From: Rhizobium album
GTDB lineage: Bacteria > Pseudomonadota > Alphaproteobacteria > Rhizobiales > Rhizobiaceae
Direction: 5' to 3'
NCBI RefSeq assembly: GCF_003122325.1
Contig: NZ_QFBC01000006.1
Location: 248,001 to 312,000, forward strand
Length of the DNA stretch: 64,000 nucleotides
Position 1 is the stretch's first letter. The number at the start of each line of letters is the position of its first letter. Made by a program: the position numbers and the translations under genes. Positions 1-64,000 of this stretch are shown here, piece by piece. The notes beneath the pieces are model-generated. The model worked only from the letters and a program-made list of their open reading frames with translations. It made no database searches and was not told where the DNA came from.

Positions 1-3000
1 ATGCACCTTCTCCCGGTGTCGGCCAGAGGCGCGTCGCAGGCATGGCAGGATACCGTGTGTTCGGTGCCCCTGCTCCACGCGCCGCACTGGCCGCAGAAGC
101 GGAGGTGGAAGTCGTCCTTCCTCCATTCGGAGATCGGGTCCACGGGCCCGTCGAAGTTCGTTGCGTGCTGGTCGGGATCGAGCAGAACGCCAGTGAATCC
201 GATGCATCGGTGGCGCAGCTTTTCCCGCGTGCGCACGCTCCCCGGCGCGAAGTCGAAGATCGCCATATCCTGGTCGCGGTCGATGGTGTCCCACTCGGCC
301 TCGAAGTTCCCCCTCCCGTTCGCCTTCTTCAGCTCGACGTAGAGGTTCCGCGACCGTGTCGGCATGCCGTATAGCGGCAGCAGCCCGCGTTCGGCGAGCG
401 CCGCGGCGATGCCCACCGCCTGCATCCCGAACTCCTCCTCGAGACCGTCGATCTGGGCAATGACGGCGTCAGCCGTAACCTTATCGATGATCGTCTGCAG
501 ATCGCAGCCGGACACCGCGGCGAGGATCGTCGCGAGACGGATGCGCCGATGGTCTGTCCGCGCCAGCGCATCGGCCAGCCGGTTTCGCCAGTCCATGTCT
601 TCGCGGAAGTATTCTCTGCAGTAGAGGAACTCGCCGTGAATGTCGCCGGGAATGACATCGTCGCCCGCCCATGCGCCGCCGGATTCCTCGCGCAGGATGC
701 GGAAGGCTTCCACCAGCCAGAACTTGCGCAGCAGCCGGGACGGAATATCCGTCAGTCCCGTGGTGATGAAAGGCGGCGGCGGAGCAGAACCCGTGATCTC
801 GATCGGGTTGTGGAAGTAGTGGATGTCATGACTCTTGCTGCGGCAGACGGTCAGAACGGTCGAAAACGCCTGCCCGCGGCGACCGGCACGGCCCACGCGC
901 TGCTGGTAGTTGAACCGCTGCGGGGGCATGTTGCCCTGATAGACAGCTTGCAGGGAGCCGATGTCGACGCCCACTTCCATGGTCGTCGTGACAGAGAGCA
1001 GATCGGCTGTGTCGAAAAGCCTCCGCCAGCGGAAGTCCTCGTCGGTCTCGTTGTCCTCCTTGACGAACACGCCCTTGAACTGCTGCAGCCGCGTGGCTGG
1101 ATCGTTCGTCTGGCCGGTAAGCTCCTCGCACTTTAGCCTGAAAAGCGGCTCGTCGCTCGAAATTGCGCGCATCACCCTGCGCCCAAGGAAGTTCTCTCCG
1201 GATATCCGCGAAGCCGTGAGATCCTCGGGCCGGGTGAGCGTCTCCCCGCATCGCGTGCAGCGTCCGAACCCGGAATGGAGATGGATGCGGCCGCAGCGCT
1301 TGCACCGCCAGGCAGCACCGGACGGATCGGCGGCGCGGAAGTAGAGCATGCTGATGTCTATCGATCCATCGCCTCGGGTCTGTCCGAGCGTGGTGCGGAG
1401 CTTGTCGAGGAAGTCGTTGCACTCCTGCTCCGGGTGCTGGAGTATCTTCTCAATCAGGCGGCGGAACTTGTTGTCGCCTCTGCCGAGCATGTCGAACGCA
1501 TTGCTCCAGGCATTGCGGGTAACGTCCTGGAACTGGTTGGGCGTGATCCGGTAGGCGTCTGCAAAGATGCGCAGCATCGCATCGTCGCGCGACTTCTCAG
1601 GCGTATATTCCTCGGGGCCATAGAAGCTCGGCCATCCAAGTCCGGTCTCCTCGAGCGCGAAGTATGTCTTGCTGAACAGGAGATCCGTCGCGTCCAGCGG
1701 CTGATCGTCCTGCACCCTCTCGCGCGCCTTGCGAATGAGCTTGAGCTGTTCTTCCGGGACATCGTGCTTCCACGATATCTGATCGCTGCCATCCCTTTCG
1801 AAGAACTCGTACCAGGCGTGGCGCTTGTTGATGCGATTGAGCTTCGTGTCGGCGCCCTCGACCGGAGTGGAGCCAAGCTTCATAAGTTCCGTCAGGATCG
1901 GACGCGTAAGGTTGCCCACCTTGTCGCGTTCGAACTCGAAAAGCTCTTTAAGCGGAATGCTCGGAGGCATTCCCGCTGCGTCCTTCCGCTTCTTGAGTGC
2001 GTTGAGGTGTGGTCGGAGATGCTCGGCATCCTTGTCCTCCACCGTCAGATCGATGATCTCTTTCTTGATGCGCTGGTACTCGGCCTCGTCTTCGGGACTG
2101 TACGCGTACGCGAGTGCAATCCGCGTGGCCGCCGAGATGAGGATTTCGCGGCGCAAGTCGCGCTGGTGCTGGACCTCGACCTCAAGAGCCAAGTTTGCCG
2201 CATCCTCGCGGCTGTCGGAGAATGCGACCAGCTTTCCATCGCCGCCCTGTGCCTTCAGCGAGGCGACCAGTTCGGTGGCGAGGAGCTGGGACGTCTTTCC
2301 GAAACCTGTCCTGAAGCTTCGGATGGGCGACAGGCGGCCTTCGCGCCTCTTGGAGTTCGCCTGACGGTATCGACCGGAATAGTCGGTTCCGCACTTGGCG
2401 CAGCAGAAGGGAACCGCAGTGCCGTCGTCTTCGACTGTGCGGCTCTGGAACCCGTCAGCGCCTGACCAGCGAAGCAGGTGGCCGGGCACGTCGCCCTTCT
2501 CTTCCCTGTCGCTCACGACGCCCGTTCGCGGATTGAGATATCCCGGTGTCCAGCGATATGGTGTCCTGCCTGTCCGAATTTCGACTTCGGGCTGCACCTT
2601 ACTTGGCCAGAAGAGGGCGAATTCGCGGAAGCTGGCATCCTCGAACCGTATGGAGGACGCGGTTTCGGGAAGCTTCTCAAGCTCCTGCGGAGCCGGGAGA
2701 AGCGAGACCCTGCGTGACGAGCCGGGATCCGTCTCCCCGCGCTTTCCGCCCAGATAGAGATCGCCGCAGGCCTCGCAGTAAAGCATCTCGAAGAGCCGCT
2801 TGCGGCCTTCCTGATCGCTCTCCCCGTCATAGTTCTGGCCGCGCTCGATGCTGGGAGCGCCCCATACGACGGCTCCGTCCTCTTCTCGATGGATGGACGC
2901 GAACAGGCCTTCGATGTTGCGGACGAAGCAGTGCATCCTGAAGCCGGGCAGCGCCGCGACGGTGGCACGCTTCGGCGCGAGTTCGCCTGGCAGGACGGTG

Positions 3001-4670
3001 TCGGGTAGATCGGGGATCGCGCGCAGCGCAAGCAGGCCGCGGACAGCTAGCCTGTCGTCGGCTTCGAACAGGGCATTGCCGATGTCCGCGACCGTGCGCG
3101 GGAGCTTGGCACCGGGTTTTTCGGGGTTCTGAAGTGCGAAGTCGAGCATCGCCGCCGCAGTCGCCGTGGCCTCCTCCAGCATGTTGGCCGGGGTCTTTCC
3201 GGCAGCGCCGGGGATGCTCGCAGCCGCCGCGAGGAAGCGGTCGAAGAGTTCGCGAGGGCTCCTTCGATGATCCAGTTCCTCCAGCGCGCGTGCGAGATCG
3301 GCGAGGTTTTCGCGGGACGGCATTGCCTCGGGGCGCTGGACTTCGATCGGGCGGCCTGTAACGACGCTCTTTCTCCAAGCTTCATCGATGTCTTCGGCCC
3401 CGGCGGTTCCAGCGTCGCCGAACATGTTCTTCAGGTAGTCGATGCTGGCTGGAGCGTTCTCCTCGTCCATCGGCAGCGACGCTGACGAGGCGAGAATGCG
3501 CAGCTTGTGGGCGTGGGCCGGATCGGTGAGACCGAGACGCTCGAGTAGTACCTTGAGCAATCCGGCCATTTCTGCACCCGCGGATCCGCGGATGAGATGG
3601 AGCTCATCGAGAACGAGGAAGAAGCGCGCATCCTTGTTCTCCATGAGCCATGCGCGTGTCTGCGACAGGATCGGGTCATCCACTTCGCGCACCAGCATCG
3701 CATTCAGAATCGACTGGTTGGTGACGAGGATGTCCGGCGGGGTCGCCTGCATGTCCCAGCGAGAGATCAGTTCGGCACCGTCGGTCGTGGGGAAGATGTA
3801 GCGCAGGTCGGGATCATTTTCCGCCGCGAGCCGCTGCTGGATGGACTGATAGCGCTGCAGCTCCGTCTTCAGCTCCTTGCGTGCGCGCGCGTTCCGCTTC
3901 TTCCATGCCTCGTCCTTGCTCTTGCGCGGATGGCTCAGGAACCCCGTGACGGGAGACTTGCCCGTGTACCGTCCGAAGAAGATGCGGTTTCCGTTGAAGT
4001 GGCGGGCCATGACATCCTGCGCGTCGTCCGAATCAAGCGCCTTGCGCAGGCGCACCATCTGGTCCTCGACAAGTGCGTTGAGCGGGTAGAGAACGAGGGC
4101 GCGGACCGCCTTGGGCCTGTCGGGGTGCTCGTTCCTGCGGTGGTGCTGGAATCGGGCACGGTCTTCGAGCCAGTCGTCATCGAGAGGCTGCAGGGGCGCA
4201 GGCCACGACGTGGCTTCCCGTGCAAGCTGGGCGAGGATCGGCAGCATGAACGATTCGGTCTTACCGGAACCCGTACCCGAGGTGACGATGCCTGGCGTTC
4301 CGTCGCGCGCCCCCTTCTCCAGCATCTCGACCTGATGGAGGTAGGGCGAGTAGGCTCCCTTGATCGCCTGACTGGACCTCTCCCGGTCGAAGAGGCCGGA
4401 AAGCGCGAGTTCCACGAAGGCCTGCCGTTCAGGCCGCGAAAAATCGGGGAGCCGCTTTTCGGGGTCATCGATCAGCCCCTCAAGTCCGTATCCTATGGGT
4501 TCGTAGCGAGGAACCGTCTCGAAGATCGGGTCGAGCGCAAGCTGTCCGGGCGTGGTGAGAAGCTCCTGCCTCATCGCCGACACGCGCGGGTCATCGATCC
4601 GGTACGCCGTGTCCAGGTACGCGAGGAATTGGTCGATCATGCGGTTGAAACCGCCAATCGGATCAAACAT
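1..4670 (-). CDS. druE: DruE-like DEAD/DEAH helicase with DUF1998-type architecture (3' end missing)
   Basis: Large superfamily 2 helicase, about 1,556 codons visible, open to the window edge, so the C-terminus is missing. Reading the minus strand from the ATG at 4670 gives a start MFDPIGGFNRMIDQFL. A Walker A segment TSGTGSGKTES follows near residue 115, a DEAD-box-like motif LVLDELHLIRGSAG near 355, and a motif VI QQRVGRAGRRGQ near 1,275. Cysteine pairs typical of zinc ribbons occur in CEACG, CCAKCG, CKRCG, CTRCG and CGQCG. The size and the zinc-rich second half match DruE, the shared protein of Druantia systems. It starts 5 bp after the stop of the upstream gene, so it is probably the last gene of a four-gene operon. 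Alternatives are DISARM-like or Dpd-like DUF1998 helicases, but no PLD nuclease or queuosine-type gene is nearby. Confidence 0.82.
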   Translation of the reverse strand, partial: MFDPIGGFNRMIDQFLAYLDTAYRIDDPRVSAMRQELLTTPGQLALDPIFETVPRYEPIGYGLEGLIDDPEKRLPDFSRPERQAFVELALSGLFDRERSSQAIKGAYSPYLHQVEMLEKGARDGTPGIVTSGTGSGKTESFMLPILAQLAREATSWPAPLQPLDDDWLEDRARFQHHRRNEHPDRPKAVRALVLYPLNALVEDQMVRLRKALDSDDAQDVMARHFNGNRIFFGRYTGKSPVTGFLSHPRKSKDEAWKKRNARARKELKTELQRYQSIQQRLAAENDPDLRYIFPTTDGAELISRWDMQATPPDILVTNQSILNAMLVREVDDPILSQTRAWLMENKDARFFLVLDELHLIRGSAGAEMAGLLKVLLERLGLTDPAHAHKLRILASSASLPMDEENAPASIDYLKNMFGDAGTAGAEDIDEAWRKSVVTGRPIEVQRPEAMPSRENLADLARALEELDHRRSPRELFDRFLAAAASIPGAAGKTPANMLEEATATAAAMLDFALQNPEKPGAKLPRTVADIGNALFEADDRLAVRGLLALRAIPDLPDTVLPGELAPKRATVAALPGFRMHCFVRNIEGLFASIHREEDGAVVWGAPSIERGQNYDGESDQEGRKRLFEMLYCEACGDLYLGGKRGETDPGSSRRVSLLPAPQELEKLPETASSIRFEDASFREFALFWPSKVQPEVEIRTGRTPYRWTPGYLNPRTGVVSDREEKGDVPGHLLRWSGADGFQSRTVEDDGTAVPFCCAKCGTDYSGRYRQANSKRREGRLSPIRSFRTGFGKTSQLLATELVASLKAQGGDGKLVAFSDSREDAANLALEVEVQHQRDLRREILISAATRIALAYAYSPEDEAEYQRIKKEIIDLTVEDKDAEHLRPHLNALKKRKDAAGMPPSIPLKELFEFERDKVGNLTRPILTELMKLGSTPVEGADTKLNRINKRHAWYEFFERDGSDQISWKHDVPEEQLKLIRKARERVQDDQPLDATDLLFSKTYFALEETGLGWPSFYGPEEYTPEKSRDDAMLRIFADAYRITPNQFQDVTRNAWSNAFDMLGRGDNKFRRLIEKILQHPEQECNDFLDKLRTTLGQTRGDGSIDISMLYFRAADPSGAAWRCKRCGRIHLHSGFGRCTRCGETLTRPEDLTASRISGENFLGRRVMRAISSDEPLFRLKCEELTGQTNDPATRLQQFKGVFVKEDNETDEDFRWRRLFDTADLLSVTTTMEVGVDIGSLQAVYQGNMPPQRFNYQQRVGRAGRRGQAFSTVLTVCRSKSHDIHYFHNPIEITGSAPPPPFITTGLTDIPSRLLRKFWLVEAFRILREESGGAWAGDDVIPGDIHGEFLYCREYFREDMDWRNRLADALARTDHRRIRLATILAAVSGCDLQTIIDKVTADAVIAQIDGLEEEFGMQAVGIAAALAERGLLPLYGMPTRSRNLYVELKKANGRGNFEAEWDTIDRDQDMAIFDFAPGSVRTREKLRHRCIGFTGVLLDPDQHATNFDGPVDPISEWRKDDFHLRFCGQCGAWSRGTEHTVSCHACDAPLADTGRRC

Positions 4671-4675
4671 GTTCT

Positions 4676-6712
4676 TCAGCCCTCTATGTTTATGAAATAT
4701 TCGTCGTATTCGTGCTCGTGTCCTTCGGCGGTCGCCGCCAGCCACTTCGCCTGCTTCATGAAGACTTCGACCACTTCGGGAACCTTCGTCCACGACGGGG
4801 TGCGTGCGACCGCCTTTGCCGTGGTCTGCATGGCGGAACCTTCCATCTTGCGGTCGACGAGAACCCCCACCGCCTCGCGGACTCTCTCCTGATCTAGGTT
4901 CGATGTCGGCCAGAAGCCTTCGAACTTCGCGGATCCGGGACGAGGAGTCTTCTGGGGCTTCAGCGGGAACAGATGTCTAAGCGTGGAATCCGGGATCGGA
5001 ACCCGTAGGCCGTCCGCGCCCGCGCTTGCGACAAGCGCCAGGTTGCGCGGAATGCGTCCGACCCTCCTCATCTCGATTATCTGTGGAAGCCAGTATTCGC
5101 ACGGGCCACTCGTGATGCTGCACAGCGCTGCGGCAAAAAGCACATCTGGCCGCTTCTTTGCCTTGTCGATGGTCGTCCTGAGACCCGATTGCTCGTCGTT
5201 CAGGAGATCGGTGAGGGAGATCTTGGTGGGATCGCAGAAGACGATGGCGGCATCGTCCCCGGCAAAAGCCGTGGCAATGTCGACCGCGCCCGACGCGGAA
5301 TCGGGACCGAGCAGCACCGGAACGATGTCTGTGAACGTCGCGACGACAGCGGCAACGTCGGGGAGCGTCAGGCCGGTCGCGACAGCCAGCTCGTAGAGAG
5401 TCTCCTTCCTCTGCTCGTCCGAAGCGAGCGGCGGCTGCTGCGTGGCCGCTGGAATCTCCCTGGCCTGTTCCTCCACAGATGGCGCCGGGGCGGCGGGCGC
5501 GGCGGCGGCGATCTGGGCCATGTCATCACGCAGGCGGGCGACCTCGTCGCGTATGGCGGCGGTTTCGCGGGAGGATCCGCTCCTCATCCCTTCCGCTGCG
5601 CTTGCAATCTTGCTGCGCAGCATATCCTCGTGCTTCTCGGTCTCGCTTCTCAGGAGCGTCTCCCGATGGGAGAACGTCGCCAGCTTCGTTTCCGCGTCCG
5701 AGACTTCGATCCGAAGCGCAGCAAGCCTCGCGCTTTCCACCTCCGTCTCCCGGCGGATCCGCTCTTCCAGCTCGGATCGCAGGCGTGCCTTCTCCGTTCC
5801 CTCGAAGCCCGCGAGCCTTTCCCTGAACGCGGGGTCGCGTGCCAGGATCTCCGGCAGGATGTCGGCAAGCTCACTACGCTTCGACAGGTGTCCCGCGATG
5901 GATGCGAGATCAGCCTTGTCATCCTCGCTGACGGTTCTGTCTTCCAGCAATCGCAGCAGTTCCACAGGCTCCAGTGAACCAGCGTCGCCTGGAAGTCTGA
6001 GTGCCGCCTTCGATCTCGAGAGCCACCGCTCCACCGACTGGCGGATCTCCTCCTCCGACCGCAGATCCGTGCTCTTCGGCTCCGACCATTTAGCCGGAGA
6101 GACGAACACGACAAGGCCATTGCCCAGCTTGATGGTGTCGGGGCGGTTTTCAAGCGCAGCCGTGGCAACCGACCGAAGGGACTGCTGGCGCAATCCGTAT
6201 CGCCCTCCCGGGAGATGTTCGAACCCCGATGTCATCCAGTGGCCGGACCGGACCTCGATCGCCGCGATGGTCGCCTCGACGGGAATGTGCAGCGTGCCCG
6301 CCGAAAGGGCGTAGATCAGTTCCTCGAAGCCACCGTCCTGCGGGCTGTAGCCGACATTGAGTTTTGTCGCGGTCGTGAAGGATACCGCATCGAACTTTCC
6401 GGGGCATGCGTTCTCGTTGACAATCTTCGGAAGCTCGAAGACGGAGCTGGCGCGGATACGGGAGGCCACAGTCGAGATGGTGGATGCGAACGCGGGAACT
6501 GAAGCGTCATCCTTCTGAACGACCAGCTTCTGCTCCTTCTTCTCGCCGCCGACCAGCCAAAAGGTATCCGTGCCGCCCAGCGCTATCCTGCTGTCGCGGG
6601 TCTCCTTGACCTTGCCGCCGTGGGCCTCGCCGTTCTTCACTTCGGCAATGATCGCGACATCGTGCGCGACCAACTGTCTCACTCTGTAAACCGTCTTGCC
6701 TGATACTGACAT
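4676..6712 (-). CDS. druG: DruG-like protein with central coiled coil
   Basis: A 678-residue protein with no domain I recognise. Residues about 295-400 are rich in heptad-like Glu/Arg/Leu and should form a coiled coil. An Ala/Pro linker follows at about 401-430. The C-terminal part (about 440-600) looks like an alpha/beta fold with hydrophobic strands. The N-terminus opens MSVSGKTVYRVRQLV. It begins 3 bp after the stop of the upstream 817-residue gene and ends 5 bp before the helicase start, so translation is probably coupled. The druG name rests on position in the druM-F-G-E order, not on recognised sequence. The coiled coil suggests a scaffold or bridging role between helicase and partner; that is inference. 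Confidence 0.72.
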   Translation of the reverse strand: MSVSGKTVYRVRQLVAHDVAIIAEVKNGEAHGGKVKETRDSRIALGGTDTFWLVGGEKKEQKLVVQKDDASVPAFASTISTVASRIRASSVFELPKIVNENACPGKFDAVSFTTATKLNVGYSPQDGGFEELIYALSAGTLHIPVEATIAAIEVRSGHWMTSGFEHLPGGRYGLRQQSLRSVATAALENRPDTIKLGNGLVVFVSPAKWSEPKSTDLRSEEEIRQSVERWLSRSKAALRLPGDAGSLEPVELLRLLEDRTVSEDDKADLASIAGHLSKRSELADILPEILARDPAFRERLAGFEGTEKARLRSELEERIRRETEVESARLAALRIEVSDAETKLATFSHRETLLRSETEKHEDMLRSKIASAAEGMRSGSSRETAAIRDEVARLRDDMAQIAAAAPAAPAPSVEEQAREIPAATQQPPLASDEQRKETLYELAVATGLTLPDVAAVVATFTDIVPVLLGPDSASGAVDIATAFAGDDAAIVFCDPTKISLTDLLNDEQSGLRTTIDKAKKRPDVLFAAALCSITSGPCEYWLPQIIEMRRVGRIPRNLALVASAGADGLRVPIPDSTLRHLFPLKPQKTPRPGSAKFEGFWPTSNLDQERVREAVGVLVDRKMEGSAMQTTAKAVARTPSWTKVPEVVEVFMKQAKWLAATAEGHEHEYDEYFINIEG

Positions 6713-6715
6713 CTT

Positions 6716-9169
6716 CTATCTCTTTTCGGCCATGACGCGGGCGATCCGCGTCGTCCGTGATCTGCTGTCGTAGATCGCGCGGCCCCGGTTGGAAGCCGAT
6801 GCGAGGAACCTGTCTATCCACCGCGTGCGTTCTGCTTCTTCTTCCCTCTCCTTGTCCGTGACGGACACGAGGCCTGAAATGGCCGTGAGGGAGGAAGCGC
6901 CTACGGCGTACTGGTACTGCCACCCGTCTTCGGAAGCGCCAGGAGCGGCATTGCAGAGAACCCTGTCGGATGCCCATCTCGCCCAGCTCGACGGAAGGAG
7001 GACGCGAGAGCGCCGTGGCTTGAGAATGCCGCCTGATTGAAGGAATACCGGGCCGCCAGCGCGCAGATGGTGGGAGAGGATCGCCACGGAAGGAGAGACG
7101 AACGTCTTCACAGGCTTTCCATCGACTACCGAGCGGTAGAGGAAGGGATTGCGCGATTCCTTCCTTTCGAGTCTGTAGAGGCCGTCGGCAATCTTGTCGT
7201 CGTAACGGACTGCGAAGAACCCACGCTCCTCATCGAGCCTGCCAATCACCTGGTAGCCGTGCACGCCGTCGGGATCGCCGACATCGGCGCGCGCTTGCTT
7301 CGACGTGGGCTTTTCGGCGATGGCCATCCTTTCGATGAAGTCGCGGCGCACGCGCTCGTCCGGACACCTGACGGCATATCTGGGCAGCGCCCACTTCGAC
7401 AGGCCGTTCCATGTCTCGACCCTGGCTCCGGCCGCTCCCGCCGCGGCATGAAGGCGTTCGAGCACCGCGATCGGCGTCGGGCCGCTGATCCTGACGAGAT
7501 CGGAGCCGACGCGCTCGGCCATCAGAGGATTCTGAAGCAGCCGGCGGACCGGGAAATGGCGCAGCAGCGTCATCTCCAGCCAGCCGGCATCAGAGAAGGA
7601 TCGAAGCAGATCCCATTTGGATGGGCGGCCGTCCTCGGGCATGCCTCGCTGGATGATCTCGATGGCCTCGGAGAACGAAAGCCCCCGCGCCGTCCGTTCG
7701 TAGAGCGCCTCGCCAATCGTCACCAGCTCATCGCAGGGAGCTACGCGGTCTCCGGCCCAGTCTTCGACTGTGGTGACAAGTGATGGCACCGTATCGTGGT
7801 GGAACTCATCCTCCGAGATCTCCCTTGCGAAGTCGAAGGAAAGCCGACGAAGCTCTCCAACCTCGTTCGCCCGCGGGACAAGCAGGATCTCGCGGATCTC
7901 CTTGTTGCTGCGGGCGACGAACGCTCCTGAATAGATTCCTTTCAGGAACGAGAGACCCTCTTCGCTGCGAACCATGTCGACCGGCTTGCCATTCTTCTCG
8001 ACGCGGATGGCGGCCGGCATCGGACCTGCAATCATCGGAGCCAGCGGCGTGCGGCCAAGGTGCGCCCCACCAACCCTGATGCCGTCCCGCCACCCGAATT
8101 CCCTCGGGGCGCTTGCCGTCTGGGCACCGCCTCCGACCTGGTTTCGAAAGTGGGCCACCACCCAGTTGGCGTTCAGTCCGGCAACAGATCGGATTGCGTC
8201 AGCATCGCATGCGGCGAGCTTCGAGCTTGTCATCAGGAGGATGTTGGATGGCGATGTTCCTCCCCGGTATTTGCCCCAGCCGCTGTTTTCGAGGAACACG
8301 ATCCCTTTCCGAACCAGCTTTCCAAGAGTCTTGGGAATGAATTTAAGCGCCTCCTCGGGGGTCGCAATCGGCACCCGGTCGCCGAGCGGAGAAACCCGAA
8401 ACAGCTCGTGTTCGCCGAAATTGCCCTCCGCGACCTCGACCTCTTCGAGCGCAGCCTGTTCCGCCACGAGCGAATACCATGCCTGCCAGAAGGGTGTCTC
8501 CATATATTCGCGCACGCCGCGTTTCCGCGCGATGTCAAATTTTTCGAAGTTGTACACGAACGACTGCATCGTCTGGCCGCTCATGTTGGCCGTCGTGATT
8601 TTGTTGGCGACGGTAAGCGGGTCGAGAAGTCGTTCCGGAGGAATGGAATCCCGTACCTTTCGCAGTTCCACCTTGTGGCGCCAGGTCGGAAAGGCCATCT
8701 GCAGCGTGCGGCCGATACGGCTGATGTTGTTTGGAATGTTCTCGGGCAGCACCAGATCGATCTGATGTTCTCGCCAGAGAAACTCCTTCAGGTGCCGCCA
8801 CATCAGGTCGAGACCGTTCATCGGGAACCCGGTGAAATACTCGTTGAGCTGCTTTGCGAGAAGATCGTCGCGGAAGTCTCGATCCCCGCGCTGTCTTGTC
8901 TTGGTCGTCTGCATCCAGCAGAGGAACACGAGGATCCTCACGTAGTCAGGGGTATTCCCCTTCCTCGGTGCCATGTCGCCGGAAAAGCGAGCCTTGAGGA
9001 TGTCGATGTGCGGAAGGGTCTTGATGAGCTGCTTGCGAGCCTCTTCCAGATCGGTGACCCCGAAGATGTCGAGGAGATCGTCATCGGCGACGTAGACGCT
9101 GCCGACCGGACCGGTGCTGCCCGGAGCCAGAAAATATCTTTCGATGCATTCCGCCTCGAAATTTCTCAA
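6716..9169 (-). CDS. druF: DruF-like uncharacterised protein (TTG start proposed)
   Basis: An 817-residue protein with no motif I can name. The reading frame stays open upstream to 9313, but that would overlap the methyltransferase gene by 92 bp and add 48 residues of shadow-like sequence. A TTG at 9169 has a good Shine-Dalgarno stretch just upstream (GGAGGCGAAGGAAGA) and is the start I chose; the protein then begins LRNFEAECIERYFLAPG. The N-terminal third contains a Trp- and Arg-rich helical stretch; there are no membrane segments. It is 52 bp downstream of the methyltransferase stop and 3 bp before druG. It is called DruF from gene order in Druantia type II. In that family the protein has no assigned biochemical activity. 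Confidence 0.7.
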   Translation of the reverse strand: MRNFEAECIERYFLAPGSTGPVGSVYVADDDLLDIFGVTDLEEARKQLIKTLPHIDILKARFSGDMAPRKGNTPDYVRILVFLCWMQTTKTRQRGDRDFRDDLLAKQLNEYFTGFPMNGLDLMWRHLKEFLWREHQIDLVLPENIPNNISRIGRTLQMAFPTWRHKVELRKVRDSIPPERLLDPLTVANKITTANMSGQTMQSFVYNFEKFDIARKRGVREYMETPFWQAWYSLVAEQAALEEVEVAEGNFGEHELFRVSPLGDRVPIATPEEALKFIPKTLGKLVRKGIVFLENSGWGKYRGGTSPSNILLMTSSKLAACDADAIRSVAGLNANWVVAHFRNQVGGGAQTASAPREFGWRDGIRVGGAHLGRTPLAPMIAGPMPAAIRVEKNGKPVDMVRSEEGLSFLKGIYSGAFVARSNKEIREILLVPRANEVGELRRLSFDFAREISEDEFHHDTVPSLVTTVEDWAGDRVAPCDELVTIGEALYERTARGLSFSEAIEIIQRGMPEDGRPSKWDLLRSFSDAGWLEMTLLRHFPVRRLLQNPLMAERVGSDLVRISGPTPIAVLERLHAAAGAAGARVETWNGLSKWALPRYAVRCPDERVRRDFIERMAIAEKPTSKQARADVGDPDGVHGYQVIGRLDEERGFFAVRYDDKIADGLYRLERKESRNPFLYRSVVDGKPVKTFVSPSVAILSHHLRAGGPVFLQSGGILKPRRSRVLLPSSWARWASDRVLCNAAPGASEDGWQYQYAVGASSLTAISGLVSVTDKEREEEAERTRWIDRFLASASNRGRAIYDSRSRTTRIARVMAEKR

Positions 9170-9221
9170 TCTTCCTTCGCCTCCCCCCCTTAAATCCCCA
9201 AACGAAGCCTGACCCGATCCC

Positions 9222-11042
9222 CTATCGGTAGTGGAGTTCCTCGGACTTGCCCCTGCCCTGCTGGCGCGGCGGCTCGAGGTGAAGCACAAGATGCGGAGCC
9301 TTGAGCGATGCATCCGGCGACATGTCCGTGTCCTCGAAGGTCAGCCGCGCGAGACGGAACGTTCCCTCGTCGCTTCCGAGCAGGACAGCGGCGCCATCCT
9401 CCGGCATCGCCAGTTGAGGAAGGTCCGAGACGCGCCGCTCAGAAAGCTGGTCGTGCAGCAGCTTCAGGCGTGCGCGGAGGTAGCGGACAGGGATGTTGAG
9501 CTCGATCTGCCCCGGCTTCGATCCGAGGATGGCGAGAAGCTGGACGATCGCCCGGTCGATCGCGTCGACCTCGCCTTCCTTCGTCAGGGGCAACGCAATC
9601 ATGCCTGCGCCATCGGTCCCGCGGCGCTGCTGCTCCTCGTAGACGGCGACGAGATCCTGGTCGGCGAACGTGTCGCGCGAGGCGCGCCACTCGTCGCGTC
9701 GACGGTACCGAAGCTTCGCGTTGCTCAAGCGATATCCGTTCGCGGCCACTGCGTCGGCGGGGATTGGCTCGCCCCACCCGGCCGGCCAGTAGGTTCCACT
9801 GCCGTAGCCGTCTCCCGACCGCTCGGAGTCGTTTCTCTTGTTCATGTACCGCTTCACCATCGGGGGAAGCTTGCGGCCGTTGGCGATCACCTCGGAGGTC
9901 ATCCGCGCAGGAACGCCCACGGCTGCTCCGGCGAGAAGATGGCGCACGAGCTTCATCATGAAGAACGGAGGGACGGCGTTTCCAACCTGCCGATACTGCG
10001 CATCGCGGGCGCCGAGGAACTCGAAAGAATCCTTGAAGCCCTGCAGACGGGCACCTTCCCGCACCGTGAGGGCGCGGTCATGCAGAGGATGGGTGAAGCA
10101 TCCCGAGGTGACGTTGCCGAAGCCAGCCGAGATCGTGTAGGCCGGAGTGGCCGCGTGGAGGCGGCCATAGAGAGTGGCGTAGTCCGTGAGCCGGACCCGG
10201 CGGAAGCGGTCTGGCAGAAGCTCGGGCGGTATATCCTTCCAGCATCCGCCCTGCGGCACCTTGGACACCCGCTTCCTGTTCAGATCGGAAAGCTTGTTCG
10301 AATGGTGGTTCGGAGCCATGCCTGCGGTGTCGCGCACGAAACTCTGAAATGCGGTGGGCAAGCCGACGGACCCGAGAGTGGCGACCGCCGCCGCGTCCGT
10401 GGAACAGTCGGAAAGGTCGGAGATTGCTTCACTGACACTGACATATTCGGGAAGCTTTCCCGACGCATCGGATGCGTGGGTGTGCAGTGGGAAGTTTGCG
10501 GGAATGGGATCCAGCGTGGCGACGAGGATGAAGCGGTTACGGAGCTGTGGCAGGCCGTAGTCGGCCATGTTCACGACGTCGGCGAAGACGTTGTATCCTC
10601 TGTCCTCAAAGAGCTTGAATAGCTCCTTCACGATGACGAGGTTCTTTCCGTAGACCACGCCGGGGACATTCTCCATGATGACGCGGCGCGGCTTGCGTCC
10701 GACGGCGGTGAACCCATCCAGCAGTCTGATGAAGTGAACGAACAGGGCGTTGCGGGGGTCATCGAGGTGGAACACGCCCATCGTGCTGACCGCCTGGCAC
10801 GTCGGCCCGGCGAAGAACCAGTCGATCTGGTCGATCCCGGCGCGCTCAACGACGTCGGCGGCGGAGACAAGCGATACGTCGCAGCAGTCGACCAGTGCTT
10901 CGGGATGGCTGTTGCGGAAGGTCCGGGTTGCATCTGTGTCGATGTCCAGAGCCCATTTGACTTCGAGATCAGGTATCGCCGCGCAGGCACCGGCCGACAT
11001 GCCGCCGCAGCCGGAATAAAGGTCGATTGCTGTCTGGCCCAT
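9222..11042 (-). CDS. druM: C5-cytosine DNA methyltransferase, DruM-like
   Basis: Dcm-type enzyme of 606 residues from the ATG at 11042, which has a GGGGGA ribosome site; a TTG 33 bp upstream is a weaker alternative. Motif I is DLYSGCGGMSAG. Motif IV reads GPTCQAVSTMG, with Thr where most family members have Pro before the catalytic Cys (Cys82). Motif VI is ENVPG, motif VIII QLRNR, motif IX REGARLQGF and motif X YRQVGNAVPPFF. About 215 residues beyond motif X form an extra C-terminal domain of unknown role. It is the first gene of the minus-strand set that ends in the giant helicase. In Druantia type II a cytosine methylase heads the operon, probably marking host DNA; target specificity cannot be read from sequence. 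Confidence 0.88.
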   Translation of the reverse strand: MGQTAIDLYSGCGGMSAGACAAIPDLEVKWALDIDTDATRTFRNSHPEALVDCCDVSLVSAADVVERAGIDQIDWFFAGPTCQAVSTMGVFHLDDPRNALFVHFIRLLDGFTAVGRKPRRVIMENVPGVVYGKNLVIVKELFKLFEDRGYNVFADVVNMADYGLPQLRNRFILVATLDPIPANFPLHTHASDASGKLPEYVSVSEAISDLSDCSTDAAAVATLGSVGLPTAFQSFVRDTAGMAPNHHSNKLSDLNRKRVSKVPQGGCWKDIPPELLPDRFRRVRLTDYATLYGRLHAATPAYTISAGFGNVTSGCFTHPLHDRALTVREGARLQGFKDSFEFLGARDAQYRQVGNAVPPFFMMKLVRHLLAGAAVGVPARMTSEVIANGRKLPPMVKRYMNKRNDSERSGDGYGSGTYWPAGWGEPIPADAVAANGYRLSNAKLRYRRRDEWRASRDTFADQDLVAVYEEQQRRGTDGAGMIALPLTKEGEVDAIDRAIVQLLAILGSKPGQIELNIPVRYLRARLKLLHDQLSERRVSDLPQLAMPEDGAAVLLGSDEGTFRLARLTFEDTDMSPDASLKAPHLVLHLEPPRQQGRGKSEELHYR

Positions 11043-11210
11043 GATTCCCCCAAGGATTTCACGCAGTAGTAGCAAAGGGAACGCAGATCATCGACAGGAT
11101 TTGCAGCAAAAAGCCATTTTTTTATGAACGCAGGCAGTGACTTGAGCTTGTATAGCGGGTCAACAAGGACAAATACCCCTACACGAAGTTCCCATACGGG
11201 CGGGATCAAG

Positions 11211-11393
11211 GTGAAGAGCGTTAAACGGTGGGCATCGTTTCCACGCATGATAGAACAGTTCCTCCAGCAGCGCGGGGCCGCGGTTCTACCGCCGCGCGAA
11301 CTGGAGGCGATAAGGCACCATCCGCTAGGCCTCGTCGCGAAAGCCAGCAACTTCTACGTTATGACGGGCACCCGACTGGAAGCTCATCGCTAA
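11211..11393 (+). CDS. Possible 60-residue hypothetical protein
   Basis: A GTG-started frame whose product begins MKSVKRWASFPRMIEQFL and contains a basic, helical first half and a VAKASNFYVMTG segment. The residue mix looks more protein-like than the shadows around it. The ribosome site is weak (GGGATCAAG directly before GTG). It lies alone in the roughly 580-bp stretch between the methyltransferase start (11042) and the protease stop (11624), on the opposite strand to both. The rest of that stretch holds nothing I can support. It may be a remnant of a longer gene. No function proposed. Confidence 0.3.
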   Translation: MKSVKRWASFPRMIEQFLQQRGAAVLPPRELEAIRHHPLGLVAKASNFYVMTGTRLEAHR

Positions 11394-11623
11394 CATCTGT
11401 GGCGGGTGCCCAGGCACTGGCGATGGGAGCGATCGGGGTCACGTGGTCGCGCTTGCCGTAACGGCGATCATCGGATGCACGGGTATAGTGACCTTCCTGC
11501 TGATCCGCCGGATTGCGCTAGCGCCTTAGTTCTTCGGCGACAAGGATTTGATGATCCTGTCGTGGGCGACGATGCCACTCGAGGTCGAACGGCACCGAAA
11601 GTGCCGTTCCATTTCGAAGGCCA

Positions 11624-13504
11624 TCAAGCAGCCGTGTGATCTCCCGGAGACCGTCCGATAAGTCGCAGGACCTCCTGGCCAAGAATGACATCGCGCCCCA
11701 TGAGGAGCTCGGCGAGCCCGTGCACGTCTTTCGTGCGGGCCTGGATAATCTCCTCAGCGCGTTCGAGCTGCTTCTCGAGAAGCCGTTCAACCTGCCGCCG
11801 GAGCACAGAATTCTGCCGTCGAAGCTCATCGAGGTCCTTTGATGTCGAAACATCGCAGTAAAGAAGTGCCCCCAGGCCCATGCTGGCAAGCATGAGAGTG
11901 GCAAGGTCCGAAGCCCGCTGAAGGTCTGACCCATCGGCACCGCCTGAGCCCTCGAAAACATCCCCGAGAACGACCTTTTCGGCAGCCATGCCACCGAGCA
12001 TCATGGCAATCTCATCGAGATAGGACTGACGGCTTCGGCTGCGTGTCACCCGCCTCCGCCATTGAACGTGCCCAATGCTACCATCGCGATGCCCCACCTC
12101 TTTCGCGACGACGATCATTTCGATCTCGGCTACAGCGAGTTCGAGGCCGACGACAGCATGCCCGGCTTCGTGGATGCATGCTGCCCAACGCTCCGCGCTT
12201 CCGAGGGCAGCAAGGGGCGGCACGAGCGCCAGCACGTCCGCGGCCTCCACATCCCTGCCCTGTTTGCGCGCAATCCGGCGGGCATCCTTCGCGACCTGTG
12301 CAATCAATGCGCCCGAATATCCGCTCATCGCCTTCGCGGTTTCCTGCAGAGCCTCGGTAGCGCCGGAACTAAGCTCGAGATGGGTTGCGAGCATCTGCGC
12401 TCTCGCCGCCTGATCAGGAAGGTCGATGATGATGTGTCGGTCAAGGCGACCGGGCCGTCTCAAGGCGGAATCGAGATTGTCCGGGTAGTTCGACGCCGCC
12501 ACGACAACGACACCCTCGCGGTCATCCGAGCCATCCAACAATTCCAGGAGGGCATTCACGACCTGCGTGCTATAGCCCGCGTTGTCCCCCCGGAATGATC
12601 GCCTGTCTCCGATCGCGTCGATTTCGTCGATCAGCAAAACTGTAGGCGCATTCTCCTTAGCATCCCGAAACGACTTGCGCATGGCCCCAAGCAGGTCCCC
12701 CAGGTGCCCTTTGGATTGCCATTGTGCACTTGACGTACCGATGAAATGCGCGCCGCACGACCTAGCCAGCGCCTGCGCAAAAAGCGTCTTGCCGCTTCCC
12801 GGCGGTCCGGAAAGAAGCAGGCCAGCGTCCACGTCCCGCCAGGCAATCCTTCCAACCCTCCAGTCCGCCAGATCAGACACGAGGTTCGTTCCCCAATCCC
12901 GCGCGTGGCCGTACCCCTCGAGTTCTTCGAGGCGCGGTTCCCATTTGGCCGGGCTCCTGGCACTGGTCGCCACGGCGAGCTTACCGAGCACGGCATCGAT
13001 CGGCCTTCCCTTGCGTAATGCCGCAAACAGCTCCTTAGGACGATACTGTGCAAGCGCCACCGCATGTTCGCGCCCAATGCGAATCCGCCAAGCGTCCTTG
13101 GCAGCCGAAATCAGATGTGCCGGTTTTACCGGATCCACCTGAACAATCCGGTCGAATGCAAGTTCGAACTCAGGGGGCATCTTGCAGCCGCTCTCGATCA
13201 GGACGACCACGGCCGACTTCAATCGTACGGTATCCTGGGCATCCTCGCACATCGTCTCGCCGCGTCTGCTGAACATGATCGACGCGACATGATAGTGATC
13301 CAAGGCATCGCTCGATTTGAGCACTGCCCTCGTGGCGTCGCGGTAAGCTTCGAACGCAGCATCCGGTGGAGTTGTCAGCCCGATGACTTTTGAATCAGAA
13401 CGCATCTGGAGAAAAAGGCCGCATTTTCGAAGTGCACTGCGGATCGCATAGCCATAGGCCTTGTTTTCGAGCGTGGCATCAGGCTCGATGGGTTTCTTAT
13501 TCAT
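11624..13504 (-). CDS. Soluble FtsH-like AAA+ ATPase/M41-type zinc metalloprotease
   Basis: A 626-residue protein with an AAA+ module and an M41-like protease module. Walker A is GPPGSGKT (233-240), Walker B VLLIDEIDAIGD (289-300), and an arginine-finger region RRPGRLDRH is at 349-357. The zinc motif HEAGH is at 445-449. The third ligand region GGADGSDLQRASDLA near 520-535 matches the Asp of FtsH. Unlike FtsH it has no transmembrane helices; instead about 200 N-terminal residues form an unknown domain. FtsH-type enzymes unfold and degrade proteins, so this should be a cytosolic ATP-driven protease with a specialised target. It follows the TnsA-like gene by 9 bp, and its AGGAGG ribosome site overlaps that gene's stop. 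The genomic setting suggests defence or control of transposition. Confidence 0.85.
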   Translation of the reverse strand: MNKKPIEPDATLENKAYGYAIRSALRKCGLFLQMRSDSKVIGLTTPPDAAFEAYRDATRAVLKSSDALDHYHVASIMFSRRGETMCEDAQDTVRLKSAVVVLIESGCKMPPEFELAFDRIVQVDPVKPAHLISAAKDAWRIRIGREHAVALAQYRPKELFAALRKGRPIDAVLGKLAVATSARSPAKWEPRLEELEGYGHARDWGTNLVSDLADWRVGRIAWRDVDAGLLLSGPPGSGKTLFAQALARSCGAHFIGTSSAQWQSKGHLGDLLGAMRKSFRDAKENAPTVLLIDEIDAIGDRRSFRGDNAGYSTQVVNALLELLDGSDDREGVVVVAASNYPDNLDSALRRPGRLDRHIIIDLPDQAARAQMLATHLELSSGATEALQETAKAMSGYSGALIAQVAKDARRIARKQGRDVEAADVLALVPPLAALGSAERWAACIHEAGHAVVGLELAVAEIEMIVVAKEVGHRDGSIGHVQWRRRVTRSRSRQSYLDEIAMMLGGMAAEKVVLGDVFEGSGGADGSDLQRASDLATLMLASMGLGALLYCDVSTSKDLDELRRQNSVLRRQVERLLEKQLERAEEIIQARTKDVHGLAELLMGRDVILGQEVLRLIGRSPGDHTAA

Positions 13505-13513
13505 GCCCGCCTC

Positions 13514-14134
13514 CTACTTCGCGCGCGGGCGGACGACCGTGTCCGGGCCAAGCAGGTTCTCATCGACGTCCACATCGAGGTGGCCGCGCAGGATCAGGGA
13601 AGCGATCGTCTCCATCGCACGCCCTTCGCATACGGCGGTGAGGCATTCGGTCAATGTGAGCGTGCCCATTTCTTCCAAGGCGGCAAGCACTCGGATACGA
13701 TCTCCAAGCGTTGCTTCATATCGGGCATACCTCACCAGGTCCCTGGCATTGTGGAGGCGAACCGGATTGAGATCGGAGAAGCGCACCAACTGATAACGGT
13801 ACCCTGCCATCGCGAGCACATTCTCAAGCCATTCCGAAGCCTCGTCATCTCCTGTGCAGACCTCGACCATCAAACGCTCGGTCATGGTCTGAACCATGAA
13901 GTCGACATGGTGGCGAAGGCGACGTTGACCGACATCGTCGGCGATCTGATAAGTGAACGGCTGCCATGAGACGACGTCTCGGTCGAGGTCCAGGAGGCAT
14001 GCGTAATCGCGCGCTTCCTGGGATCGGAATACGGGGTGGCCGACGGCCTTCAACGTGGCGAATGGAAATAGCGGGCGGTAGTCTTGGAGATCGCTGGCGA
14101 CATCACCAGCGGCATGAGCGGATAAGGTCTTCAT
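13514..14134 (-). CDS. TnsA-like nuclease-fold protein with degenerate active site
   Basis: A 206-residue protein resembling the TnsA endonuclease fold. It has FRSQEARDYACLLD with Glu40, RHHVDFMVQ with Asp78, and then LMVEVCTGD. The last matches the usual VEVK strand but has Cys93 where the catalytic Lys is expected. The C-terminal half (about 140-200) looks like a winged helix (LTLTECLTAV). In Tn7, TnsA cuts the 5' ends of the element; with Lys lost this protein may only bind DNA or partners. A GGAGGG ribosome site precedes the ATG. It forms a tight two-gene operon with the FtsH-like protease and is separated by 6.6 kb from the tnsB set, which has its own TnsA-like gene. Confidence 0.6.
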   Translation of the reverse strand: MKTLSAHAAGDVASDLQDYRPLFPFATLKAVGHPVFRSQEARDYACLLDLDRDVVSWQPFTYQIADDVGQRRLRHHVDFMVQTMTERLMVEVCTGDDEASEWLENVLAMAGYRYQLVRFSDLNPVRLHNARDLVRYARYEATLGDRIRVLAALEEMGTLTLTECLTAVCEGRAMETIASLILRGHLDVDVDENLLGPDTVVRPRAK

Positions 14135-14493
14135 GACCGTCCCTCCAACGAATAGCGAACTGGGCGGTGCCGGGAACGGTCCCGGGAAGCCGTCAGCGTA
14201 TTCGGAAGGTGGACGTAAACCTGTTGCTCATGGATAGAACATTTAGTGAACACAAATTCGGACGTCAACCAGAATTCTTCGCCGCAGTGAGACCGGGCTC
14301 ACAAATGGGAAATCGGCAGCGCCTTTTTGCTGCGAAAAACGGAGGTTTTTAAGCATTCCATGACGGGTGATACCCGCGATTCGGCCATATCAATCAGTGC
14401 GATAGACCGAAGCCACGGAAAATCGACACACCCTCTCTTGTTGGTTCTGCCGTCGCCGGTTACGGTTTGTCACCGTAGTCGCAGAAAACTTGA
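14135..14493. other. Intergenic stretch, 359 bp
   Basis: Lies between the start of the TnsA-like gene and the stop of the Phd-like gene, both on the minus strand. It must carry the promoter of the TnsA-like/protease operon. The sequence is AT-richer in places (14221-14290). I see no convincing gene, tRNA or repeat. Confidence 0.5.
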
Positions 14494-14697
14494 TCAGAGA
14501 TTGGTATCGTCATCGTCCGAAAGGGGACCGGGCCGGGAGAAGAGTTCTTCCAGCGTCTTTTTGCCAGAAACGAACGTAACGTCAAATCTGCCGTCGGTGT
14601 CGATCACTCTCTGAGTGCCGCGTGTTTTAGCTGCTTCCAGAACTTCCTGGATGCGGGCCTCGGCCTCGTGTCTCTGCCAATCGGAATCACGCGTCAT
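14494..14697 (-). CDS. Phd/YefM-like antitoxin
   Basis: A 67-residue protein whose N-terminal half (W-x8-ARIQEVLEAAKTRGTQRV) follows the Phd/YefM antitoxin pattern, in which a short helical domain sets up a DNA-binding dimer. The second half, with SGKKTLEELF and an acidic tail, fits the flexible toxin-binding end. It begins at an ATG preceded by GAGAGG. It is divergent from the PIN toxin gene with 108 bp between the two starts, which is not the usual head-to-tail toxin-antitoxin arrangement. It may still be the partner, or an orphan left after loss of its own toxin. Confidence 0.6.
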   Translation of the reverse strand: MTRDSDWQRHEAEARIQEVLEAAKTRGTQRVIDTDGRFDVTFVSGKKTLEELFSRPGPLSDDDDTNL

Positions 14698-14805
14698 CTG
14701 GGCCTCTCTCGGACGACATCATGCCAGCCTGCGCAGTATAGCGAACGAATTGGATCGCACCTCAGAGTTTTTCAAGACGGCAGTTTCTGACCACAGGATG
14801 TTACG

Positions 14806-15420
14806 GTGCGGACAGACCCTATTCTTCTACTGGATACGGACATCGTCAGCCTTATGGGTCGCGTGAAACCGCCGAACGGTCTGCGCCCCTGGCTCCTCCG
14901 CGTCGGCATACATCGTCTTGCACTCTGCTATCCAGTCGTAGCAGAACTGCTACGCGGAGCCCACCTTCGGGTGAAGGATGATCCCCAGAGAGCGCTTCTC
15001 ATCGCCAACTGGGTAGATGAGCTTACCTCCATGGCCTTTCCGTTTCCGGAAATGACAACGGAGGTGGCAACGGTCTACGCCAGCATGACATCTGTCCCCA
15101 GCCTCCGGCACATGTGGACCGTTCAGAGCGGCCAGAAAAGCAACAGGCTCGGACATGATTTAATGATATCGGCCGTCGCCATCGTCCACCGGATGCCGAT
15201 TCTCACTGCGAACGTCGATGATTTTCTCGAGATCGATGAACTTTTTCCCCTACCCGGCGTGTACCACCCTATGAAGGCGCGATGGTTCGTGGATCCCGGC
15301 TTCGAGGTGCCTCTGCCATATTTCGATCCAACCGAGCCCGACCCGCATGAGAAGGCTCTGCCCAAGCTCACCAGCCCTAGCGCCTACGGTTCGATCGTCC
15401 CGGGAAACGACACTCAATAG
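14806..15420 (+). CDS. VapC-like PIN-domain ribonuclease toxin
   Basis: A 204-residue PIN-domain protein. The acidic metal site is visible as Asp10 in LLLDTDIV, Glu47 in VVAELLRG, Asp118 in GHDLMISAVA and Asn136/Asp138 in TANVDDF. VapC toxins cut RNA, often tRNA, and are held inactive by an antitoxin. The domain ends by about residue 150; the last 55 residues are an extra tail rich in Pro. The start is GTG with an AGGA site 8 bp upstream; no ATG is close. The only candidate antitoxin nearby is the divergent Phd-like gene. Confidence 0.78.
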   Translation: MRTDPILLLDTDIVSLMGRVKPPNGLRPWLLRVGIHRLALCYPVVAELLRGAHLRVKDDPQRALLIANWVDELTSMAFPFPEMTTEVATVYASMTSVPSLRHMWTVQSGQKSNRLGHDLMISAVAIVHRMPILTANVDDFLEIDELFPLPGVYHPMKARWFVDPGFEVPLPYFDPTEPDPHEKALPKLTSPSAYGSIVPGNDTQ

Positions 15421-15456
15421 AGCACCGAAATCCTATTTTTCCGGCTTGATGGAGCC

Positions 15457-15633
15457 TCACCTCTTCAGACTTTCCCTACGTTTCCCCTGAGATACGATCT
15501 TGCGGCCGACCTTGGCCGGCTCGAATCCCACCTTTGACAGTGCATCGCCAAGCGTTTCATTGTCGGCCGCCATTTCCCCGATCGCGCCAGCCTCACCGGC
15601 TTCGGCCTCATCCTTCTTTCCATGGTCTGGCAT
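15457..15633 (-). CDS. Small charged hypothetical protein, 58 residues
   Basis: Opens MPDHGKKDEAEAGEAGAIGE and closes with a basic tail (GRKIVSQGKRRESLKR). The first half is acidic and Gly/Ala-rich, the second half basic, as in a short disordered-plus-helix protein. The ATG has GGAG 7 bp upstream. It sits between the convergent PIN toxin gene and the divergently oriented methyltransferase gene (314 bp to its start). No family recognised. It could be a small regulator of the methyltransferase. Confidence 0.55.
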   Translation of the reverse strand: MPDHGKKDEAEAGEAGAIGEMAADNETLGDALSKVGFEPAKVGRKIVSQGKRRESLKR

Positions 15634-15946
15634 GCCAATCTCCGATTTCGACAGTCCGCCATCGCGGAGATGTTACGAGCTTTGGCTTACATGCTAACCC
15701 ATTTTGCAGCTTGCCTGAAGGACGCCGCTACAACGTCCACGAAGGGTTTTCCGAAATCGGGTAGCGATTGCCATCAGCGCCAGAGCCGCTTGAGCACATA
15801 GGATCTGCCCAAGCTCCCGAAGGCGCCTTACACCTTCCCGTCGGCATGACCGGCTAGCTCCGAACAGGATAGCTAGAGTTTTAATCAATCCCTTTCCGGG
15901 ACAGCAATTCCGCCGCGGTACGACTACCCGAAACGGAGAGCCTGCG
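15634..15946. other. Divergent intergenic region, 313 bp
   Basis: Separates the 58-residue gene (minus) from the second methyltransferase gene (plus) and so should carry both promoters. I see no further gene, clear repeat or terminator in it. Confidence 0.5.
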
Positions 15947-18094
15947 ATGGCGCGGAAAGTCAAAAACAAGCCGGTGCTCGATGATGTCCAGGCGAAGGCC
16001 ATGGGCAAGACGAAACGGGAAATCCTGAAGGTCCATGCCGAGATCGGGGGACGTTTCTTCAAGCTTGGCAAACTCATCGAGGAACTCGCACACGTCGCCC
16101 CGGAAATCGACCTACGGGAATTCCTGAGCACGGAGTGCGCCATAGACCGGGCCGAGGCCAATACGCTGCTGCGCTTCGGGGAAGTTTTCCGCGGGCGCGA
16201 GAAAACCATCACCAAGGCATACCTGCCGCCTTCCGCGCTCATGGCGATCGCGAAAGCCGATGAAGCCACCCGCATCGAAGCCTTCACCCGCATTGATGCC
16301 GGGCTGCGGCTGGACGCCGATGATGTCGACGCTCTCAAGACCGATCTCCGCCGCATGTCCCGGTCATACGACGAGAACCGCAGGGATGATCGGCTGTCCG
16401 CTCTCGAAGACAGGGCAACTCAAACCGCTCGGCTGACCGCAAGGACCCTGGAACGGCGCGTGGACGGGCTGCTCGACATGATCCACGAATTCTTCGAGGA
16501 GCACCTGCTGGTACCCGAAGGCTGGGGAGTCTACGAGTACGTTGCCGACATAGAAAGTGCTGGCTACAAGGCCAGCCATGCAAGGATTCGATCCGAGGCT
16601 GCCGCCGCACTCGATGAATTCGAACGGGTCTATGGGCGCCAGCACCTTCCAGGAAACGAATGGCGGTCCGCCCTCGCCCGGGGCGATGAACTCGGCCCCG
16701 GCCTTGCCAAGGCGCATCTGTCGCTGAAATCCTTTGTGGCCGGACGTTTCGGAGAACCGATAGGCTTCGATTTCCAGACAGACGAATCCCAAACCATCGG
16801 ATTCGACATCTGGGAGGGGCTGGTATTCCTGTCTCCCGACACGAAACAGATCGGAAGCCCGTGGAAGTATCCGGTTGCCCAACCTCCGTTCCGTCTGAAC
16901 TGCGTGGAGATCTGCGCTGGTGCCGGCGGCCAATCCATTGGCCTCCATGCCGCAGGATTCGACCCTGTCGCACTCTACGAGAACGACGACGACGCGGCAG
17001 CCACGCTTCGACGGAACTGGTACCGTTGGAAGGTTATAAGGAAGGACGTCAGAAATGAATCCTTCGTCCGCTATCGTGGTATCGACCTGGTGGCCGGAGG
17101 AATTCCCTGCTTGCCTTATTCCCAAGGCGGTGGCGGACTGGGGAAGATGGACGATCGCGACCTGCTGAACGAAGCCGTGCGGGTCGTGCGGGAAGCGCAA
17201 CCCAAGGCCTTCTTCTTCGAGAATGTTCCCGGTTTCATGTTCGACAGGCATTCAGACCACCGAGCCCGGGCACTCGCCGCGTTCCGCGATCTCGGCTACG
17301 AAGTCACGATCCAAAAACTGGAGGGCAAGGATTTCGGCATTGGCCAGGCTCGGACACGCATTGTCATTGTCGGCTTTGCGGACGGGCTGCTGCATCGTTT
17401 CAACATGCCTCGAACCGCTGACGCGAGCACCGTCAATGTGCTGGAGGACCTGTTGATGGTGCATCGAACACCTCCGGAAACGCGCCCTCGCGACGGAGAA
17501 ACCAGCGATGGGTACTCCGCTGAACAGAAGCGTTTCGACGAGTGGGCGGACCACTGGATCAGGGAATACGGTGGACGATGCACGCCGACCATTGCCGGGA
17601 TCGCCAACGGTGCTCAGGACAACACCGCCAAGGCCTGGGCAGCAGCCGGCTTCGATGTCAGGAAGTTGGCCGGCGGCCCGCCAACCCCCGCCGATATCAC
17701 AAGCATCGACTACCTTCCATGTCTCACGATCCGGATGCTTCAACGCCTCCAGAACTTTCCGGACGAGTGGGCATTTTCCGGAGATCGGAGCCAGCAAATC
17801 CGGCAGATCACCAACGCATTCCCTCCACGGCTCGCACGATCGATCGCGCAGGCGATCTACACGGCACTTACCGGAGTCACCTTTAATCAGAAGAGCTTGA
17901 TGACTTCGCCTCTTCCACGCGGCTCGATCGGTGCGACACCGCCGAAGATCAATCTGAATGCGGGGCGGTACGAGCCGGATGATGGTGTGCCATCCGAGAC
18001 TTGGAAGACGAGGTTCAAGCGAGGCGTCGCCATGCCGGGTGACGGCTGGCCGGAAGGCGACCCATATCCCGGCGATCGGACATGGGACGCATAA
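15947..18094 (+). CDS. C5-cytosine DNA methyltransferase with long N-terminal extension
   Basis: A 715-residue protein. The catalytic part begins near 315 with motif I VEICAGAGGQSIGLHAAG. Motif IV is GGIPCLPYSQGG, with Leu after the catalytic Cys388 instead of the usual Gln. Motif VI is ENVPGF and motif VIII QARTRIVIVG. Motif X is reduced to RQITNAFPPRLA, where GNA would be expected. Residues 1-300 are mainly helical, with a DUF3102-like look (KTKREILKVHAEIGGRFFKLGKLI) and a long Arg/Asp-rich helix. This part may bind DNA or a partner. The ATG has GGAG 8 bp upstream. No restriction gene lies beside it, so it may be an orphan or protective methylase. Confidence 0.85.
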   Translation: MARKVKNKPVLDDVQAKAMGKTKREILKVHAEIGGRFFKLGKLIEELAHVAPEIDLREFLSTECAIDRAEANTLLRFGEVFRGREKTITKAYLPPSALMAIAKADEATRIEAFTRIDAGLRLDADDVDALKTDLRRMSRSYDENRRDDRLSALEDRATQTARLTARTLERRVDGLLDMIHEFFEEHLLVPEGWGVYEYVADIESAGYKASHARIRSEAAAALDEFERVYGRQHLPGNEWRSALARGDELGPGLAKAHLSLKSFVAGRFGEPIGFDFQTDESQTIGFDIWEGLVFLSPDTKQIGSPWKYPVAQPPFRLNCVEICAGAGGQSIGLHAAGFDPVALYENDDDAAATLRRNWYRWKVIRKDVRNESFVRYRGIDLVAGGIPCLPYSQGGGGLGKMDDRDLLNEAVRVVREAQPKAFFFENVPGFMFDRHSDHRARALAAFRDLGYEVTIQKLEGKDFGIGQARTRIVIVGFADGLLHRFNMPRTADASTVNVLEDLLMVHRTPPETRPRDGETSDGYSAEQKRFDEWADHWIREYGGRCTPTIAGIANGAQDNTAKAWAAAGFDVRKLAGGPPTPADITSIDYLPCLTIRMLQRLQNFPDEWAFSGDRSQQIRQITNAFPPRLARSIAQAIYTALTGVTFNQKSLMTSPLPRGSIGATPPKINLNAGRYEPDDGVPSETWKTRFKRGVAMPGDGWPEGDPYPGDRTWDA

Positions 18095-18133
18095 ACCTGA
18101 GACACTCTCGGAAGCAAAGGGCAGTCCTCTCGT

Positions 18134-18814
18134 CTAACGGCTGTGCCTTGGCAGGTTCCTCGGGTCAAAGAGCGCGTTCAATGCCTGTTCCATTTCCGCA
18201 TTTTCGTGCTGGCGAATCTCCAGCACCTTCCTGCCATCGATGGTGATGAGAGCCGGAATCTCTTCATCGAAAGGATAGGAGACTCGGAACTCTCGGCCCA
18301 GCACATCCTCGAAAACGAAGCTCTCCGTCTCCCGGACGCTATCACGTTCGACGATCACTTCCTCGATGTCGTTGACTTGAGTGGTACCACGAACCGCCTC
18401 CTCCCACGCAAGCGCGAAAGCGGTGGATTGGATGATCCTGGGCCGGGAATAGTCGACGTCGATGACGGTATACGTCATCATCTCCTCTTTCATGCCCGCG
18501 AGTATCTCCTCGTCGGTGCCTTCTATGCGATGGCTCGTATCCTGCAGGTACCACCAGTGGATCCACCCGTTGTCGCCAACCTCGATAAGATCGTAGCAAT
18601 TCACGGCAACCGTCGCGTCCTGAAGAGTGACATCGCGGTCTACGTCCACGCCGAACCAGAGTGACATAGGTGAGAAGACCCTGGGGCCGGCCTGGAAACG
18701 AACTGCCAGTTCTCCCCCATCCTCCTCAATCACCATGGTCAGCCCGAGGCTCCTGTATGCCGGACCAAGCACCTGTTCGATCTTCGCTACCACGCCCTTC
18801 ACGTTTTCCCGCAT
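18134..18814 (-). CDS. Hypothetical protein, 226 residues
   Basis: Starts at MRENVKGVVAKIEQVLG, chosen because GGGGAGG stands 6 bp before this ATG; the frame is open further upstream but that part looks random. The middle is rich in aromatic and acidic residues (MSLWFGVDVDRDV, NGWIHWWYLQDTSH). The end contains a beta-rich stretch followed by a helical tail. No signal peptide or membrane segment. Convergent with the second methyltransferase (39 bp between stops). I do not recognise the family; an immunity or inhibitor-like small beta protein is possible but unproven. Confidence 0.6.
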   Translation of the reverse strand: MRENVKGVVAKIEQVLGPAYRSLGLTMVIEEDGGELAVRFQAGPRVFSPMSLWFGVDVDRDVTLQDATVAVNCYDLIEVGDNGWIHWWYLQDTSHRIEGTDEEILAGMKEEMMTYTVIDVDYSRPRIIQSTAFALAWEEAVRGTTQVNDIEEVIVERDSVRETESFVFEDVLGREFRVSYPFDEEIPALITIDGRKVLEIRQHENAEMEQALNALFDPRNLPRHSR

Positions 18815-19763
18815 CGTCAGCCTCCCCTGTGAGCCGTCTTGCTCACCAGAAAGCTGCGGGGCGGCGATGCAACCGACAACGGATGCCGACAGTGTCCGGG
18901 CTCGCTTCGACGAAGGCCGTGTCGGGACGAGAAATCCAACCGGAGTCGTCAAGCTGTCTTTGTTGCGATCGCGGAGAGAGAATCAACAGGACAAGTATAT
19001 GAAGATCATCGACAATATTCCCAACGAAGGATTCGCACATAAAGTTGACAATGCGCGAAATAGGAAAGAGAGATCGAATATTACCGACCACACCTAACGT
19101 CGATCCGGAATTTTTTGTAGTAACTACCGTTGACGTCAGGCGATTTTTCGTCCTCAATATTCTTCATCGAAGCTGACGAGTAGCGCAATGACCTACCATT
19201 TCGCAGCCATATCAGGGCGAATAGCCCTTCGGTCCAGTGCCGCCGTCTAGCGGACGATCTGCGCCATTGCGCGGGTTCTTCGACCGACTGAAGTATCCGG
19301 GTCCTCCAAAAAAAGTGAACCGACCTTCATTTTCCCTCCATACGGACGAAAAAAATCCGAGTATGTACTTGTTCCGGCCCGAGGCCATATGCCCCGGGAA
19401 CTCAGTCTGTGCTGATGATCGAAAGGAACCACACATGCGTAATATATGTTGCTAACACCTGACCCAGGCCATGCCTAGGGCGTAAGCCCAGCGACCGCCT
19501 GGCGCATAGCCTTGCTTCCCAAACATCCGAGACCATGATCCCGACGAGCATCCATCGTCGGAACGGCATCGTGCGTCCTGCATCACGACAACCAGGAAGG
19601 TTCAGACATGAAGCCTGCCGTCGAAGAACCGTGCCCGCTGTTCGCGGCACCAATACGCCCTCGACACCTCGTCTCACGCCGAGGACCGGCTCAACCGCCA
19701 ATGCTGGGTTCTGTAACCGAATCCGGCCTCACACACAAACGTTTCATGAATAGGGAGATTGAA
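18815..19763. other. Long stretch without a supported gene, 949 bp
   Basis: Contains only short frames with shadow-like composition on both strands (for example 19237-19455 plus and 19212-19436 minus). There are AT-rich blocks at 19041-19160 and 19310-19370, unlike the neighbouring coding DNA. No tRNA, CRISPR repeat or perfect hairpin was seen. It lies just upstream of the small genes that lead into the transposition set, so it may hold their promoter, a non-coding RNA, or decayed genes. Confidence 0.45.
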
Positions 19764-20084
19764 ATGGACAATCGCAGGACCTGCGAACTCATGCAAAACG
19801 CCCTCGATATTCTCACCGAGGGAACGAGAACCGCCAATTTGCGCCGGGAATTCCAGTACGACGAACTCGAGCAAGCGGCCATCCAGGAAGCACTCGGCAT
19901 CGCCGCGGACCTCCCCTCTCAAGAACGCAAGGCATGGGAATTCATGGCTTCCCCGCTGGTCGAGATGAGCGAGCAGCTTGATGCCCCGCCGCTGCGATTT
20001 CCTTCGTACGAGACGTTTCTCGGCCTGCTTCGCACGAAGATTGCCGCAACCGAAGTGGCGGCGCAAGGCGAGACGGTCGGTTGA
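19764..20084 (+). CDS. Hypothetical small helical protein, 106 residues
   Basis: Starts at MDNRRTCELMQNALDIL, selected for the GGGAG site 7 bp upstream; the frame is open further upstream without a good site. The product is almost all helix-forming and acidic, with no recognised motif. The downstream 151-residue gene starts 42 bp after its stop. Both precede the TnsA-like gene on the same strand, so they may be part of the transposition operon or its regulation. Confidence 0.55.
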   Translation: MDNRRTCELMQNALDILTEGTRTANLRREFQYDELEQAAIQEALGIAADLPSQERKAWEFMASPLVEMSEQLDAPPLRFPSYETFLGLLRTKIAATEVAAQGETVG

Positions 20085-20125
20085 GTTCCACGATCAGCAA
20101 CTTCCCCCGCAACAAGGAAACCACA

Positions 20126-20581
20126 ATGTTTCACGAAGAAATGACCGCCTTCTACACGACACTGGCCGACTTCCACCCCTCCGTCCTCAGGTGGGCAAGC
20201 GATATACTGCAGGATGAGCCAATGCTTGCACCAACCTTCGCGACCACGCTGAACGCCATCATCCAGCAGGCCCAATTTCCGGAAATCGGCGATGATTTGG
20301 CCCACAATTCTCTGATTTACATGATCGAGTGTGAGGCTGGCCCAGCCCTCCGGCGGCTGGGCATCAGCTTGCCGATCCCCTCGCCCGCAGTTTTCGCGAA
20401 ACTGGCGCGCTCTTTCCGTGAAGACGACGAAATCTCCAAAGTCCTGCTCCAGGAGCCCTTGATGGTGGAAAAAGGCCCTCTCGGGGCCTTGCGCAGGAGA
20501 CTGTGGGCAGAGGGCTTGAGGGAGCCCTATGTGTCAGTGAAACTCGCCGAGATCCAGCAGCACTACGCACAGATAAACTGA
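20126..20581 (+). CDS. Hypothetical helical protein, 151 residues
   Basis: Starts at MFHEEMTAFYTTLADFH; AAGGA stands about 8 bp before this ATG. A TTG 45 bp upstream that overlaps the previous stop is an alternative. The sequence is helical throughout, with two long segments separated by a Pro-rich turn (LPIPSPAVF). No domain recognised. It is 183 bp before the TnsA-like gene. Its position beside the transposition genes suggests a role in regulation or target choice, but nothing in the protein shows this. Confidence 0.6.
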   Translation: MFHEEMTAFYTTLADFHPSVLRWASDILQDEPMLAPTFATTLNAIIQQAQFPEIGDDLAHNSLIYMIECEAGPALRRLGISLPIPSPAVFAKLARSFREDDEISKVLLQEPLMVEKGPLGALRRRLWAEGLREPYVSVKLAEIQQHYAQIN

Positions 20582-20764
20582 TTCCGTTGCGTCAGGCCGC
20601 TTAACCCAGCAAGCGGCACATTCCCACACACATCGCAAATCCGGCCTCGCCGTGCGCCCCACCGCGCGGAACGGCGGAGCCATGCCCATCCCAACAACAG
20701 ACCCTCCAGCCCCGCGGGCGACTGCCCGCCGGGAACGGAGAGTCGCGTCCCAAAGGAATTCGAA

Positions 20765-21610
20765 ATGACGCGTATTCGCCAGGTCATCCGATACATGAAG
20801 GAGCTGGAATCCGGTTTCGATCGAACTTTCCTCCCCCTGCCCATCGAAACCGTCTTCCTGAAAGCAAACGAGCCCCTCTCCGGCCGTTACGTCCCATTCG
20901 AATCCGATCCGCACGACGAAGAGGATTATTCAGGCCTCACCGGCATTCCCTGGGTATGGCAGCCGACCGAAGAGGCCACGCCTTCCAGGTGGTATCCTTC
21001 CCGTACCAAGGGCCACAGCCGCGGCACCATGGTCAACAGCAAGACGTGCAAGGCGATCACGTACTCGAGCACCTACGAGCGAAATCTCGCCTACATGATG
21101 TGCGCCTCGAAGCACGTCATGCTCGTGGAAGACCAGCCGTCCGCGGTTCCGATCCCGCAGGAGGACGGCACCTCACAGCACACCATCGACTACCGAACCA
21201 CGATGGCGACAGGAACCGTGATCGTCGTGGGAGTGCGCCCGACCTACCTCTTGGAAAAGGACGGCCTGGAATACACCATCGGCACCTTGGACCGGAACCT
21301 GCCCCACGGCTTCGCCGACGGAGCCACCATCATCACCGAGCGGGAAGCCACCGATGCGCGCTGCTGGAATGCAATGAGCATCCTGCGTGCGCTCAAGCAT
21401 TCCGTTGCGGCCGACAACGATCGCCTTCGCGAATACGCATCACGCTTCCACGGCACCGTCCACATCCGAGATCTCCTCGCGGGGTGGGAGATCCCAGCCT
21501 ATGGCCGCAACGCGGTCTGGTGCCTGATCCACGACGAGATCCTCATGCAGGTCCGCCCGGATCTCAGGCTCGTCGATGCCCCCTACGTCAGATTCAATCA
21601 CGTCAACTGA
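20765..21610 (+). CDS. TnsA-like transposon endonuclease-fold protein
   Basis: A 281-residue protein with an N-terminal variable part and a TnsA-like core. Glu105 is in SSTYERNLAYMM, Asp142 in QHTIDYRTTM, and the strand VVGVRP ends in Arg158 where TnsA has the catalytic Lys. The C-terminal 80 residues (VHIRDLLAGWEI to MQVRPDLRLV) resemble the DNA-binding/winged-helix end of TnsA. TnsA works with TnsB to cut the element free; if Arg cannot replace Lys here, transposition would be by copy-in with cointegrates. AAGGAA precedes the ATG by 7 bp. It is 10 bp before the transposase gene, consistent with an operon. Confidence 0.62.
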   Translation: MTRIRQVIRYMKELESGFDRTFLPLPIETVFLKANEPLSGRYVPFESDPHDEEDYSGLTGIPWVWQPTEEATPSRWYPSRTKGHSRGTMVNSKTCKAITYSSTYERNLAYMMCASKHVMLVEDQPSAVPIPQEDGTSQHTIDYRTTMATGTVIVVGVRPTYLLEKDGLEYTIGTLDRNLPHGFADGATIITEREATDARCWNAMSILRALKHSVAADNDRLREYASRFHGTVHIRDLLAGWEIPAYGRNAVWCLIHDEILMQVRPDLRLVDAPYVRFNHVN

Positions 21611-21620
21611 GAGCAACGAC

Positions 21621-23945
21621 ATGCAGCCCGACCTCAGACAGATTCTCGCCCTTCAGCACAATCCTGTTTCGCTGCCATATATCCGGCTCCCCGAAAACGC
21701 CCGGGTGAAGGATCTCGGCATCGAATACTGCGTCCTCTACTGCGACCGGAGTGGAGCCGTCCTGCGCCGTATGGATGAGACCAATGCGACCGTCAGCTTC
21801 ACGCAGCCGGAGCTAAACGAACGGCTCAACCGCCCTCTCAACCCGATGATGGTCGAGTTCGGATTTTACGGCAAGAGCAAGGCCAAAGCGCGTCTCTCCG
21901 GCTCCAGCAGCCTGTCGACCCTGTCCCCCGCCGATCAGGACGATGTCTTGCGTAAGGAGTTCTTTGTTCGGAAGTTTCTCGAAATGCAAGCGGACTACAG
22001 GGAGCAGCGACGACTCGCCCGTATCCATGGTCTGCCCAAGCCTCCCGTCGTCAGCAAGTCGCGGGAACCGCTTCTTCGCATCATTCCGGTGATCGCCCAC
22101 GAGTGGCGTGAAATGCAGGCCCGTGTGACGGGTGCCAAGGCCCTGACGTATCGCACGAAGGCAAACATCGCGCTCTTCGAGCCCAAGCCTTCGACCGTCA
22201 AGGGCTGGATTCTCGAGATGGAGCTGAACGACTTCGATCCCATCTGCCTCAGGAACGACTACAGGCGAGACCGCCCCGAATATTTCACGGCGGACGAGTT
22301 CGTTCATCTCAACGCGGCAATCCACGAGGCCTGCTCGACCACGAGGCCCGACCTTGCCGCGATCCATCGAGACATGACGTTCAAGATGGAAGCAGAGAAC
22401 AAGTTGCGGGGGCCTGATGACCAGCTCAGAATTCCCTGCGAGGAAACCCTCCGCAACCGCTTCAACGCCCGGCCGGAGATGTGGCGCGACCTCGGTCGCG
22501 ATGGGAAGGAGGCCGCCCGTCGGGAATGGCAACCAGAATCAGGCGGCATCGACGTGATCCGTCCGCTCGAGCGGATCGAGTGCGACGACCATGAGACCGA
22601 CCTCCAGTCGCTGTTGGTCAAGATCGGCATCTGGAAAAAATTGTCGAAAGCCGAGCGCAAGAAAATCAAGCGGTTCCGTCTCACGATCACGGCGATGATC
22701 TGCGTAGCGACCCGTTGCATCGTCGCCCTGCATGTCAGTGCGGAACCGCCGTCTCTGAAGTCGGCGATGACAGCTCTGGAGATGTCGACCCGCGACAAGA
22801 CGGAAATCGCGCGCCGCCTTGGCTGCCAATCGCCCTGGCCGCAGGGCGGCACGCATGAATACGTGGCAGTCGACAGCGCTATGTATTTCGCCCACCGACC
22901 ATATCGTGTCGCGCTCAATGATGCCGGAATCGAGATTTTCCTGCCCAGAGCAGGTGATGCCTCGTGGCGTGGCTTCATCGAACGCTGGTTCGAGACCTTC
23001 AGCCACCAGATGTTCAATTATTTCGACGCCCGCACGTGGGGATCGGTTGCCGAGAGGGGCGACTACGACGCCGAGGCACACGCGAACATGGTCGCGGACC
23101 AGGTTGCGGAATGCATGATCCGCTGGTGCGTGGATGGCTATCACAACGCCCCGCATTCCGGTCTGAACGGCGCAACTCCCCTCAATACCTGGTTCGAACT
23201 TGCGAGGGATCACGGGGTCATGCCGGGGCCAACCGGAGCGCTTCGCACCCACTTGTTCGGCACCTACGTGACGCGCAGAGCTTCAAAAAAGGGCTATCGC
23301 GTAGCAGGTCTCTATTACCAGAGCAAAGAGCTCCAGCAGATCCGCCGGAAAAACAACAAGGCCCAGCTTGTGGGCCGCGTGAACAATCATGACCTGGGTG
23401 CGATCTCGATCCTGACACCAGAAGGCTGGATCGAGGTTCCCTGCATTCATCGGGAGCTGGAAGGGGTCAGCATCTGGCAGTGGCTGGCGGCGTCCGAGCG
23501 CCTCAGGCTCTTTAACGCCGACAACGGGAGGGCCTCCCGCCAGACCATGCTCGACACCTTCGCGTGGCTCAAGCAGCAGGCGGAAATGGCCCGGCTTGAA
23601 GCAGGTCTCGTCAGCCCGGTTCTGACCGACGAGGACTATCTCCGCTTCGAGAAAAAGATGGATCACGTCTTCGATGTCGTCGACGGCCCCGTCAAGGGCG
23701 AACCACGCCCCGAGGGGGAATGGCACCCGTCCAACGAACTATTCGCGGCGCTCCGGATCGAGCCGATCGTCTACGCCAAGGCCAGGAGCGCGAAGGAAAT
23801 CCGCCAGGAAGCCGAGACGGGCGGCCGACCTGCTCTCGGTTCCACCGCCCTGCCCGCCAAGCCCAGCCCCCCCGCCACACCGGACGGCACAAAGGAGACC
23901 TCGGTCGTCCGCCGCATCAGCAACAACATCTTTGACGACGAATAG
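21621..23945 (+). CDS. DDE transposase, TnsB/TniA (Mu-type) family
   Basis: A 774-residue transposase that joins transposon 3' ends to target DNA. The start at MQPDLRQILAL places it 10 bp after the TnsA-like stop. An N-terminal DNA-binding part (1-300) precedes the retroviral-integrase-like core. Candidate acidic residues are Asp323 in ECDDHETDL, Asp418 in YVAVDSAMYF and Glu454 in RGFIERWFETF, the order and context expected for this family. The C-terminal 250 residues, with a basic KGYRVAGLYYQSKEL stretch, match the Mu-transposase C-terminal beta barrel that contacts TnsC/TniB. The protein appears complete, so the element may still be active. Confidence 0.9.
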   Translation: MQPDLRQILALQHNPVSLPYIRLPENARVKDLGIEYCVLYCDRSGAVLRRMDETNATVSFTQPELNERLNRPLNPMMVEFGFYGKSKAKARLSGSSSLSTLSPADQDDVLRKEFFVRKFLEMQADYREQRRLARIHGLPKPPVVSKSREPLLRIIPVIAHEWREMQARVTGAKALTYRTKANIALFEPKPSTVKGWILEMELNDFDPICLRNDYRRDRPEYFTADEFVHLNAAIHEACSTTRPDLAAIHRDMTFKMEAENKLRGPDDQLRIPCEETLRNRFNARPEMWRDLGRDGKEAARREWQPESGGIDVIRPLERIECDDHETDLQSLLVKIGIWKKLSKAERKKIKRFRLTITAMICVATRCIVALHVSAEPPSLKSAMTALEMSTRDKTEIARRLGCQSPWPQGGTHEYVAVDSAMYFAHRPYRVALNDAGIEIFLPRAGDASWRGFIERWFETFSHQMFNYFDARTWGSVAERGDYDAEAHANMVADQVAECMIRWCVDGYHNAPHSGLNGATPLNTWFELARDHGVMPGPTGALRTHLFGTYVTRRASKKGYRVAGLYYQSKELQQIRRKNNKAQLVGRVNNHDLGAISILTPEGWIEVPCIHRELEGVSIWQWLAASERLRLFNADNGRASRQTMLDTFAWLKQQAEMARLEAGLVSPVLTDEDYLRFEKKMDHVFDVVDGPVKGEPRPEGEWHPSNELFAALRIEPIVYAKARSAKEIRQEAETGGRPALGSTALPAKPSPPATPDGTKETSVVRRISNNIFDDE

Positions 23946-23957
23946 GAGCACAGACAC

Positions 23958-25091
23958 ATGACCGATTTCGAAAAAGACCATGAAGCTCGTCGCAGCCAGG
24001 CTGCCATTGACCGCGTTCGCAGCCTCGTCGGAGATGACCGTCTTGCGGTCGCCGACCGCATCTCACAGCTATACAACAAATACATTCCCCTCGACCGCGA
24101 CGAACTCCTCAGAGAAGCCCTGATGGGCTTGGTCGCAAGCGTAACAACGCCGATCACCGGAAAGCCCGACAAGCGTCGCATTGTCGCCGTGTGCGGCCGC
24201 TCCGGCGCGGGGAAGACAACCGCGATCATGAAACATGTCCGCAATCTCAAGGCGATGGCCTCCTATGTCGATGAGGACGGTGTGACCATTCATCCCGTCA
24301 TTTTCATGGAGGCGGGCTCTCCTTGCACCCCACGTCTTCTCGCCATCGCCGGACTCGAGGCGCTCGGTCATACGCCGCCGGACACCATCCGCGAGAACGA
24401 AGCCTGGCTGCTGTTTCGTCGCCTTCTCAAGGTGCACAAGGTCATGTGGGTCGTCATCGACGAGGCGCAGAATGCAATCGAGACTGCCAACGTCCGGCAA
24501 GCCACGGTCATCGGGGATGCATTCAAGTCCCTCACCCAGATGCCTGACTGGCCCGTCCGGCTCATCCTCGCGGGTGTACCTCCGCTCGCAAGCTTCCTTG
24601 CCCGCAAGCAGCTCTACAATCGCAGGACCGTCATCCCGTTCGACACGGTCAACGCGGACGGGAGCATGGATCTCATCGACAGCATCCTGGAAACGGTCGT
24701 CATCGAACATGCCGGAATGGAGCTCTGCCTCAATCTCGACGGCTATGCGTCGGGAGACGAGGAACCTGATCCTCGAAAGCTCAAGGAGGTCTTCCTCAGG
24801 AGAATGGCACATGCCTGCGACGGTGAATTCGGCTCTATCGTCCAGATGATCCGAGGCGCGGTCGAGGCAGCGATCCTCGACAGTCGCGAGCACGTTACGC
24901 TCGACGACTTCATCAAGACCTACGCCTCATTCTCAGGATGCAGGTCGAGCAAGAACGTCTTCACGGCCACCAACTGGGAGGAACTCGAACCCTCAGTGGC
25001 TCTGCTGCGCGACGACGACCGAGCCTGGGAAGAATCCCGCCTCAAATCGAAGGGCAAGAACGCAACGAAATACGGAGTACGCCCTCAATGA
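23958..25091 (+). CDS. AAA+ transposition regulator, TnsC/TniB family
   Basis: A 377-residue ATPase with Walker A GRSGAGKT (80-87) and Walker B VMWVVIDEAQNAI (Asp168-Glu169). TnsC/TniB proteins form ATP-dependent filaments on DNA and pass target information from TniQ to the transposase. It begins 12 bp after the transposase stop, with an AGGAG site, and its stop overlaps the tniQ start (ATGA). The C-terminal region after about 320 is basic and probably binds the transposase. Nothing appears broken. Confidence 0.9.
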   Translation: MTDFEKDHEARRSQAAIDRVRSLVGDDRLAVADRISQLYNKYIPLDRDELLREALMGLVASVTTPITGKPDKRRIVAVCGRSGAGKTTAIMKHVRNLKAMASYVDEDGVTIHPVIFMEAGSPCTPRLLAIAGLEALGHTPPDTIRENEAWLLFRRLLKVHKVMWVVIDEAQNAIETANVRQATVIGDAFKSLTQMPDWPVRLILAGVPPLASFLARKQLYNRRTVIPFDTVNADGSMDLIDSILETVVIEHAGMELCLNLDGYASGDEEPDPRKLKEVFLRRMAHACDGEFGSIVQMIRGAVEAAILDSREHVTLDDFIKTYASFSGCRSSKNVFTATNWEELEPSVALLRDDDRAWEESRLKSKGKNATKYGVRPQ

Positions 25092-26914
25092 CCAGGCTTG
25101 CAGAACTTCTTCCCTTCAATGCTGACGAAACCGTCGCCAGCTACTGCTCCCGGCTGGCTGTCGCGTGCGGATATCGCCATTCACGATCCTTCGCAAACGA
25201 CCTCGGCTTCCGTTTTCAGGGACTGGTTGTCGGCAACGATACGGATGTCAAACAGTTCGCTTCGGTTCTGGACGTGCCGGAATCGAAACTGTCTCCTGGC
25301 GTGATCGTGACCGAGAACCGGACGAGTACCGTCTCCGGCCAGAAGCTGACGCGTGCCCTCATGGAGCGGTACCGCCTCCGGCTCTGCCCCTTGTGCATCC
25401 GTGACGACGAGCGCAACCTCGAAGGCCGGAAGGGCTTCAGAGCATACGGCCGGATAGATTGGCTCGTGTGTCCCATCAGAACCTGCGAGACCCATGGAAC
25501 CAAACTGATCACACCGATTGGGGAGGATGCACGCCAGTACATGCATGACTTCGCCGTGAATCTCGCGATTGCAGCAGCCAATGTCGAGGAATTCTTGTCG
25601 CAGGCGGAACCCATGGATACCGACAGCCTGCAGCGCTACGTTCAGGCACGGCTCAGGGGAATGCCCACGGCCTCAACTTGGCTCGACACCATGCCCTTGT
25701 ATATCGCCGTCCGGCTCTGCGAAATAGTCGGCGCCGCGGAGCGGCATGGGGTCCGCTTCAAACCGAAGACTCTAAATGATCAGGAGTTGTCGTCCGCCGC
25801 GGGCACAGGATTCGACATTCTTTCCGGAGGCGCGGACGAGTTCCGGGACTGGCTCGTCAGAAAAACGGAGAGCTTCTATCGCAAGAACAGCGATCTCGGC
25901 GGGCGCTTCCTCTTCGGCCGACTATACGAGAAGGTCGCGTATGAGACCGACGACAGTGCATATGATCCGATCCGTCACATCATGCGGGAGGTCGTGATCA
26001 ACACCCTGCCGCTCGGTCCAGGTGAAGAGTTCTTCGGCCCCGTTACCGAGCGCCGGATTCACTCAGTGCATTCTGCATCCCGGGAATACGGCATTCATCC
26101 AGCACGCCTCGCCAAGCTACTTGCGGCTGCCGGGCTGATCACCGTGGAAGCCTCCAAACTCACGTTCGAGAAGATTCTCGTCGCCGCCGACACCATGGAG
26201 AGGTTCGTCGCCGAAGCCAAAAAAGGCCTGAACGCAGCGGAAGCGAAGGCGGCACTAAACGCGAAGGGAACACAGTTCGAGCAACTCGTGAAGCTCGGAT
26301 ACATCAAGGCCGATGTGGAAGACGAAACGGGAGCCTTCTCCTTCATCAACCGATTTTCACCTGCGGGAATAGAGGAGTTCCTGCGGAAATTGCGGGTGGC
26401 CGTGACGTGCGAAAATGACGATGGTCTCATCGATCTGCAACAGGCGAGGAAGAGAGCGAACTGCTCGTTCGGCGAACTGATCGATCTCCTTGTGAATAAC
26501 AAGCTCGAGCGAGTTGCGTTCGCGTCCGGGGAGCACGGCCTCGCCGCTATCCGTGTAGATGTCGACGAAATCAAGCAGTACACGGCAGGCGCAAACCACG
26601 ATTGCATCCCGATCCACAAGTTGGTCAAGCTGATGCCGTCATCGAGCAAGATCATCAGAGCGCTTCTGGCGGAAAAGAGAATCCCGACTGTCGAGCTGCG
26701 CAATCACGTGACGCGGAACCTTCAGAAATATGTCGCACAGGAAGATTTCGATACGTTCATGCGGGAGTTCGTGTCGCTTGGGAATATAGCGACGCGCGTG
26801 AATTTGAGAACTTGGACTGTCGAAAGGGAGTTGCGCCATTATGGGGTGGTGCCGGTGTACGTTGCCGGCGGCATGCCGTTCTATCGACGGGCGGATGCAG
26901 AAGCCATCTTCTAG
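25088..26914 (+). CDS. TniQ-family transposition target protein
   Basis: A 608-residue protein that begins with the TniQ signature: MTRLAELLPFNADETVASYC, then a zinc-finger-like set at Cys100/Cys103 (LCPLC) and Cys128/Cys133/His136 (VCPIRTCETHG). TniQ proteins choose or recognise the target and load TnsC. The remaining 450 residues contain several helix-turn-helix-like repeats (for example EYGIHPARLAKLLAAAGL and DLQQARKRANCSFGEL), so it may bind a specific DNA site as TnsD does. The ATG overlaps the tnsC stop by 4 bp. An intrinsic terminator follows 22 bp after the stop. Confidence 0.88.
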   Translation: MTRLAELLPFNADETVASYCSRLAVACGYRHSRSFANDLGFRFQGLVVGNDTDVKQFASVLDVPESKLSPGVIVTENRTSTVSGQKLTRALMERYRLRLCPLCIRDDERNLEGRKGFRAYGRIDWLVCPIRTCETHGTKLITPIGEDARQYMHDFAVNLAIAAANVEEFLSQAEPMDTDSLQRYVQARLRGMPTASTWLDTMPLYIAVRLCEIVGAAERHGVRFKPKTLNDQELSSAAGTGFDILSGGADEFRDWLVRKTESFYRKNSDLGGRFLFGRLYEKVAYETDDSAYDPIRHIMREVVINTLPLGPGEEFFGPVTERRIHSVHSASREYGIHPARLAKLLAAAGLITVEASKLTFEKILVAADTMERFVAEAKKGLNAAEAKAALNAKGTQFEQLVKLGYIKADVEDETGAFSFINRFSPAGIEEFLRKLRVAVTCENDDGLIDLQQARKRANCSFGELIDLLVNNKLERVAFASGEHGLAAIRVDVDEIKQYTAGANHDCIPIHKLVKLMPSSSKIIRALLAEKRIPTVELRNHVTRNLQKYVAQEDFDTFMREFVSLGNIATRVNLRTWTVERELRHYGVVPVYVAGGMPFYRRADAEAIF

Positions 26915-26935
26915 CGCATGCCGCACCTCACATGG

Positions 26936-26961
26936 AAAGCCGGGCACGACCCGGCTTTTTT
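26936..26961 (+). terminator. Rho-independent terminator of the transposition operon
   Basis: AAAGCCGGG and CCCGGCTTT form a 9-bp perfect stem with a CACGA loop and run into six T. It lies 22 bp after the tniQ stop. Confidence 0.9.
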
Positions 26962-26975
26962 GTTGCCCTGATACT

Positions 26976-27068
26976 TTGGCCAGTTTTTGCATTCAGAATG
27001 GCCAATCCTGGGTACGGAATCCGCGCCTGCTGACAGAAAATCAAAGGGTTACGACTGAATTGGCCAGT
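26976..27068. repeat. Three TTGGCCA motifs at the transposon edge
   Basis: TTGGCCAGT occurs at 26976-26984 and again at 27060-27068, and TGGCCAA (inverted) at 26999-27005. Tn7-like ends carry short repeated transposase sites, and these lie just outside the last transposition gene. The matching copies at the left end are not in the window, so this is a candidate only. TGGCCA is itself palindromic, which lowers the weight of the orientation. Confidence 0.4.
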
Positions 27069-27121
27069 ACTAGACTGGTTTTCTCATGAACTCACGCTAG
27101 AGTTCAAATGAGATGAACAGA

Positions 27122-27169
27122 AGGCTGCGGCAAACCTCGCCAAACATGGCGTTGGCTTTGCCGCAGCCT
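27122..27169. repeat. 13-bp perfect inverted repeat with nested hairpin
   Basis: AGGCTGCGGCAAA (27122-27134) pairs with TTTGCCGCAGCCT (27157-27169). The 22-base loop contains a second stem, CGCCA-AACA-TGGCG. There is no T-run on either side. It sits where the accessory region meets core genes, so it could be part of the insertion target, an old terminator or a regulatory hairpin. Confidence 0.6.
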
Positions 27170-27220
27170 CTGGCGTTTCCACGATCCGTTCGCGCTGCCG
27201 AAATCCGCGCTGCCCCGACA

Positions 27221-27361
27221 ATGGCGCGCATCAAGATCATCCGCCGTGCGTTACGCCTGACGCAAGAGGAGGTTTCTGCACGCTATCAAATTCCGCTCGG
27301 CACATTGCGGGATTGGGAACAAGGCCGGTCGGAACCGGACCAGACGGCGAAGGCCTATTAG
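27221..27361 (+). pseudogene. HTH (XRE/HigA-like) DNA-binding fragment
   Basis: The 46-residue product starts MARIKIIRRALRLTQEEV and contains the helix-turn-helix LTQEEVSARYQIPLGTLRDW followed by EQGRSEPDQTAKAY. In HTH proteins with this ending the chain normally runs on after AKAY, but here a TAG stops it. No complete N-terminal part lies upstream; that region is taken by the 13-bp inverted repeat. It is probably a truncated antitoxin-type regulator damaged at the transposon junction. Confidence 0.5.
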
Positions 27362-27484
27362 GCCGACGCTTTGCAACGGGGAGCTGCGTAGACGAAGCCT
27401 GCCAAAACATGCCATGAAAACAGTCTGGATATCAGACTTTCTGAGATCACGTTTTTAATGCGGCCGGAACCCATATTGTCTGCC

Positions 27485-27913
27485 ATGCCCCCCATTATCG
27501 ACATCATCCCCACCAACCCAGCCCCGGATGTCAAAGCCAGCATCGATGCAGCCTTGACGGCGTTTAACGCCAGGATGCGGGATTTTATGCCCGAGGAGCC
27601 GGATTTCGCCATCGCCATCCGCGACCCGGAAACCAATGCGGTCACAGGCGGTCTCTACGGCGTGGATGAGTATGGATGGGCCTTCATCAAGCTCCTCGTG
27701 GTACCGGAACACTATCGCGGCATAGGGCTTGGCACGCGATTGATCGAGGAAGCGGAGAAAATCGCGCAGGCCCGCGGCTATGTCGGCATCTGGCTGAATA
27801 CCTACGAATTCCAGGCACGACCGTTCTACGAAAAACTCGGTTACACGCTCTTCGGTGAGCTTGAAGGAAACAACGGCGCTATTCCCCAATATTTTCTCAA
27901 GAAGAAATTCTGA
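27485..27913 (+). CDS. GNAT-family N-acetyltransferase
   Basis: A 142-residue protein with the GNAT acetyl-CoA motif A: LLVVPEHYRGIGLGTRLIEEAE at about 71-92. The closing part, FYEKLGYTLFGELE, is typical of the family. GNAT enzymes move an acetyl group from acetyl-CoA to an amine; the substrate cannot be predicted. The start at MPPIIDIIPTN was chosen over an ATG 27 bp upstream, as it gives the usual GNAT length; neither has a strong ribosome site. It is the first intact gene on the chromosomal side of the transposon junction. Confidence 0.85.
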   Translation: MPPIIDIIPTNPAPDVKASIDAALTAFNARMRDFMPEEPDFAIAIRDPETNAVTGGLYGVDEYGWAFIKLLVVPEHYRGIGLGTRLIEEAEKIAQARGYVGIWLNTYEFQARPFYEKLGYTLFGELEGNNGAIPQYFLKKKF

Positions 27914-28216
27914 GACGGAGCAGCCTGCTGCTAATATATCGATTCAAGCGTTTCGCAAGTTGAGTCGGGATATGCCCGCAGACCATTGAAAGATCTATGG
28001 TTTTCATCGTGATTGAGCCGCGGAGACTCCACGCCTGCCTGTCTGCAACCGGCTGCTATACCGGCCGTCCCCATCCTGTCGAGTCGAACCTTGACGCGGC
28101 GCAATGCCTGCGAAGGCGTGAATTATCACCGGCTTTCCAGGCGGCGGGCAACATTTCCTTAACTCTGAAAAACTAGCATGGGATCCCAAGGTCCATGAGG
28201 GATGAAGAGAAGTAGA
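27914..28216. other. Intergenic stretch, 303 bp
   Basis: Between the acetyltransferase stop and the DUF1883 start. No gene or tRNA found; a GGTTCGACTC motif at 28080-28093 (minus) lacks the arms needed for a tRNA. Confidence 0.5.
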
Positions 28217-28540
28217 ATGCCCAAGCCGGCCTTCCGCTATACACATTATGATTTGGGCGTCTTACGGGCCGGCACTGCCATCGAAGTCACCCTGTCTGCC
28301 GTGTGCAATGTCCGGCTCATGACCCCCTGGAACTTCCAGGCCTTCAAGGAAGCGTTGAAACACCAGTTCGTCGGCGGCGTCGCACGCCGCTCCCCCATCA
28401 AGCTGACCATTCCCGAAACCGGTCCCTGGCACCTGGTCGTCGATATGGAAGGCCAGCATGGCCTGGCGGAATCGAGCGTCAAGATGATCGACAGCGTCAA
28501 CCCGGCCCGCTTCCAGCCTGCGGAACCCGCCGTCGGCTGA
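28217..28540 (+). CDS. DUF1883 domain-containing protein
   Basis: A 107-residue protein opening MPKPAFRYTHYDLGVLRAG. The pattern of a YDLG start, an NVRLMTPWNFQAFK middle and a GPWHLVVDMEG strand matches the DUF1883 family. Its members are small beta-rich proteins, sometimes linked to TIR-domain proteins; no function is established. An in-frame ATG 15 bp upstream has no usable spacing to a ribosome site. Convergent with rarA, 36 bp between stops. Confidence 0.85.
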   Translation: MPKPAFRYTHYDLGVLRAGTAIEVTLSAVCNVRLMTPWNFQAFKEALKHQFVGGVARRSPIKLTIPETGPWHLVVDMEGQHGLAESSVKMIDSVNPARFQPAEPAVG

Positions 28541-28576
28541 GCCGCCGCCGAGCAAGCTTCTGCACGAAGCGTCTTG

Positions 28577-29869
28577 CTACTCCGGTTTCTGGCCCTTCAG
28601 CCTTTTCCAATAATGCAGTCTCTTCGAAAGCTCGCGCTCGTAGCCCCGTTCGTTGGGCTTGTAGAAATCGAGGTCCTTGTCGCCCAGTTCGGCCGGGAAA
28701 AACATCTGGCCGCTGAAGGCATCCGGGAAATCGTGATCGTAGAGATAGCCCTCATGATAACCCAATTGTTTCATCAGTTTTGTCGGGGCATTCAGGATAT
28801 TCTTCGGCGGCGGGATCGATCCGGTTTGGCGTGCCAGTGCAGTCGCGGCGTCGAATGCCCTGTATGACGCGTTGGATTTCGGCGATGTCGCGACGTAAAC
28901 GATCGCCTGCGCCAGGAACAGCCGGGCCTCCGGCCAGCCTATGCGCTCGAACGCCTCCCAGGCGGTGATGACCTGCTGCAGGGCTTGCGGATCGGCCAGC
29001 CCGACATCCTCCGAGGCGGCGCAGGCCAGGCGCCGGAAGACGACATTGGGGTCTTCGCCGCCCTCGATCATCCTGGCCGCCCAATACAGCGAAGCGTTGA
29101 CATCGCTGCCGCGCAGGCTTTTGTGAAAACAGCTGAGCAGGTTGTAGTGCCCGTCATTGGCCTTGTCGTAGAGCGGCATGCGTTTCTGCAGGAAGACTGA
29201 TAGGTCGCTTTCGGAAAGCGGCGTCGTTACATTCGTCCGGAACAGCTCCTCGACCATGCCGATCAGGTATCGGCCATCGCCATCGGCCAGGTCGACCAGG
29301 GCGTCCCTTGCCGATGCCGTGATCGGCAGTGGTTTTTGCGCATGCTCTTCGGCCCGCTCCAGCAATTTGACCAGTGCCTGCCGGTCCAACGGATTGAGCG
29401 TGAAGACCCGTGCGCGCGACAGCAAGGCGCCCACCAGGCTGAAACTCGGATTTTCCGTTGTGGCACCGACCAGCGTGATCACGCCGCTTTCGACATGCGG
29501 CAGGAGGGCATCCTGAGTCGATCGGTTGAATCGATGCAGCTCATCGATGAACAGGATCGTCTGGCGTCCGAGCCCGCGGTCCTTCTTCGCTTCCTCGAAG
29601 ACCTTCCTCAGGTCCGCCACACCCGACATCACCGCCGAAAGCTGGACGAACCTGGCATTCGCCTCCGCTGCGACCAGCCGCGCGATCGTCGTCTTGCCGA
29701 CGCCCGGCGGTCCCCAGAGAATGAAGGAGGAAATCGAGCCCGACGTCACCATCCGGGCAATAGGCCCGCTTTCGCCCAGCAAATGATCCTGGCCGACCAC
29801 ATCCGCCAGGGTGCTGGGACGCAACGCTTCAGCGAGCGGTATCGGCGCCTGCGATTCGAAAAGTGACAC
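28577..29869 (-). CDS. rarA: Replication-associated recombination protein A (AAA+ ATPase)
   Basis: A 430-residue RarA/MgsA/WRNIP1-family ATPase that acts at stalled replication forks with SSB. Walker A is GPPGVGKT (53-60), Walker B ILFIDELHRFNRSTQD, and a sensor GATTENPSF is visible. The C-terminal tetramerisation part ends in YWKRLKGQKPE. I chose the GTG at 29869 (product MSLFESQAPIPLAEALRP), which gives the normal length; the longer open frame runs into degP. It follows degP by 103 bp on the same strand, a pairing common in rhizobia. Confidence 0.93.
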   Translation of the reverse strand: MSLFESQAPIPLAEALRPSTLADVVGQDHLLGESGPIARMVTSGSISSFILWGPPGVGKTTIARLVAAEANARFVQLSAVMSGVADLRKVFEEAKKDRGLGRQTILFIDELHRFNRSTQDALLPHVESGVITLVGATTENPSFSLVGALLSRARVFTLNPLDRQALVKLLERAEEHAQKPLPITASARDALVDLADGDGRYLIGMVEELFRTNVTTPLSESDLSVFLQKRMPLYDKANDGHYNLLSCFHKSLRGSDVNASLYWAARMIEGGEDPNVVFRRLACAASEDVGLADPQALQQVITAWEAFERIGWPEARLFLAQAIVYVATSPKSNASYRAFDAATALARQTGSIPPPKNILNAPTKLMKQLGYHEGYLYDHDFPDAFSGQMFFPAELGDKDLDFYKPNERGYERELSKRLHYWKRLKGQKPE

Positions 29870-29972
29870 GCATATCTCCAAACTTACACTCCGTATAAAT
29901 GGGGAGCGAAGCTGCTGTTTCAAACAACCTGATTGCCGACATACGCCGCGTGGTGCGCCAGCAAAATGGCGG

Positions 29973-31376
29973 TTAGCGGAAAAACTGCCGCAGGCGCTGT
30001 CCGTCGCGGTCGATTTCCACGCGCCAGAAACCCGGATCGTCCTGCAGCGCCGCCGCCAGTGTCTTCGTTGAGTCGACGGCATTGCCGTTGACCGAAACGA
30101 TCACATCGCGTGCCGCAAAACCGAGGCGGTCGGCGGGCGAGCCCGGCTTGACTTCCGTGACCACCACGCCGGTCGTATCGCTCGCCATGCGCAGTTCGTC
30201 GGCCACGCGCGGCGACAGGTTTGCGACGACGGCGCCGGCAAACGGGTTGCGGCCCTCGATCTGTCGCTGGTCGCGCGGCGCCGTTTCCGGAGCGCCGTCC
30301 AGCGTCAGCTTCACCGTTTCCTCCTTGCCGTTGTCGAGAACGGTCAGGTCGACGGCGATGCCAAGGCCGGCCGTGGTCAACCGATACCCCAGGGCGTCCG
30401 GATGCTCGACCGGCACACCGTTGACGGCAGTCACCACCTCGCCCGGCTTCAGGCCGGCCTTTGCCGCCGGTCCGTCGCCGGCAACCTTGACCACCAGCGC
30501 GCCGCGCGCCGTCTGCAGGCCGAGCGCCTCGGCCACTTCCGAGGTCACCGGCTCGAAGGTGGCGCCGACATAGGGGCGCTCGAAGCGTTTCGCGCCGTTT
30601 TCGGCAGAGGCCAGGAACACCTTCACCAGATTGGCGGGAATGGCAAAACCGACGCCGTTCGACCCGCCGCCGCGCGAAAAGATCGCCGTGTTGATGCCGA
30701 TCAGTTCGCCCTTCATGTTCATCAGCGCCCCGCCGGAATTGCCGGGATTGATCGACGCATCGGTCTGGATGAAGAAACCGAACTCCGACTTGACCACCTG
30801 GTTGCGCGCCAGCGCCGAAACGATGCCGCTCGTCACCGTCTGGCCGACGCCGAACGGATTGCCGATGGCGAGAACGAGATCGCCCACCTCCACCGCGTCG
30901 GAATTGCCGATCGGCAGGCTCGGGAAATTACCGCCGTCCTTGATCTTCAGGACGGCCAGATCGAGCCGATCGTCCTTGAGGATCACCTCGCAGGGAAATT
31001 CGCGACCGTCGGCCAATGCTACCTTGATATCGTCGGCACCCTCGATGACGTGGTTGTTGGTCACCACCGTTCCGTCTGCTTCGACGATCACGCCGGAGCC
31101 CAGCGAGGACTGCTTCTCCGTGCGGTTCGGCATGCGCTGGCCGAAGAACTGTTCGAAGAAGGGATCGTCGAGGAAGGGCGAACGACGCTCGACCATACGC
31201 TCGGCATAAACGTTGACGACGGCACTGGCCGTCTGCTTGACGAGCGGCGCGAAGGAGAGCTGCATCTGCAGCTGGCTTTCGGGCACGGTCTTGGCCGTCT
31301 CCTGCGCGTTCACCACGGGGATCATGAGGAAAAACGACAGGACGGAAGCCGAAAGACGCATCGTGAAGCCGCGCAT
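29973..31376 (-). CDS. degP: Periplasmic serine protease/chaperone, HtrA (DegP/DegQ) family
   Basis: A 467-residue protein with a signal peptide (MRGFTMRLSASVLSFFLMI, cut after about residue 24) and a trypsin-like domain. The catalytic triad is His109 (TNNHVIEG), Asp139 (DDRLDLAVLKI) and Ser214 (NPGNSGGAL). Two PDZ domains follow at about 255-345 and 375-460. HtrA proteins refold or degrade damaged envelope proteins. AAAGGA precedes the ATG by 7 bp. Assignment to DegP or DegQ subtype is not certain. Confidence 0.93.
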   Translation of the reverse strand: MRGFTMRLSASVLSFFLMIPVVNAQETAKTVPESQLQMQLSFAPLVKQTASAVVNVYAERMVERRSPFLDDPFFEQFFGQRMPNRTEKQSSLGSGVIVEADGTVVTNNHVIEGADDIKVALADGREFPCEVILKDDRLDLAVLKIKDGGNFPSLPIGNSDAVEVGDLVLAIGNPFGVGQTVTSGIVSALARNQVVKSEFGFFIQTDASINPGNSGGALMNMKGELIGINTAIFSRGGGSNGVGFAIPANLVKVFLASAENGAKRFERPYVGATFEPVTSEVAEALGLQTARGALVVKVAGDGPAAKAGLKPGEVVTAVNGVPVEHPDALGYRLTTAGLGIAVDLTVLDNGKEETVKLTLDGAPETAPRDQRQIEGRNPFAGAVVANLSPRVADELRMASDTTGVVVTEVKPGSPADRLGFAARDVIVSVNGNAVDSTKTLAAALQDDPGFWRVEIDRDGQRLRQFFR

Positions 31377-31660
31377 GGAAGATCCTTTTGAAAATATCGG
31401 GTCAGGCAGGTTTTAACGCTCGACGCTAGAAAAGGAAGAGGGCGGAAGCATGGAAAACGGCTGGCAGGACAAACAAGGCAAACCACGATCGCCAGCGAGC
31501 CTCGACATCTCGCCTGCATCTGCCCGCAAGGCCCTGTTTTGGAAGGGGCGCGCCATCATCGCCGGCGATCCTTCCTTGCCATAACGGCGGACTGCATCAT
31601 GTCTACTACCGAGACATGCCGGTTGCACCGGATGTTGCCGATTGAACATGGAGTAGTTTT

Positions 31661-32011
31661 ATGACGCGTTTTTCCACTGCCCTCGCCCTTGCCCTGCTGC
31701 TGGTCCCGGGCGCTACCACCGGCGCCGCAGCCGCCAGTTTCGATTGCGAAACGCCGGAGCTGAAGGCGGACGAAAAGGCGATCTGCGAGACGAGGGCGTT
31801 GAACGATGCCGATGTGCGGATGGTCACCACATTCGAATTGCTTTCCGGCCTGCTTGCCATGGGTGCGCGCGGTAGCTTGCAGGATGAACAATCGGCCTGG
31901 CTGCAGAAACGCCAGGCATGCGGCGCCGATACTGCCTGTATCGCTGCCGCCTACGAGGAGCGCATGAAGCAGCTGGGAGAAACCTACAAGAACATCAACC
32001 GGCCGCTGTGA
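31661..32011 (+). CDS. LprI-like (DUF1311) secreted lysozyme-inhibitor family protein
   Basis: A 116-residue protein with a clear signal peptide (MTRFSTALALALLLVPGA). After it come FDCETPELKADEKAICETRAL and a second Cys pair in KRQACGADTACIAAAYEER. This spacing is that of the DUF1311/LprI family, small periplasmic proteins that in some bacteria inhibit lysozyme. GGAG stands 7 bp before the ATG. The 285-bp gap before it, to degP, also holds a 44-codon frame that I do not support. Confidence 0.8.
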   Translation: MTRFSTALALALLLVPGATTGAAAASFDCETPELKADEKAICETRALNDADVRMVTTFELLSGLLAMGARGSLQDEQSAWLQKRQACGADTACIAAAYEERMKQLGETYKNINRPL

Positions 32012-32103
32012 GGCGTTGCTAGACGAGACGACATCGCTTCTTCGGAGAACAGCTGGTTCTTAATCAGCTGCTCTCCAGACGAGACGCTTCTCTCATACGC
32101 ATA

Positions 32104-32138
32104 AAGAAAAACCCTTCCCCCGCAGGCGAAGGAAGGGT
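32104..32138 (-). terminator. Rho-independent terminator after ilvD
   Basis: On the minus strand ACCCTTCC pairs with GGAAGGGT over 8 bp and runs into TTTTTCTTT. It is 35 bp after the ilvD stop. Confidence 0.88.
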
Positions 32139-32172
32139 CTTGAATGTCAATCCGGAAAAATGCCGGCGATTT

Positions 32173-34008
32173 TTATTCCGGCAGGATGCGCACGGCGCCC
32201 TTGTCGGCACTGGCGGCGAAAGCGGCATAGGCCTTCAGCGCCGTGGTGACGTTGCGCTTGCGCGGCGCGGCCGGCTTCCAGCCGAGCTTGTCCTGCTCGG
32301 CGCGGCGCGCTGCCAGTTCGGGCTCGGAGATGGCCAGATCGATGGTGCGGTTGGGGATATCGATATTGATGATATCGCCGTTGCGCACCAGGCCGATGGC
32401 ACCGCCCTGCGCCGCTTCCGGCGAGGCATGGCCGATGGACAGACCGGACGTGCCGCCGGAGAAACGGCCGTCGGTGATCAGCGCGCAGGCCTTGCCGAGG
32501 CCCTTCGACTTCAGGTAGCTGGTCGGATAGAGCATTTCCTGCATGCCCGGACCGCCCTTCGGACCCTCGTAGCGGATGACGACGACGTCGCCGGCCTTGA
32601 CCTCGTTGCCGAGGATGCCCTTCACCGCCGCATCCTGGCTTTCGTAAACGACAGCCGGGCCGGAGAACTTCAGGATCGACTCATCGACGCCGGCCGTCTT
32701 CACGATGCAGCCGTCGAGCGCGATGTTGCCGGAGAGAACGGCCAGGCCGCCATCCTTGGAGAACGGATGTTCGACGGAGCGGATGACGCCCTTTTCACCG
32801 TCGGTATCGAGTTCGTCCCAGCGGGATTCCTGGCTGAAGGCAACCTGCGTCGGGATGCCGCCCGGTGCAGCGCGGAAGAAGGTCCGCACGGTCTCGCTGC
32901 TGGTGCGGGTGATGTCCCAACGATCGATGGCATCGCCCAGCGTCTCGGCATGCACGGTCGGTGTATCGCGATGGAGAAGGCCGCCACGGTCGAGTTCGCC
33001 GAGGATGCGCATGATGCCCCCGGCGCGGTGGACGTCTTCCATGTGCACGTCCTGCTTGGCCGGCGCCACCTTCGAGAGGCACGGCACCTTGCGCGACAGC
33101 TGGTCGATGTCGTCGAGGTCAAAATCGATACCACCTTCATAGGCGGCCGCGAGGATGTGCAGCACGGTGTTGGTCGAGCCGCCCATGGCGATGTCGAGCG
33201 ACATGGCGTTTTCGAAGGCGCGCTTGTTGGCAACGTTGCGCGGCAGGATGCTGTCGTCTTCCTGCTCGTAATAGCGGCGGGCGAGATCGACGATCAGGTG
33301 ACCGGCTTCGACGAAGAGGCGCTTGCGATCGGCATGCGTGGCGAGCGTCGAGCCGTTGCCGGGCAAGGACAGGCCGAGTGCTTCCGTCAGGCAGTTCATC
33401 GAATTGGCCGTAAACATGCCGGAACAGGAACCGCAGGTCGGACAGGCCGAACGCTCGATGGCCTTGACGTCCTCGTCGGACATCTTGTCGTCGGCGGCCG
33501 CGACCATGGCATCGACGAGATCGAGCGCGTGGGTCTTGCCGTGAAGGACGACCTTGCCGGCCTCCATCGGGCCACCGGAGACGAAGACGGACGGGATGTT
33601 GAGGCGCATGGCGGCATTCAGCATGCCGGGGGTGATCTTGTCGCAGTTCGAGATGCAGACCATAGCGTCGGCGCAATGGGCGTTGACCATGTATTCGACC
33701 GAGTCGGCGATGATTTCGCGCGACGGCAGCGAATAGAGCATGCCGTCATGGCCCATGGCGATGCCGTCGTCGACGGCAATGGTGTTGAACTCCTTGGCAA
33801 CACCGCCGGCCGCTTCGATTTCGCGGGCGACGAGCTGGCCGAGATCCTTGAGGTGAACGTGGCCGGGCACGAACTGCGTGAACGAGTTGACCACGGCAAT
33901 GATCGGCTTGCCGAAATCGCTGTCCTTCATGCCCGTCGCGCGCCAAAGGCCGCGGGCACCGGCCATATTGCGGCCATGGGTCGTGGTTCTCGAACGATAA
34001 GCAGGCAT
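32173..34008 (-). CDS. ilvD: Dihydroxy-acid dehydratase
   Basis: A 611-residue iron-sulfur enzyme that converts dihydroxy-acids to 2-keto acids in valine, leucine and isoleucine synthesis. The cluster ligands lie in [10 protein letters not shown] (Cys122) and [11 protein letters not shown] (Cys195). The C-terminal domain has the conserved [21 protein letters not shown]. Full length for the family. GAGGAA precedes the ATG. It stands alone, with an intrinsic terminator behind it and 309 bp in front. Confidence 0.97.
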
Positions 34009-34317
34009 GGTGTTTTCCTCGACGTCTTTGAATCTATCCGGGGAGTGCGGGGCAAGGCGTCTCTACCGCAGCCCATTTTTCTCAGGTCCTAACGCAATTG
34101 CCGGAATCTGTCACTATCAGGTAGGCCGAATCCGGTACGGTACAAGCGGCAGCTGCGGCCAAGCGCGGCGGAATAAGCAGGGCTGTACACGGCTCTTCAC
34201 GTCAAAACACGAAAATGTGGTGTAACCACGGAAGAAAACCGTCACGCCGGCCGTAACAAAACCAATCTTGAATCCGTATTGGCGATATGATGCGCTTCAC
34301 GCTGAAAGGAACGTGCC
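34009..34317. promoter_or_regulatory. Divergent regulatory region between ilvD and msrP, 309 bp
   Basis: Must contain the promoters of both divergent genes. No clear sigma-70 pair, T-box or leader peptide of branched-chain amino acids was found by eye. Confidence 0.45.
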
Positions 34318-35268
34318 ATGGCCGCCTATCGCCCGCCAAGAATTCCCGCCTCGGAAATCACGCCGCAGCCGATTTATCTCAACCGTCGCAACTTCCTCGG
34401 CGCCGCAACGCTTGCCGGCGCTGCCATGCTTGGCGGCGCGCAGGCAGCAGCCGCCGCCCTTGCCGTCGTACCGAGCCGATACAAGGTCGATGAAAAGCTG
34501 ACGCCGCAGAAGGACGTCACCACCTACAATAATTTTTACGAGTTCGGCCTCGACAAGGGCGATCCGGCAGCACTGTCCGGCGATTTCAAGCCACGGCCCT
34601 GGACGATCGCCGTCGATGGCATGGTCGGCAAACCCGGCACCTTCGACATCGACCAGCTGATCAAGGATTTTCCGATCGAGGAGCGCGTCTACCGCATGCG
34701 CTGCGTCGAGGCCTGGTCGATGGTCATTCCGTGGAACGGCTTTCCGCTGGCCGCCCTGCTCGACAAGGTCGAACCGCTCGGAAGCGCAAAATACGTCGCC
34801 TTCGAGACCGTGGTGCGGCCGGAAGAAATGCCGGGCCAGGGCGGTTATTTCCAGTCGCTGAGCTGGCCCTATATCGAGGGCCTGCGGCTCGACGAGGCAC
34901 GCCATCCGCTCACCCTGCTCGCTGTCGGTCTCTACGGCGAAACGCTGCCGAACCAGAACGGCGCGCCGATCCGGCTCGTCGTACCGTGGAAATACGGATT
35001 CAAGGGTATCAAGTCGATCGTGCGCATCACCTTGACCGACCAGCAGCCGAAAAACACTTGGCAGGTCACCAATCCGCAGGAATACGGCTTTTACGCCAAC
35101 GTCAATCCCGAGGTCGACCACCCGCGCTGGAGCCAGGCGACGGAAAGACGCATCGGCGAAGGCGGTTTCTTCTCGTCGGGCGGGCGGCGCCCCACCCTGC
35201 CCTTCAACGGTTATGCCGACGAGGTGGCAAGCCTCTACGCCGGTATGGATCTCAGGGCGAACTATTGA
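34318..35268 (+). CDS. msrP: Methionine-sulfoxide reductase catalytic subunit (molybdoenzyme)
   Basis: A 316-residue periplasmic enzyme that reduces oxidised methionine in envelope proteins. A twin-arginine signal is visible ([19 protein letters not shown], Arg23-Arg24). The molybdenum-binding Cys is Cys129 in [18 protein letters not shown]. The order of conserved blocks matches YedY/MsrP. GAAAGGA precedes the ATG. Its stop overlaps the msrQ start (TGATG), so the two are translated together. Confidence 0.96.
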
Positions 35269-35915
35269 TGGCGCCGGTTCTTCCCAAACGCTGGCAGCCG
35301 GCTTCCGTCTGGCTGCTCTATATCGTCGGGCTGCTGCCGGCCGCGTGGTCCTTCTATCTCGGCGCAACCGACGACCTCGGCGCCGATCCGGTGAAAAGCT
35401 TCGAACTGCTGCTCGGCCTCTGGACGCTGCGCTTCCTGATCGCTACGCTGGCGGTCAGCCCCTTTCGGGACCTCGCCGGCTGGAACCTCATCCGTTATCG
35501 CCGGGCGCTTGGGCTCTTGACCTTCTATTACGCGCTGATGCATTTCTCGGTCTATGCGATCCTCGACCAGGCACCGATGTTCAACGCCATCCTCGCCGAT
35601 GTTCTCAAGCGCCCCTTCATTATGTTCGGCATGGCGGCGCTGTTGTTGCTCATACCGCTGGCGATCACTTCGAACATGGCCTCGATCCGCAGGCTCGGAA
35701 AAAACTGGATCCGGCTGCATCGGCTGATCTATCCGATTGCCGCGCTTGGGGCCTTGCATTTCGCACTCTCGACGAAGGTCTTGACGCTGGAGCAATATGT
35801 CTACATCGGCCTGATCGTCGTGCTGCTGTTGTATCGCGGCGTGCGGCCGATCCTGCGAGCGAGAAAGAACGAGCGGAAAAACCTGCGCGCGCAGGCAACC
35901 GAGCGCATCGCCTGA
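35268..35915 (+). CDS. msrQ: Heme-binding membrane subunit of methionine-sulfoxide reductase
   Basis: A 215-residue inner-membrane protein with about six hydrophobic segments that passes electrons from the quinone pool or flavin reductase to MsrP. The family blocks RYRRALGLLTFYYALMHFSV and KNWIRLHRLIYPIAALGALHF are present, with candidate heme-ligand histidines in both. The ATG overlaps the msrP stop. A strong terminator lies 22 bp behind. Confidence 0.95.
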   Translation: MAPVLPKRWQPASVWLLYIVGLLPAAWSFYLGATDDLGADPVKSFELLLGLWTLRFLIATLAVSPFRDLAGWNLIRYRRALGLLTFYYALMHFSVYAILDQAPMFNAILADVLKRPFIMFGMAALLLLIPLAITSNMASIRRLGKNWIRLHRLIYPIAALGALHFALSTKVLTLEQYVYIGLIVVLLLYRGVRPILRARKNERKNLRAQATERIA

Positions 35916-35937
35916 AACAAACATGGTCCCAAACGCA

Positions 35938-35971
35938 AACAGCCGGATCTTTCGACCCGGCTGTTTTGTTT
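35938..35971. terminator. Bidirectional terminator between msrQ and rplQ
   Basis: AACAGCCGG (35938-35946) pairs with CCGGCTGTT (35957-35965) around a 10-base loop and is followed by TTGTTT on the plus strand. The genes on both sides point into it, so it probably ends the msr operon and the ribosomal operon. Confidence 0.82.
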
Positions 35972-35988
35972 CCGCGAGGCGGAAAAGA

Positions 35989-36414
35989 TCAAGCGGCTTC
36001 GGCAGCGTCTGCTTCAGCAGCAACGCGAGCCTTGTCGGCTGCGCCCTTGGCATCGACGTCGCGCTCGACGAACTCGACAACAGCAAGGGCAGCGTTGTCG
36101 CCCTGGCGGAAGCCAGCCTTCATGATGCGCAGGTAGCCGCCGTTGCGGGTGGCGTAACGCGAAGCGATCGTGTCGAACAGCTTCGAAACGACGGCAACGT
36201 CGCGGATCTGCGAGATCGCCTGGCGGCGGGCATGCAGGTCGCCGCGCTTGCCGAGGGTGACGAGCTTTTCGACGATCGGGCGAATTTCCTTCGCCTTCGG
36301 CAGGGTGGTGACGATCTGCTCATGGGTGATGAGCGAGGCAGCCATGTTGGCAAACATTGCCTTACGATGGCTGGCGGTTCTGTTCAGCTTGCGACCGGCT
36401 TTCTGGTGGCGCAT
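35989..36414 (-). CDS. rplQ: 50S ribosomal protein L17
   Basis: A 141-residue protein beginning [20 protein letters not shown], the usual L17 start. It has the alphaproteobacterial C-terminal Ala/Glu-rich tail. Last gene of the alpha operon, 43 bp after rpoA, with a shared terminator 18 bp behind. L17 binds 23S rRNA near the tunnel exit. Confidence 0.98.
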
Positions 36415-36457
36415 GGCTACTCTCCTTCACTTGCAGGCAAAACCCGCAGTCTAATGG

Positions 36458-37468
36458 TTAATATTGGTCTTCGTATCGCTTGGCGAGATCTTCGATGTTT
36501 TCCGGCGGCCAGGCGGGCACTTCCATACCGAGATGGAGACCCATGGAAGCCAGGACTTCCTTGATTTCGTTCAGCGACTTGCGACCAAAATTCGGCGTGC
36601 GAAGCATTTCGGCTTCGGTCTTCTGAATGAGGTCGCCGATATAAACGATGTTGTCGTTCTTGAGGCAGTTGGCCGAACGGACCGAAAGTTCCAGTTCGTC
36701 GACCTTCTTGAGGAGCGCCGGATTGAAGGCCAGTTCGGTAACGGCTTCTTCTTCGGCTTCCTTCTGCGGCTCGTCGAAGTTGACGAACACGCCGAGCTGG
36801 TCCTGCAGGATGCGGGCCGCAAATGCGATCGCATCTTCGCCGGTGATGGAACCGTTGGTCTCGATCGTCATCGTCAGCTTGTCGTAGTCGAGAACCTGGC
36901 CTTCACGGGTGTTTTCCACCTTGTAGGACACTTTCTTGACCGGCGAATACAGGCTGTCGACCGGAATGAGGCCGATCGGCGCATCTTCAGCGCGGTTGCG
37001 CTCTGCCGGAACGTAACCCTTGCCGTTGTTCACGGTGAATTCCATGCGGATCTCGGCGCCCTCGTCGAGCGTGCAGATAACATGGTTCGGGTTCAGGATC
37101 TCGATATCGCCGACCGTCTGGATGTCCCCGGCGGTAACGACGCCCGGACCCTGCTTGCGGACGACCATGCGCTTGGCATCGTCGCCGTCCATCTTGATGG
37201 CGATTTCCTTGATGTTCAGGACGATGTCGGTGACATCTTCGCGAACGCCCGGGATCGAGGAGAATTCATGCAATACGCCGTCGATCTGCACGGCAGTCAC
37301 TGCACCACCGCGCAACGACGACAGCAGCACGCGACGCAGTGCGTTGCCGAGCGTCAGGCCGAAACCCCGCTCCAGCGGCTCGGCGACGAGCGTCGCCTTC
37401 GTCCGGCCGGAAGAGGTGAACTCGACCTTGTTCGGCTTGATCAGTTCTTGCCAGTTCTTCTGAATCAT
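36458..37468 (-). CDS. rpoA: RNA polymerase alpha subunit
   Basis: A 336-residue protein with an N-terminal assembly domain ([19 protein letters not shown]) and a C-terminal DNA-binding domain ([34 protein letters not shown]). It dimerises to start assembly of the polymerase. Gene order rpsK-rpoA-rplQ is standard. A two-tier hairpin lies in the 103-bp spacer upstream. Confidence 0.99.
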
Positions 37469-37520
37469 GTGTTTTCCTTCCGTTCGCTGCCACCATCCAA
37501 TCGTGGCAACCGAGCATTAG

Positions 37521-37558
37521 AAACGCCGGGAGGAGCGCCGAAGGGGCGCTCACCGGCG
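37521..37558 (-). terminator. Two-tier hairpin between rpsK and rpoA
   Basis: On the minus strand an outer CGCCGG/CCGGCG stem and an inner AGCGCC/GGCGCT stem with a CCTTC loop, then TTTCT. The T-run is short, so it may act as a weak terminator, attenuator or RNA processing site. Confidence 0.5.
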
Positions 37559-37571
37559 GATAAAGGAATGA

Positions 37572-37961
37572 TCAGACGCGGCGCTTCTTGCGCGGACGGC
37601 AACCATTGTGCGGGATCGGCGTCACGTCGCGAATGGACGTGATCACGAAACCGGCAGCCTGCAACGCGCGCAGGGCGGATTCACGACCCGACCCCGGACC
37701 GCAGACTTCCACTTCCAGCGACTTCATGCCGTGTTCCTGGGCCTTCTTGGCGCAGTCTTCGGCAGCGATCTGGGCAGCGAACGGGGTCGACTTGCGCGAA
37801 CCCTTGAAGCCCTTGGCACCAGCGGACGACCAGGCAATGGCGTTGCCCTGTGCGTCGGTGATGGTGATCATCGTGTTGTTGAAAGTCGAGTTGACGTGAG
37901 CGACGCCCGACGTGATGTTTTTACGTTCGCGGCGGCGAACGCGTGTGGCTTCCTTGGCCAT
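37572..37961 (-). CDS. rpsK: 30S ribosomal protein S11
   Basis: A 129-residue protein with [18 protein letters not shown] and the C-terminal [20 protein letters not shown]. Part of the platform of the small subunit. It follows rpsM by 136 bp, an unusually long gap that contains a terminator-like hairpin. Confidence 0.99.
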
Positions 37962-38042
37962 GTCTTACCTTTCGTTGATCTCTTCACCGCCGTAACACCA
38001 GCGGCTACACCGGTGAACGGCGCAAAACCCTTCACCAAATTC

Positions 38043-38074
38043 AAAAAGGAGGCCGGCGACCTGCGCCAGCCTCC
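38043..38074 (-). terminator. Terminator-like hairpin between rpsM and rpsK
   Basis: On the minus strand GGAGGCTGGCG pairs with CGCCGGCCTCC (11 pairs including one T-G) around CAGGT and runs into TTTTTGAATTT. It is about 23 bp after the rpsM stop, inside the alpha operon. Confidence 0.7.
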
Positions 38075-38097
38075 CCTTCCCGGATATGATCCGGAAA

Positions 38098-38466
38098 TTA
38101 CTTCTTCTTACCAGCGATCGCCTTCGCCGGACCCTTGCGGGTGCGGGCGTTGGTGTGCGTGCGCTGACCGCGAACCGGCAGGCCGCGGCGATGACGCAGG
38201 CCGCGGTAGCAGCCGAGGTCCATCAAGCGCTTGATGTTCATCGAGGTCTCGCGACGCAGGTCGCCTTCAACCTGGTAATCGCGGTCGATGGTTTCGCGGA
38301 TCTGAAGGACTTCGGAGTCCGTCAGCTGGTGGACGCGCTTGTCAGCGGGAAGACCAACCTTCTCCATGATTTCCTGCGCGAATTTCGGACCAATCCCGTG
38401 AATGTAGGTCAACGCGATAACAACGCGCTTTGCCGTCGGGATGTTGACGCCAGCGATACGTGCCAC
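38098..38466 (-). CDS. rpsM: 30S ribosomal protein S13
   Basis: A 122-residue protein starting [20 protein letters not shown] with a GTG codon. AAGGAG stands 7 bp upstream. The end ([23 protein letters not shown]) is typical of S13, which contacts the P-site tRNA. The frame is open upstream but the extra residues are not S13-like. A 225-bp gap separates it from adk. Confidence 0.98.
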
Positions 38467-38691
38467 GTCTATTCTCCTTGCGTTCCAGTTGTCATCCGAC
38501 AAAAGGGCTTTTTCGTTACGCGGCCCAGAGAGCCACCAGTTCAAAAATCAGGTTCACAACAACAAACGACCGAACCCGGACTTCTCGAAGAAATCCGCGC
38601 CGATCGCATGGTATGTCGCGAGTTGGCGCGGTGTTTAGCGGAATCGCTGCAAAAAAGCAACTGCCTCGCCAAAGTAATTTCCGTCAACCGC

Positions 38692-39342
38692 CTAGACGGA
38701 TGCCAGAATCCTGTCGATATCCGCCGTCACCTGTTCGATGTCGGCCATACCGTCCACGGAAGCGAGCTTACCCTTGGCATGGTAGTAGCCGATCAGCGGA
38801 GACGTTTCCTTGTAATAGGCCTGCAGGCGGGTGACGACGGTGTCGCGATTGTCGTCCGGCCGGCGCTTGAAATGCGTCGAACCGCAGCGATCACAGACGC
38901 CTTCCACCTTCGGCTTGAGATTCGTGTCGTGGTAACCGGCGCCACAGTTGGCACAGGTGTAACGACCCGAAACGCGGTCGGCGAGCACGGCGTCGTCGAC
39001 GCGGATCTCGATGACCTTTGAAAGATCCAGAGACTTCGCCTTGAGCATGGCTTCCGTAGCGTCAGCCTGCACCAGTGTGCGCGGATAACCGTCGAGAATG
39101 AAACCCTTGGCGCAATCCGGCTGGTCGATTCGCTCCGAAACAATGGCGTTGACGATCTCGTCGGAGACGAGCTTGCCGGCGTCCATCACGGCCTTGGCGC
39201 GCTTGCCCACTTCCGTTTCGGCGGCAACCGCCGCACGCAGCATGTCGCCGGTGGAAAGTTGGGGAATCCCGTGCTTTTCCACGATTCTCTGGGCCTGGGT
39301 CCCCTTGCCCGCACCCGGCGGCCCCAAAAGAATAAGTCTCAT
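38692..39342 (-). CDS. adk: Adenylate kinase with four-cysteine LID
   Basis: A 216-residue enzyme that interconverts ATP+AMP and 2 ADP. The P-loop is [10 protein letters not shown] (7-16) and the conserved FILDGYPRT follows. The LID carries two Cys pairs, CANC and CDRC, the pattern that binds zinc in long-LID kinases and is known from Paracoccus. Its ATG overlaps the secY stop by 4 bp (ATGA), so the pair is translationally coupled, as in other spc operons. Confidence 0.98.
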
Positions 39343-40679
39343 CGTCCCCTCTTTCCTCCACGCAATTTCGATTTCTTGATCAGACCCTCGTATTGCTGGG
39401 CAATCAGATGTCCTTGAATCTGTGCTACAGTATCAAGGGTGACGCTGACAACAATCAAAAGCGACGTACCACCAAGGGATAACGGTACACCCGTCTGAGA
39501 AACCAGAATTTCGGGAAGAATACAGACGAAGACGAGATAGATTGCGCCGACGACGGTGATGCGGGTCAGCACGAAGTCGATGTACTCCGCGGTGCGCTCT
39601 CCCGGCCGAATCCCGGGGATAAAGCCGCCGTGCTTTTTCAGATTGTCGGCGGTGTCCTTCGGATTGAAGACGATCGCCGTGTAGAAGAAGGCGAAGAACG
39701 CGATCAGGGCACCGTAAAGCACCATGTAAAGCGGCTGGCCATGGCCGAGCGCCGCCACGATCGAGGTCGCCCAGCCGGGCAGTTCCGTCGAATTGGTGAA
39801 GCCGGCGGCCGTTGCGGGCAGCAGCAGCAGCGACGATGCGAAGATCGCCGGGATGACCCCCGAGGTGTTGAGCTTCAGCGGCAGGTGCGAAGTATCGCCC
39901 TGGAACATGCGGTTGCCGACCTGGCGCTTCGGATACTGGATCAGCAGGCGGCGCTGGGCGCGCTCGACGAAGACGATCAGTGCGATGCAGAGGATGGCGA
40001 CGATGATGACCGCGAGAATCAGGCCGGTCGACAGCGCGCCGGTGCGGCCGAGTTCCAGCGTGCCGGCCAGAGCCGACGGCAGGCCTGCGGCGATGCCGGC
40101 GAAGATGATCAGCGAAATACCGTTGCCGATGCCGCGCGAGGTGATCTGCTCACCGAGCCACATCAGGAACATCGTGCCGCCGAGCAGCGTGATCACGGTG
40201 GAAATACGGAAGAACCAGCCTGGATCGACGACGATGCCGCTGCCGCTTTCAAGGCCGACCGCAATGCCATAGGCCTGCAGCGCGCCGAGCAGAACGGTGC
40301 CGTAACGGGTGTACTGGTTGATGATCTTGCGGCCCTGCTCGCCTTCCTTCTTCAGGTTTTCGAGCGCCGGCACGACCGAAGTCATGAGCTGCACGATGAT
40401 CGAAGCGGAGATATAGGGCATGATGCCGAGCGCAAAAATCGCCATGCGTTGCACGGCGCCGCCCGAAAACATGTTGAAAAGACCGAGGATACCGCCTGCC
40501 TGGCCATGGAAGGCCTGGGCGTAAGCATCGGGATTGAGACCCGGAAGCGGAATATGTGTGCCGAGGCGATAGACCAGGAGCGCTGCGAGGGTAAACCACA
40601 GCCGCTTCTTCAGATCCTCAGCCTTGGCGAAAGTCGAAAAATTCAGATTTGATGCTAATTGTTCCGCTGCAGACGCCAT
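39339..40679 (-). CDS. secY: Protein translocase subunit SecY
   Basis: A 446-residue membrane protein with about ten hydrophobic helices, the pore of the Sec translocon. The start [20 protein letters not shown] was chosen over an open frame 66 bp longer that lacks SecY character. Conserved blocks include [20 protein letters not shown] and [20 protein letters not shown]. It is separated from rplO by 234 bp with a terminator-like hairpin, suggesting its own promoter. Confidence 0.98.
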
Positions 40680-40867
40680 GCAATTCTCCGCGTAACCAAC
40701 TCCGGAGGCAAGACGAACCGGCCATGTCCGGAAGCAGTTTCTCAATCCTGTTCAAAAAACCGGGTGTCGGACAGATTGCGGCGCAATCGGATGCCTCACC
40801 CTTGTTTTCCGTTTAAATCCCGGAAGACGAAGACTCGTCTTGAGGAACGTGAGGCCCACATATGGGA

Positions 40868-40903
40868 GTAAAACCGCCCGGTGTGAAGCCACCCCGGGCG
40901 GTT
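40868..40903 (-). terminator. Intrinsic terminator between rplO and secY
   Basis: On the minus strand AACCGCCCGG pairs with CCGGGCGGTT over 10 bp around a 12-base loop, continuing into TTTTAC. It lies 11 bp after the rplO stop. Confidence 0.78.
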
Positions 40904-40913
40904 GAAGTCAACT

Positions 40914-41384
40914 TTATTCTGCGGCAGCCAGGAGAAGCTTGACCGAGCCGCCAGCCTTTTCGATCTTTTCGACCGCAGGCTTGGAGGCGCCGGCAACTTC
41001 GATGGTGACCTTCGCCGTCAATTCGCCGTCAGCGAGAACGCGAACACCATCCTTTTCGCGGCGGATAACGCCGGCAGCCTTGAGGGCTGCTGCATCGATG
41101 GTCTTCGAAGCGTCGAGCTTCTTGGCATCGATTGCCGTCTGGATGCGGCCGAGCGACACGACAACAAATTCGCTTGCGAAGATGTTGTTGAAGCCGCGCT
41201 TCGGCAGACGACGGTAGATTGGCATCTGGCCGCCTTCGAAGCCGTTGATGGCAACGCCCGAACGAGCCTTCTGACCCTTGACACCGCGACCACCGGTCTT
41301 GCCGGAGCCGGAACCGATACCGCGACCCAGCCGCTTGCGGCTATGGGTTGCGCCTTCGTTGTCCTTGATTTCATTCAGTTTCAT
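40914..41384 (-). CDS. rplO: 50S ribosomal protein L15
   Basis: A 156-residue protein opening [20 protein letters not shown] with the Gly-rich [20 protein letters not shown] stretch typical of L15, which helps late assembly of the large subunit. It follows rpmD by 13 bp. The hairpin behind it may end most spc transcripts here. Confidence 0.98.
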
Positions 41385-41397
41385 GATCTTTTCTCCC

Positions 41398-41598
41398 TCA
41401 CTTCTCGTCGACGATGCGGACGAGATGCTGGACAGCCCGGATCATGCCACGAACAGAAGGCGTATCTTCCAGCGTGCTGCGGCGATGCATCTTGTTGAGA
41501 CCGAGACCGATCAGCGTCTGGCGCTGGATGGCCGGGCGGCGGATGGGGCTACCGATCTGTTCGACGGTAACCGTCTTTTCAGCAGTCTTGTTAGCCAT
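41398..41598 (-). CDS. rpmD: 50S ribosomal protein L30
   Basis: A 66-residue protein, the short bacterial form, with [20 protein letters not shown] and [20 protein letters not shown]. Spaced 14 bp after rpsE and 13 bp before rplO. No sign of damage. Confidence 0.98.
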
Positions 41599-41612
41599 TT
41601 GGAATGCTCCTC

Positions 41613-42182
41613 TTATTCTTCGGAAGCATTGCCGGAGGCGGCGCGACGTGCCTGGAGCGTGGCGTATTTCAAGCCGCGCTGTGCCGCGATGTCCTTCGGA
41701 TGAACCTGATGCTTCAGAGCGTCGAACGTTGCACGAACCATGTTGTAGGGGTTCGAGGAACCGGTCGACTTGGCGACGACGTCATGAACGCCGAGCGTTT
41801 CGAAAACGGCGCGCATCGGACCACCGGCGATGATACCGGTACCGGCCTTGGCCGAACGAAGCAGAACCTTGCCCGCGCCGTGGCGACCGTTGACGTCGTG
41901 ATGCAGCGTGCGGCCATCGCGCAGCGGAACGAAAATCAGTTCGCGCTTGGCGGCTTCCGTCGCCTTGCGGATTGCTTCCGGCACTTCGCGTGCCTTGCCG
42001 TGACCGAAGCCGACGCGGCCCTTCTGGTCGCCGACGACGACGAGAGCGGCGAAACCGAAGCGACGGCCACCCTTGACGACCTTCGCAACGCGGTTGATCG
42101 CGACCAGCTTGTCGACGAACTCGCTATCGCGCTCTTCGCGGGCCTGGCGATCTTCGCGCTGGCCCCTTCTTTCCTGTGCCAT
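41613..42182 (-). CDS. rpsE: 30S ribosomal protein S5
   Basis: A 189-residue protein with the double-stranded RNA-binding part [20 protein letters not shown] and the C-terminal block [17 protein letters not shown]5 helps decoding accuracy and mRNA unwinding. The N-terminus is extended with charged residues ([19 protein letters not shown]), as in other rhizobia. The 144-bp gap before it carries a perfect terminator-like hairpin. Confidence 0.98.
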
Positions 42183-42285
42183 TGTCCTTTTCCTTTTTCT
42201 TTTGCGGGTGCAATTGGCAAATCATGATAAGGACCCCATTGCTCTCTTTTCGAGATCCAATGCGGCCCGGCGATTGGCAATACCC

Positions 42286-42320
42286 AAAAATCTCCTCCGG
42301 ATGACGACATCCGGAGGAGA
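42286..42320 (-). terminator. Perfect terminator hairpin between rplR and rpsE
   Basis: On the minus strand TCTCCTCCGGATG pairs with CATCCGGAGGAGA, a 13-bp perfect stem with a TCGT loop, running directly into TTTTT. It starts 7 bp after the rplR stop, in the middle of the spc operon. Confidence 0.85.
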
Positions 42321-42326
42321 AACTCG

Positions 42327-42689
42327 TCAGAAGTTCAGGCCGCCTTCGCGGGCTGCTTCTGCAAGTGCCTTGATACGGCCGTGATAGATGAACGCGCCAC
42401 GGTCGAAGACGACGTCCTTGACGCCGGCCTTGACGGCACGTTCGGCAACCAGCTTGCCGACGGCAGCAGCGGCTGCCGTATCGGCGCCCGTCTTCAGAGA
42501 CGGACGCAGAGTGGTGTCGAGGGTCGAGGCGGACGCGAGCGTACGACCTGCGACATCATCGATAACCTGTACGTAGATGTTCTTCGACGAGCGATGAACC
42601 GACAGGCGCGGACGGCCATTGGCCACCGACTTGAGGTGACGGCGCACGCGGTTGGCGCGACGTGCAAGTGCTTCTTTCCTGCTAGCCAT
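42327..42689 (-). CDS. rplR: 50S ribosomal protein L18
   Basis: A 120-residue protein with [20 protein letters not shown] and [20 protein letters not shown], standard L18 blocks. L18 carries 5S rRNA into the large subunit. It follows rplF by 12 bp and is followed at once by a strong hairpin. Confidence 0.98.
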
Positions 42690-42701
42690 TTCGCGTGATC
42701 C

Positions 42702-43235
42702 TTACTTCTTCTTGCCTTCTTTGCGGACAATCCGCTCTTCCGCGTACTTGACGCCCTTGCCCTTGTAGGGCTCGGGACCGCGGTATTCGCGAATTTCGGC
42801 CGCAACCTGGCCGACCTGCTGCTTGTTGATGCCTGAAACGATGATTTCCGTCGGCTTCGGCACAGCAATGGTGATGCCGACCGGCGGCTCATACACCACG
42901 TCGTGGGAGAAACCGAGTGCCAGCTGCAGGTTCTTGCCCTGGAGCGACGCGCGGTAACCGACGCCGTTGATTTCAAGCTTGCGCTCGAAGCCGTCCTTGA
43001 CACCCTTGAAGATGTTCTCGACCATCGTGCGGGACATGCCCCACTTGGAACGAGCACCCTTGGTTTCGTTGGCCGGCTGGACAACGACGGCGTTGTCTTC
43101 CAGCTTCACGGAGATATCGTCATTTGCGACGAAAAACAGTTCGCCTTTCGGGCCCTTTGCAGTCACCTTCTGGCCATCAACGGTGGCCGTGATCCCTGCA
43201 GGAACCGGAACGGGCTTCTTACCGATACGAGACAT
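42702..43235 (-). CDS. rplF: 50S ribosomal protein L6
   Basis: A 177-residue protein beginning [20 protein letters not shown] and ending in the L6 signature [20 protein letters not shown]. It binds near the GTPase centre of the large subunit. 44 bp after rpsH; a short 6-bp hairpin overlaps the rpsH stop. Confidence 0.99.
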
Positions 43236-43279
43236 TTTTCAATCCTGTCTGTTCGCTATGGAGAGATCCCTGCCCTGTC

Positions 43280-43678
43280 TTAGAAGACAGAGCAAAGAAC
43301 CTCGCCGCCAACGTTCTGTTCGCGAGCCTGGTGATCGGCCATCACGCCCTTCGGAGTCGAAAGGATGGTGATGCCGAGGCCGTTCGCGACCTGCGGAATG
43401 GACTTGACCGAGACATAGACCCGGCGGCCCGGCTTGGAGACGCGGCCGATCTCACGGATCACGGACGCACCTTCATAATACTTGAGTTCGATTTCCAGCT
43501 CGGTCTTGCCGTTGTCGAAGGTGACTTCGGAATAACCGCGAATATAGCCTTCGGCCTGCAGGACATCGAGAACGCGTGCACGGAGCTTCGAAGCCGGAGT
43601 GGATACCGAGTTCTTGCGGCGGGCAGCGCCGTTACGGATACGGGTGAGCATATCGCCCAAAGGATCAGTCATAGTCAT
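43280..43678 (-). CDS. rpsH: 30S ribosomal protein S8
   Basis: A 132-residue protein, [20 protein letters not shown] to [20 protein letters not shown]. In E. coli S8 binds its own mRNA and represses the spc operon by a site at rplE; whether this occurs here cannot be seen directly. 12 bp after rpsN. Confidence 0.98.
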
Positions 43679-43690
43679 GTGCCCGTCTCC

Positions 43691-43996
43691 TTACCAGCTC
43701 GACTTGACAATACCCGGCACCTTGCCGGTATTGCCCAGTTCGCGCAGTGCAATACGCGACATCTTCAGCTTGCGATAGAACGCACGCGGACGACCGGTCA
43801 CTTCGCAGCGGTTGCGAATGCGCGTCTTCGATCCGTCGCGCGGCAGTTCTGCCAGCTTCAGGGTTGCCTTGAACCGGTCTTCGATCGGAAGAGACTGGTT
43901 CATGATGATCGCCTTCAGGGCGGCCCGCTTGGAGGCTTGGCCTGCAACGATCTTGCGGCGGCGCTTGTTCTTTTCGACTGCGCTTGTCTTCGCCAT
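43691..43996 (-). CDS. rpsN: 30S ribosomal protein S14 (long, zinc-free form)
   Basis: A 101-residue protein starting [20 protein letters not shown] and ending [17 protein letters not shown]. It has a single Cys (RNRCEVTG) and not the two CXXC pairs of the zinc-binding form. The longer open frame upstream overlaps rplE and is not S14-like. Confidence 0.98.
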
Positions 43997-44028
43997 ATCG
44001 AGTTCCTTTTCTACGCTCGTCGTTACGG

Positions 44029-44586
44029 TTACGTACGGAACGGGAAGTTGAACTCTTTCAGGAGAGCTCGTGCTTCGTCGTCCGTCTTTGCCGTCGTGCA
44101 AACGATGATGTCCATGCCCCACATCTGATCAACCTTGTCGTAGTTGATCTCCGGGAACACAATGTGCTCCTTGATGCCCATGGCGAAGTTGCCACGGCCG
44201 TCGAAGGACTTCGGGTTCAGGCCGCGAAAGTCGCGAACGCGCGGCAGCGCGATGTTGACCAGGCGATCCACGAATTCATACATGCGGGCGCCGCGCAGGG
44301 TGACCTTCGCGCCGATCGGCATGTGCTCGCGGACCTTGAAGCCTGCGATAGAGTTACGCGCCTTGGTGATCACCGCCTTCTGGCCGGCAATCGCAGCGAG
44401 GTCGGCAGCAGCGACGGACGGCTTCTTCGAATCAGCCGTGGCTTCGCCAACACCCATGTTGATCACGATCTTGTCGAGCTTCGGGATCTGCATCTCGTTT
44501 GCAAACGAGAACTGCTCCTGCAGGGCAGCGCGAATGCGAGAGACGTATTCCGTCTTGAGCCGCGGCTCATACTTTGTCTCAGCCAT
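44029..44586 (-). CDS. rplE: 50S ribosomal protein L5
   Basis: A 185-residue protein with [20 protein letters not shown] and the C-terminal [20 protein letters not shown]5 binds 5S rRNA and touches the small subunit. Its start overlaps the rplX stop by 8 bp. Confidence 0.99.
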
Positions 44587-44887
44587 CGATCACTTCTCCC
44601 GAACGCTTGGCCACACGGACCTTCTTGCCTTCGATCACCTGGAAACCGACGCGGGTCGGCTTGCCATCCTTGTCGGCAACCGCGAGGTTGGACAGGTGGA
44701 TCGAGGCTTCCTTGTTGATGATGCCGGCTTCCTGCGTCTGCGTCTGGCGCTGATGGCGCTTCACGACGTTGACGCCGCGAACGACCGCGCGGTCTTCCTT
44801 CGGCATAACCTGGAGTACTTCGCCGGTGCGGCCCTTGTCCTTGCCGGCCAATACGACGACCTTGTCGCCCTTACGAATCTTTTGCAT
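44579..44887 (-). CDS. rplX: 50S ribosomal protein L24
   Basis: A 102-residue protein with a KOW motif ([19 protein letters not shown]). Two in-frame ATGs are six bases apart. AAGGAG is only 2 bp before the first and 8 bp before the second (44887), so the second, giving MQKIRKGD, is preferred. L24 starts large-subunit assembly. Confidence 0.97.
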
Positions 44888-44899
44888 CGCCATCGCTCC

Positions 44900-45268
44900 T
44901 TACAGTACTTCCGGAGCCAGCGAGATGATCTTCATGTGGTTCTTGGCGCGAAGTTCGCGCGGAACCGGTCCGAAGATACGGGTGCCGATCGGCTCTTTCT
45001 TATTGTCGATAAGAACAGCTGCGTTATTATCGAAACGGATGACGCTGCCGTCCGGACGACGGATGTCCTTTGCGGTGCGCACGACAACCGCCTTCATCAC
45101 GTCGCCCTTCTTGACGCGGCCGCGCGGAATGGCTTCCTTGATCGAGACGACGATGATGTCGCCGATCGAAGCGTACTTGCGCTTGGAGCCGCCCAGCACC
45201 TTGATGCACATGACACGACGTGCGCCGGAATTATCCGCCACGTCGAGGTTTGTTTGCATCTGAATCAT
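44900..45268 (-). CDS. rplN: 50S ribosomal protein L14
   Basis: A 122-residue protein, [20 protein letters not shown] to [20 protein letters not shown]. First gene of the classical spc operon. It is separated from rpsQ by 232 bp with a terminator hairpin, so it probably has its own promoter within 45269-45410. Confidence 0.99.
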
Positions 45269-45410
45269 GTCAGGTCGCCTTCTTGTTGTTACCGGACCGG
45301 TTGGGCACGCCTCGCGACAGCCCCCTGTTCCAGCTTATGAAATTCTCTAATTCTCGCGCGGGATCGATCGTGCCAGGGTGGTTTCCCAACGGGACCTTCC
45401 GTGCGCATTA

Positions 45411-45438
45411 AAGCAAAAGACGCCCGCGAACGAGCGTC
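45411..45438 (-). terminator. Terminator at the S10/spc operon boundary
   Basis: On the minus strand GACGCTCG pairs with CGGGCGTC (8 pairs, one T-G) closed by a TTCG tetraloop and followed by TTTTGCTTT. It lies 63 bp after the rpsQ stop. Confidence 0.8.
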
Positions 45439-45500
45439 CTTGCGCTGCTTCATACAGAATTTCGCGCCAGAAGCAAGGCCCCGGCGCGAAACTTCTGAAA

Positions 45501-45737
45501 TTAAGCGTGGGAGGCTACGACCGTCCAGCGCTTGTCCTTGGAGATCGGCGCGCATTCCTCGATGGAAACGATGTCGCCGGTCTTGTACTGGTTGGTTTCG
45601 TCGTGCGCCTTGTACTTCTTGGAGCGACGGACGGTCTTCTGGAGCAGCGGGTGAGCGAATCGACGCTCGACCCGGACCACGACGGTCTTGTCGTTCTTGT
45701 CGCTGACGACGACGCCCTGCAGAATGCGTTTCGGCAT
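45501..45737 (-). CDS. rpsQ: 30S ribosomal protein S17
   Basis: A 78-residue protein with [20 protein letters not shown] and the S17 block [20 protein letters not shown]. Last gene of the S10 operon in the E. coli order, and here also followed by a terminator. 11 bp after rpmC. Confidence 0.98.
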
Positions 45738-45748
45738 ATTGTTCTTCC

Positions 45749-45949
45749 TTAGGCCTTGGCTTCTGCCGCCTTCTGGCGGGCAATGGTTTTGATTCGCGCG
45801 ATGTCCTTGCGGACTTCGTTGATGCGAGAGGACTTTTCGAGCTGGCCGGTCGCCTGCTGGAAGCGCAGATTGAACTGCTCCTTCTTCAGCTTGGCAAGCT
45901 CGTCCTTGAGCTGATCGGCGCTGAACGCACGAACGTCGGATGCCTTCAT
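45749..45949 (-). CDS. rpmC: 50S ribosomal protein L29
   Basis: A 66-residue protein starting [20 protein letters not shown]; an ATG 15 bp upstream is in frame but gives a non-standard start. Two helices, as usual for L29 at the tunnel exit. 11 bp after rplP. Confidence 0.97.
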
Positions 45950-45960
45950 GGTCTCAATCC

Positions 45961-46374
45961 TCACTCTGCAATGCGCTGTACGAAGCGCGTCTTGACCGAG
46001 AGCTTGGCAGAGCCCAGGCGAAGTGCCTCACGGGCAATTTCTTCGCTGACGCCATCGATCTCAAACATCATACGACCGGGCTTGACCTTGCAAGCCCAGT
46101 ATTCGACGGAACCCTTACCCTTACCCATACGAACTTCGGTCGGCTTGGCCGTCACCGGAACGTCAGGGAACACGCGGATCCACACTCGGCCCGCGCGCTT
46201 CATGTAGCGGGTGATCGCGCGGCGAGCCGCTTCGATCTCGCGGGCATTGACGCGGTTCGGTTCCTGCGCCTTGAGGCCGAATTCGCCGAACGCCAGGTCA
46301 GAGCCACCCTTGGCAACGCCCTTGATGCGGCCCTTGAACTGCTTGCGGTACTTGGTACGCTTTGGCTGCAACAT
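45961..46374 (-). CDS. rplP: 50S ribosomal protein L16
   Basis: A 137-residue protein, [20 protein letters not shown], with the conserved [20 protein letters not shown]. It helps organise the A site of the large subunit. The Arg-containing loop region is normal. Confidence 0.99.
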
Positions 46375-46411
46375 TTTCTTATTCTCCGAACTTATCTTTC
46401 GCCAACGCTAA

Positions 46412-47149
46412 TCAAGCGTTTTCGCGACGACGATCGCGGTCGCGATCCCGGTCACGATCTCTGCCACCGGAACCCTGCGCATCGCCTTCGAGCGCACGAC
46501 GCTCGGAAGCCATCGGATCGTGCTCAAGGATTTCGCCCTTGAAGATCCAGACCTTGATGCCGCAGATACCGAAAGCGGTTTCAGCTTCTGCCGTACCGTA
46601 ATCGATGTCGGCGCGCAGCGTGTGCAACGGCACGCGACCTTCACGGTACCATTCCGTACGGGCGATTTCCGCGCCGCCGAGACGGCCGGCGCAGGTGATC
46701 TTGATGCCTTCGGCGCCGAGACGCATGGCCGACTGAACGGCACGCTTCATCGCACGGCGGAATGCCACGCGGCGCTCGAGCTGCTGGGCGATCGACTGGG
46801 CGACGAGCGTCGAGTCGATTTCCGGCTTGCGCACTTCAACGATGTTGAGGTGCGTTTCCGAATTGGTCATCTCGGAAAGCTTCTTGCGAAGCTTCTCGAT
46901 GTCGGCGCCCTTCTTGCCGATGATCAGGCCCGGACGAGCCGAGTGGATCGTGACGCGGCACTTCTTGTGCGGACGCTCGATGACCACCTTGGCGATACCG
47001 GCCTGCTTCAGCTCTTCCATCAGGTAAGCGCGGATTTTCAGGTCTTCGTGCAACAGCTGGCCGTATTCGGCGTTGTCGGCGAACCAACGGCTGTCCCAGG
47101 TACGGTTGATGCCGAGGCGGAAACCGATCGGATTGATTTTCTGACCCAT
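46412..47149 (-). CDS. rpsC: 30S ribosomal protein S3
   Basis: A 245-residue protein opening [20 protein letters not shown] with a KH domain around [20 protein letters not shown]. The C-terminus carries an unusual run of alternating Asp-Arg ([14 protein letters not shown]), a lineage-specific tail. The start overlaps the rplV stop by one base (TAATG). Confidence 0.98.
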
Positions 47150-47538
47150 TATGCGGCCTCCCCGGCTGCTTCGACTTCGCGAACGACGATCGTCAGATGC
47201 GCAAACGGCTTTTCGACGCGCGATGCGCGGCCACGACCACGAGCGTGGAAACGCTTCATGACGATGGACTTGCCGACGTAGGCTTCTGCGACGATCAGCG
47301 AGTCAACGTCGAGATCGTGGTTGTTCTCGGCATTCGCGATGGCCGACTCAAGAGTCTTCTTGACGGTGCCGGCGATCCGCTTGCGCGAGAATTCCAGCTC
47401 TGCGAGTGCACGGTCAACCTTCTTGCCGCGGATCATCGCGGCAACCAGGTTGAGCTTCTGGGGGCTGACGCGGATCGTGCGCGCAACAGCTTGCGCCTCA
47501 TTATCCTTCAGCCGGCGTTCGGCTTTAGCCTTGCCCAT
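47149..47538 (-). CDS. rplV: 50S ribosomal protein L22
   Basis: A 129-residue protein with [20 protein letters not shown] and a beta hairpin region ([19 protein letters not shown]) that lines the exit tunnel. 2 bp after rpsS. No tunnel-loop changes known for macrolide resistance were noticed. Confidence 0.98.
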
Positions 47539-47540
47539 AA

Positions 47541-47819
47541 TTACTTCCTCTTCGCCTTCTTGTCCGCACCGTGACCGTAATAGGTCCGGGTCGGAGAGAA
47601 TTCGCCAAACTTGTGACCGACCATGTCTTCGTTGACGCTGACCGGAACGTGCTTGCTGCCGTTGTAGACGCCGAAGGTGAGACCGACGAACTGCGGCAGG
47701 ATCGTGGAGCGACGGCTCCAGATCTTGATTACTTCGCTGCGACCGCCTTCACGAACCTTCTCAGCCTTCTTGAGAAGATAGCCGTCAACAAACGGGCCTT
47801 TCCATACTGAACGAGCCAT
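47541..47819 (-). CDS. rpsS: 30S ribosomal protein S19
   Basis: A 92-residue protein, [20 protein letters not shown] to [20 protein letters not shown]. It binds the head of the small subunit with S13. 15 bp after rplB. Confidence 0.99.
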
Positions 47820-47834
47820 TCCTGACTACCTCTC

Positions 47835-48671
47835 TTACTTCTTGCGCTGATGGCGCGAACGCATGATGAACTTGTCGGTCGACTTGTTCGAACGAGTCCG
47901 CTTGCCCTTGGTCGGCTTGCCCCACGGGGTGACCGGATGACGGCCGCCCGAGGTGCGGCCTTCACCACCGCCGTGCGGATGGTCGACCGGGTTCATGACG
48001 ACGCCGCGAACGTGCGGACGCTTGCCGCGCCATACGGAACGACCGGCCTTGCCGTCATTGATGTTGCCGTGGTCCGGGTTCGAAACGGCACCGATGGACG
48101 CAAGGCAGGAGCCGTGCACCAGGCGCTGTTCGCCGGAGTTGAGACGAAGGATCGCCATGCCCTGGTCACGACCGACGAGCTGGGCGTAGGTGCCTGCCGA
48201 ACGGGCGATCTGACCGCCCTTGCCCGGCTTCATCTCGACGTTATGAACGATGGAACCGACCGGGATGTACTGCAGGGGCATGGTGTTGCCCGGCTTCACG
48301 TCGACGGCCTTGTCCGAAGCGATGACCTTGTCGCCAGCAGCGAGGCGCTGCGGAGCGATGATGTAGGCCTGTTCGCCGTCGGCGTAGTTCACCAACGCGA
48401 TGAATGCGGTACGGTTCGGGTCGTATTCCAGACGCTCGACGGTGCCTTCGATGTCGAACTTGCGACGCTTGAAGTCAACGAGACGGTAGGTCCGCTTGTG
48501 ACCGCCACCCTGGAAACGGACGGTGATGCGGCCGAGGTTGTTACGACCGCCCTTCTTGGAGAGACCCTCGGTGAGCGTCTTGACCGGCTTGCCCTTCCAC
48601 AGGCCCGACCGGTCGACGATGACCAGCTGTCGCTGGCTCGGGGTCGTCGGATTAAAAGTCTTCAATGCCAT
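47835..48671 (-). CDS. rplB: 50S ribosomal protein L2
   Basis: A 278-residue protein with the L2 signature [20 protein letters not shown], including the His needed for the peptidyl-transferase region. Starts [20 protein letters not shown]. 11 bp after rplW. Confidence 0.99.
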
Positions 48672-48682
48672 TTTTTCAATCC

Positions 48683-48976
48683 TCAGAGGCCGGTTGACAC
48701 GTCAATCGACTGACCTTCGGCCAGCGTGACGATCGCCTTCTTGACGTCCTTGGTCCGACCAGGGATGCCGCGGAAACGTCTGGTCTTGCCCTTGCGGACG
48801 AGCGTATTGACAGCCTTGACCTTGACGCCGAAGAGCGCTTCGACGGCAGCCTTGATTTCCGGCTTCGTCGCAGTCTTGGCAACGTTGAACACGACCTGGT
48901 TATGATCGGAAACCAGCGTCGACTTTTCGGTGATCGACGGGGTGACGATCACATCATAGTGGCGAAGATCCGTCAT
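48683..48976 (-). CDS. rplW: 50S ribosomal protein L23
   Basis: A 97-residue protein starting [20 protein letters not shown]. Chosen start overlaps the rplD stop by 4 bp (ATGA); the upstream open frame is shadow of rplD. L23 is the docking point for trigger factor and SRP. Confidence 0.98.
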
Positions 48977-49593
48977 TTGAACCGCTCCTCCAGAGCTTCG
49001 ACTGCAGCCTTGGAAAGCACGAGCTTGCCGCAACGCAGGATATCGTAAACATTGATGCCCTGGATCGGCAGAACATCGATGTTCGGGATGTTCCGGGCAG
49101 CGAGCTTGAAGTTGTTGTCCAACTCGGCGCCACCGATGAAGAGGGCGTTGGTGAGGCCGAGCGATGCGAATGCACCGGACAGAGCCTTGGTCTTGGCTTC
49201 GGCAGCAACCAGCTGATCGAGGACGATAACGTCTTCGGACTTCAGCTTGGCCGACAGGGCATGACGCAGAGCGAGAGCACGAACCTTCTTGGGAAGGTCA
49301 TGTTCGTGGCTGCGGGAAACCGGACCGTGAGCCTTGGCACCGCCGCGGAACTGCGGAGCACGAGCGGAGTGATGGCGGGCGCGGCCCGTACCCTTCTGCT
49401 TGTACATCTTGGCGCCGGTGCGGGACACTTCGCCGCGCGTCTGCGACTGGTGCGTACCCTGCTGCTTCTTGGCCAGCTGCCAGCGAATCATGCGGGCGAG
49501 GATATCTTCGCGGGGTTCGAGGCCGAAGATGGCGTCCGAAATGGAAACCGTACCGGCGTCTTTGCCCTCAAGTGTTTTGACGTTCAATTCCAT
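48973..49593 (-). CDS. rplD: 50S ribosomal protein L4
   Basis: A 206-residue protein with the tunnel loop [20 protein letters not shown] and [20 protein letters not shown]. In E. coli L4 represses the S10 operon through the mRNA leader; a matching leader was not identified here. 12 bp after rplC. Confidence 0.98.
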
Positions 49594-49605
49594 CGGTATG
49601 GCTCC

Positions 49606-50247
49606 TTACTTCGCGGACGCTTTGACGGCATCGCGAACGACGATCCAGGAACCCTTGGAACCCGGTACTGCGCCCTTGACGAGAATCAGGCCACGCTCCC
49701 CATCGGTCGAAACGACTTCGAGGTTCTGCGTCGTGACGCGGGTCTGGCCCATGTGACCAGCCATGCGCTTGCCCTTCCAGACACGGCCCGGATCCTGGTT
49801 GGAACCGGTCGAACCGTGCGAACGGTGCGAGACGGAAACACCGTGCGTTGCACGCAGGCCGCCGAAGTTGTGGCGCTTCATGGCACCAGCAAAACCCTTA
49901 CCGATCGTCGTGCCGGTGACGTCGACGAGCTGGCCAGCGGCGAAATGATCCGCCTTCAGCTCGGTGCCGATGTCGATCAGATTGTCTTCCGAAACGCGGA
50001 ACTCGACCATCTTGGCCTTGGGCTCGACGCTTGCAGCGGCGAACTGGCCACGCAGGGCCTTCGTGGTATTCTTTACTTTTGCCTGGCCTGCGCCGAGCTG
50101 TACGGCGACGTAGCCGTTCTTGTCGGCGGTGCGCTGGGCAACCACCTGGCAGTTTTCCAAGCGCAGTACCGTTACCGGGATATGCTCGCCGGCGTCGTTA
50201 TAGACCCGGGTCATTCCCACTTTCTGTGCAATCACACCTGAACGCAT
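49606..50247 (-). CDS. rplC: 50S ribosomal protein L3
   Basis: A 213-residue protein, [20 protein letters not shown], with the central loop [20 protein letters not shown] that reaches the peptidyl-transferase centre. It is 173 bp after rpsJ, a long gap with several small inverted repeats. Confidence 0.98.
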
Positions 50248-50420
50248 AGGTTCAATCCTCTTGAGAGTCGCGTCGGGATCGAAAAAGATCCCTGCCCGCC
50301 TCCTTGTTTAAGGATTCCGCTAGAGTCCTCACGGACTTTCGGGTTTCCCGTTTCGAGAAGTCGTTGGCAGCAACTGCCACGTACCTTCCTTGTTATTTCG
50401 GCTCTCGCCGGAATTACTGC

Positions 50421-50729
50421 TTAGAGCTTGATCTCGACATCAACGCCGGCAGCAAGGTCGAGCTTCATCAGAGCGTCGACGGTCTGCGGGGTCGGATCAA
50501 CGATATCCAGGAGACGCTTGTGGGTGCGCATCTCGAACTGTTCGCGGCTCTTCTTGTCAACGTGGGGGGAGCGGTTGACAGTGAATTTTTCAATCCGCGT
50601 AGGAAGCGGCACCGGACCACGAACCGAAGCGCCCGTGCGCTTGGCCGTCGAAACGATTTCCCGCGTGGAGGCATCAAGAATCCGGTGATCAAACGCCTTG
50701 AGGCGGATACGGATATTCTGGCCGTTCAT
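50421..50729 (-). CDS. rpsJ: 30S ribosomal protein S10 (NusE)
   Basis: A 102-residue protein, [20 protein letters not shown], with [20 protein letters not shown]. Besides its ribosome role S10 is NusE in transcription antitermination. That is relevant here because the transcript must pass several hairpins downstream. 288 bp after tuf. Confidence 0.99.
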
Positions 50730-50901
50730 TCGAGTTATCCTTGTTATCGTTGTTAAGCGAACACCCCAATGGGCCGTTCGTCATTCGTTTCCGGGTGCTG
50801 ATGCTTCAAAGAACACAAAGAGCAAATCGCCCTCTGTCCGTTTCTGCAATTCGACCCGCACATATACGGATTTGACGTCCGATACAACAACCGAACGTCC
50901 G

Positions 50902-50925
50902 CGAAAGCGAATTTTTTCGCTTTCG
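50902..50925. repeat. Hairpin in the tuf-rpsJ spacer
   Basis: CGAAAGCGAA (50902-50911) pairs with TTCGCTTTCG (50916-50925) around TTTT on the plus strand (AAAA on the transcribed minus strand). No T-run follows on the minus strand. It may be a processing site or part of an S10 leader. Confidence 0.6.
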
Positions 50926-50979
50926 TCCATTCGAGAGGCTCAAGTCTTCAAACCCGAGCTTCGACCAGCAATTAATCAA

Positions 50980-51007
50980 GCAAGCGCGGTCCGGAGACCG
51001 CGCTTGC
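50980..51007 (-). terminator. Strong hairpin just after tuf
   Basis: GCAAGCGCGGTC pairs with GACCGCGCTTGC, a 12-bp perfect stem with a four-base loop, 10 bp after the tuf stop. Only TTGATTAATT follows, so it may protect the tuf 3' end or act with Rho rather than as a full intrinsic terminator. Confidence 0.6.
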
Positions 51008-51017
51008 CAAAGAGCCG

Positions 51018-52193
<1,176 letters not shown>

Positions 52194-52265
52194 TTTCGGC
52201 TCTCCGTTTTCTTAATCCCCCGTAAAGGGGGTTATCTCTGTTTCTTTCAGAAGCCCGAGGGCCGA

Positions 52266-54365
52266 TTACTTCTGGCCGGAATACTTGGCCTGGATTTCCG
52301 TGGCAACGTTCGACGGGACCGGCGAGTAGTGATCGAAGGTCATCGAATACTGTGCACGACCCTGCGACATGGAGCGCAGGTTATCCACGTACTTGAACAT
52401 GTTGGCCAGCGGAACGTGCGCGTTGATGACAACGGCAACGCCACGCGCTTCCTGACCCTGGATCTGACCGCGACGGGAGTTGAGGTCACCGATCACGTCA
52501 CCGACGTAATCTTCCGGGGTCACGACTTCGACCTTCATCATCGGCTCGAGAAGCTGTGCACCAGCCTTCTTGGCTGCTTCACGGAAGCAGGCGCGCGAGG
52601 CGATTTCGAAGGCGAGGACCGACGAGTCGACGTCATGGAATGCACCGTCGATCAGGGTAGCCTTGACGCCGAGCATCGGGAAGCCCGCGAGCGGACCGGA
52701 GCTCAATACGCTTTCGATACCCTTCTGAACGCCCGGGATGTATTCCTTCGGAACAGCACCGCCGACGATCTTCGATTCGAAGACGAAATCTTCGCCATCC
52801 GGGTTCGGTTCGAACACCAGCTTGACGCGGGCGAACTGACCGGTACCGCCGGACTGCTTCTTGTGGGTGTAGTCTTCTTCGTGCTTCTTCGTGATGGTTT
52901 CGCGATAAGCAACCTGCGGAGCACCGACGTTGGCTTCGACCTTGAACTCGCGACGCATACGGTCGACGATGATGTCGAGGTGAAGTTCACCCATGCCGGC
53001 AATGATCGTCTGGCCGGATTCCTGGTCGGTCTTGACGCGGAAGGACGGGTCTTCGGCCGCCAGGCGGTTGAGCGCGAGGCCCATCTTTTCCTGGTCGCCC
53101 TTGGACTTCGGCTCGATGGCGATCTGGATGACCGGCTCGGGAAATTCCATGCGCTCGAGGATAACCGGCTTCAGGGGATCGCAGAGCGTGTCGCCCGTGG
53201 TGGTTTCCTTGAGGCCGGCGAGAGCAACGATGTCGCCTGCGAAGGCTTCTTCGATGTCTTCACGGCTGTTGGAGTGCATCTGCAGCATGCGGCCGACACG
53301 CTCGCGCTTGTCCTTGACCGTGTTCATGACCGACGAGCCCTTTTCGAGCTTGCCCGAGTAGATGCGGGCAAACGTCAGCGAACCGACGAAGGGGTCGTTC
53401 ATGATCTTGAATGCGAGCATGGAAAGCGGCTCGGCGTCGTCTGCGTGACGCTCGATTTCGGTTTCAGTCTTCGCGTCGATGCCCTTGATCGCCGGAATGT
53501 CGAGCGGCGACGGAAGGTAATCGACAACGGCGTCGAGCAGCGGCTGCACGCCCTTGTTCTTGAAGGCGGTGCCACAGAACATCGGGTGGAACTTCACTTC
53601 GATCGTACCGCGGCGGACCAGTGCGCGGATCTGGTCGTTGTCGGGAAGGTTGCCTTCCAGATAGGCTTCGGTCGCGGCTTCGTCGATCTCGACAACCGTC
53701 TCGATCAGCTTTTCGCGATATTCCTCGGCCTTGGCCTTCATGTCTTCCGGAATTTCGACGACGTCCCACTGGGCGCCGAGCGATTCGTCGCGCCAGACGA
53801 GAGCGTTCATCTCGACCAGGTCGATAACGCCCTTGAACTCGGTTTCTGCGCCGATCGGCAGCTGCATGACCACGGCGGTAGCGCCGAGACGGGTCTTGAT
53901 CATTTCTACCGAGCGGTAGAAGTCAGCTCCGGTCTTGTCCATCTTGTTGCAGAAGATCATCCGCGGGACGTTGTACTTCTCAGCCTGGCGCCAGACGGTT
54001 TCCGTCTGCGGCTCGACGCCGGCGTTGGCGTCGAGGAGGGCGATGGCGCCGTCGAGCACGCGCAGCGAACGCTCGACTTCGATGGTGAAGTCGACGTGGC
54101 CGGGGGTGTCGATGATGTTGAAGCGGCGAGCCTTGCCGTCACGGCCCTTCCAGAAGGTCGTGGTGGCAGCGGAGGTGATCGTGATGCCACGCTCCTGCTC
54201 CTGCTCCATCCAGTCCATCGTGGCTGCGCCGTCGTGCACTTCGCCGATCTTGTGCGACTTGCCGGTGTAGTAAAGAATACGCTCGGTGGTCGTGGTCTTG
54301 CCGGCGTCGATATGCGCCATGATACCGAAATTGCGGTAGTCTTCGATTTTGTATTCGCGAGCCAT
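52266..54365 (-). CDS. fusA: Elongation factor G
   Basis: A 699-residue translocase GTPase. G1 AHIDAGKT (17-24), G3 DTPGH (86-90) and G4 NKMD (140-143). Domain IV and V blocks ([40 protein letters not shown]) are in place. 29 bp after rpsG. Confidence 0.99.
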
Positions 54366-54394
54366 AGGGACTGCCTTTCAAAAATTTCCGTCGA

Positions 54395-54865
54395 TTACCA
54401 GCGATAATGCGAGAATGCGCGGTTCGCGTCGGCCATCTTGTGGGTGTCTTCGCGCTTCTTGACGGCGCTACCACGGTTGTTGGCGGCATCCATGAGCTCG
54501 CCGGACAGGCGATCGACCATGGTGGTTTCGTTGCGCTTGCGGGCAGCCGTGATCAACCAGCGAATGGCCAGAGCCTGACGGCGCTCCGGACGAACATCGA
54601 CGGGAACCTGGTAGGTCGCACCACCGACGCGGCGCGAACGGACTTCGACGTGCGGCGCAATGTTGTCGAGCGCGCTGTGGAAGATACCGAGGGGTTCCTG
54701 CTTGGTCTTGGACTGAACCGCATCGAAGGCACCGTAAACGATGCTTTCAGCAACCGACTTCTTGCCGTGAAGCATGATGGCGTTCATGAACTTGGTAACA
54801 ACGAGATCACCGAACTTCGGATCCGGATTAATTTCGCGCTTTTCTGCACTGTGACGACGGGACAT
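54395..54865 (-). CDS. rpsG: 30S ribosomal protein S7
   Basis: A 156-residue protein, [20 protein letters not shown] to [20 protein letters not shown] region, normal for S7, which starts assembly of the small-subunit head. In E. coli S7 controls the str operon. 77 bp after rpsL. Confidence 0.98.
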
Positions 54866-54942
54866 ACGACTTGTCTCTCAATAGTTAAGACGCCTTACCA
54901 CGCGGAGTACCTCGCGCGGCGCCGAATTCATAAAACCGAAGA

Positions 54943-55314
54943 TTACTTCGGACGCTTCGCACCGTACTTGGAACGGCGCTGCTTGCGGTTCTTGACGCCC
55001 TGGGTGTCGAGAACGCCGCGGATGATGTGGTAGCGAACGCCCGGCAAGTCCTTGACGCGACCGCCGCGGATCATGACCACGGAGTGTTCCTGAAGGTTGT
55101 GACCCTCACCCGGAATGTAACCGATGACTTCGAAGCCGTTGGTCAGGCGGATCTTGGCAACCTTACGAAGCGCCGAGTTCGGCTTCTTCGGGGTCGTCGT
55201 GTAGACGCGGGTGCAAACGCCACGCTTCTGCGGGTTTTCCTGAAGGGCAGGAACCTTGTTGCGCTTTACGTTCGCCTGGCGCGGCTTGCGGATCAGCTGG
55301 TTTACGGTAGGCAT
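54943..55314 (-). CDS. rpsL: 30S ribosomal protein S12
   Basis: A 123-residue protein starting [20 protein letters not shown]; the open frame continues 90 bp upstream but that part is not S12. The streptomycin-related sites keep the wild-type lysines (TTPKKPNS and GGRVKDLPG). First gene of the str operon. Confidence 0.99.
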
Positions 55315-55828
55315 ATAACCATCCCTTGCAAAACTTGTCTCTAGAACCCTTCCGGGTTCCACTCTAGCCGTTTCCGGCGGTGACCACACGCTTCTCTCAT
55401 GCACAAAATGTGGCCCGATCCGCCGTCAACGGATGAACCACGATTGGAAGCAGAGGACGCACGTCTCGGTGCGTCTTGCGTGCAGCATTTGTATTCAACG
55501 TGCGTATGAAACCTTGTTTGAGGTATACTCCAGGACGCGTCGTCCCGAACAGCCATGCCTCACATGGATTTCGATGTGCGGCGTACTACTGTTTTAACCC
55601 CGTCCCGTCAAGGCCATTCGCGAATATTCTCGCTTTGTGCCGCCGCGAAGCCTTGATCCGCAGGGCTTTGCAGCGTCGGCACCGATAAAACACAAACGCA
55701 CCGCAATATGTTTTATGCATTCGCGCCGTTTGCGTTTAAATATTTGTCAACCAAGTCGGACGACGCCCCGCCTGCAATTTCGATTCGGTTCTTCGAATCG
55801 CCGTTCATCGCCACACAAGGAAAATGGT
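55315..55828. promoter_or_regulatory. Divergent regulatory region of the str operon, 514 bp
   Basis: Lies between rpsL (minus) and the 97-residue gene (plus). On the minus strand a TTGACG (55606-55611) and TAGTAC (55583-55588) are 17 bp apart and could be -35 and -10 elements, giving a leader of about 260 bases. No gene was supported inside; the open frame of the plus gene reaches back to 55637 but lacks a start site there. Confidence 0.35.
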
Positions 55829-56122
55829 ATGATCACTCTCCCCGACAACGATAACAATACCGATGATCCGATGGTCTTCATCATTATCGGCAAGGCCTAC
55901 GAACAGGACGGCGGCGAGGGTATCGACCTGCACATCATGCTGCGGGCTCCCGACGACGATTCGGCGGTACGCGAAGCGCTGAACGCCCTCTCCGAGGAAG
56001 GCTTCCTCGAGGCAGACCTCGACCAGATCGGTACGATCACCGAGGCGCCGGTCGACGAGCCGCATGCCTCCGCCTATCAGGGCGCCCTCGAAGGCGAAGT
56101 CGCGATCATCCGCTTCGGCTGA
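55829..56122 (+). CDS. Hypothetical acidic protein, 97 residues
   Basis: Starts MITLPDNDNNTDDPMVFIII with AAGGA 9 bp upstream. Strongly acidic with a regular strand-helix pattern: a hydrophobic strand MVFIIIGKAY, a helix SAVREALNALSEEGFLEADL, then ITEAPVDEPHASAYQGALEG. This looks like a compact alpha/beta domain. I recognise no family. It is transcribed toward rpoC and ends at a shared bidirectional terminator. Confidence 0.8.
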   Translation: MITLPDNDNNTDDPMVFIIIGKAYEQDGGEGIDLHIMLRAPDDDSAVREALNALSEEGFLEADLDQIGTITEAPVDEPHASAYQGALEGEVAIIRFG

Positions 56123-56151
56123 ACCGCCCTCACCCGCAGCAAACCGAAAAA

Positions 56152-56183
56152 AGCCGCCCGGATCGCTCCGGGCGGCTCTTTTT
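56152..56183. terminator. Bidirectional terminator, 97-residue gene and rpoC
   Basis: AGCCGCCCGGA (56152-56162) pairs with TCCGGGCGGCT (56167-56177) around TCGC, an 11-bp perfect stem, with A6 before it and CTTTTT after it. A further 8-bp stem (CCGGCCGA/TCGGCCGG, 56199-56218) spans the rpoC stop codon. Confidence 0.92.
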
Positions 56184-56205
56184 CGTCTGAAGAGTGTCCG
56201 GCCGA

Positions 56206-60414
<4,209 letters not shown>

Positions 60415-60568
60415 GCCTGTCTCCTTATGGGGCGAAGACGCCCTCGGCTTGCGTTCAGGTCCGGCAATTCCCGGGAACCGGCCCGACGCTCAAAACAAGA
60501 ATAACCGCAAAATGCGGCGAAATTTCCCGGCCCTGGCGCTCGGATGAACGGCACCCCGGGCGGGAAGC

Positions 60569-60595
60569 GGTGTGCGCCGGATGTTAGCGCACACC
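60569..60595 (-). repeat. Hairpin in the rpoB-rpoC spacer
   Basis: GGTGTGCGC and GCGCACACC form a 9-bp perfect stem with a 9-base loop, 8 bp after the rpoB stop on the minus strand. There is no T-run, so it is more likely an RNA processing or stability element than a terminator. Confidence 0.65.
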
Positions 60596-60603
60596 TATTC
60601 TCT

Positions 60604-63600
60604 TTACTCGGCTGCGTCCGGCAGCTGCGCCGCCGTTTCGTCGATCTTGGAATTCTCCAGTTCGACGGAAAGACCGAGCGAGCGCATTTCCTTGACGAGA
60701 ACGTTGAAGCTTTCCGGTATACCGGCTTCGAACGTATCGTCGCCGCGGACGATGGCTTCGTAGACCTTGGTGCGGCCGGCGACGTCGTCCGACTTCACCG
60801 TCAGCATTTCCTGCAGGGTGTAGGCGGCGCCGTAGGCTTCCAGAGCCCAGACCTCCATTTCCCCGAAGCGCTGACCACCGAACTGCGCCTTGCCACCCAG
60901 CGGCTGCTGCGTGACGAGCGAGTACGGACCGATCGAACGGGCGTGGATCTTGTCGTCGACCAGGTGGTTGAGCTTCAGCATGTAGATGTAGCCCACGGTG
61001 ACCTGGCGGTCGAACTGCTCGCCGGTACGGCCGTCATAGAGAGTCGACTGACCGGACTCCTTGAGGCCCGCCAGCTTCAGCATCTCGTTGACGTCCTTTT
61101 CGACGGCGCCGTCGAAGACCGGGGTGGCAATCGAAACGCCGCGGCGGGTCTGCTCGGCCAGGCGCACGATCGACTCGTCGTCGTACTGCTTGATCGGCTC
61201 GCCCTTCGGACCCGTGCCCATGACGCCGTCGATGACGTCGCGGAGTGGCTGGATGTCCGCACCGGCACGATAGGCATCGAGCATCGCGCCGATCTTCTTG
61301 CCCATGCCGGCGCAAGCCCAGCCGAGATGGGTTTCGAGGATCTGGCCGACGTTCATGCGCGACGGCACGCCGAGCGGGTTCAGAACGACGTCGACATGCG
61401 TACCGTCTTCGAGGAACGGCATGTCTTCGATCGGCACGATGCGCGACACGACACCCTTGTTGCCGTGACGGCCGGCCATCTTGTCGCCCGGCTGGATCTT
61501 GCGCTTCACAGCGACGAAGACCTTGACCATCTTCATGACGCCCGGAGGCATTTCGTCGCCGCGCTGGACCTTTTCGACCTTGTCCATGAAGCGCTGTTCG
61601 AGGCGCGACTTGGATTCGTCGTACTGCGCACGCAGAGCTTCGAGCTCGCCCTGGACCTTCTCGTCCTCGACGGCGAACATCCACCACTGCGAGCGGGGAT
61701 ATTCGGAGACGACGTTGTTGGCGAGTTCGACACCCTTCTTGAAGCCCTTCGGGCCGGCAATCGAGGTCTGGCCACGCAGCATGTCGAGCAGACGGCCGTA
61801 GACGTTACGGTCGAGGATCGCCTGTTCGTCGTCGCGGTCCTTGGCGAGGCGTTCGATTTCCTCACGCTCGATCGCCATCGCACGCTCGTCCTTTTCGACG
61901 CCGTGACGGTTGAAGACGCGAACTTCGACGACCGTACCGAACGTGCCGGGAGGCATGCGCATGGAGGTGTCGCGAACGTCCGAGGCCTTTTCACCGAAGA
62001 TGGCGCGCAGAAGCTTTTCTTCCGGCGTCATCGGGCTTTCGCCCTTCGGGGTGATCTTGCCGACGAGGATGTCGCCCGGCTGCACTTCCGCGCCGATGTA
62101 GACGATGCCGGCTTCGTCGAGGTTCTTCAGCGCTTCTTCCGAAACGTTCGGAATGTCGCGGGTGATTTCTTCCGGACCAAGCTTGGTGTCGCGCGCCATC
62201 ACTTCGAATTCTTCGATGTGGATGGAGGTGAACACGTCGTCGGCAACGATACGCTCGGAGAGCAGGATCGAGTCTTCATAGTTGTAGCCGTTCCACGGCA
62301 TGAACGCGACGAGCGCGTTGCGGCCGAGCGCCAGATCGCCGAGATCCGTCGACGGACCGTCGGCGAGAATGTCGCCCTTGTTGACCACGTCACCGACGGT
62401 GACCAGCGGACGCTGGTTGACGCAGGTGTTCTGGTTCGAACGCTGGAACTTCTGCAGGCGGTAGATATCGACGCCCGACTTCGACGGATCGAGGTCTTCG
62501 GTGGCGCGGATAACGATACGCGTCGCATCGACCTGGTCGACCACGCCGCCGCGGCGGGCACCGATGGCGGCACCGGAGTCACGGGCAACGATCGGCTCCA
62601 TGCCGGTACCGACGAACGGCGCTTCCGCACGAACGAGCGGAACGGCCTGACGCTGCATGTTCGAGCCCATGAGAGCGCGGTTGGCGTCGTCGTTTTCCAG
62701 GAACGGGATGAGAGCCGCTGCGACCGAAACGAGCTGCTTCGGCGAAACGTCCATCAGGTTGATGTTGTCGCGCGGTGCCAGCATGACTTCGCCGGCGTGA
62801 CGGCAAACGACGAATTCTTCGCCGAAGGAACCATCCTCGTTGAGGACCGAGTTCGCCTGCGCAACGTGGTACTTGGCTTCTTCCATCGCCGACAGGTAGA
62901 CGACGTCATAGGTCACCTTGCCGTCGACGATCTTGCGGTAGGGCGATTCGATGAAGCCGTACTTGTTGACGCGGGCAAAGGTCGCCAGCGAGTTGATCAG
63001 ACCGATGTTCGGGCCTTCCGGAGTCTCGATCGGGCAAATACGACCATAGTGGGTCGGATGCACGTCGCGGACTTCGAAGCCGGCGCGTTCGCGGGTCAGA
63101 CCGCCCGGGCCAAGCGCCGAAAGGCGGCGCTTGTGGGTGATTTCCGACAGCGGGTTCACCTGGTCCATGAACTGCGACAGCTGCGAGGAGCCGAAGAATT
63201 CACGGACGGCGGCGGCGGCCGGCTTGGCGTTGATCAGGTCCTGCGGCATGACGGTATCGATTTCGATCGACGACATGCGTTCCTTGATGGCGCGCTCCAT
63301 GCGCAAGAGGCCCAGGCGATACTGGTTCTCCATCAATTCGCCGACCGAACGGACGCGGCGGTTGCCGAGGTTGTCGATGTCGTCGATTTCGCCCTTGCCG
63401 TCGCGCAGCTCGACCAGCATCTTGACCACGGCCAGGATGTCGTCCTTGCGCAGGATACGAACGGTATCGGCGACGTCGAGGTCGAGGCGCATGTTCATCT
63501 TGACGCGGCCGACGGCGGAGAGATCGTAACGCTCCGCATCAAAGAACAGCGAGTTGAACATGGCTTCGGCCGATTCCATCGTCGGCGGTTCACCCGGACG

Positions 63601-64000
63601 CATGACGCGGTAGATGTCGAACAAAGCGTCCTGGCGGTTCTCGTTCTTGTCTACGGAAAGCGTATTGCGGATGTAGGCGCCGACATTGATGTGGTCGATG
63701 CCGAGAACCGGGATCTCGTCGAAACCGGCCTCGAGGATGACCGGCAGGGTCTTCTCGTCGATTTCGTCGCCGGCTTCCAGGTAGATTTCACCCGTCTGGA
63801 AATTGACGATGTCTTCGGCCAGATAGTTGCCGTACAGGTCGTCGTTCGATGCCTTCAGCGCCTTGAGGCCCTTTTCGGTGAGCTGGCGCAGCAGGCGCGG
63901 CGTCAGCTTCTTGCCGGATTCGACGACCACTTCGCCGGTATCGGCGTCGATCAGGTCGTTGAGAACCTTGGTGCCCTTGAGGACGTCCGGCTGGAACGGA
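60604..64000 (-). CDS. rpoB: RNA polymerase beta subunit (5' part missing)
   Basis: The last 1,132 codons of rpoB; the frame is open to the window edge, so about 245 N-terminal residues are outside. The rifampicin pocket reads [21 protein letters not shown] then LSALGPGG, with the sensitive-type Asp, His and Ser in place. The C-terminal blocks [20 protein letters not shown] and [20 protein letters not shown] are complete. Confidence 0.99.

What the first reader, a model, noticed from the sequence alone, without database searches (positions are those of the whole stretch)
11624..14134. Two-gene operon: degenerate TnsA-like protein plus soluble FtsH-like protease
The sequence shows an AAA+/HEAGH metalloprotease without membrane helices and with a novel 200-residue N-terminal domain. 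It is coupled to a TnsA-fold protein in which the catalytic Lys position is Cys93. FtsH is normally a membrane housekeeping enzyme, and a mobile, soluble form tied to a nuclease-like DNA binder inside a defence-rich transposon is unusual. It could sense DNA or phage protein through the TnsA-like part and destroy a target protein, or it could degrade transposase to control the element.
Basis: partly seen in the sequence, partly recalled or inferred. Interest (0 to 1): 0.75.

Follow-up and report, generated by a model that had tools for sequence, protein, structure and literature searches.

The report
Transposon-linked protease with dead transposase partner
Tn7-like jumping elements of rhizobia and their kin often carry a soluble relative of the FtsH protease paired with a catalytically dead copy of the transposase subunit TnsA, probably an adaptor that aims the protease at transposition proteins, although a role in phage defence is not excluded.

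Summary
The pair is real, at the stated coordinates: a 206-aa TnsA-fold protein and, 9 bp downstream, a 626-aa AAA+/M41 protease without membrane segments. In 71 of 80 TnsA-like loci the protease comes next. The catalytic Glu is lost in 66 of 66, the Lys in 64 of 66; the protease's catalytic residues are invariant in 54 of 54. New here: the pair goes with Tn7-like transposons. Of 58 well-flanked pairs 46 lie within 50 kb of a tns core; in 42 tnsB-bearing genomes 30 of 58 protease genes lie within 50 kb of tnsB, HsdR controls 0 of 21. The window's element is about 36 kb and carries CBASS and Druantia genes. Favoured mechanism, inferred: dead TnsA brings the protease to TnsB/TnsC. Against it: pair and core have partly separate histories (r about 0.4), PIN genes recur as often near the core, 0 of 17 more distant Tn7-like loci have the protease, and 12 of 58 pairs have no core in reach. 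Phage defence remains a serious rival.

The parts
13514..14134 (-). pseudo-TnsA: TnsA-fold protein, 206 aa, catalytic Glu and Lys positions lost
11624..13504 (-). soluble FtsH-like AAA+/M41 protease, 626 aa: unknown N-domain about 12959-13504, AAA about 12215-12958, M41 11624-12214
20765..21610 (+). core TnsA of the element, Lys position is Arg
   Evidence: profile match 1.7e-5, residues; no Pfam match
21576..23945 (+). TnsB transposase
   Evidence: Mu-transpos_C 9e-4, just under the cut-off; DDE positions invariant over 17 relatives
23958..25091 (+). TnsC/TniB ATPase
   Evidence: TniB 9.3e-11
24938..26914 (+). TniQ (the ORF as listed overlaps tnsC; true start probably later)
   Evidence: PF06527 2.1e-11
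26976..27087 (.). right end of the element, inverted repeats with three TGGCCA sites; the left end lies outside the window at about -8886 (L030 about 11114)
14806..15420 (+). PIN-domain protein, recurrent accessory gene of this transposon group
   Evidence: PF01850 0.002, under cut-off; recurrence
14494..14697 (-). 67-aa ORF head to head with the PIN gene, conserved beside PIN genes elsewhere; antitoxin-like by eye only
   Evidence: no Pfam support
15947..18094 (+). C5 cytosine methyltransferase with long N-terminal part, recurrent accessory gene
4676..11075 (-). cargo behind the pair: DruM-like C5 methyltransferase (9222-11075), DruF-like protein (6716-9313), unknown 678-aa protein (4676-6712)

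Best explanation
The pair is a core-proximal accessory module of Tn7-like transposons of Hyphomicrobiales: an adaptor and a protease that act on Tn7-type transposition proteins. The dead TnsA no longer cuts DNA but keeps the TnsA fold and above all its C-terminal domain; it binds TnsC and/or TnsB (inferred) and hands them to the soluble FtsH-like AAA+ protease, which pulls the complex apart and degrades a subunit (inferred). The likeliest benefit is clearing the stable complex after integration and limiting repeated transposition, the job proposed for host ClpX with Mu (recalled) and with a CRISPR-associated Tn7-like system; exclusion of rival Tn7-like elements by the same parts is the other possibility under this heading. 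Shown: conservation of the pair, loss of TnsA catalytic residues, intact protease residues, lack of a hydrophobic anchor, linkage to tns cores. Inferred: physical complex, substrate, direction of the effect.
For: Linkage: 46 of 58 well-flanked pairs within 50 kb of a core; 30 of 58 protease genes within 50 kb of tnsB, HsdR control 0 of 21; protease family in 34 of 42 tnsB-bearing genomes against 45 of 171 of the family at large. Position: codirectional 1.2-3.5 kb upstream of tnsB in 30 loci and 17 TnsB clusters, 49 of 50 placements on the tnsA side. Pairing: 71 of 80, distances of the partners r 0.85. TnsA origin: fold, one clade. Catalysis lost in pseudo-TnsA, while core TnsA keeps Glu-Asp-Lys in 46 of 79. 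Constraint on the C-domain: identity 0.55 against 0.40 in the N-domain, core TnsA 0.22 against 0.24. Precedent: ClpX raises type I-F CAST integration and is hypothesised to disassemble its post-transposition complex (PMC12326709, passages).
Against: Pair and core distances correlate only at 0.41-0.47, core genes among themselves at 0.91-0.97, so the pair is exchanged between elements. 25 of 53 TnsB places have no protease within 50 kb on the contig; 0 of 17 more distant Tn7-like loci in the class have one, some on short contigs. 12 of 58 pairs show no tnsB within 50 kb; L052 sits among metabolic genes. PIN genes are as frequent near the core (13 to 15 of 40). Defence genes lie beside several pairs. 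HsdR is one control only. No interaction or substrate data.
Confidence: 0.42

Rival explanations
1. Anti-phage (or anti-plasmid) defence module carried as cargo: pseudo-TnsA and the variable protease N-domain sense an invader's protein or DNA-bound complex, and the protease destroys it or a host protein. The Tn7-like element is only the vehicle.
For: The window's element carries type II CBASS (cyclase, E1-E2, SAVED-2TM) and Druantia-like genes. Other pairs stand near CBASS with HORMA, Kiwa-like and peptidase/ATPase genes, Druantia III genes (L069), FRG (L142). Pair inherited partly apart from the core. The protease N-domain is its most variable part (0.23). Relatives without pseudo-TnsA have metallophosphoesterase or nuclease-like neighbours.
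Against: 46 of 58 pairs near a Tn7-like core, HsdR 0 of 21; repeated position next to tnsA in 17 TnsB clusters; partner descends from a transposase subunit. No PADLOC model fits the pair.
Confidence: 0.33
2. Accessory regulator unrelated to transposition or phage: the protease turns over a protein of neighbouring cargo, for example the PIN gene's small partner or another regulator, to stabilise the element.
For: PIN genes recur in the same region, in 15 of 15 cases on the strand of tnsB, with a conserved small ORF beside them; the window has both within 1.3 kb of the pair.
Against: Co-occurrence of PIN and protease is not significant: 7 of 13 protease loci have PIN, Fisher p 0.17. Gives no reason for a TnsA-derived partner.
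Confidence: 0.12
3. The TnsA-like protein is still a nuclease or metal-dependent DNA binder with a rearranged active site, and the protease controls its level.
For: Asp78 kept in 65 of 66, Asp or Glu91 in 65 of 66.
Against: Glu position lost in 66 of 66 and Lys in 64 of 66.
Confidence: 0.05

Closest known systems
FtsH (TIGR01241, AAA+ plus peptidase M41)
   Same: AAA and M41 domains, invariant ATPase and zinc-site residues, fold
   Different: no hydrophobic anchor, unknown N-domain, 200 bits against a cut-off of 600; Trp-Gln at 262-263 invariant where I recall Phe-Val-Gly in the FtsH pore loop
Tn7 TnsA (PF08722, NF033179)
   Same: two-domain fold, profile similarity to core TnsA of the same transposons
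   Different: catalytic Glu and Lys lost, own clade, encoded in front of the protease instead of tnsB, below both model cut-offs
ClpX acting on Mu transposase or type I-F CAST
   Same: AAA+ unfoldase proposed to act on transposition complexes
   Different: host-encoded, no transposase-derived partner known to me; action of the present pair not shown
IetAS defence system
   Same: AAA domain similar to IetA (1.2e-25)
   Different: protease is M41 and fused to the AAA domain; partner is TnsA-like, no S8 peptidase in the pair

Membership tests
FtsH | AAA plus M41 domains with Walker motifs and HExxH | tested here: met
FtsH | N-terminal membrane anchor | tested here: not met
   hydropathy 0.93 against 2.45; some relatives have higher windows, up to 1.94 in the first 200 residues
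FtsH | reaches the NCBIfam equivalog cut-off | tested here: not met
   200 of 600 bits
TnsA | TnsA fold with N- and C-terminal domains | tested here: met
   Foldseek ranks 2-4 Tn7 TnsA; TM 0.46-0.49, so moderate
TnsA | catalytic Glu, Asp and Lys | tested here: not met
   Glu 0 of 66, Lys 1 of 66, Asp 65 of 66
TnsA | gene directly in front of tnsB | tested here: not met
   pair partner is the protease gene; another TnsA relative stands before tnsB
Tn7-like transposon (the element) | tnsB, tnsC, tniQ with tnsA | tested here: met
Tn7-like transposon (the element) | inverted ends with repeated sites | tested here: met
   that TnsB binds them is not shown
Tn7-like transposon (the element) | 5-bp target duplication | tested here: not met
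   none found under the criteria
Known anti-phage system | matches a PADLOC model for the pair | tested here: not met
   TnsA-like 0 families; protease only AAA matches to IetA, TRIP13 and Mad8
ClpX-type transpososome remodeller | unfolds or degrades transposase in the complex | not testable with these tools
   needs bench work

The most novel reading that the evidence does not exclude
A transposon that carries its own AAA+ protease and aims it with a dead copy of its transposase subunit: an element-encoded machine that removes or polices Tn7-type transposition complexes, exchanged as a module between very different Tn7-like cores. I know of no described example.
Probability: 0.4. Interest if true: 0.9.

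Novelty: new variant of a known kind. Interest (0 to 1): 0.72.

Why it matters
How Tn7-like transposons leave their product after integration and avoid jumping again is not settled, and a host unfoldase already affects one CRISPR-guided relative. An element-encoded protease with a TnsA-derived adaptor would make that step directly testable with a two-gene module. If it proves instead to be a phage-defence system, it would be one that uses a mobile-element part as its sensor.

Tried and rejected
Rejected: 'ordinary housekeeping FtsH' (the genome has a separate FtsH with a hydrophobic N-terminus, L003). 'Chance neighbours' (71 of 80, 14 of 15). 'Stand-alone pairs show independence from transposons': 27 of 58 well-flanked pairs seemed free of a core, but 15 of these have tnsB 10-45 kb away on the same contig. 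'Pseudo-TnsA compensates a degenerate core TnsA': no relation seen; TnsB-first loci with the protease have Glu-Asp-Lys in core TnsA in 11 of 18, without it in 17 of 26 (two rows called degenerate there, L309 and L313, are only start-truncated). 'Strict core gene': not borne out (0 of 17). Fusions of the protease with TnsA, TnsC, TniQ, PIN, phosphoesterase or the methyltransferase N-part: none found among 141 ORFs. TnsB tails: nothing common seen by eye. Domain-wise coevolution: weak partial correlations (0.11-0.39), not decisive. N-domain as degenerate AAA: aligned in a plausible register but P 0.027, Prob 1.8%. PDB sequence search with the pseudo-TnsA profile: no TnsA hit, only chance matches. 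Promoter scan: no sigma-70 match. Literature: searches listed no paper whose title or abstract start describes such a pair; only open-access papers are held. Of PMC8649781, PMC10293859, PMC12326709 and PMC10910872 I saw passages found by term; the one FtsH occurrence in the last is a legend entry on HflK.

Limits of the counts: the genome-contig scan kept 80 of 105 confirmed relatives. Of the 9 loci without a protease ORF, L090, L117, L119 and L125 end within 0.6 kb of the TnsA-like gene, L125 and L141 have partial protease matches, L135 a weak one, L083, L094 and L104 none. Among the 71, L074, L068, L076 and L114 have short protease ORFs. Near-copies L033/L102, L044/L106, L095/L280, L287/L288, L311/L312 were dropped once each only; L142/L143 are near-copies and both counted in the 58. 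The 50 placements come from several searches, mostly started from the pair, so they are not a random sample. HsdR control: 26 rows, 5 dropped as second pieces of the same genes. The contrast 21 of 24 tnsB-bearing against 24 of 147 other genomes (Fisher 1e-11) assumes that G1063, G1089 and G1116 lie in the sample, which does not list all its genomes. Several of the 17 class loci have short flanks (L230, L238, L240, L242, L245). Distances for the 27 pairs were worked out by hand.

Full report
Observation. The downstream protein is an AAA+/M41 protease without a hydrophobic anchor. The upstream one is a TnsA relative by NCBIfam, below cut-off, and by predicted fold. In the aligned family of 66 the catalytic Glu position is Ala in 61 and never Glu, the Lys position is Lys in one, Asp78 is kept in 65 and Asp or Glu91 in 65. 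The protease's Walker, arginine and zinc-site residues are invariant in 54 of 54 aligned members. So one partner looks like a dead nuclease, the other like a working protease.

Conservation of the pair. A scan of one genome per species confirmed 105 relatives of the TnsA-like protein and kept 80, all from Hyphomicrobiales as I read their titles. 71 of the 80 have the protease next, same strand (70, plus L132). Of 15 plasmid records with the TnsA-like gene, 14 have the protease beside it (C104); the exception is truncated and stands next to an IS3 transposase. The genome has a second such pair on another contig. No relative was confirmed in viral contigs or, for the protease N-domain, in phage records. 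Pairwise distances of the two proteins correlate at r 0.85 over 31 loci. Pseudo-TnsA proteins form one group apart from core TnsA (25 and 35 rows, support 100/100, unrooted).

Link to Tn7-like transposons. The window holds tnsA-tnsB-tnsC-tniQ at 20765-26914. The element's ends are inverted repeats with three TGGCCA sites each, right at 26976-27087 and left at about -8886, so it is about 36 kb long. A same-genus genome (G1099) matches on both sides of that stretch but not inside it. The left end lies just behind a class II ribonucleotide reductase gene. No target duplication was found. The pair is well inside the element.

The link is general in this group. Starting from the pair: of 58 loci with protease and at least 9 kb on both sides, 31 show core genes within the locus; of the other 27, 15 have tnsB on the same contig 10-45 kb away; 24 of the 26 genomes concerned have tnsB somewhere. 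Starting from tnsB: in 297 genomes of the order 9 have a close TnsB, and 6 of the 9 loci have the protease within about 10 kb; of the other three one has full flanks and no protease, two lie at contig ends. In 297 genomes of the family 42 have TnsB, at 53 places; 40 of these were fetched and 13 have a protease match within about 9 kb, two of them only fragments or edge pieces. By coordinates 17 of 53 have it within 10 kb and 28 of 53 within 50 kb; 30 of 58 protease genes lie within 50 kb of tnsB, while 0 of 21 HsdR genes do. The protease family occurs in 34 of 42 tnsB-bearing genomes and in 45 of 171 genomes of the family at large. Outside this group the link was not seen: 0 of 17 Tn7-like loci elsewhere in the class, some with short flanks.

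Position. In 30 loci the protease lies upstream of tnsB on the same strand at 1.2-3.5 kb, mostly with tnsA between; the call flags a TnsA-like gene in front of the protease in 20 of them and missed it in L127 and L285 because of overlong ORF starts. These loci fall into 17 TnsB clusters at 40% identity. In 19 loci it is divergent on the tnsA side, in one on the tniQ side. Among 40 TnsB-first loci the most recurrent families outside the core are PIN (13), the protease (11 full ORFs), a C5 methyltransferase like that at 15947-18094 (9) and pseudo-TnsA (8); the next has 5. The window thus shows a typical accessory set of this transposon group. That PIN recurs as often warns against reading recurrence alone as a role in transposition.

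Not a strict core gene. TnsB, TnsC and TniQ distances correlate with one another at 0.91-0.97 but with the pair only at 0.41-0.47, and the pair is less diverged than the core (median 0.59-0.64 against 0.80-0.81). The pair has been passed between different Tn7-like cores and lies at a similar place in many of them.

Where the constraint lies. In pseudo-TnsA the C-terminal domain is more conserved than the N-terminal one (0.55 against 0.40), unlike core TnsA (0.22 against 0.24). In the protease the AAA part is conserved (0.53), the N-domain least (0.23). In Tn7 the TnsA C-terminal domain binds TnsC (recalled; the TnsA/TnsC complex 1t0f is among the fold matches). This suits an adaptor that no longer cuts. 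The variable N-domain would suit varied targets under either main reading.

Mechanism. I favour an adaptor-protease that acts on Tn7-type transposition complexes (0.42). The steps 'pseudo-TnsA binds TnsC or TnsB', 'protease docks on pseudo-TnsA' and 'a subunit is extracted and degraded' are inferred. The precedent is ClpX, reported to raise integration by a type I-F CAST and hypothesised to disassemble its post-transposition complex (PMC12326709, passages). The main rival is anti-phage defence (0.33): the element also carries type II CBASS and Druantia-like genes, several other pairs stand near defence genes, and relatives of the protease have metallophosphoesterase or nuclease-like neighbours where pseudo-TnsA is missing.

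Comparison with the known. It is not a canonical FtsH (no membrane anchor, a third of the cut-off score) and not a canonical TnsA (no catalytic Glu and Lys). It matches no PADLOC system. The two surveys of Tn7-like transposons that I searched by term have no occurrence of FtsH in their main text. I call it a new variant of known kinds (M41 protease, TnsA, adaptor-protease pair) in a new combination; the bolder reading is in the section on the most novel reading.

Noticed in passing
window 14494-14697 (-) and 14806-15420 (+): A PIN-domain gene stands head to head with a conserved 67-aa ORF; the small family has 37 hits in the fetched loci, usually near PIN genes, in varied orientation. It looks like a toxin-antitoxin pair to me, without Pfam support.
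   Followed up: partly
window 20765-21610; L075, L089, L098, L118, L128, L133 and others: Many core TnsA proteins of these transposons have lost catalytic residues too: 46 of 79 keep Glu-Asp-Lys, 14 have Arg for Lys (the window's among them), 19 were called degenerate, two of these wrongly. They may transpose replicatively.
   Followed up: partly
L030:11310-15800 and 18797-19930; window 6716-11075: The same element carries type II CBASS genes (cyclase, E1-E2, SAVED-2TM) and Druantia-like genes: DruM- and DruF-like, and a 377-aa ORF that matches only the C-terminal end of DruE2.
   Followed up: partly
L051, L053, L054, L055, L059, L061, L062, L064, L084, L085, L087, L088, L116, L129: A metallophosphoesterase gene stands near the protease, often directly behind it; it occurs with and without pseudo-TnsA and may be an older partner of the protease family.
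   Followed up: partly
L043:5535-8788: The protease ORF overlaps a TnsC/TniB-like ATPase ORF by 4 bp; no TnsB was detected beside it, and the stretch reaches the contig end.
   Followed up: no
L095/L124 (one contig), G1298:C19, G1288:C27: Two pseudo-TnsA genes about 21 kb apart on one contig, so some elements or islands may hold two pairs.
   Followed up: no
L102:12645-13712, L107:12545-13699, L121:12780-13790: A 336-384 aa protein resembling only the N-terminal extension of the window's C5 methyltransferase (15947-18094) stands directly behind the protease.
   Followed up: no
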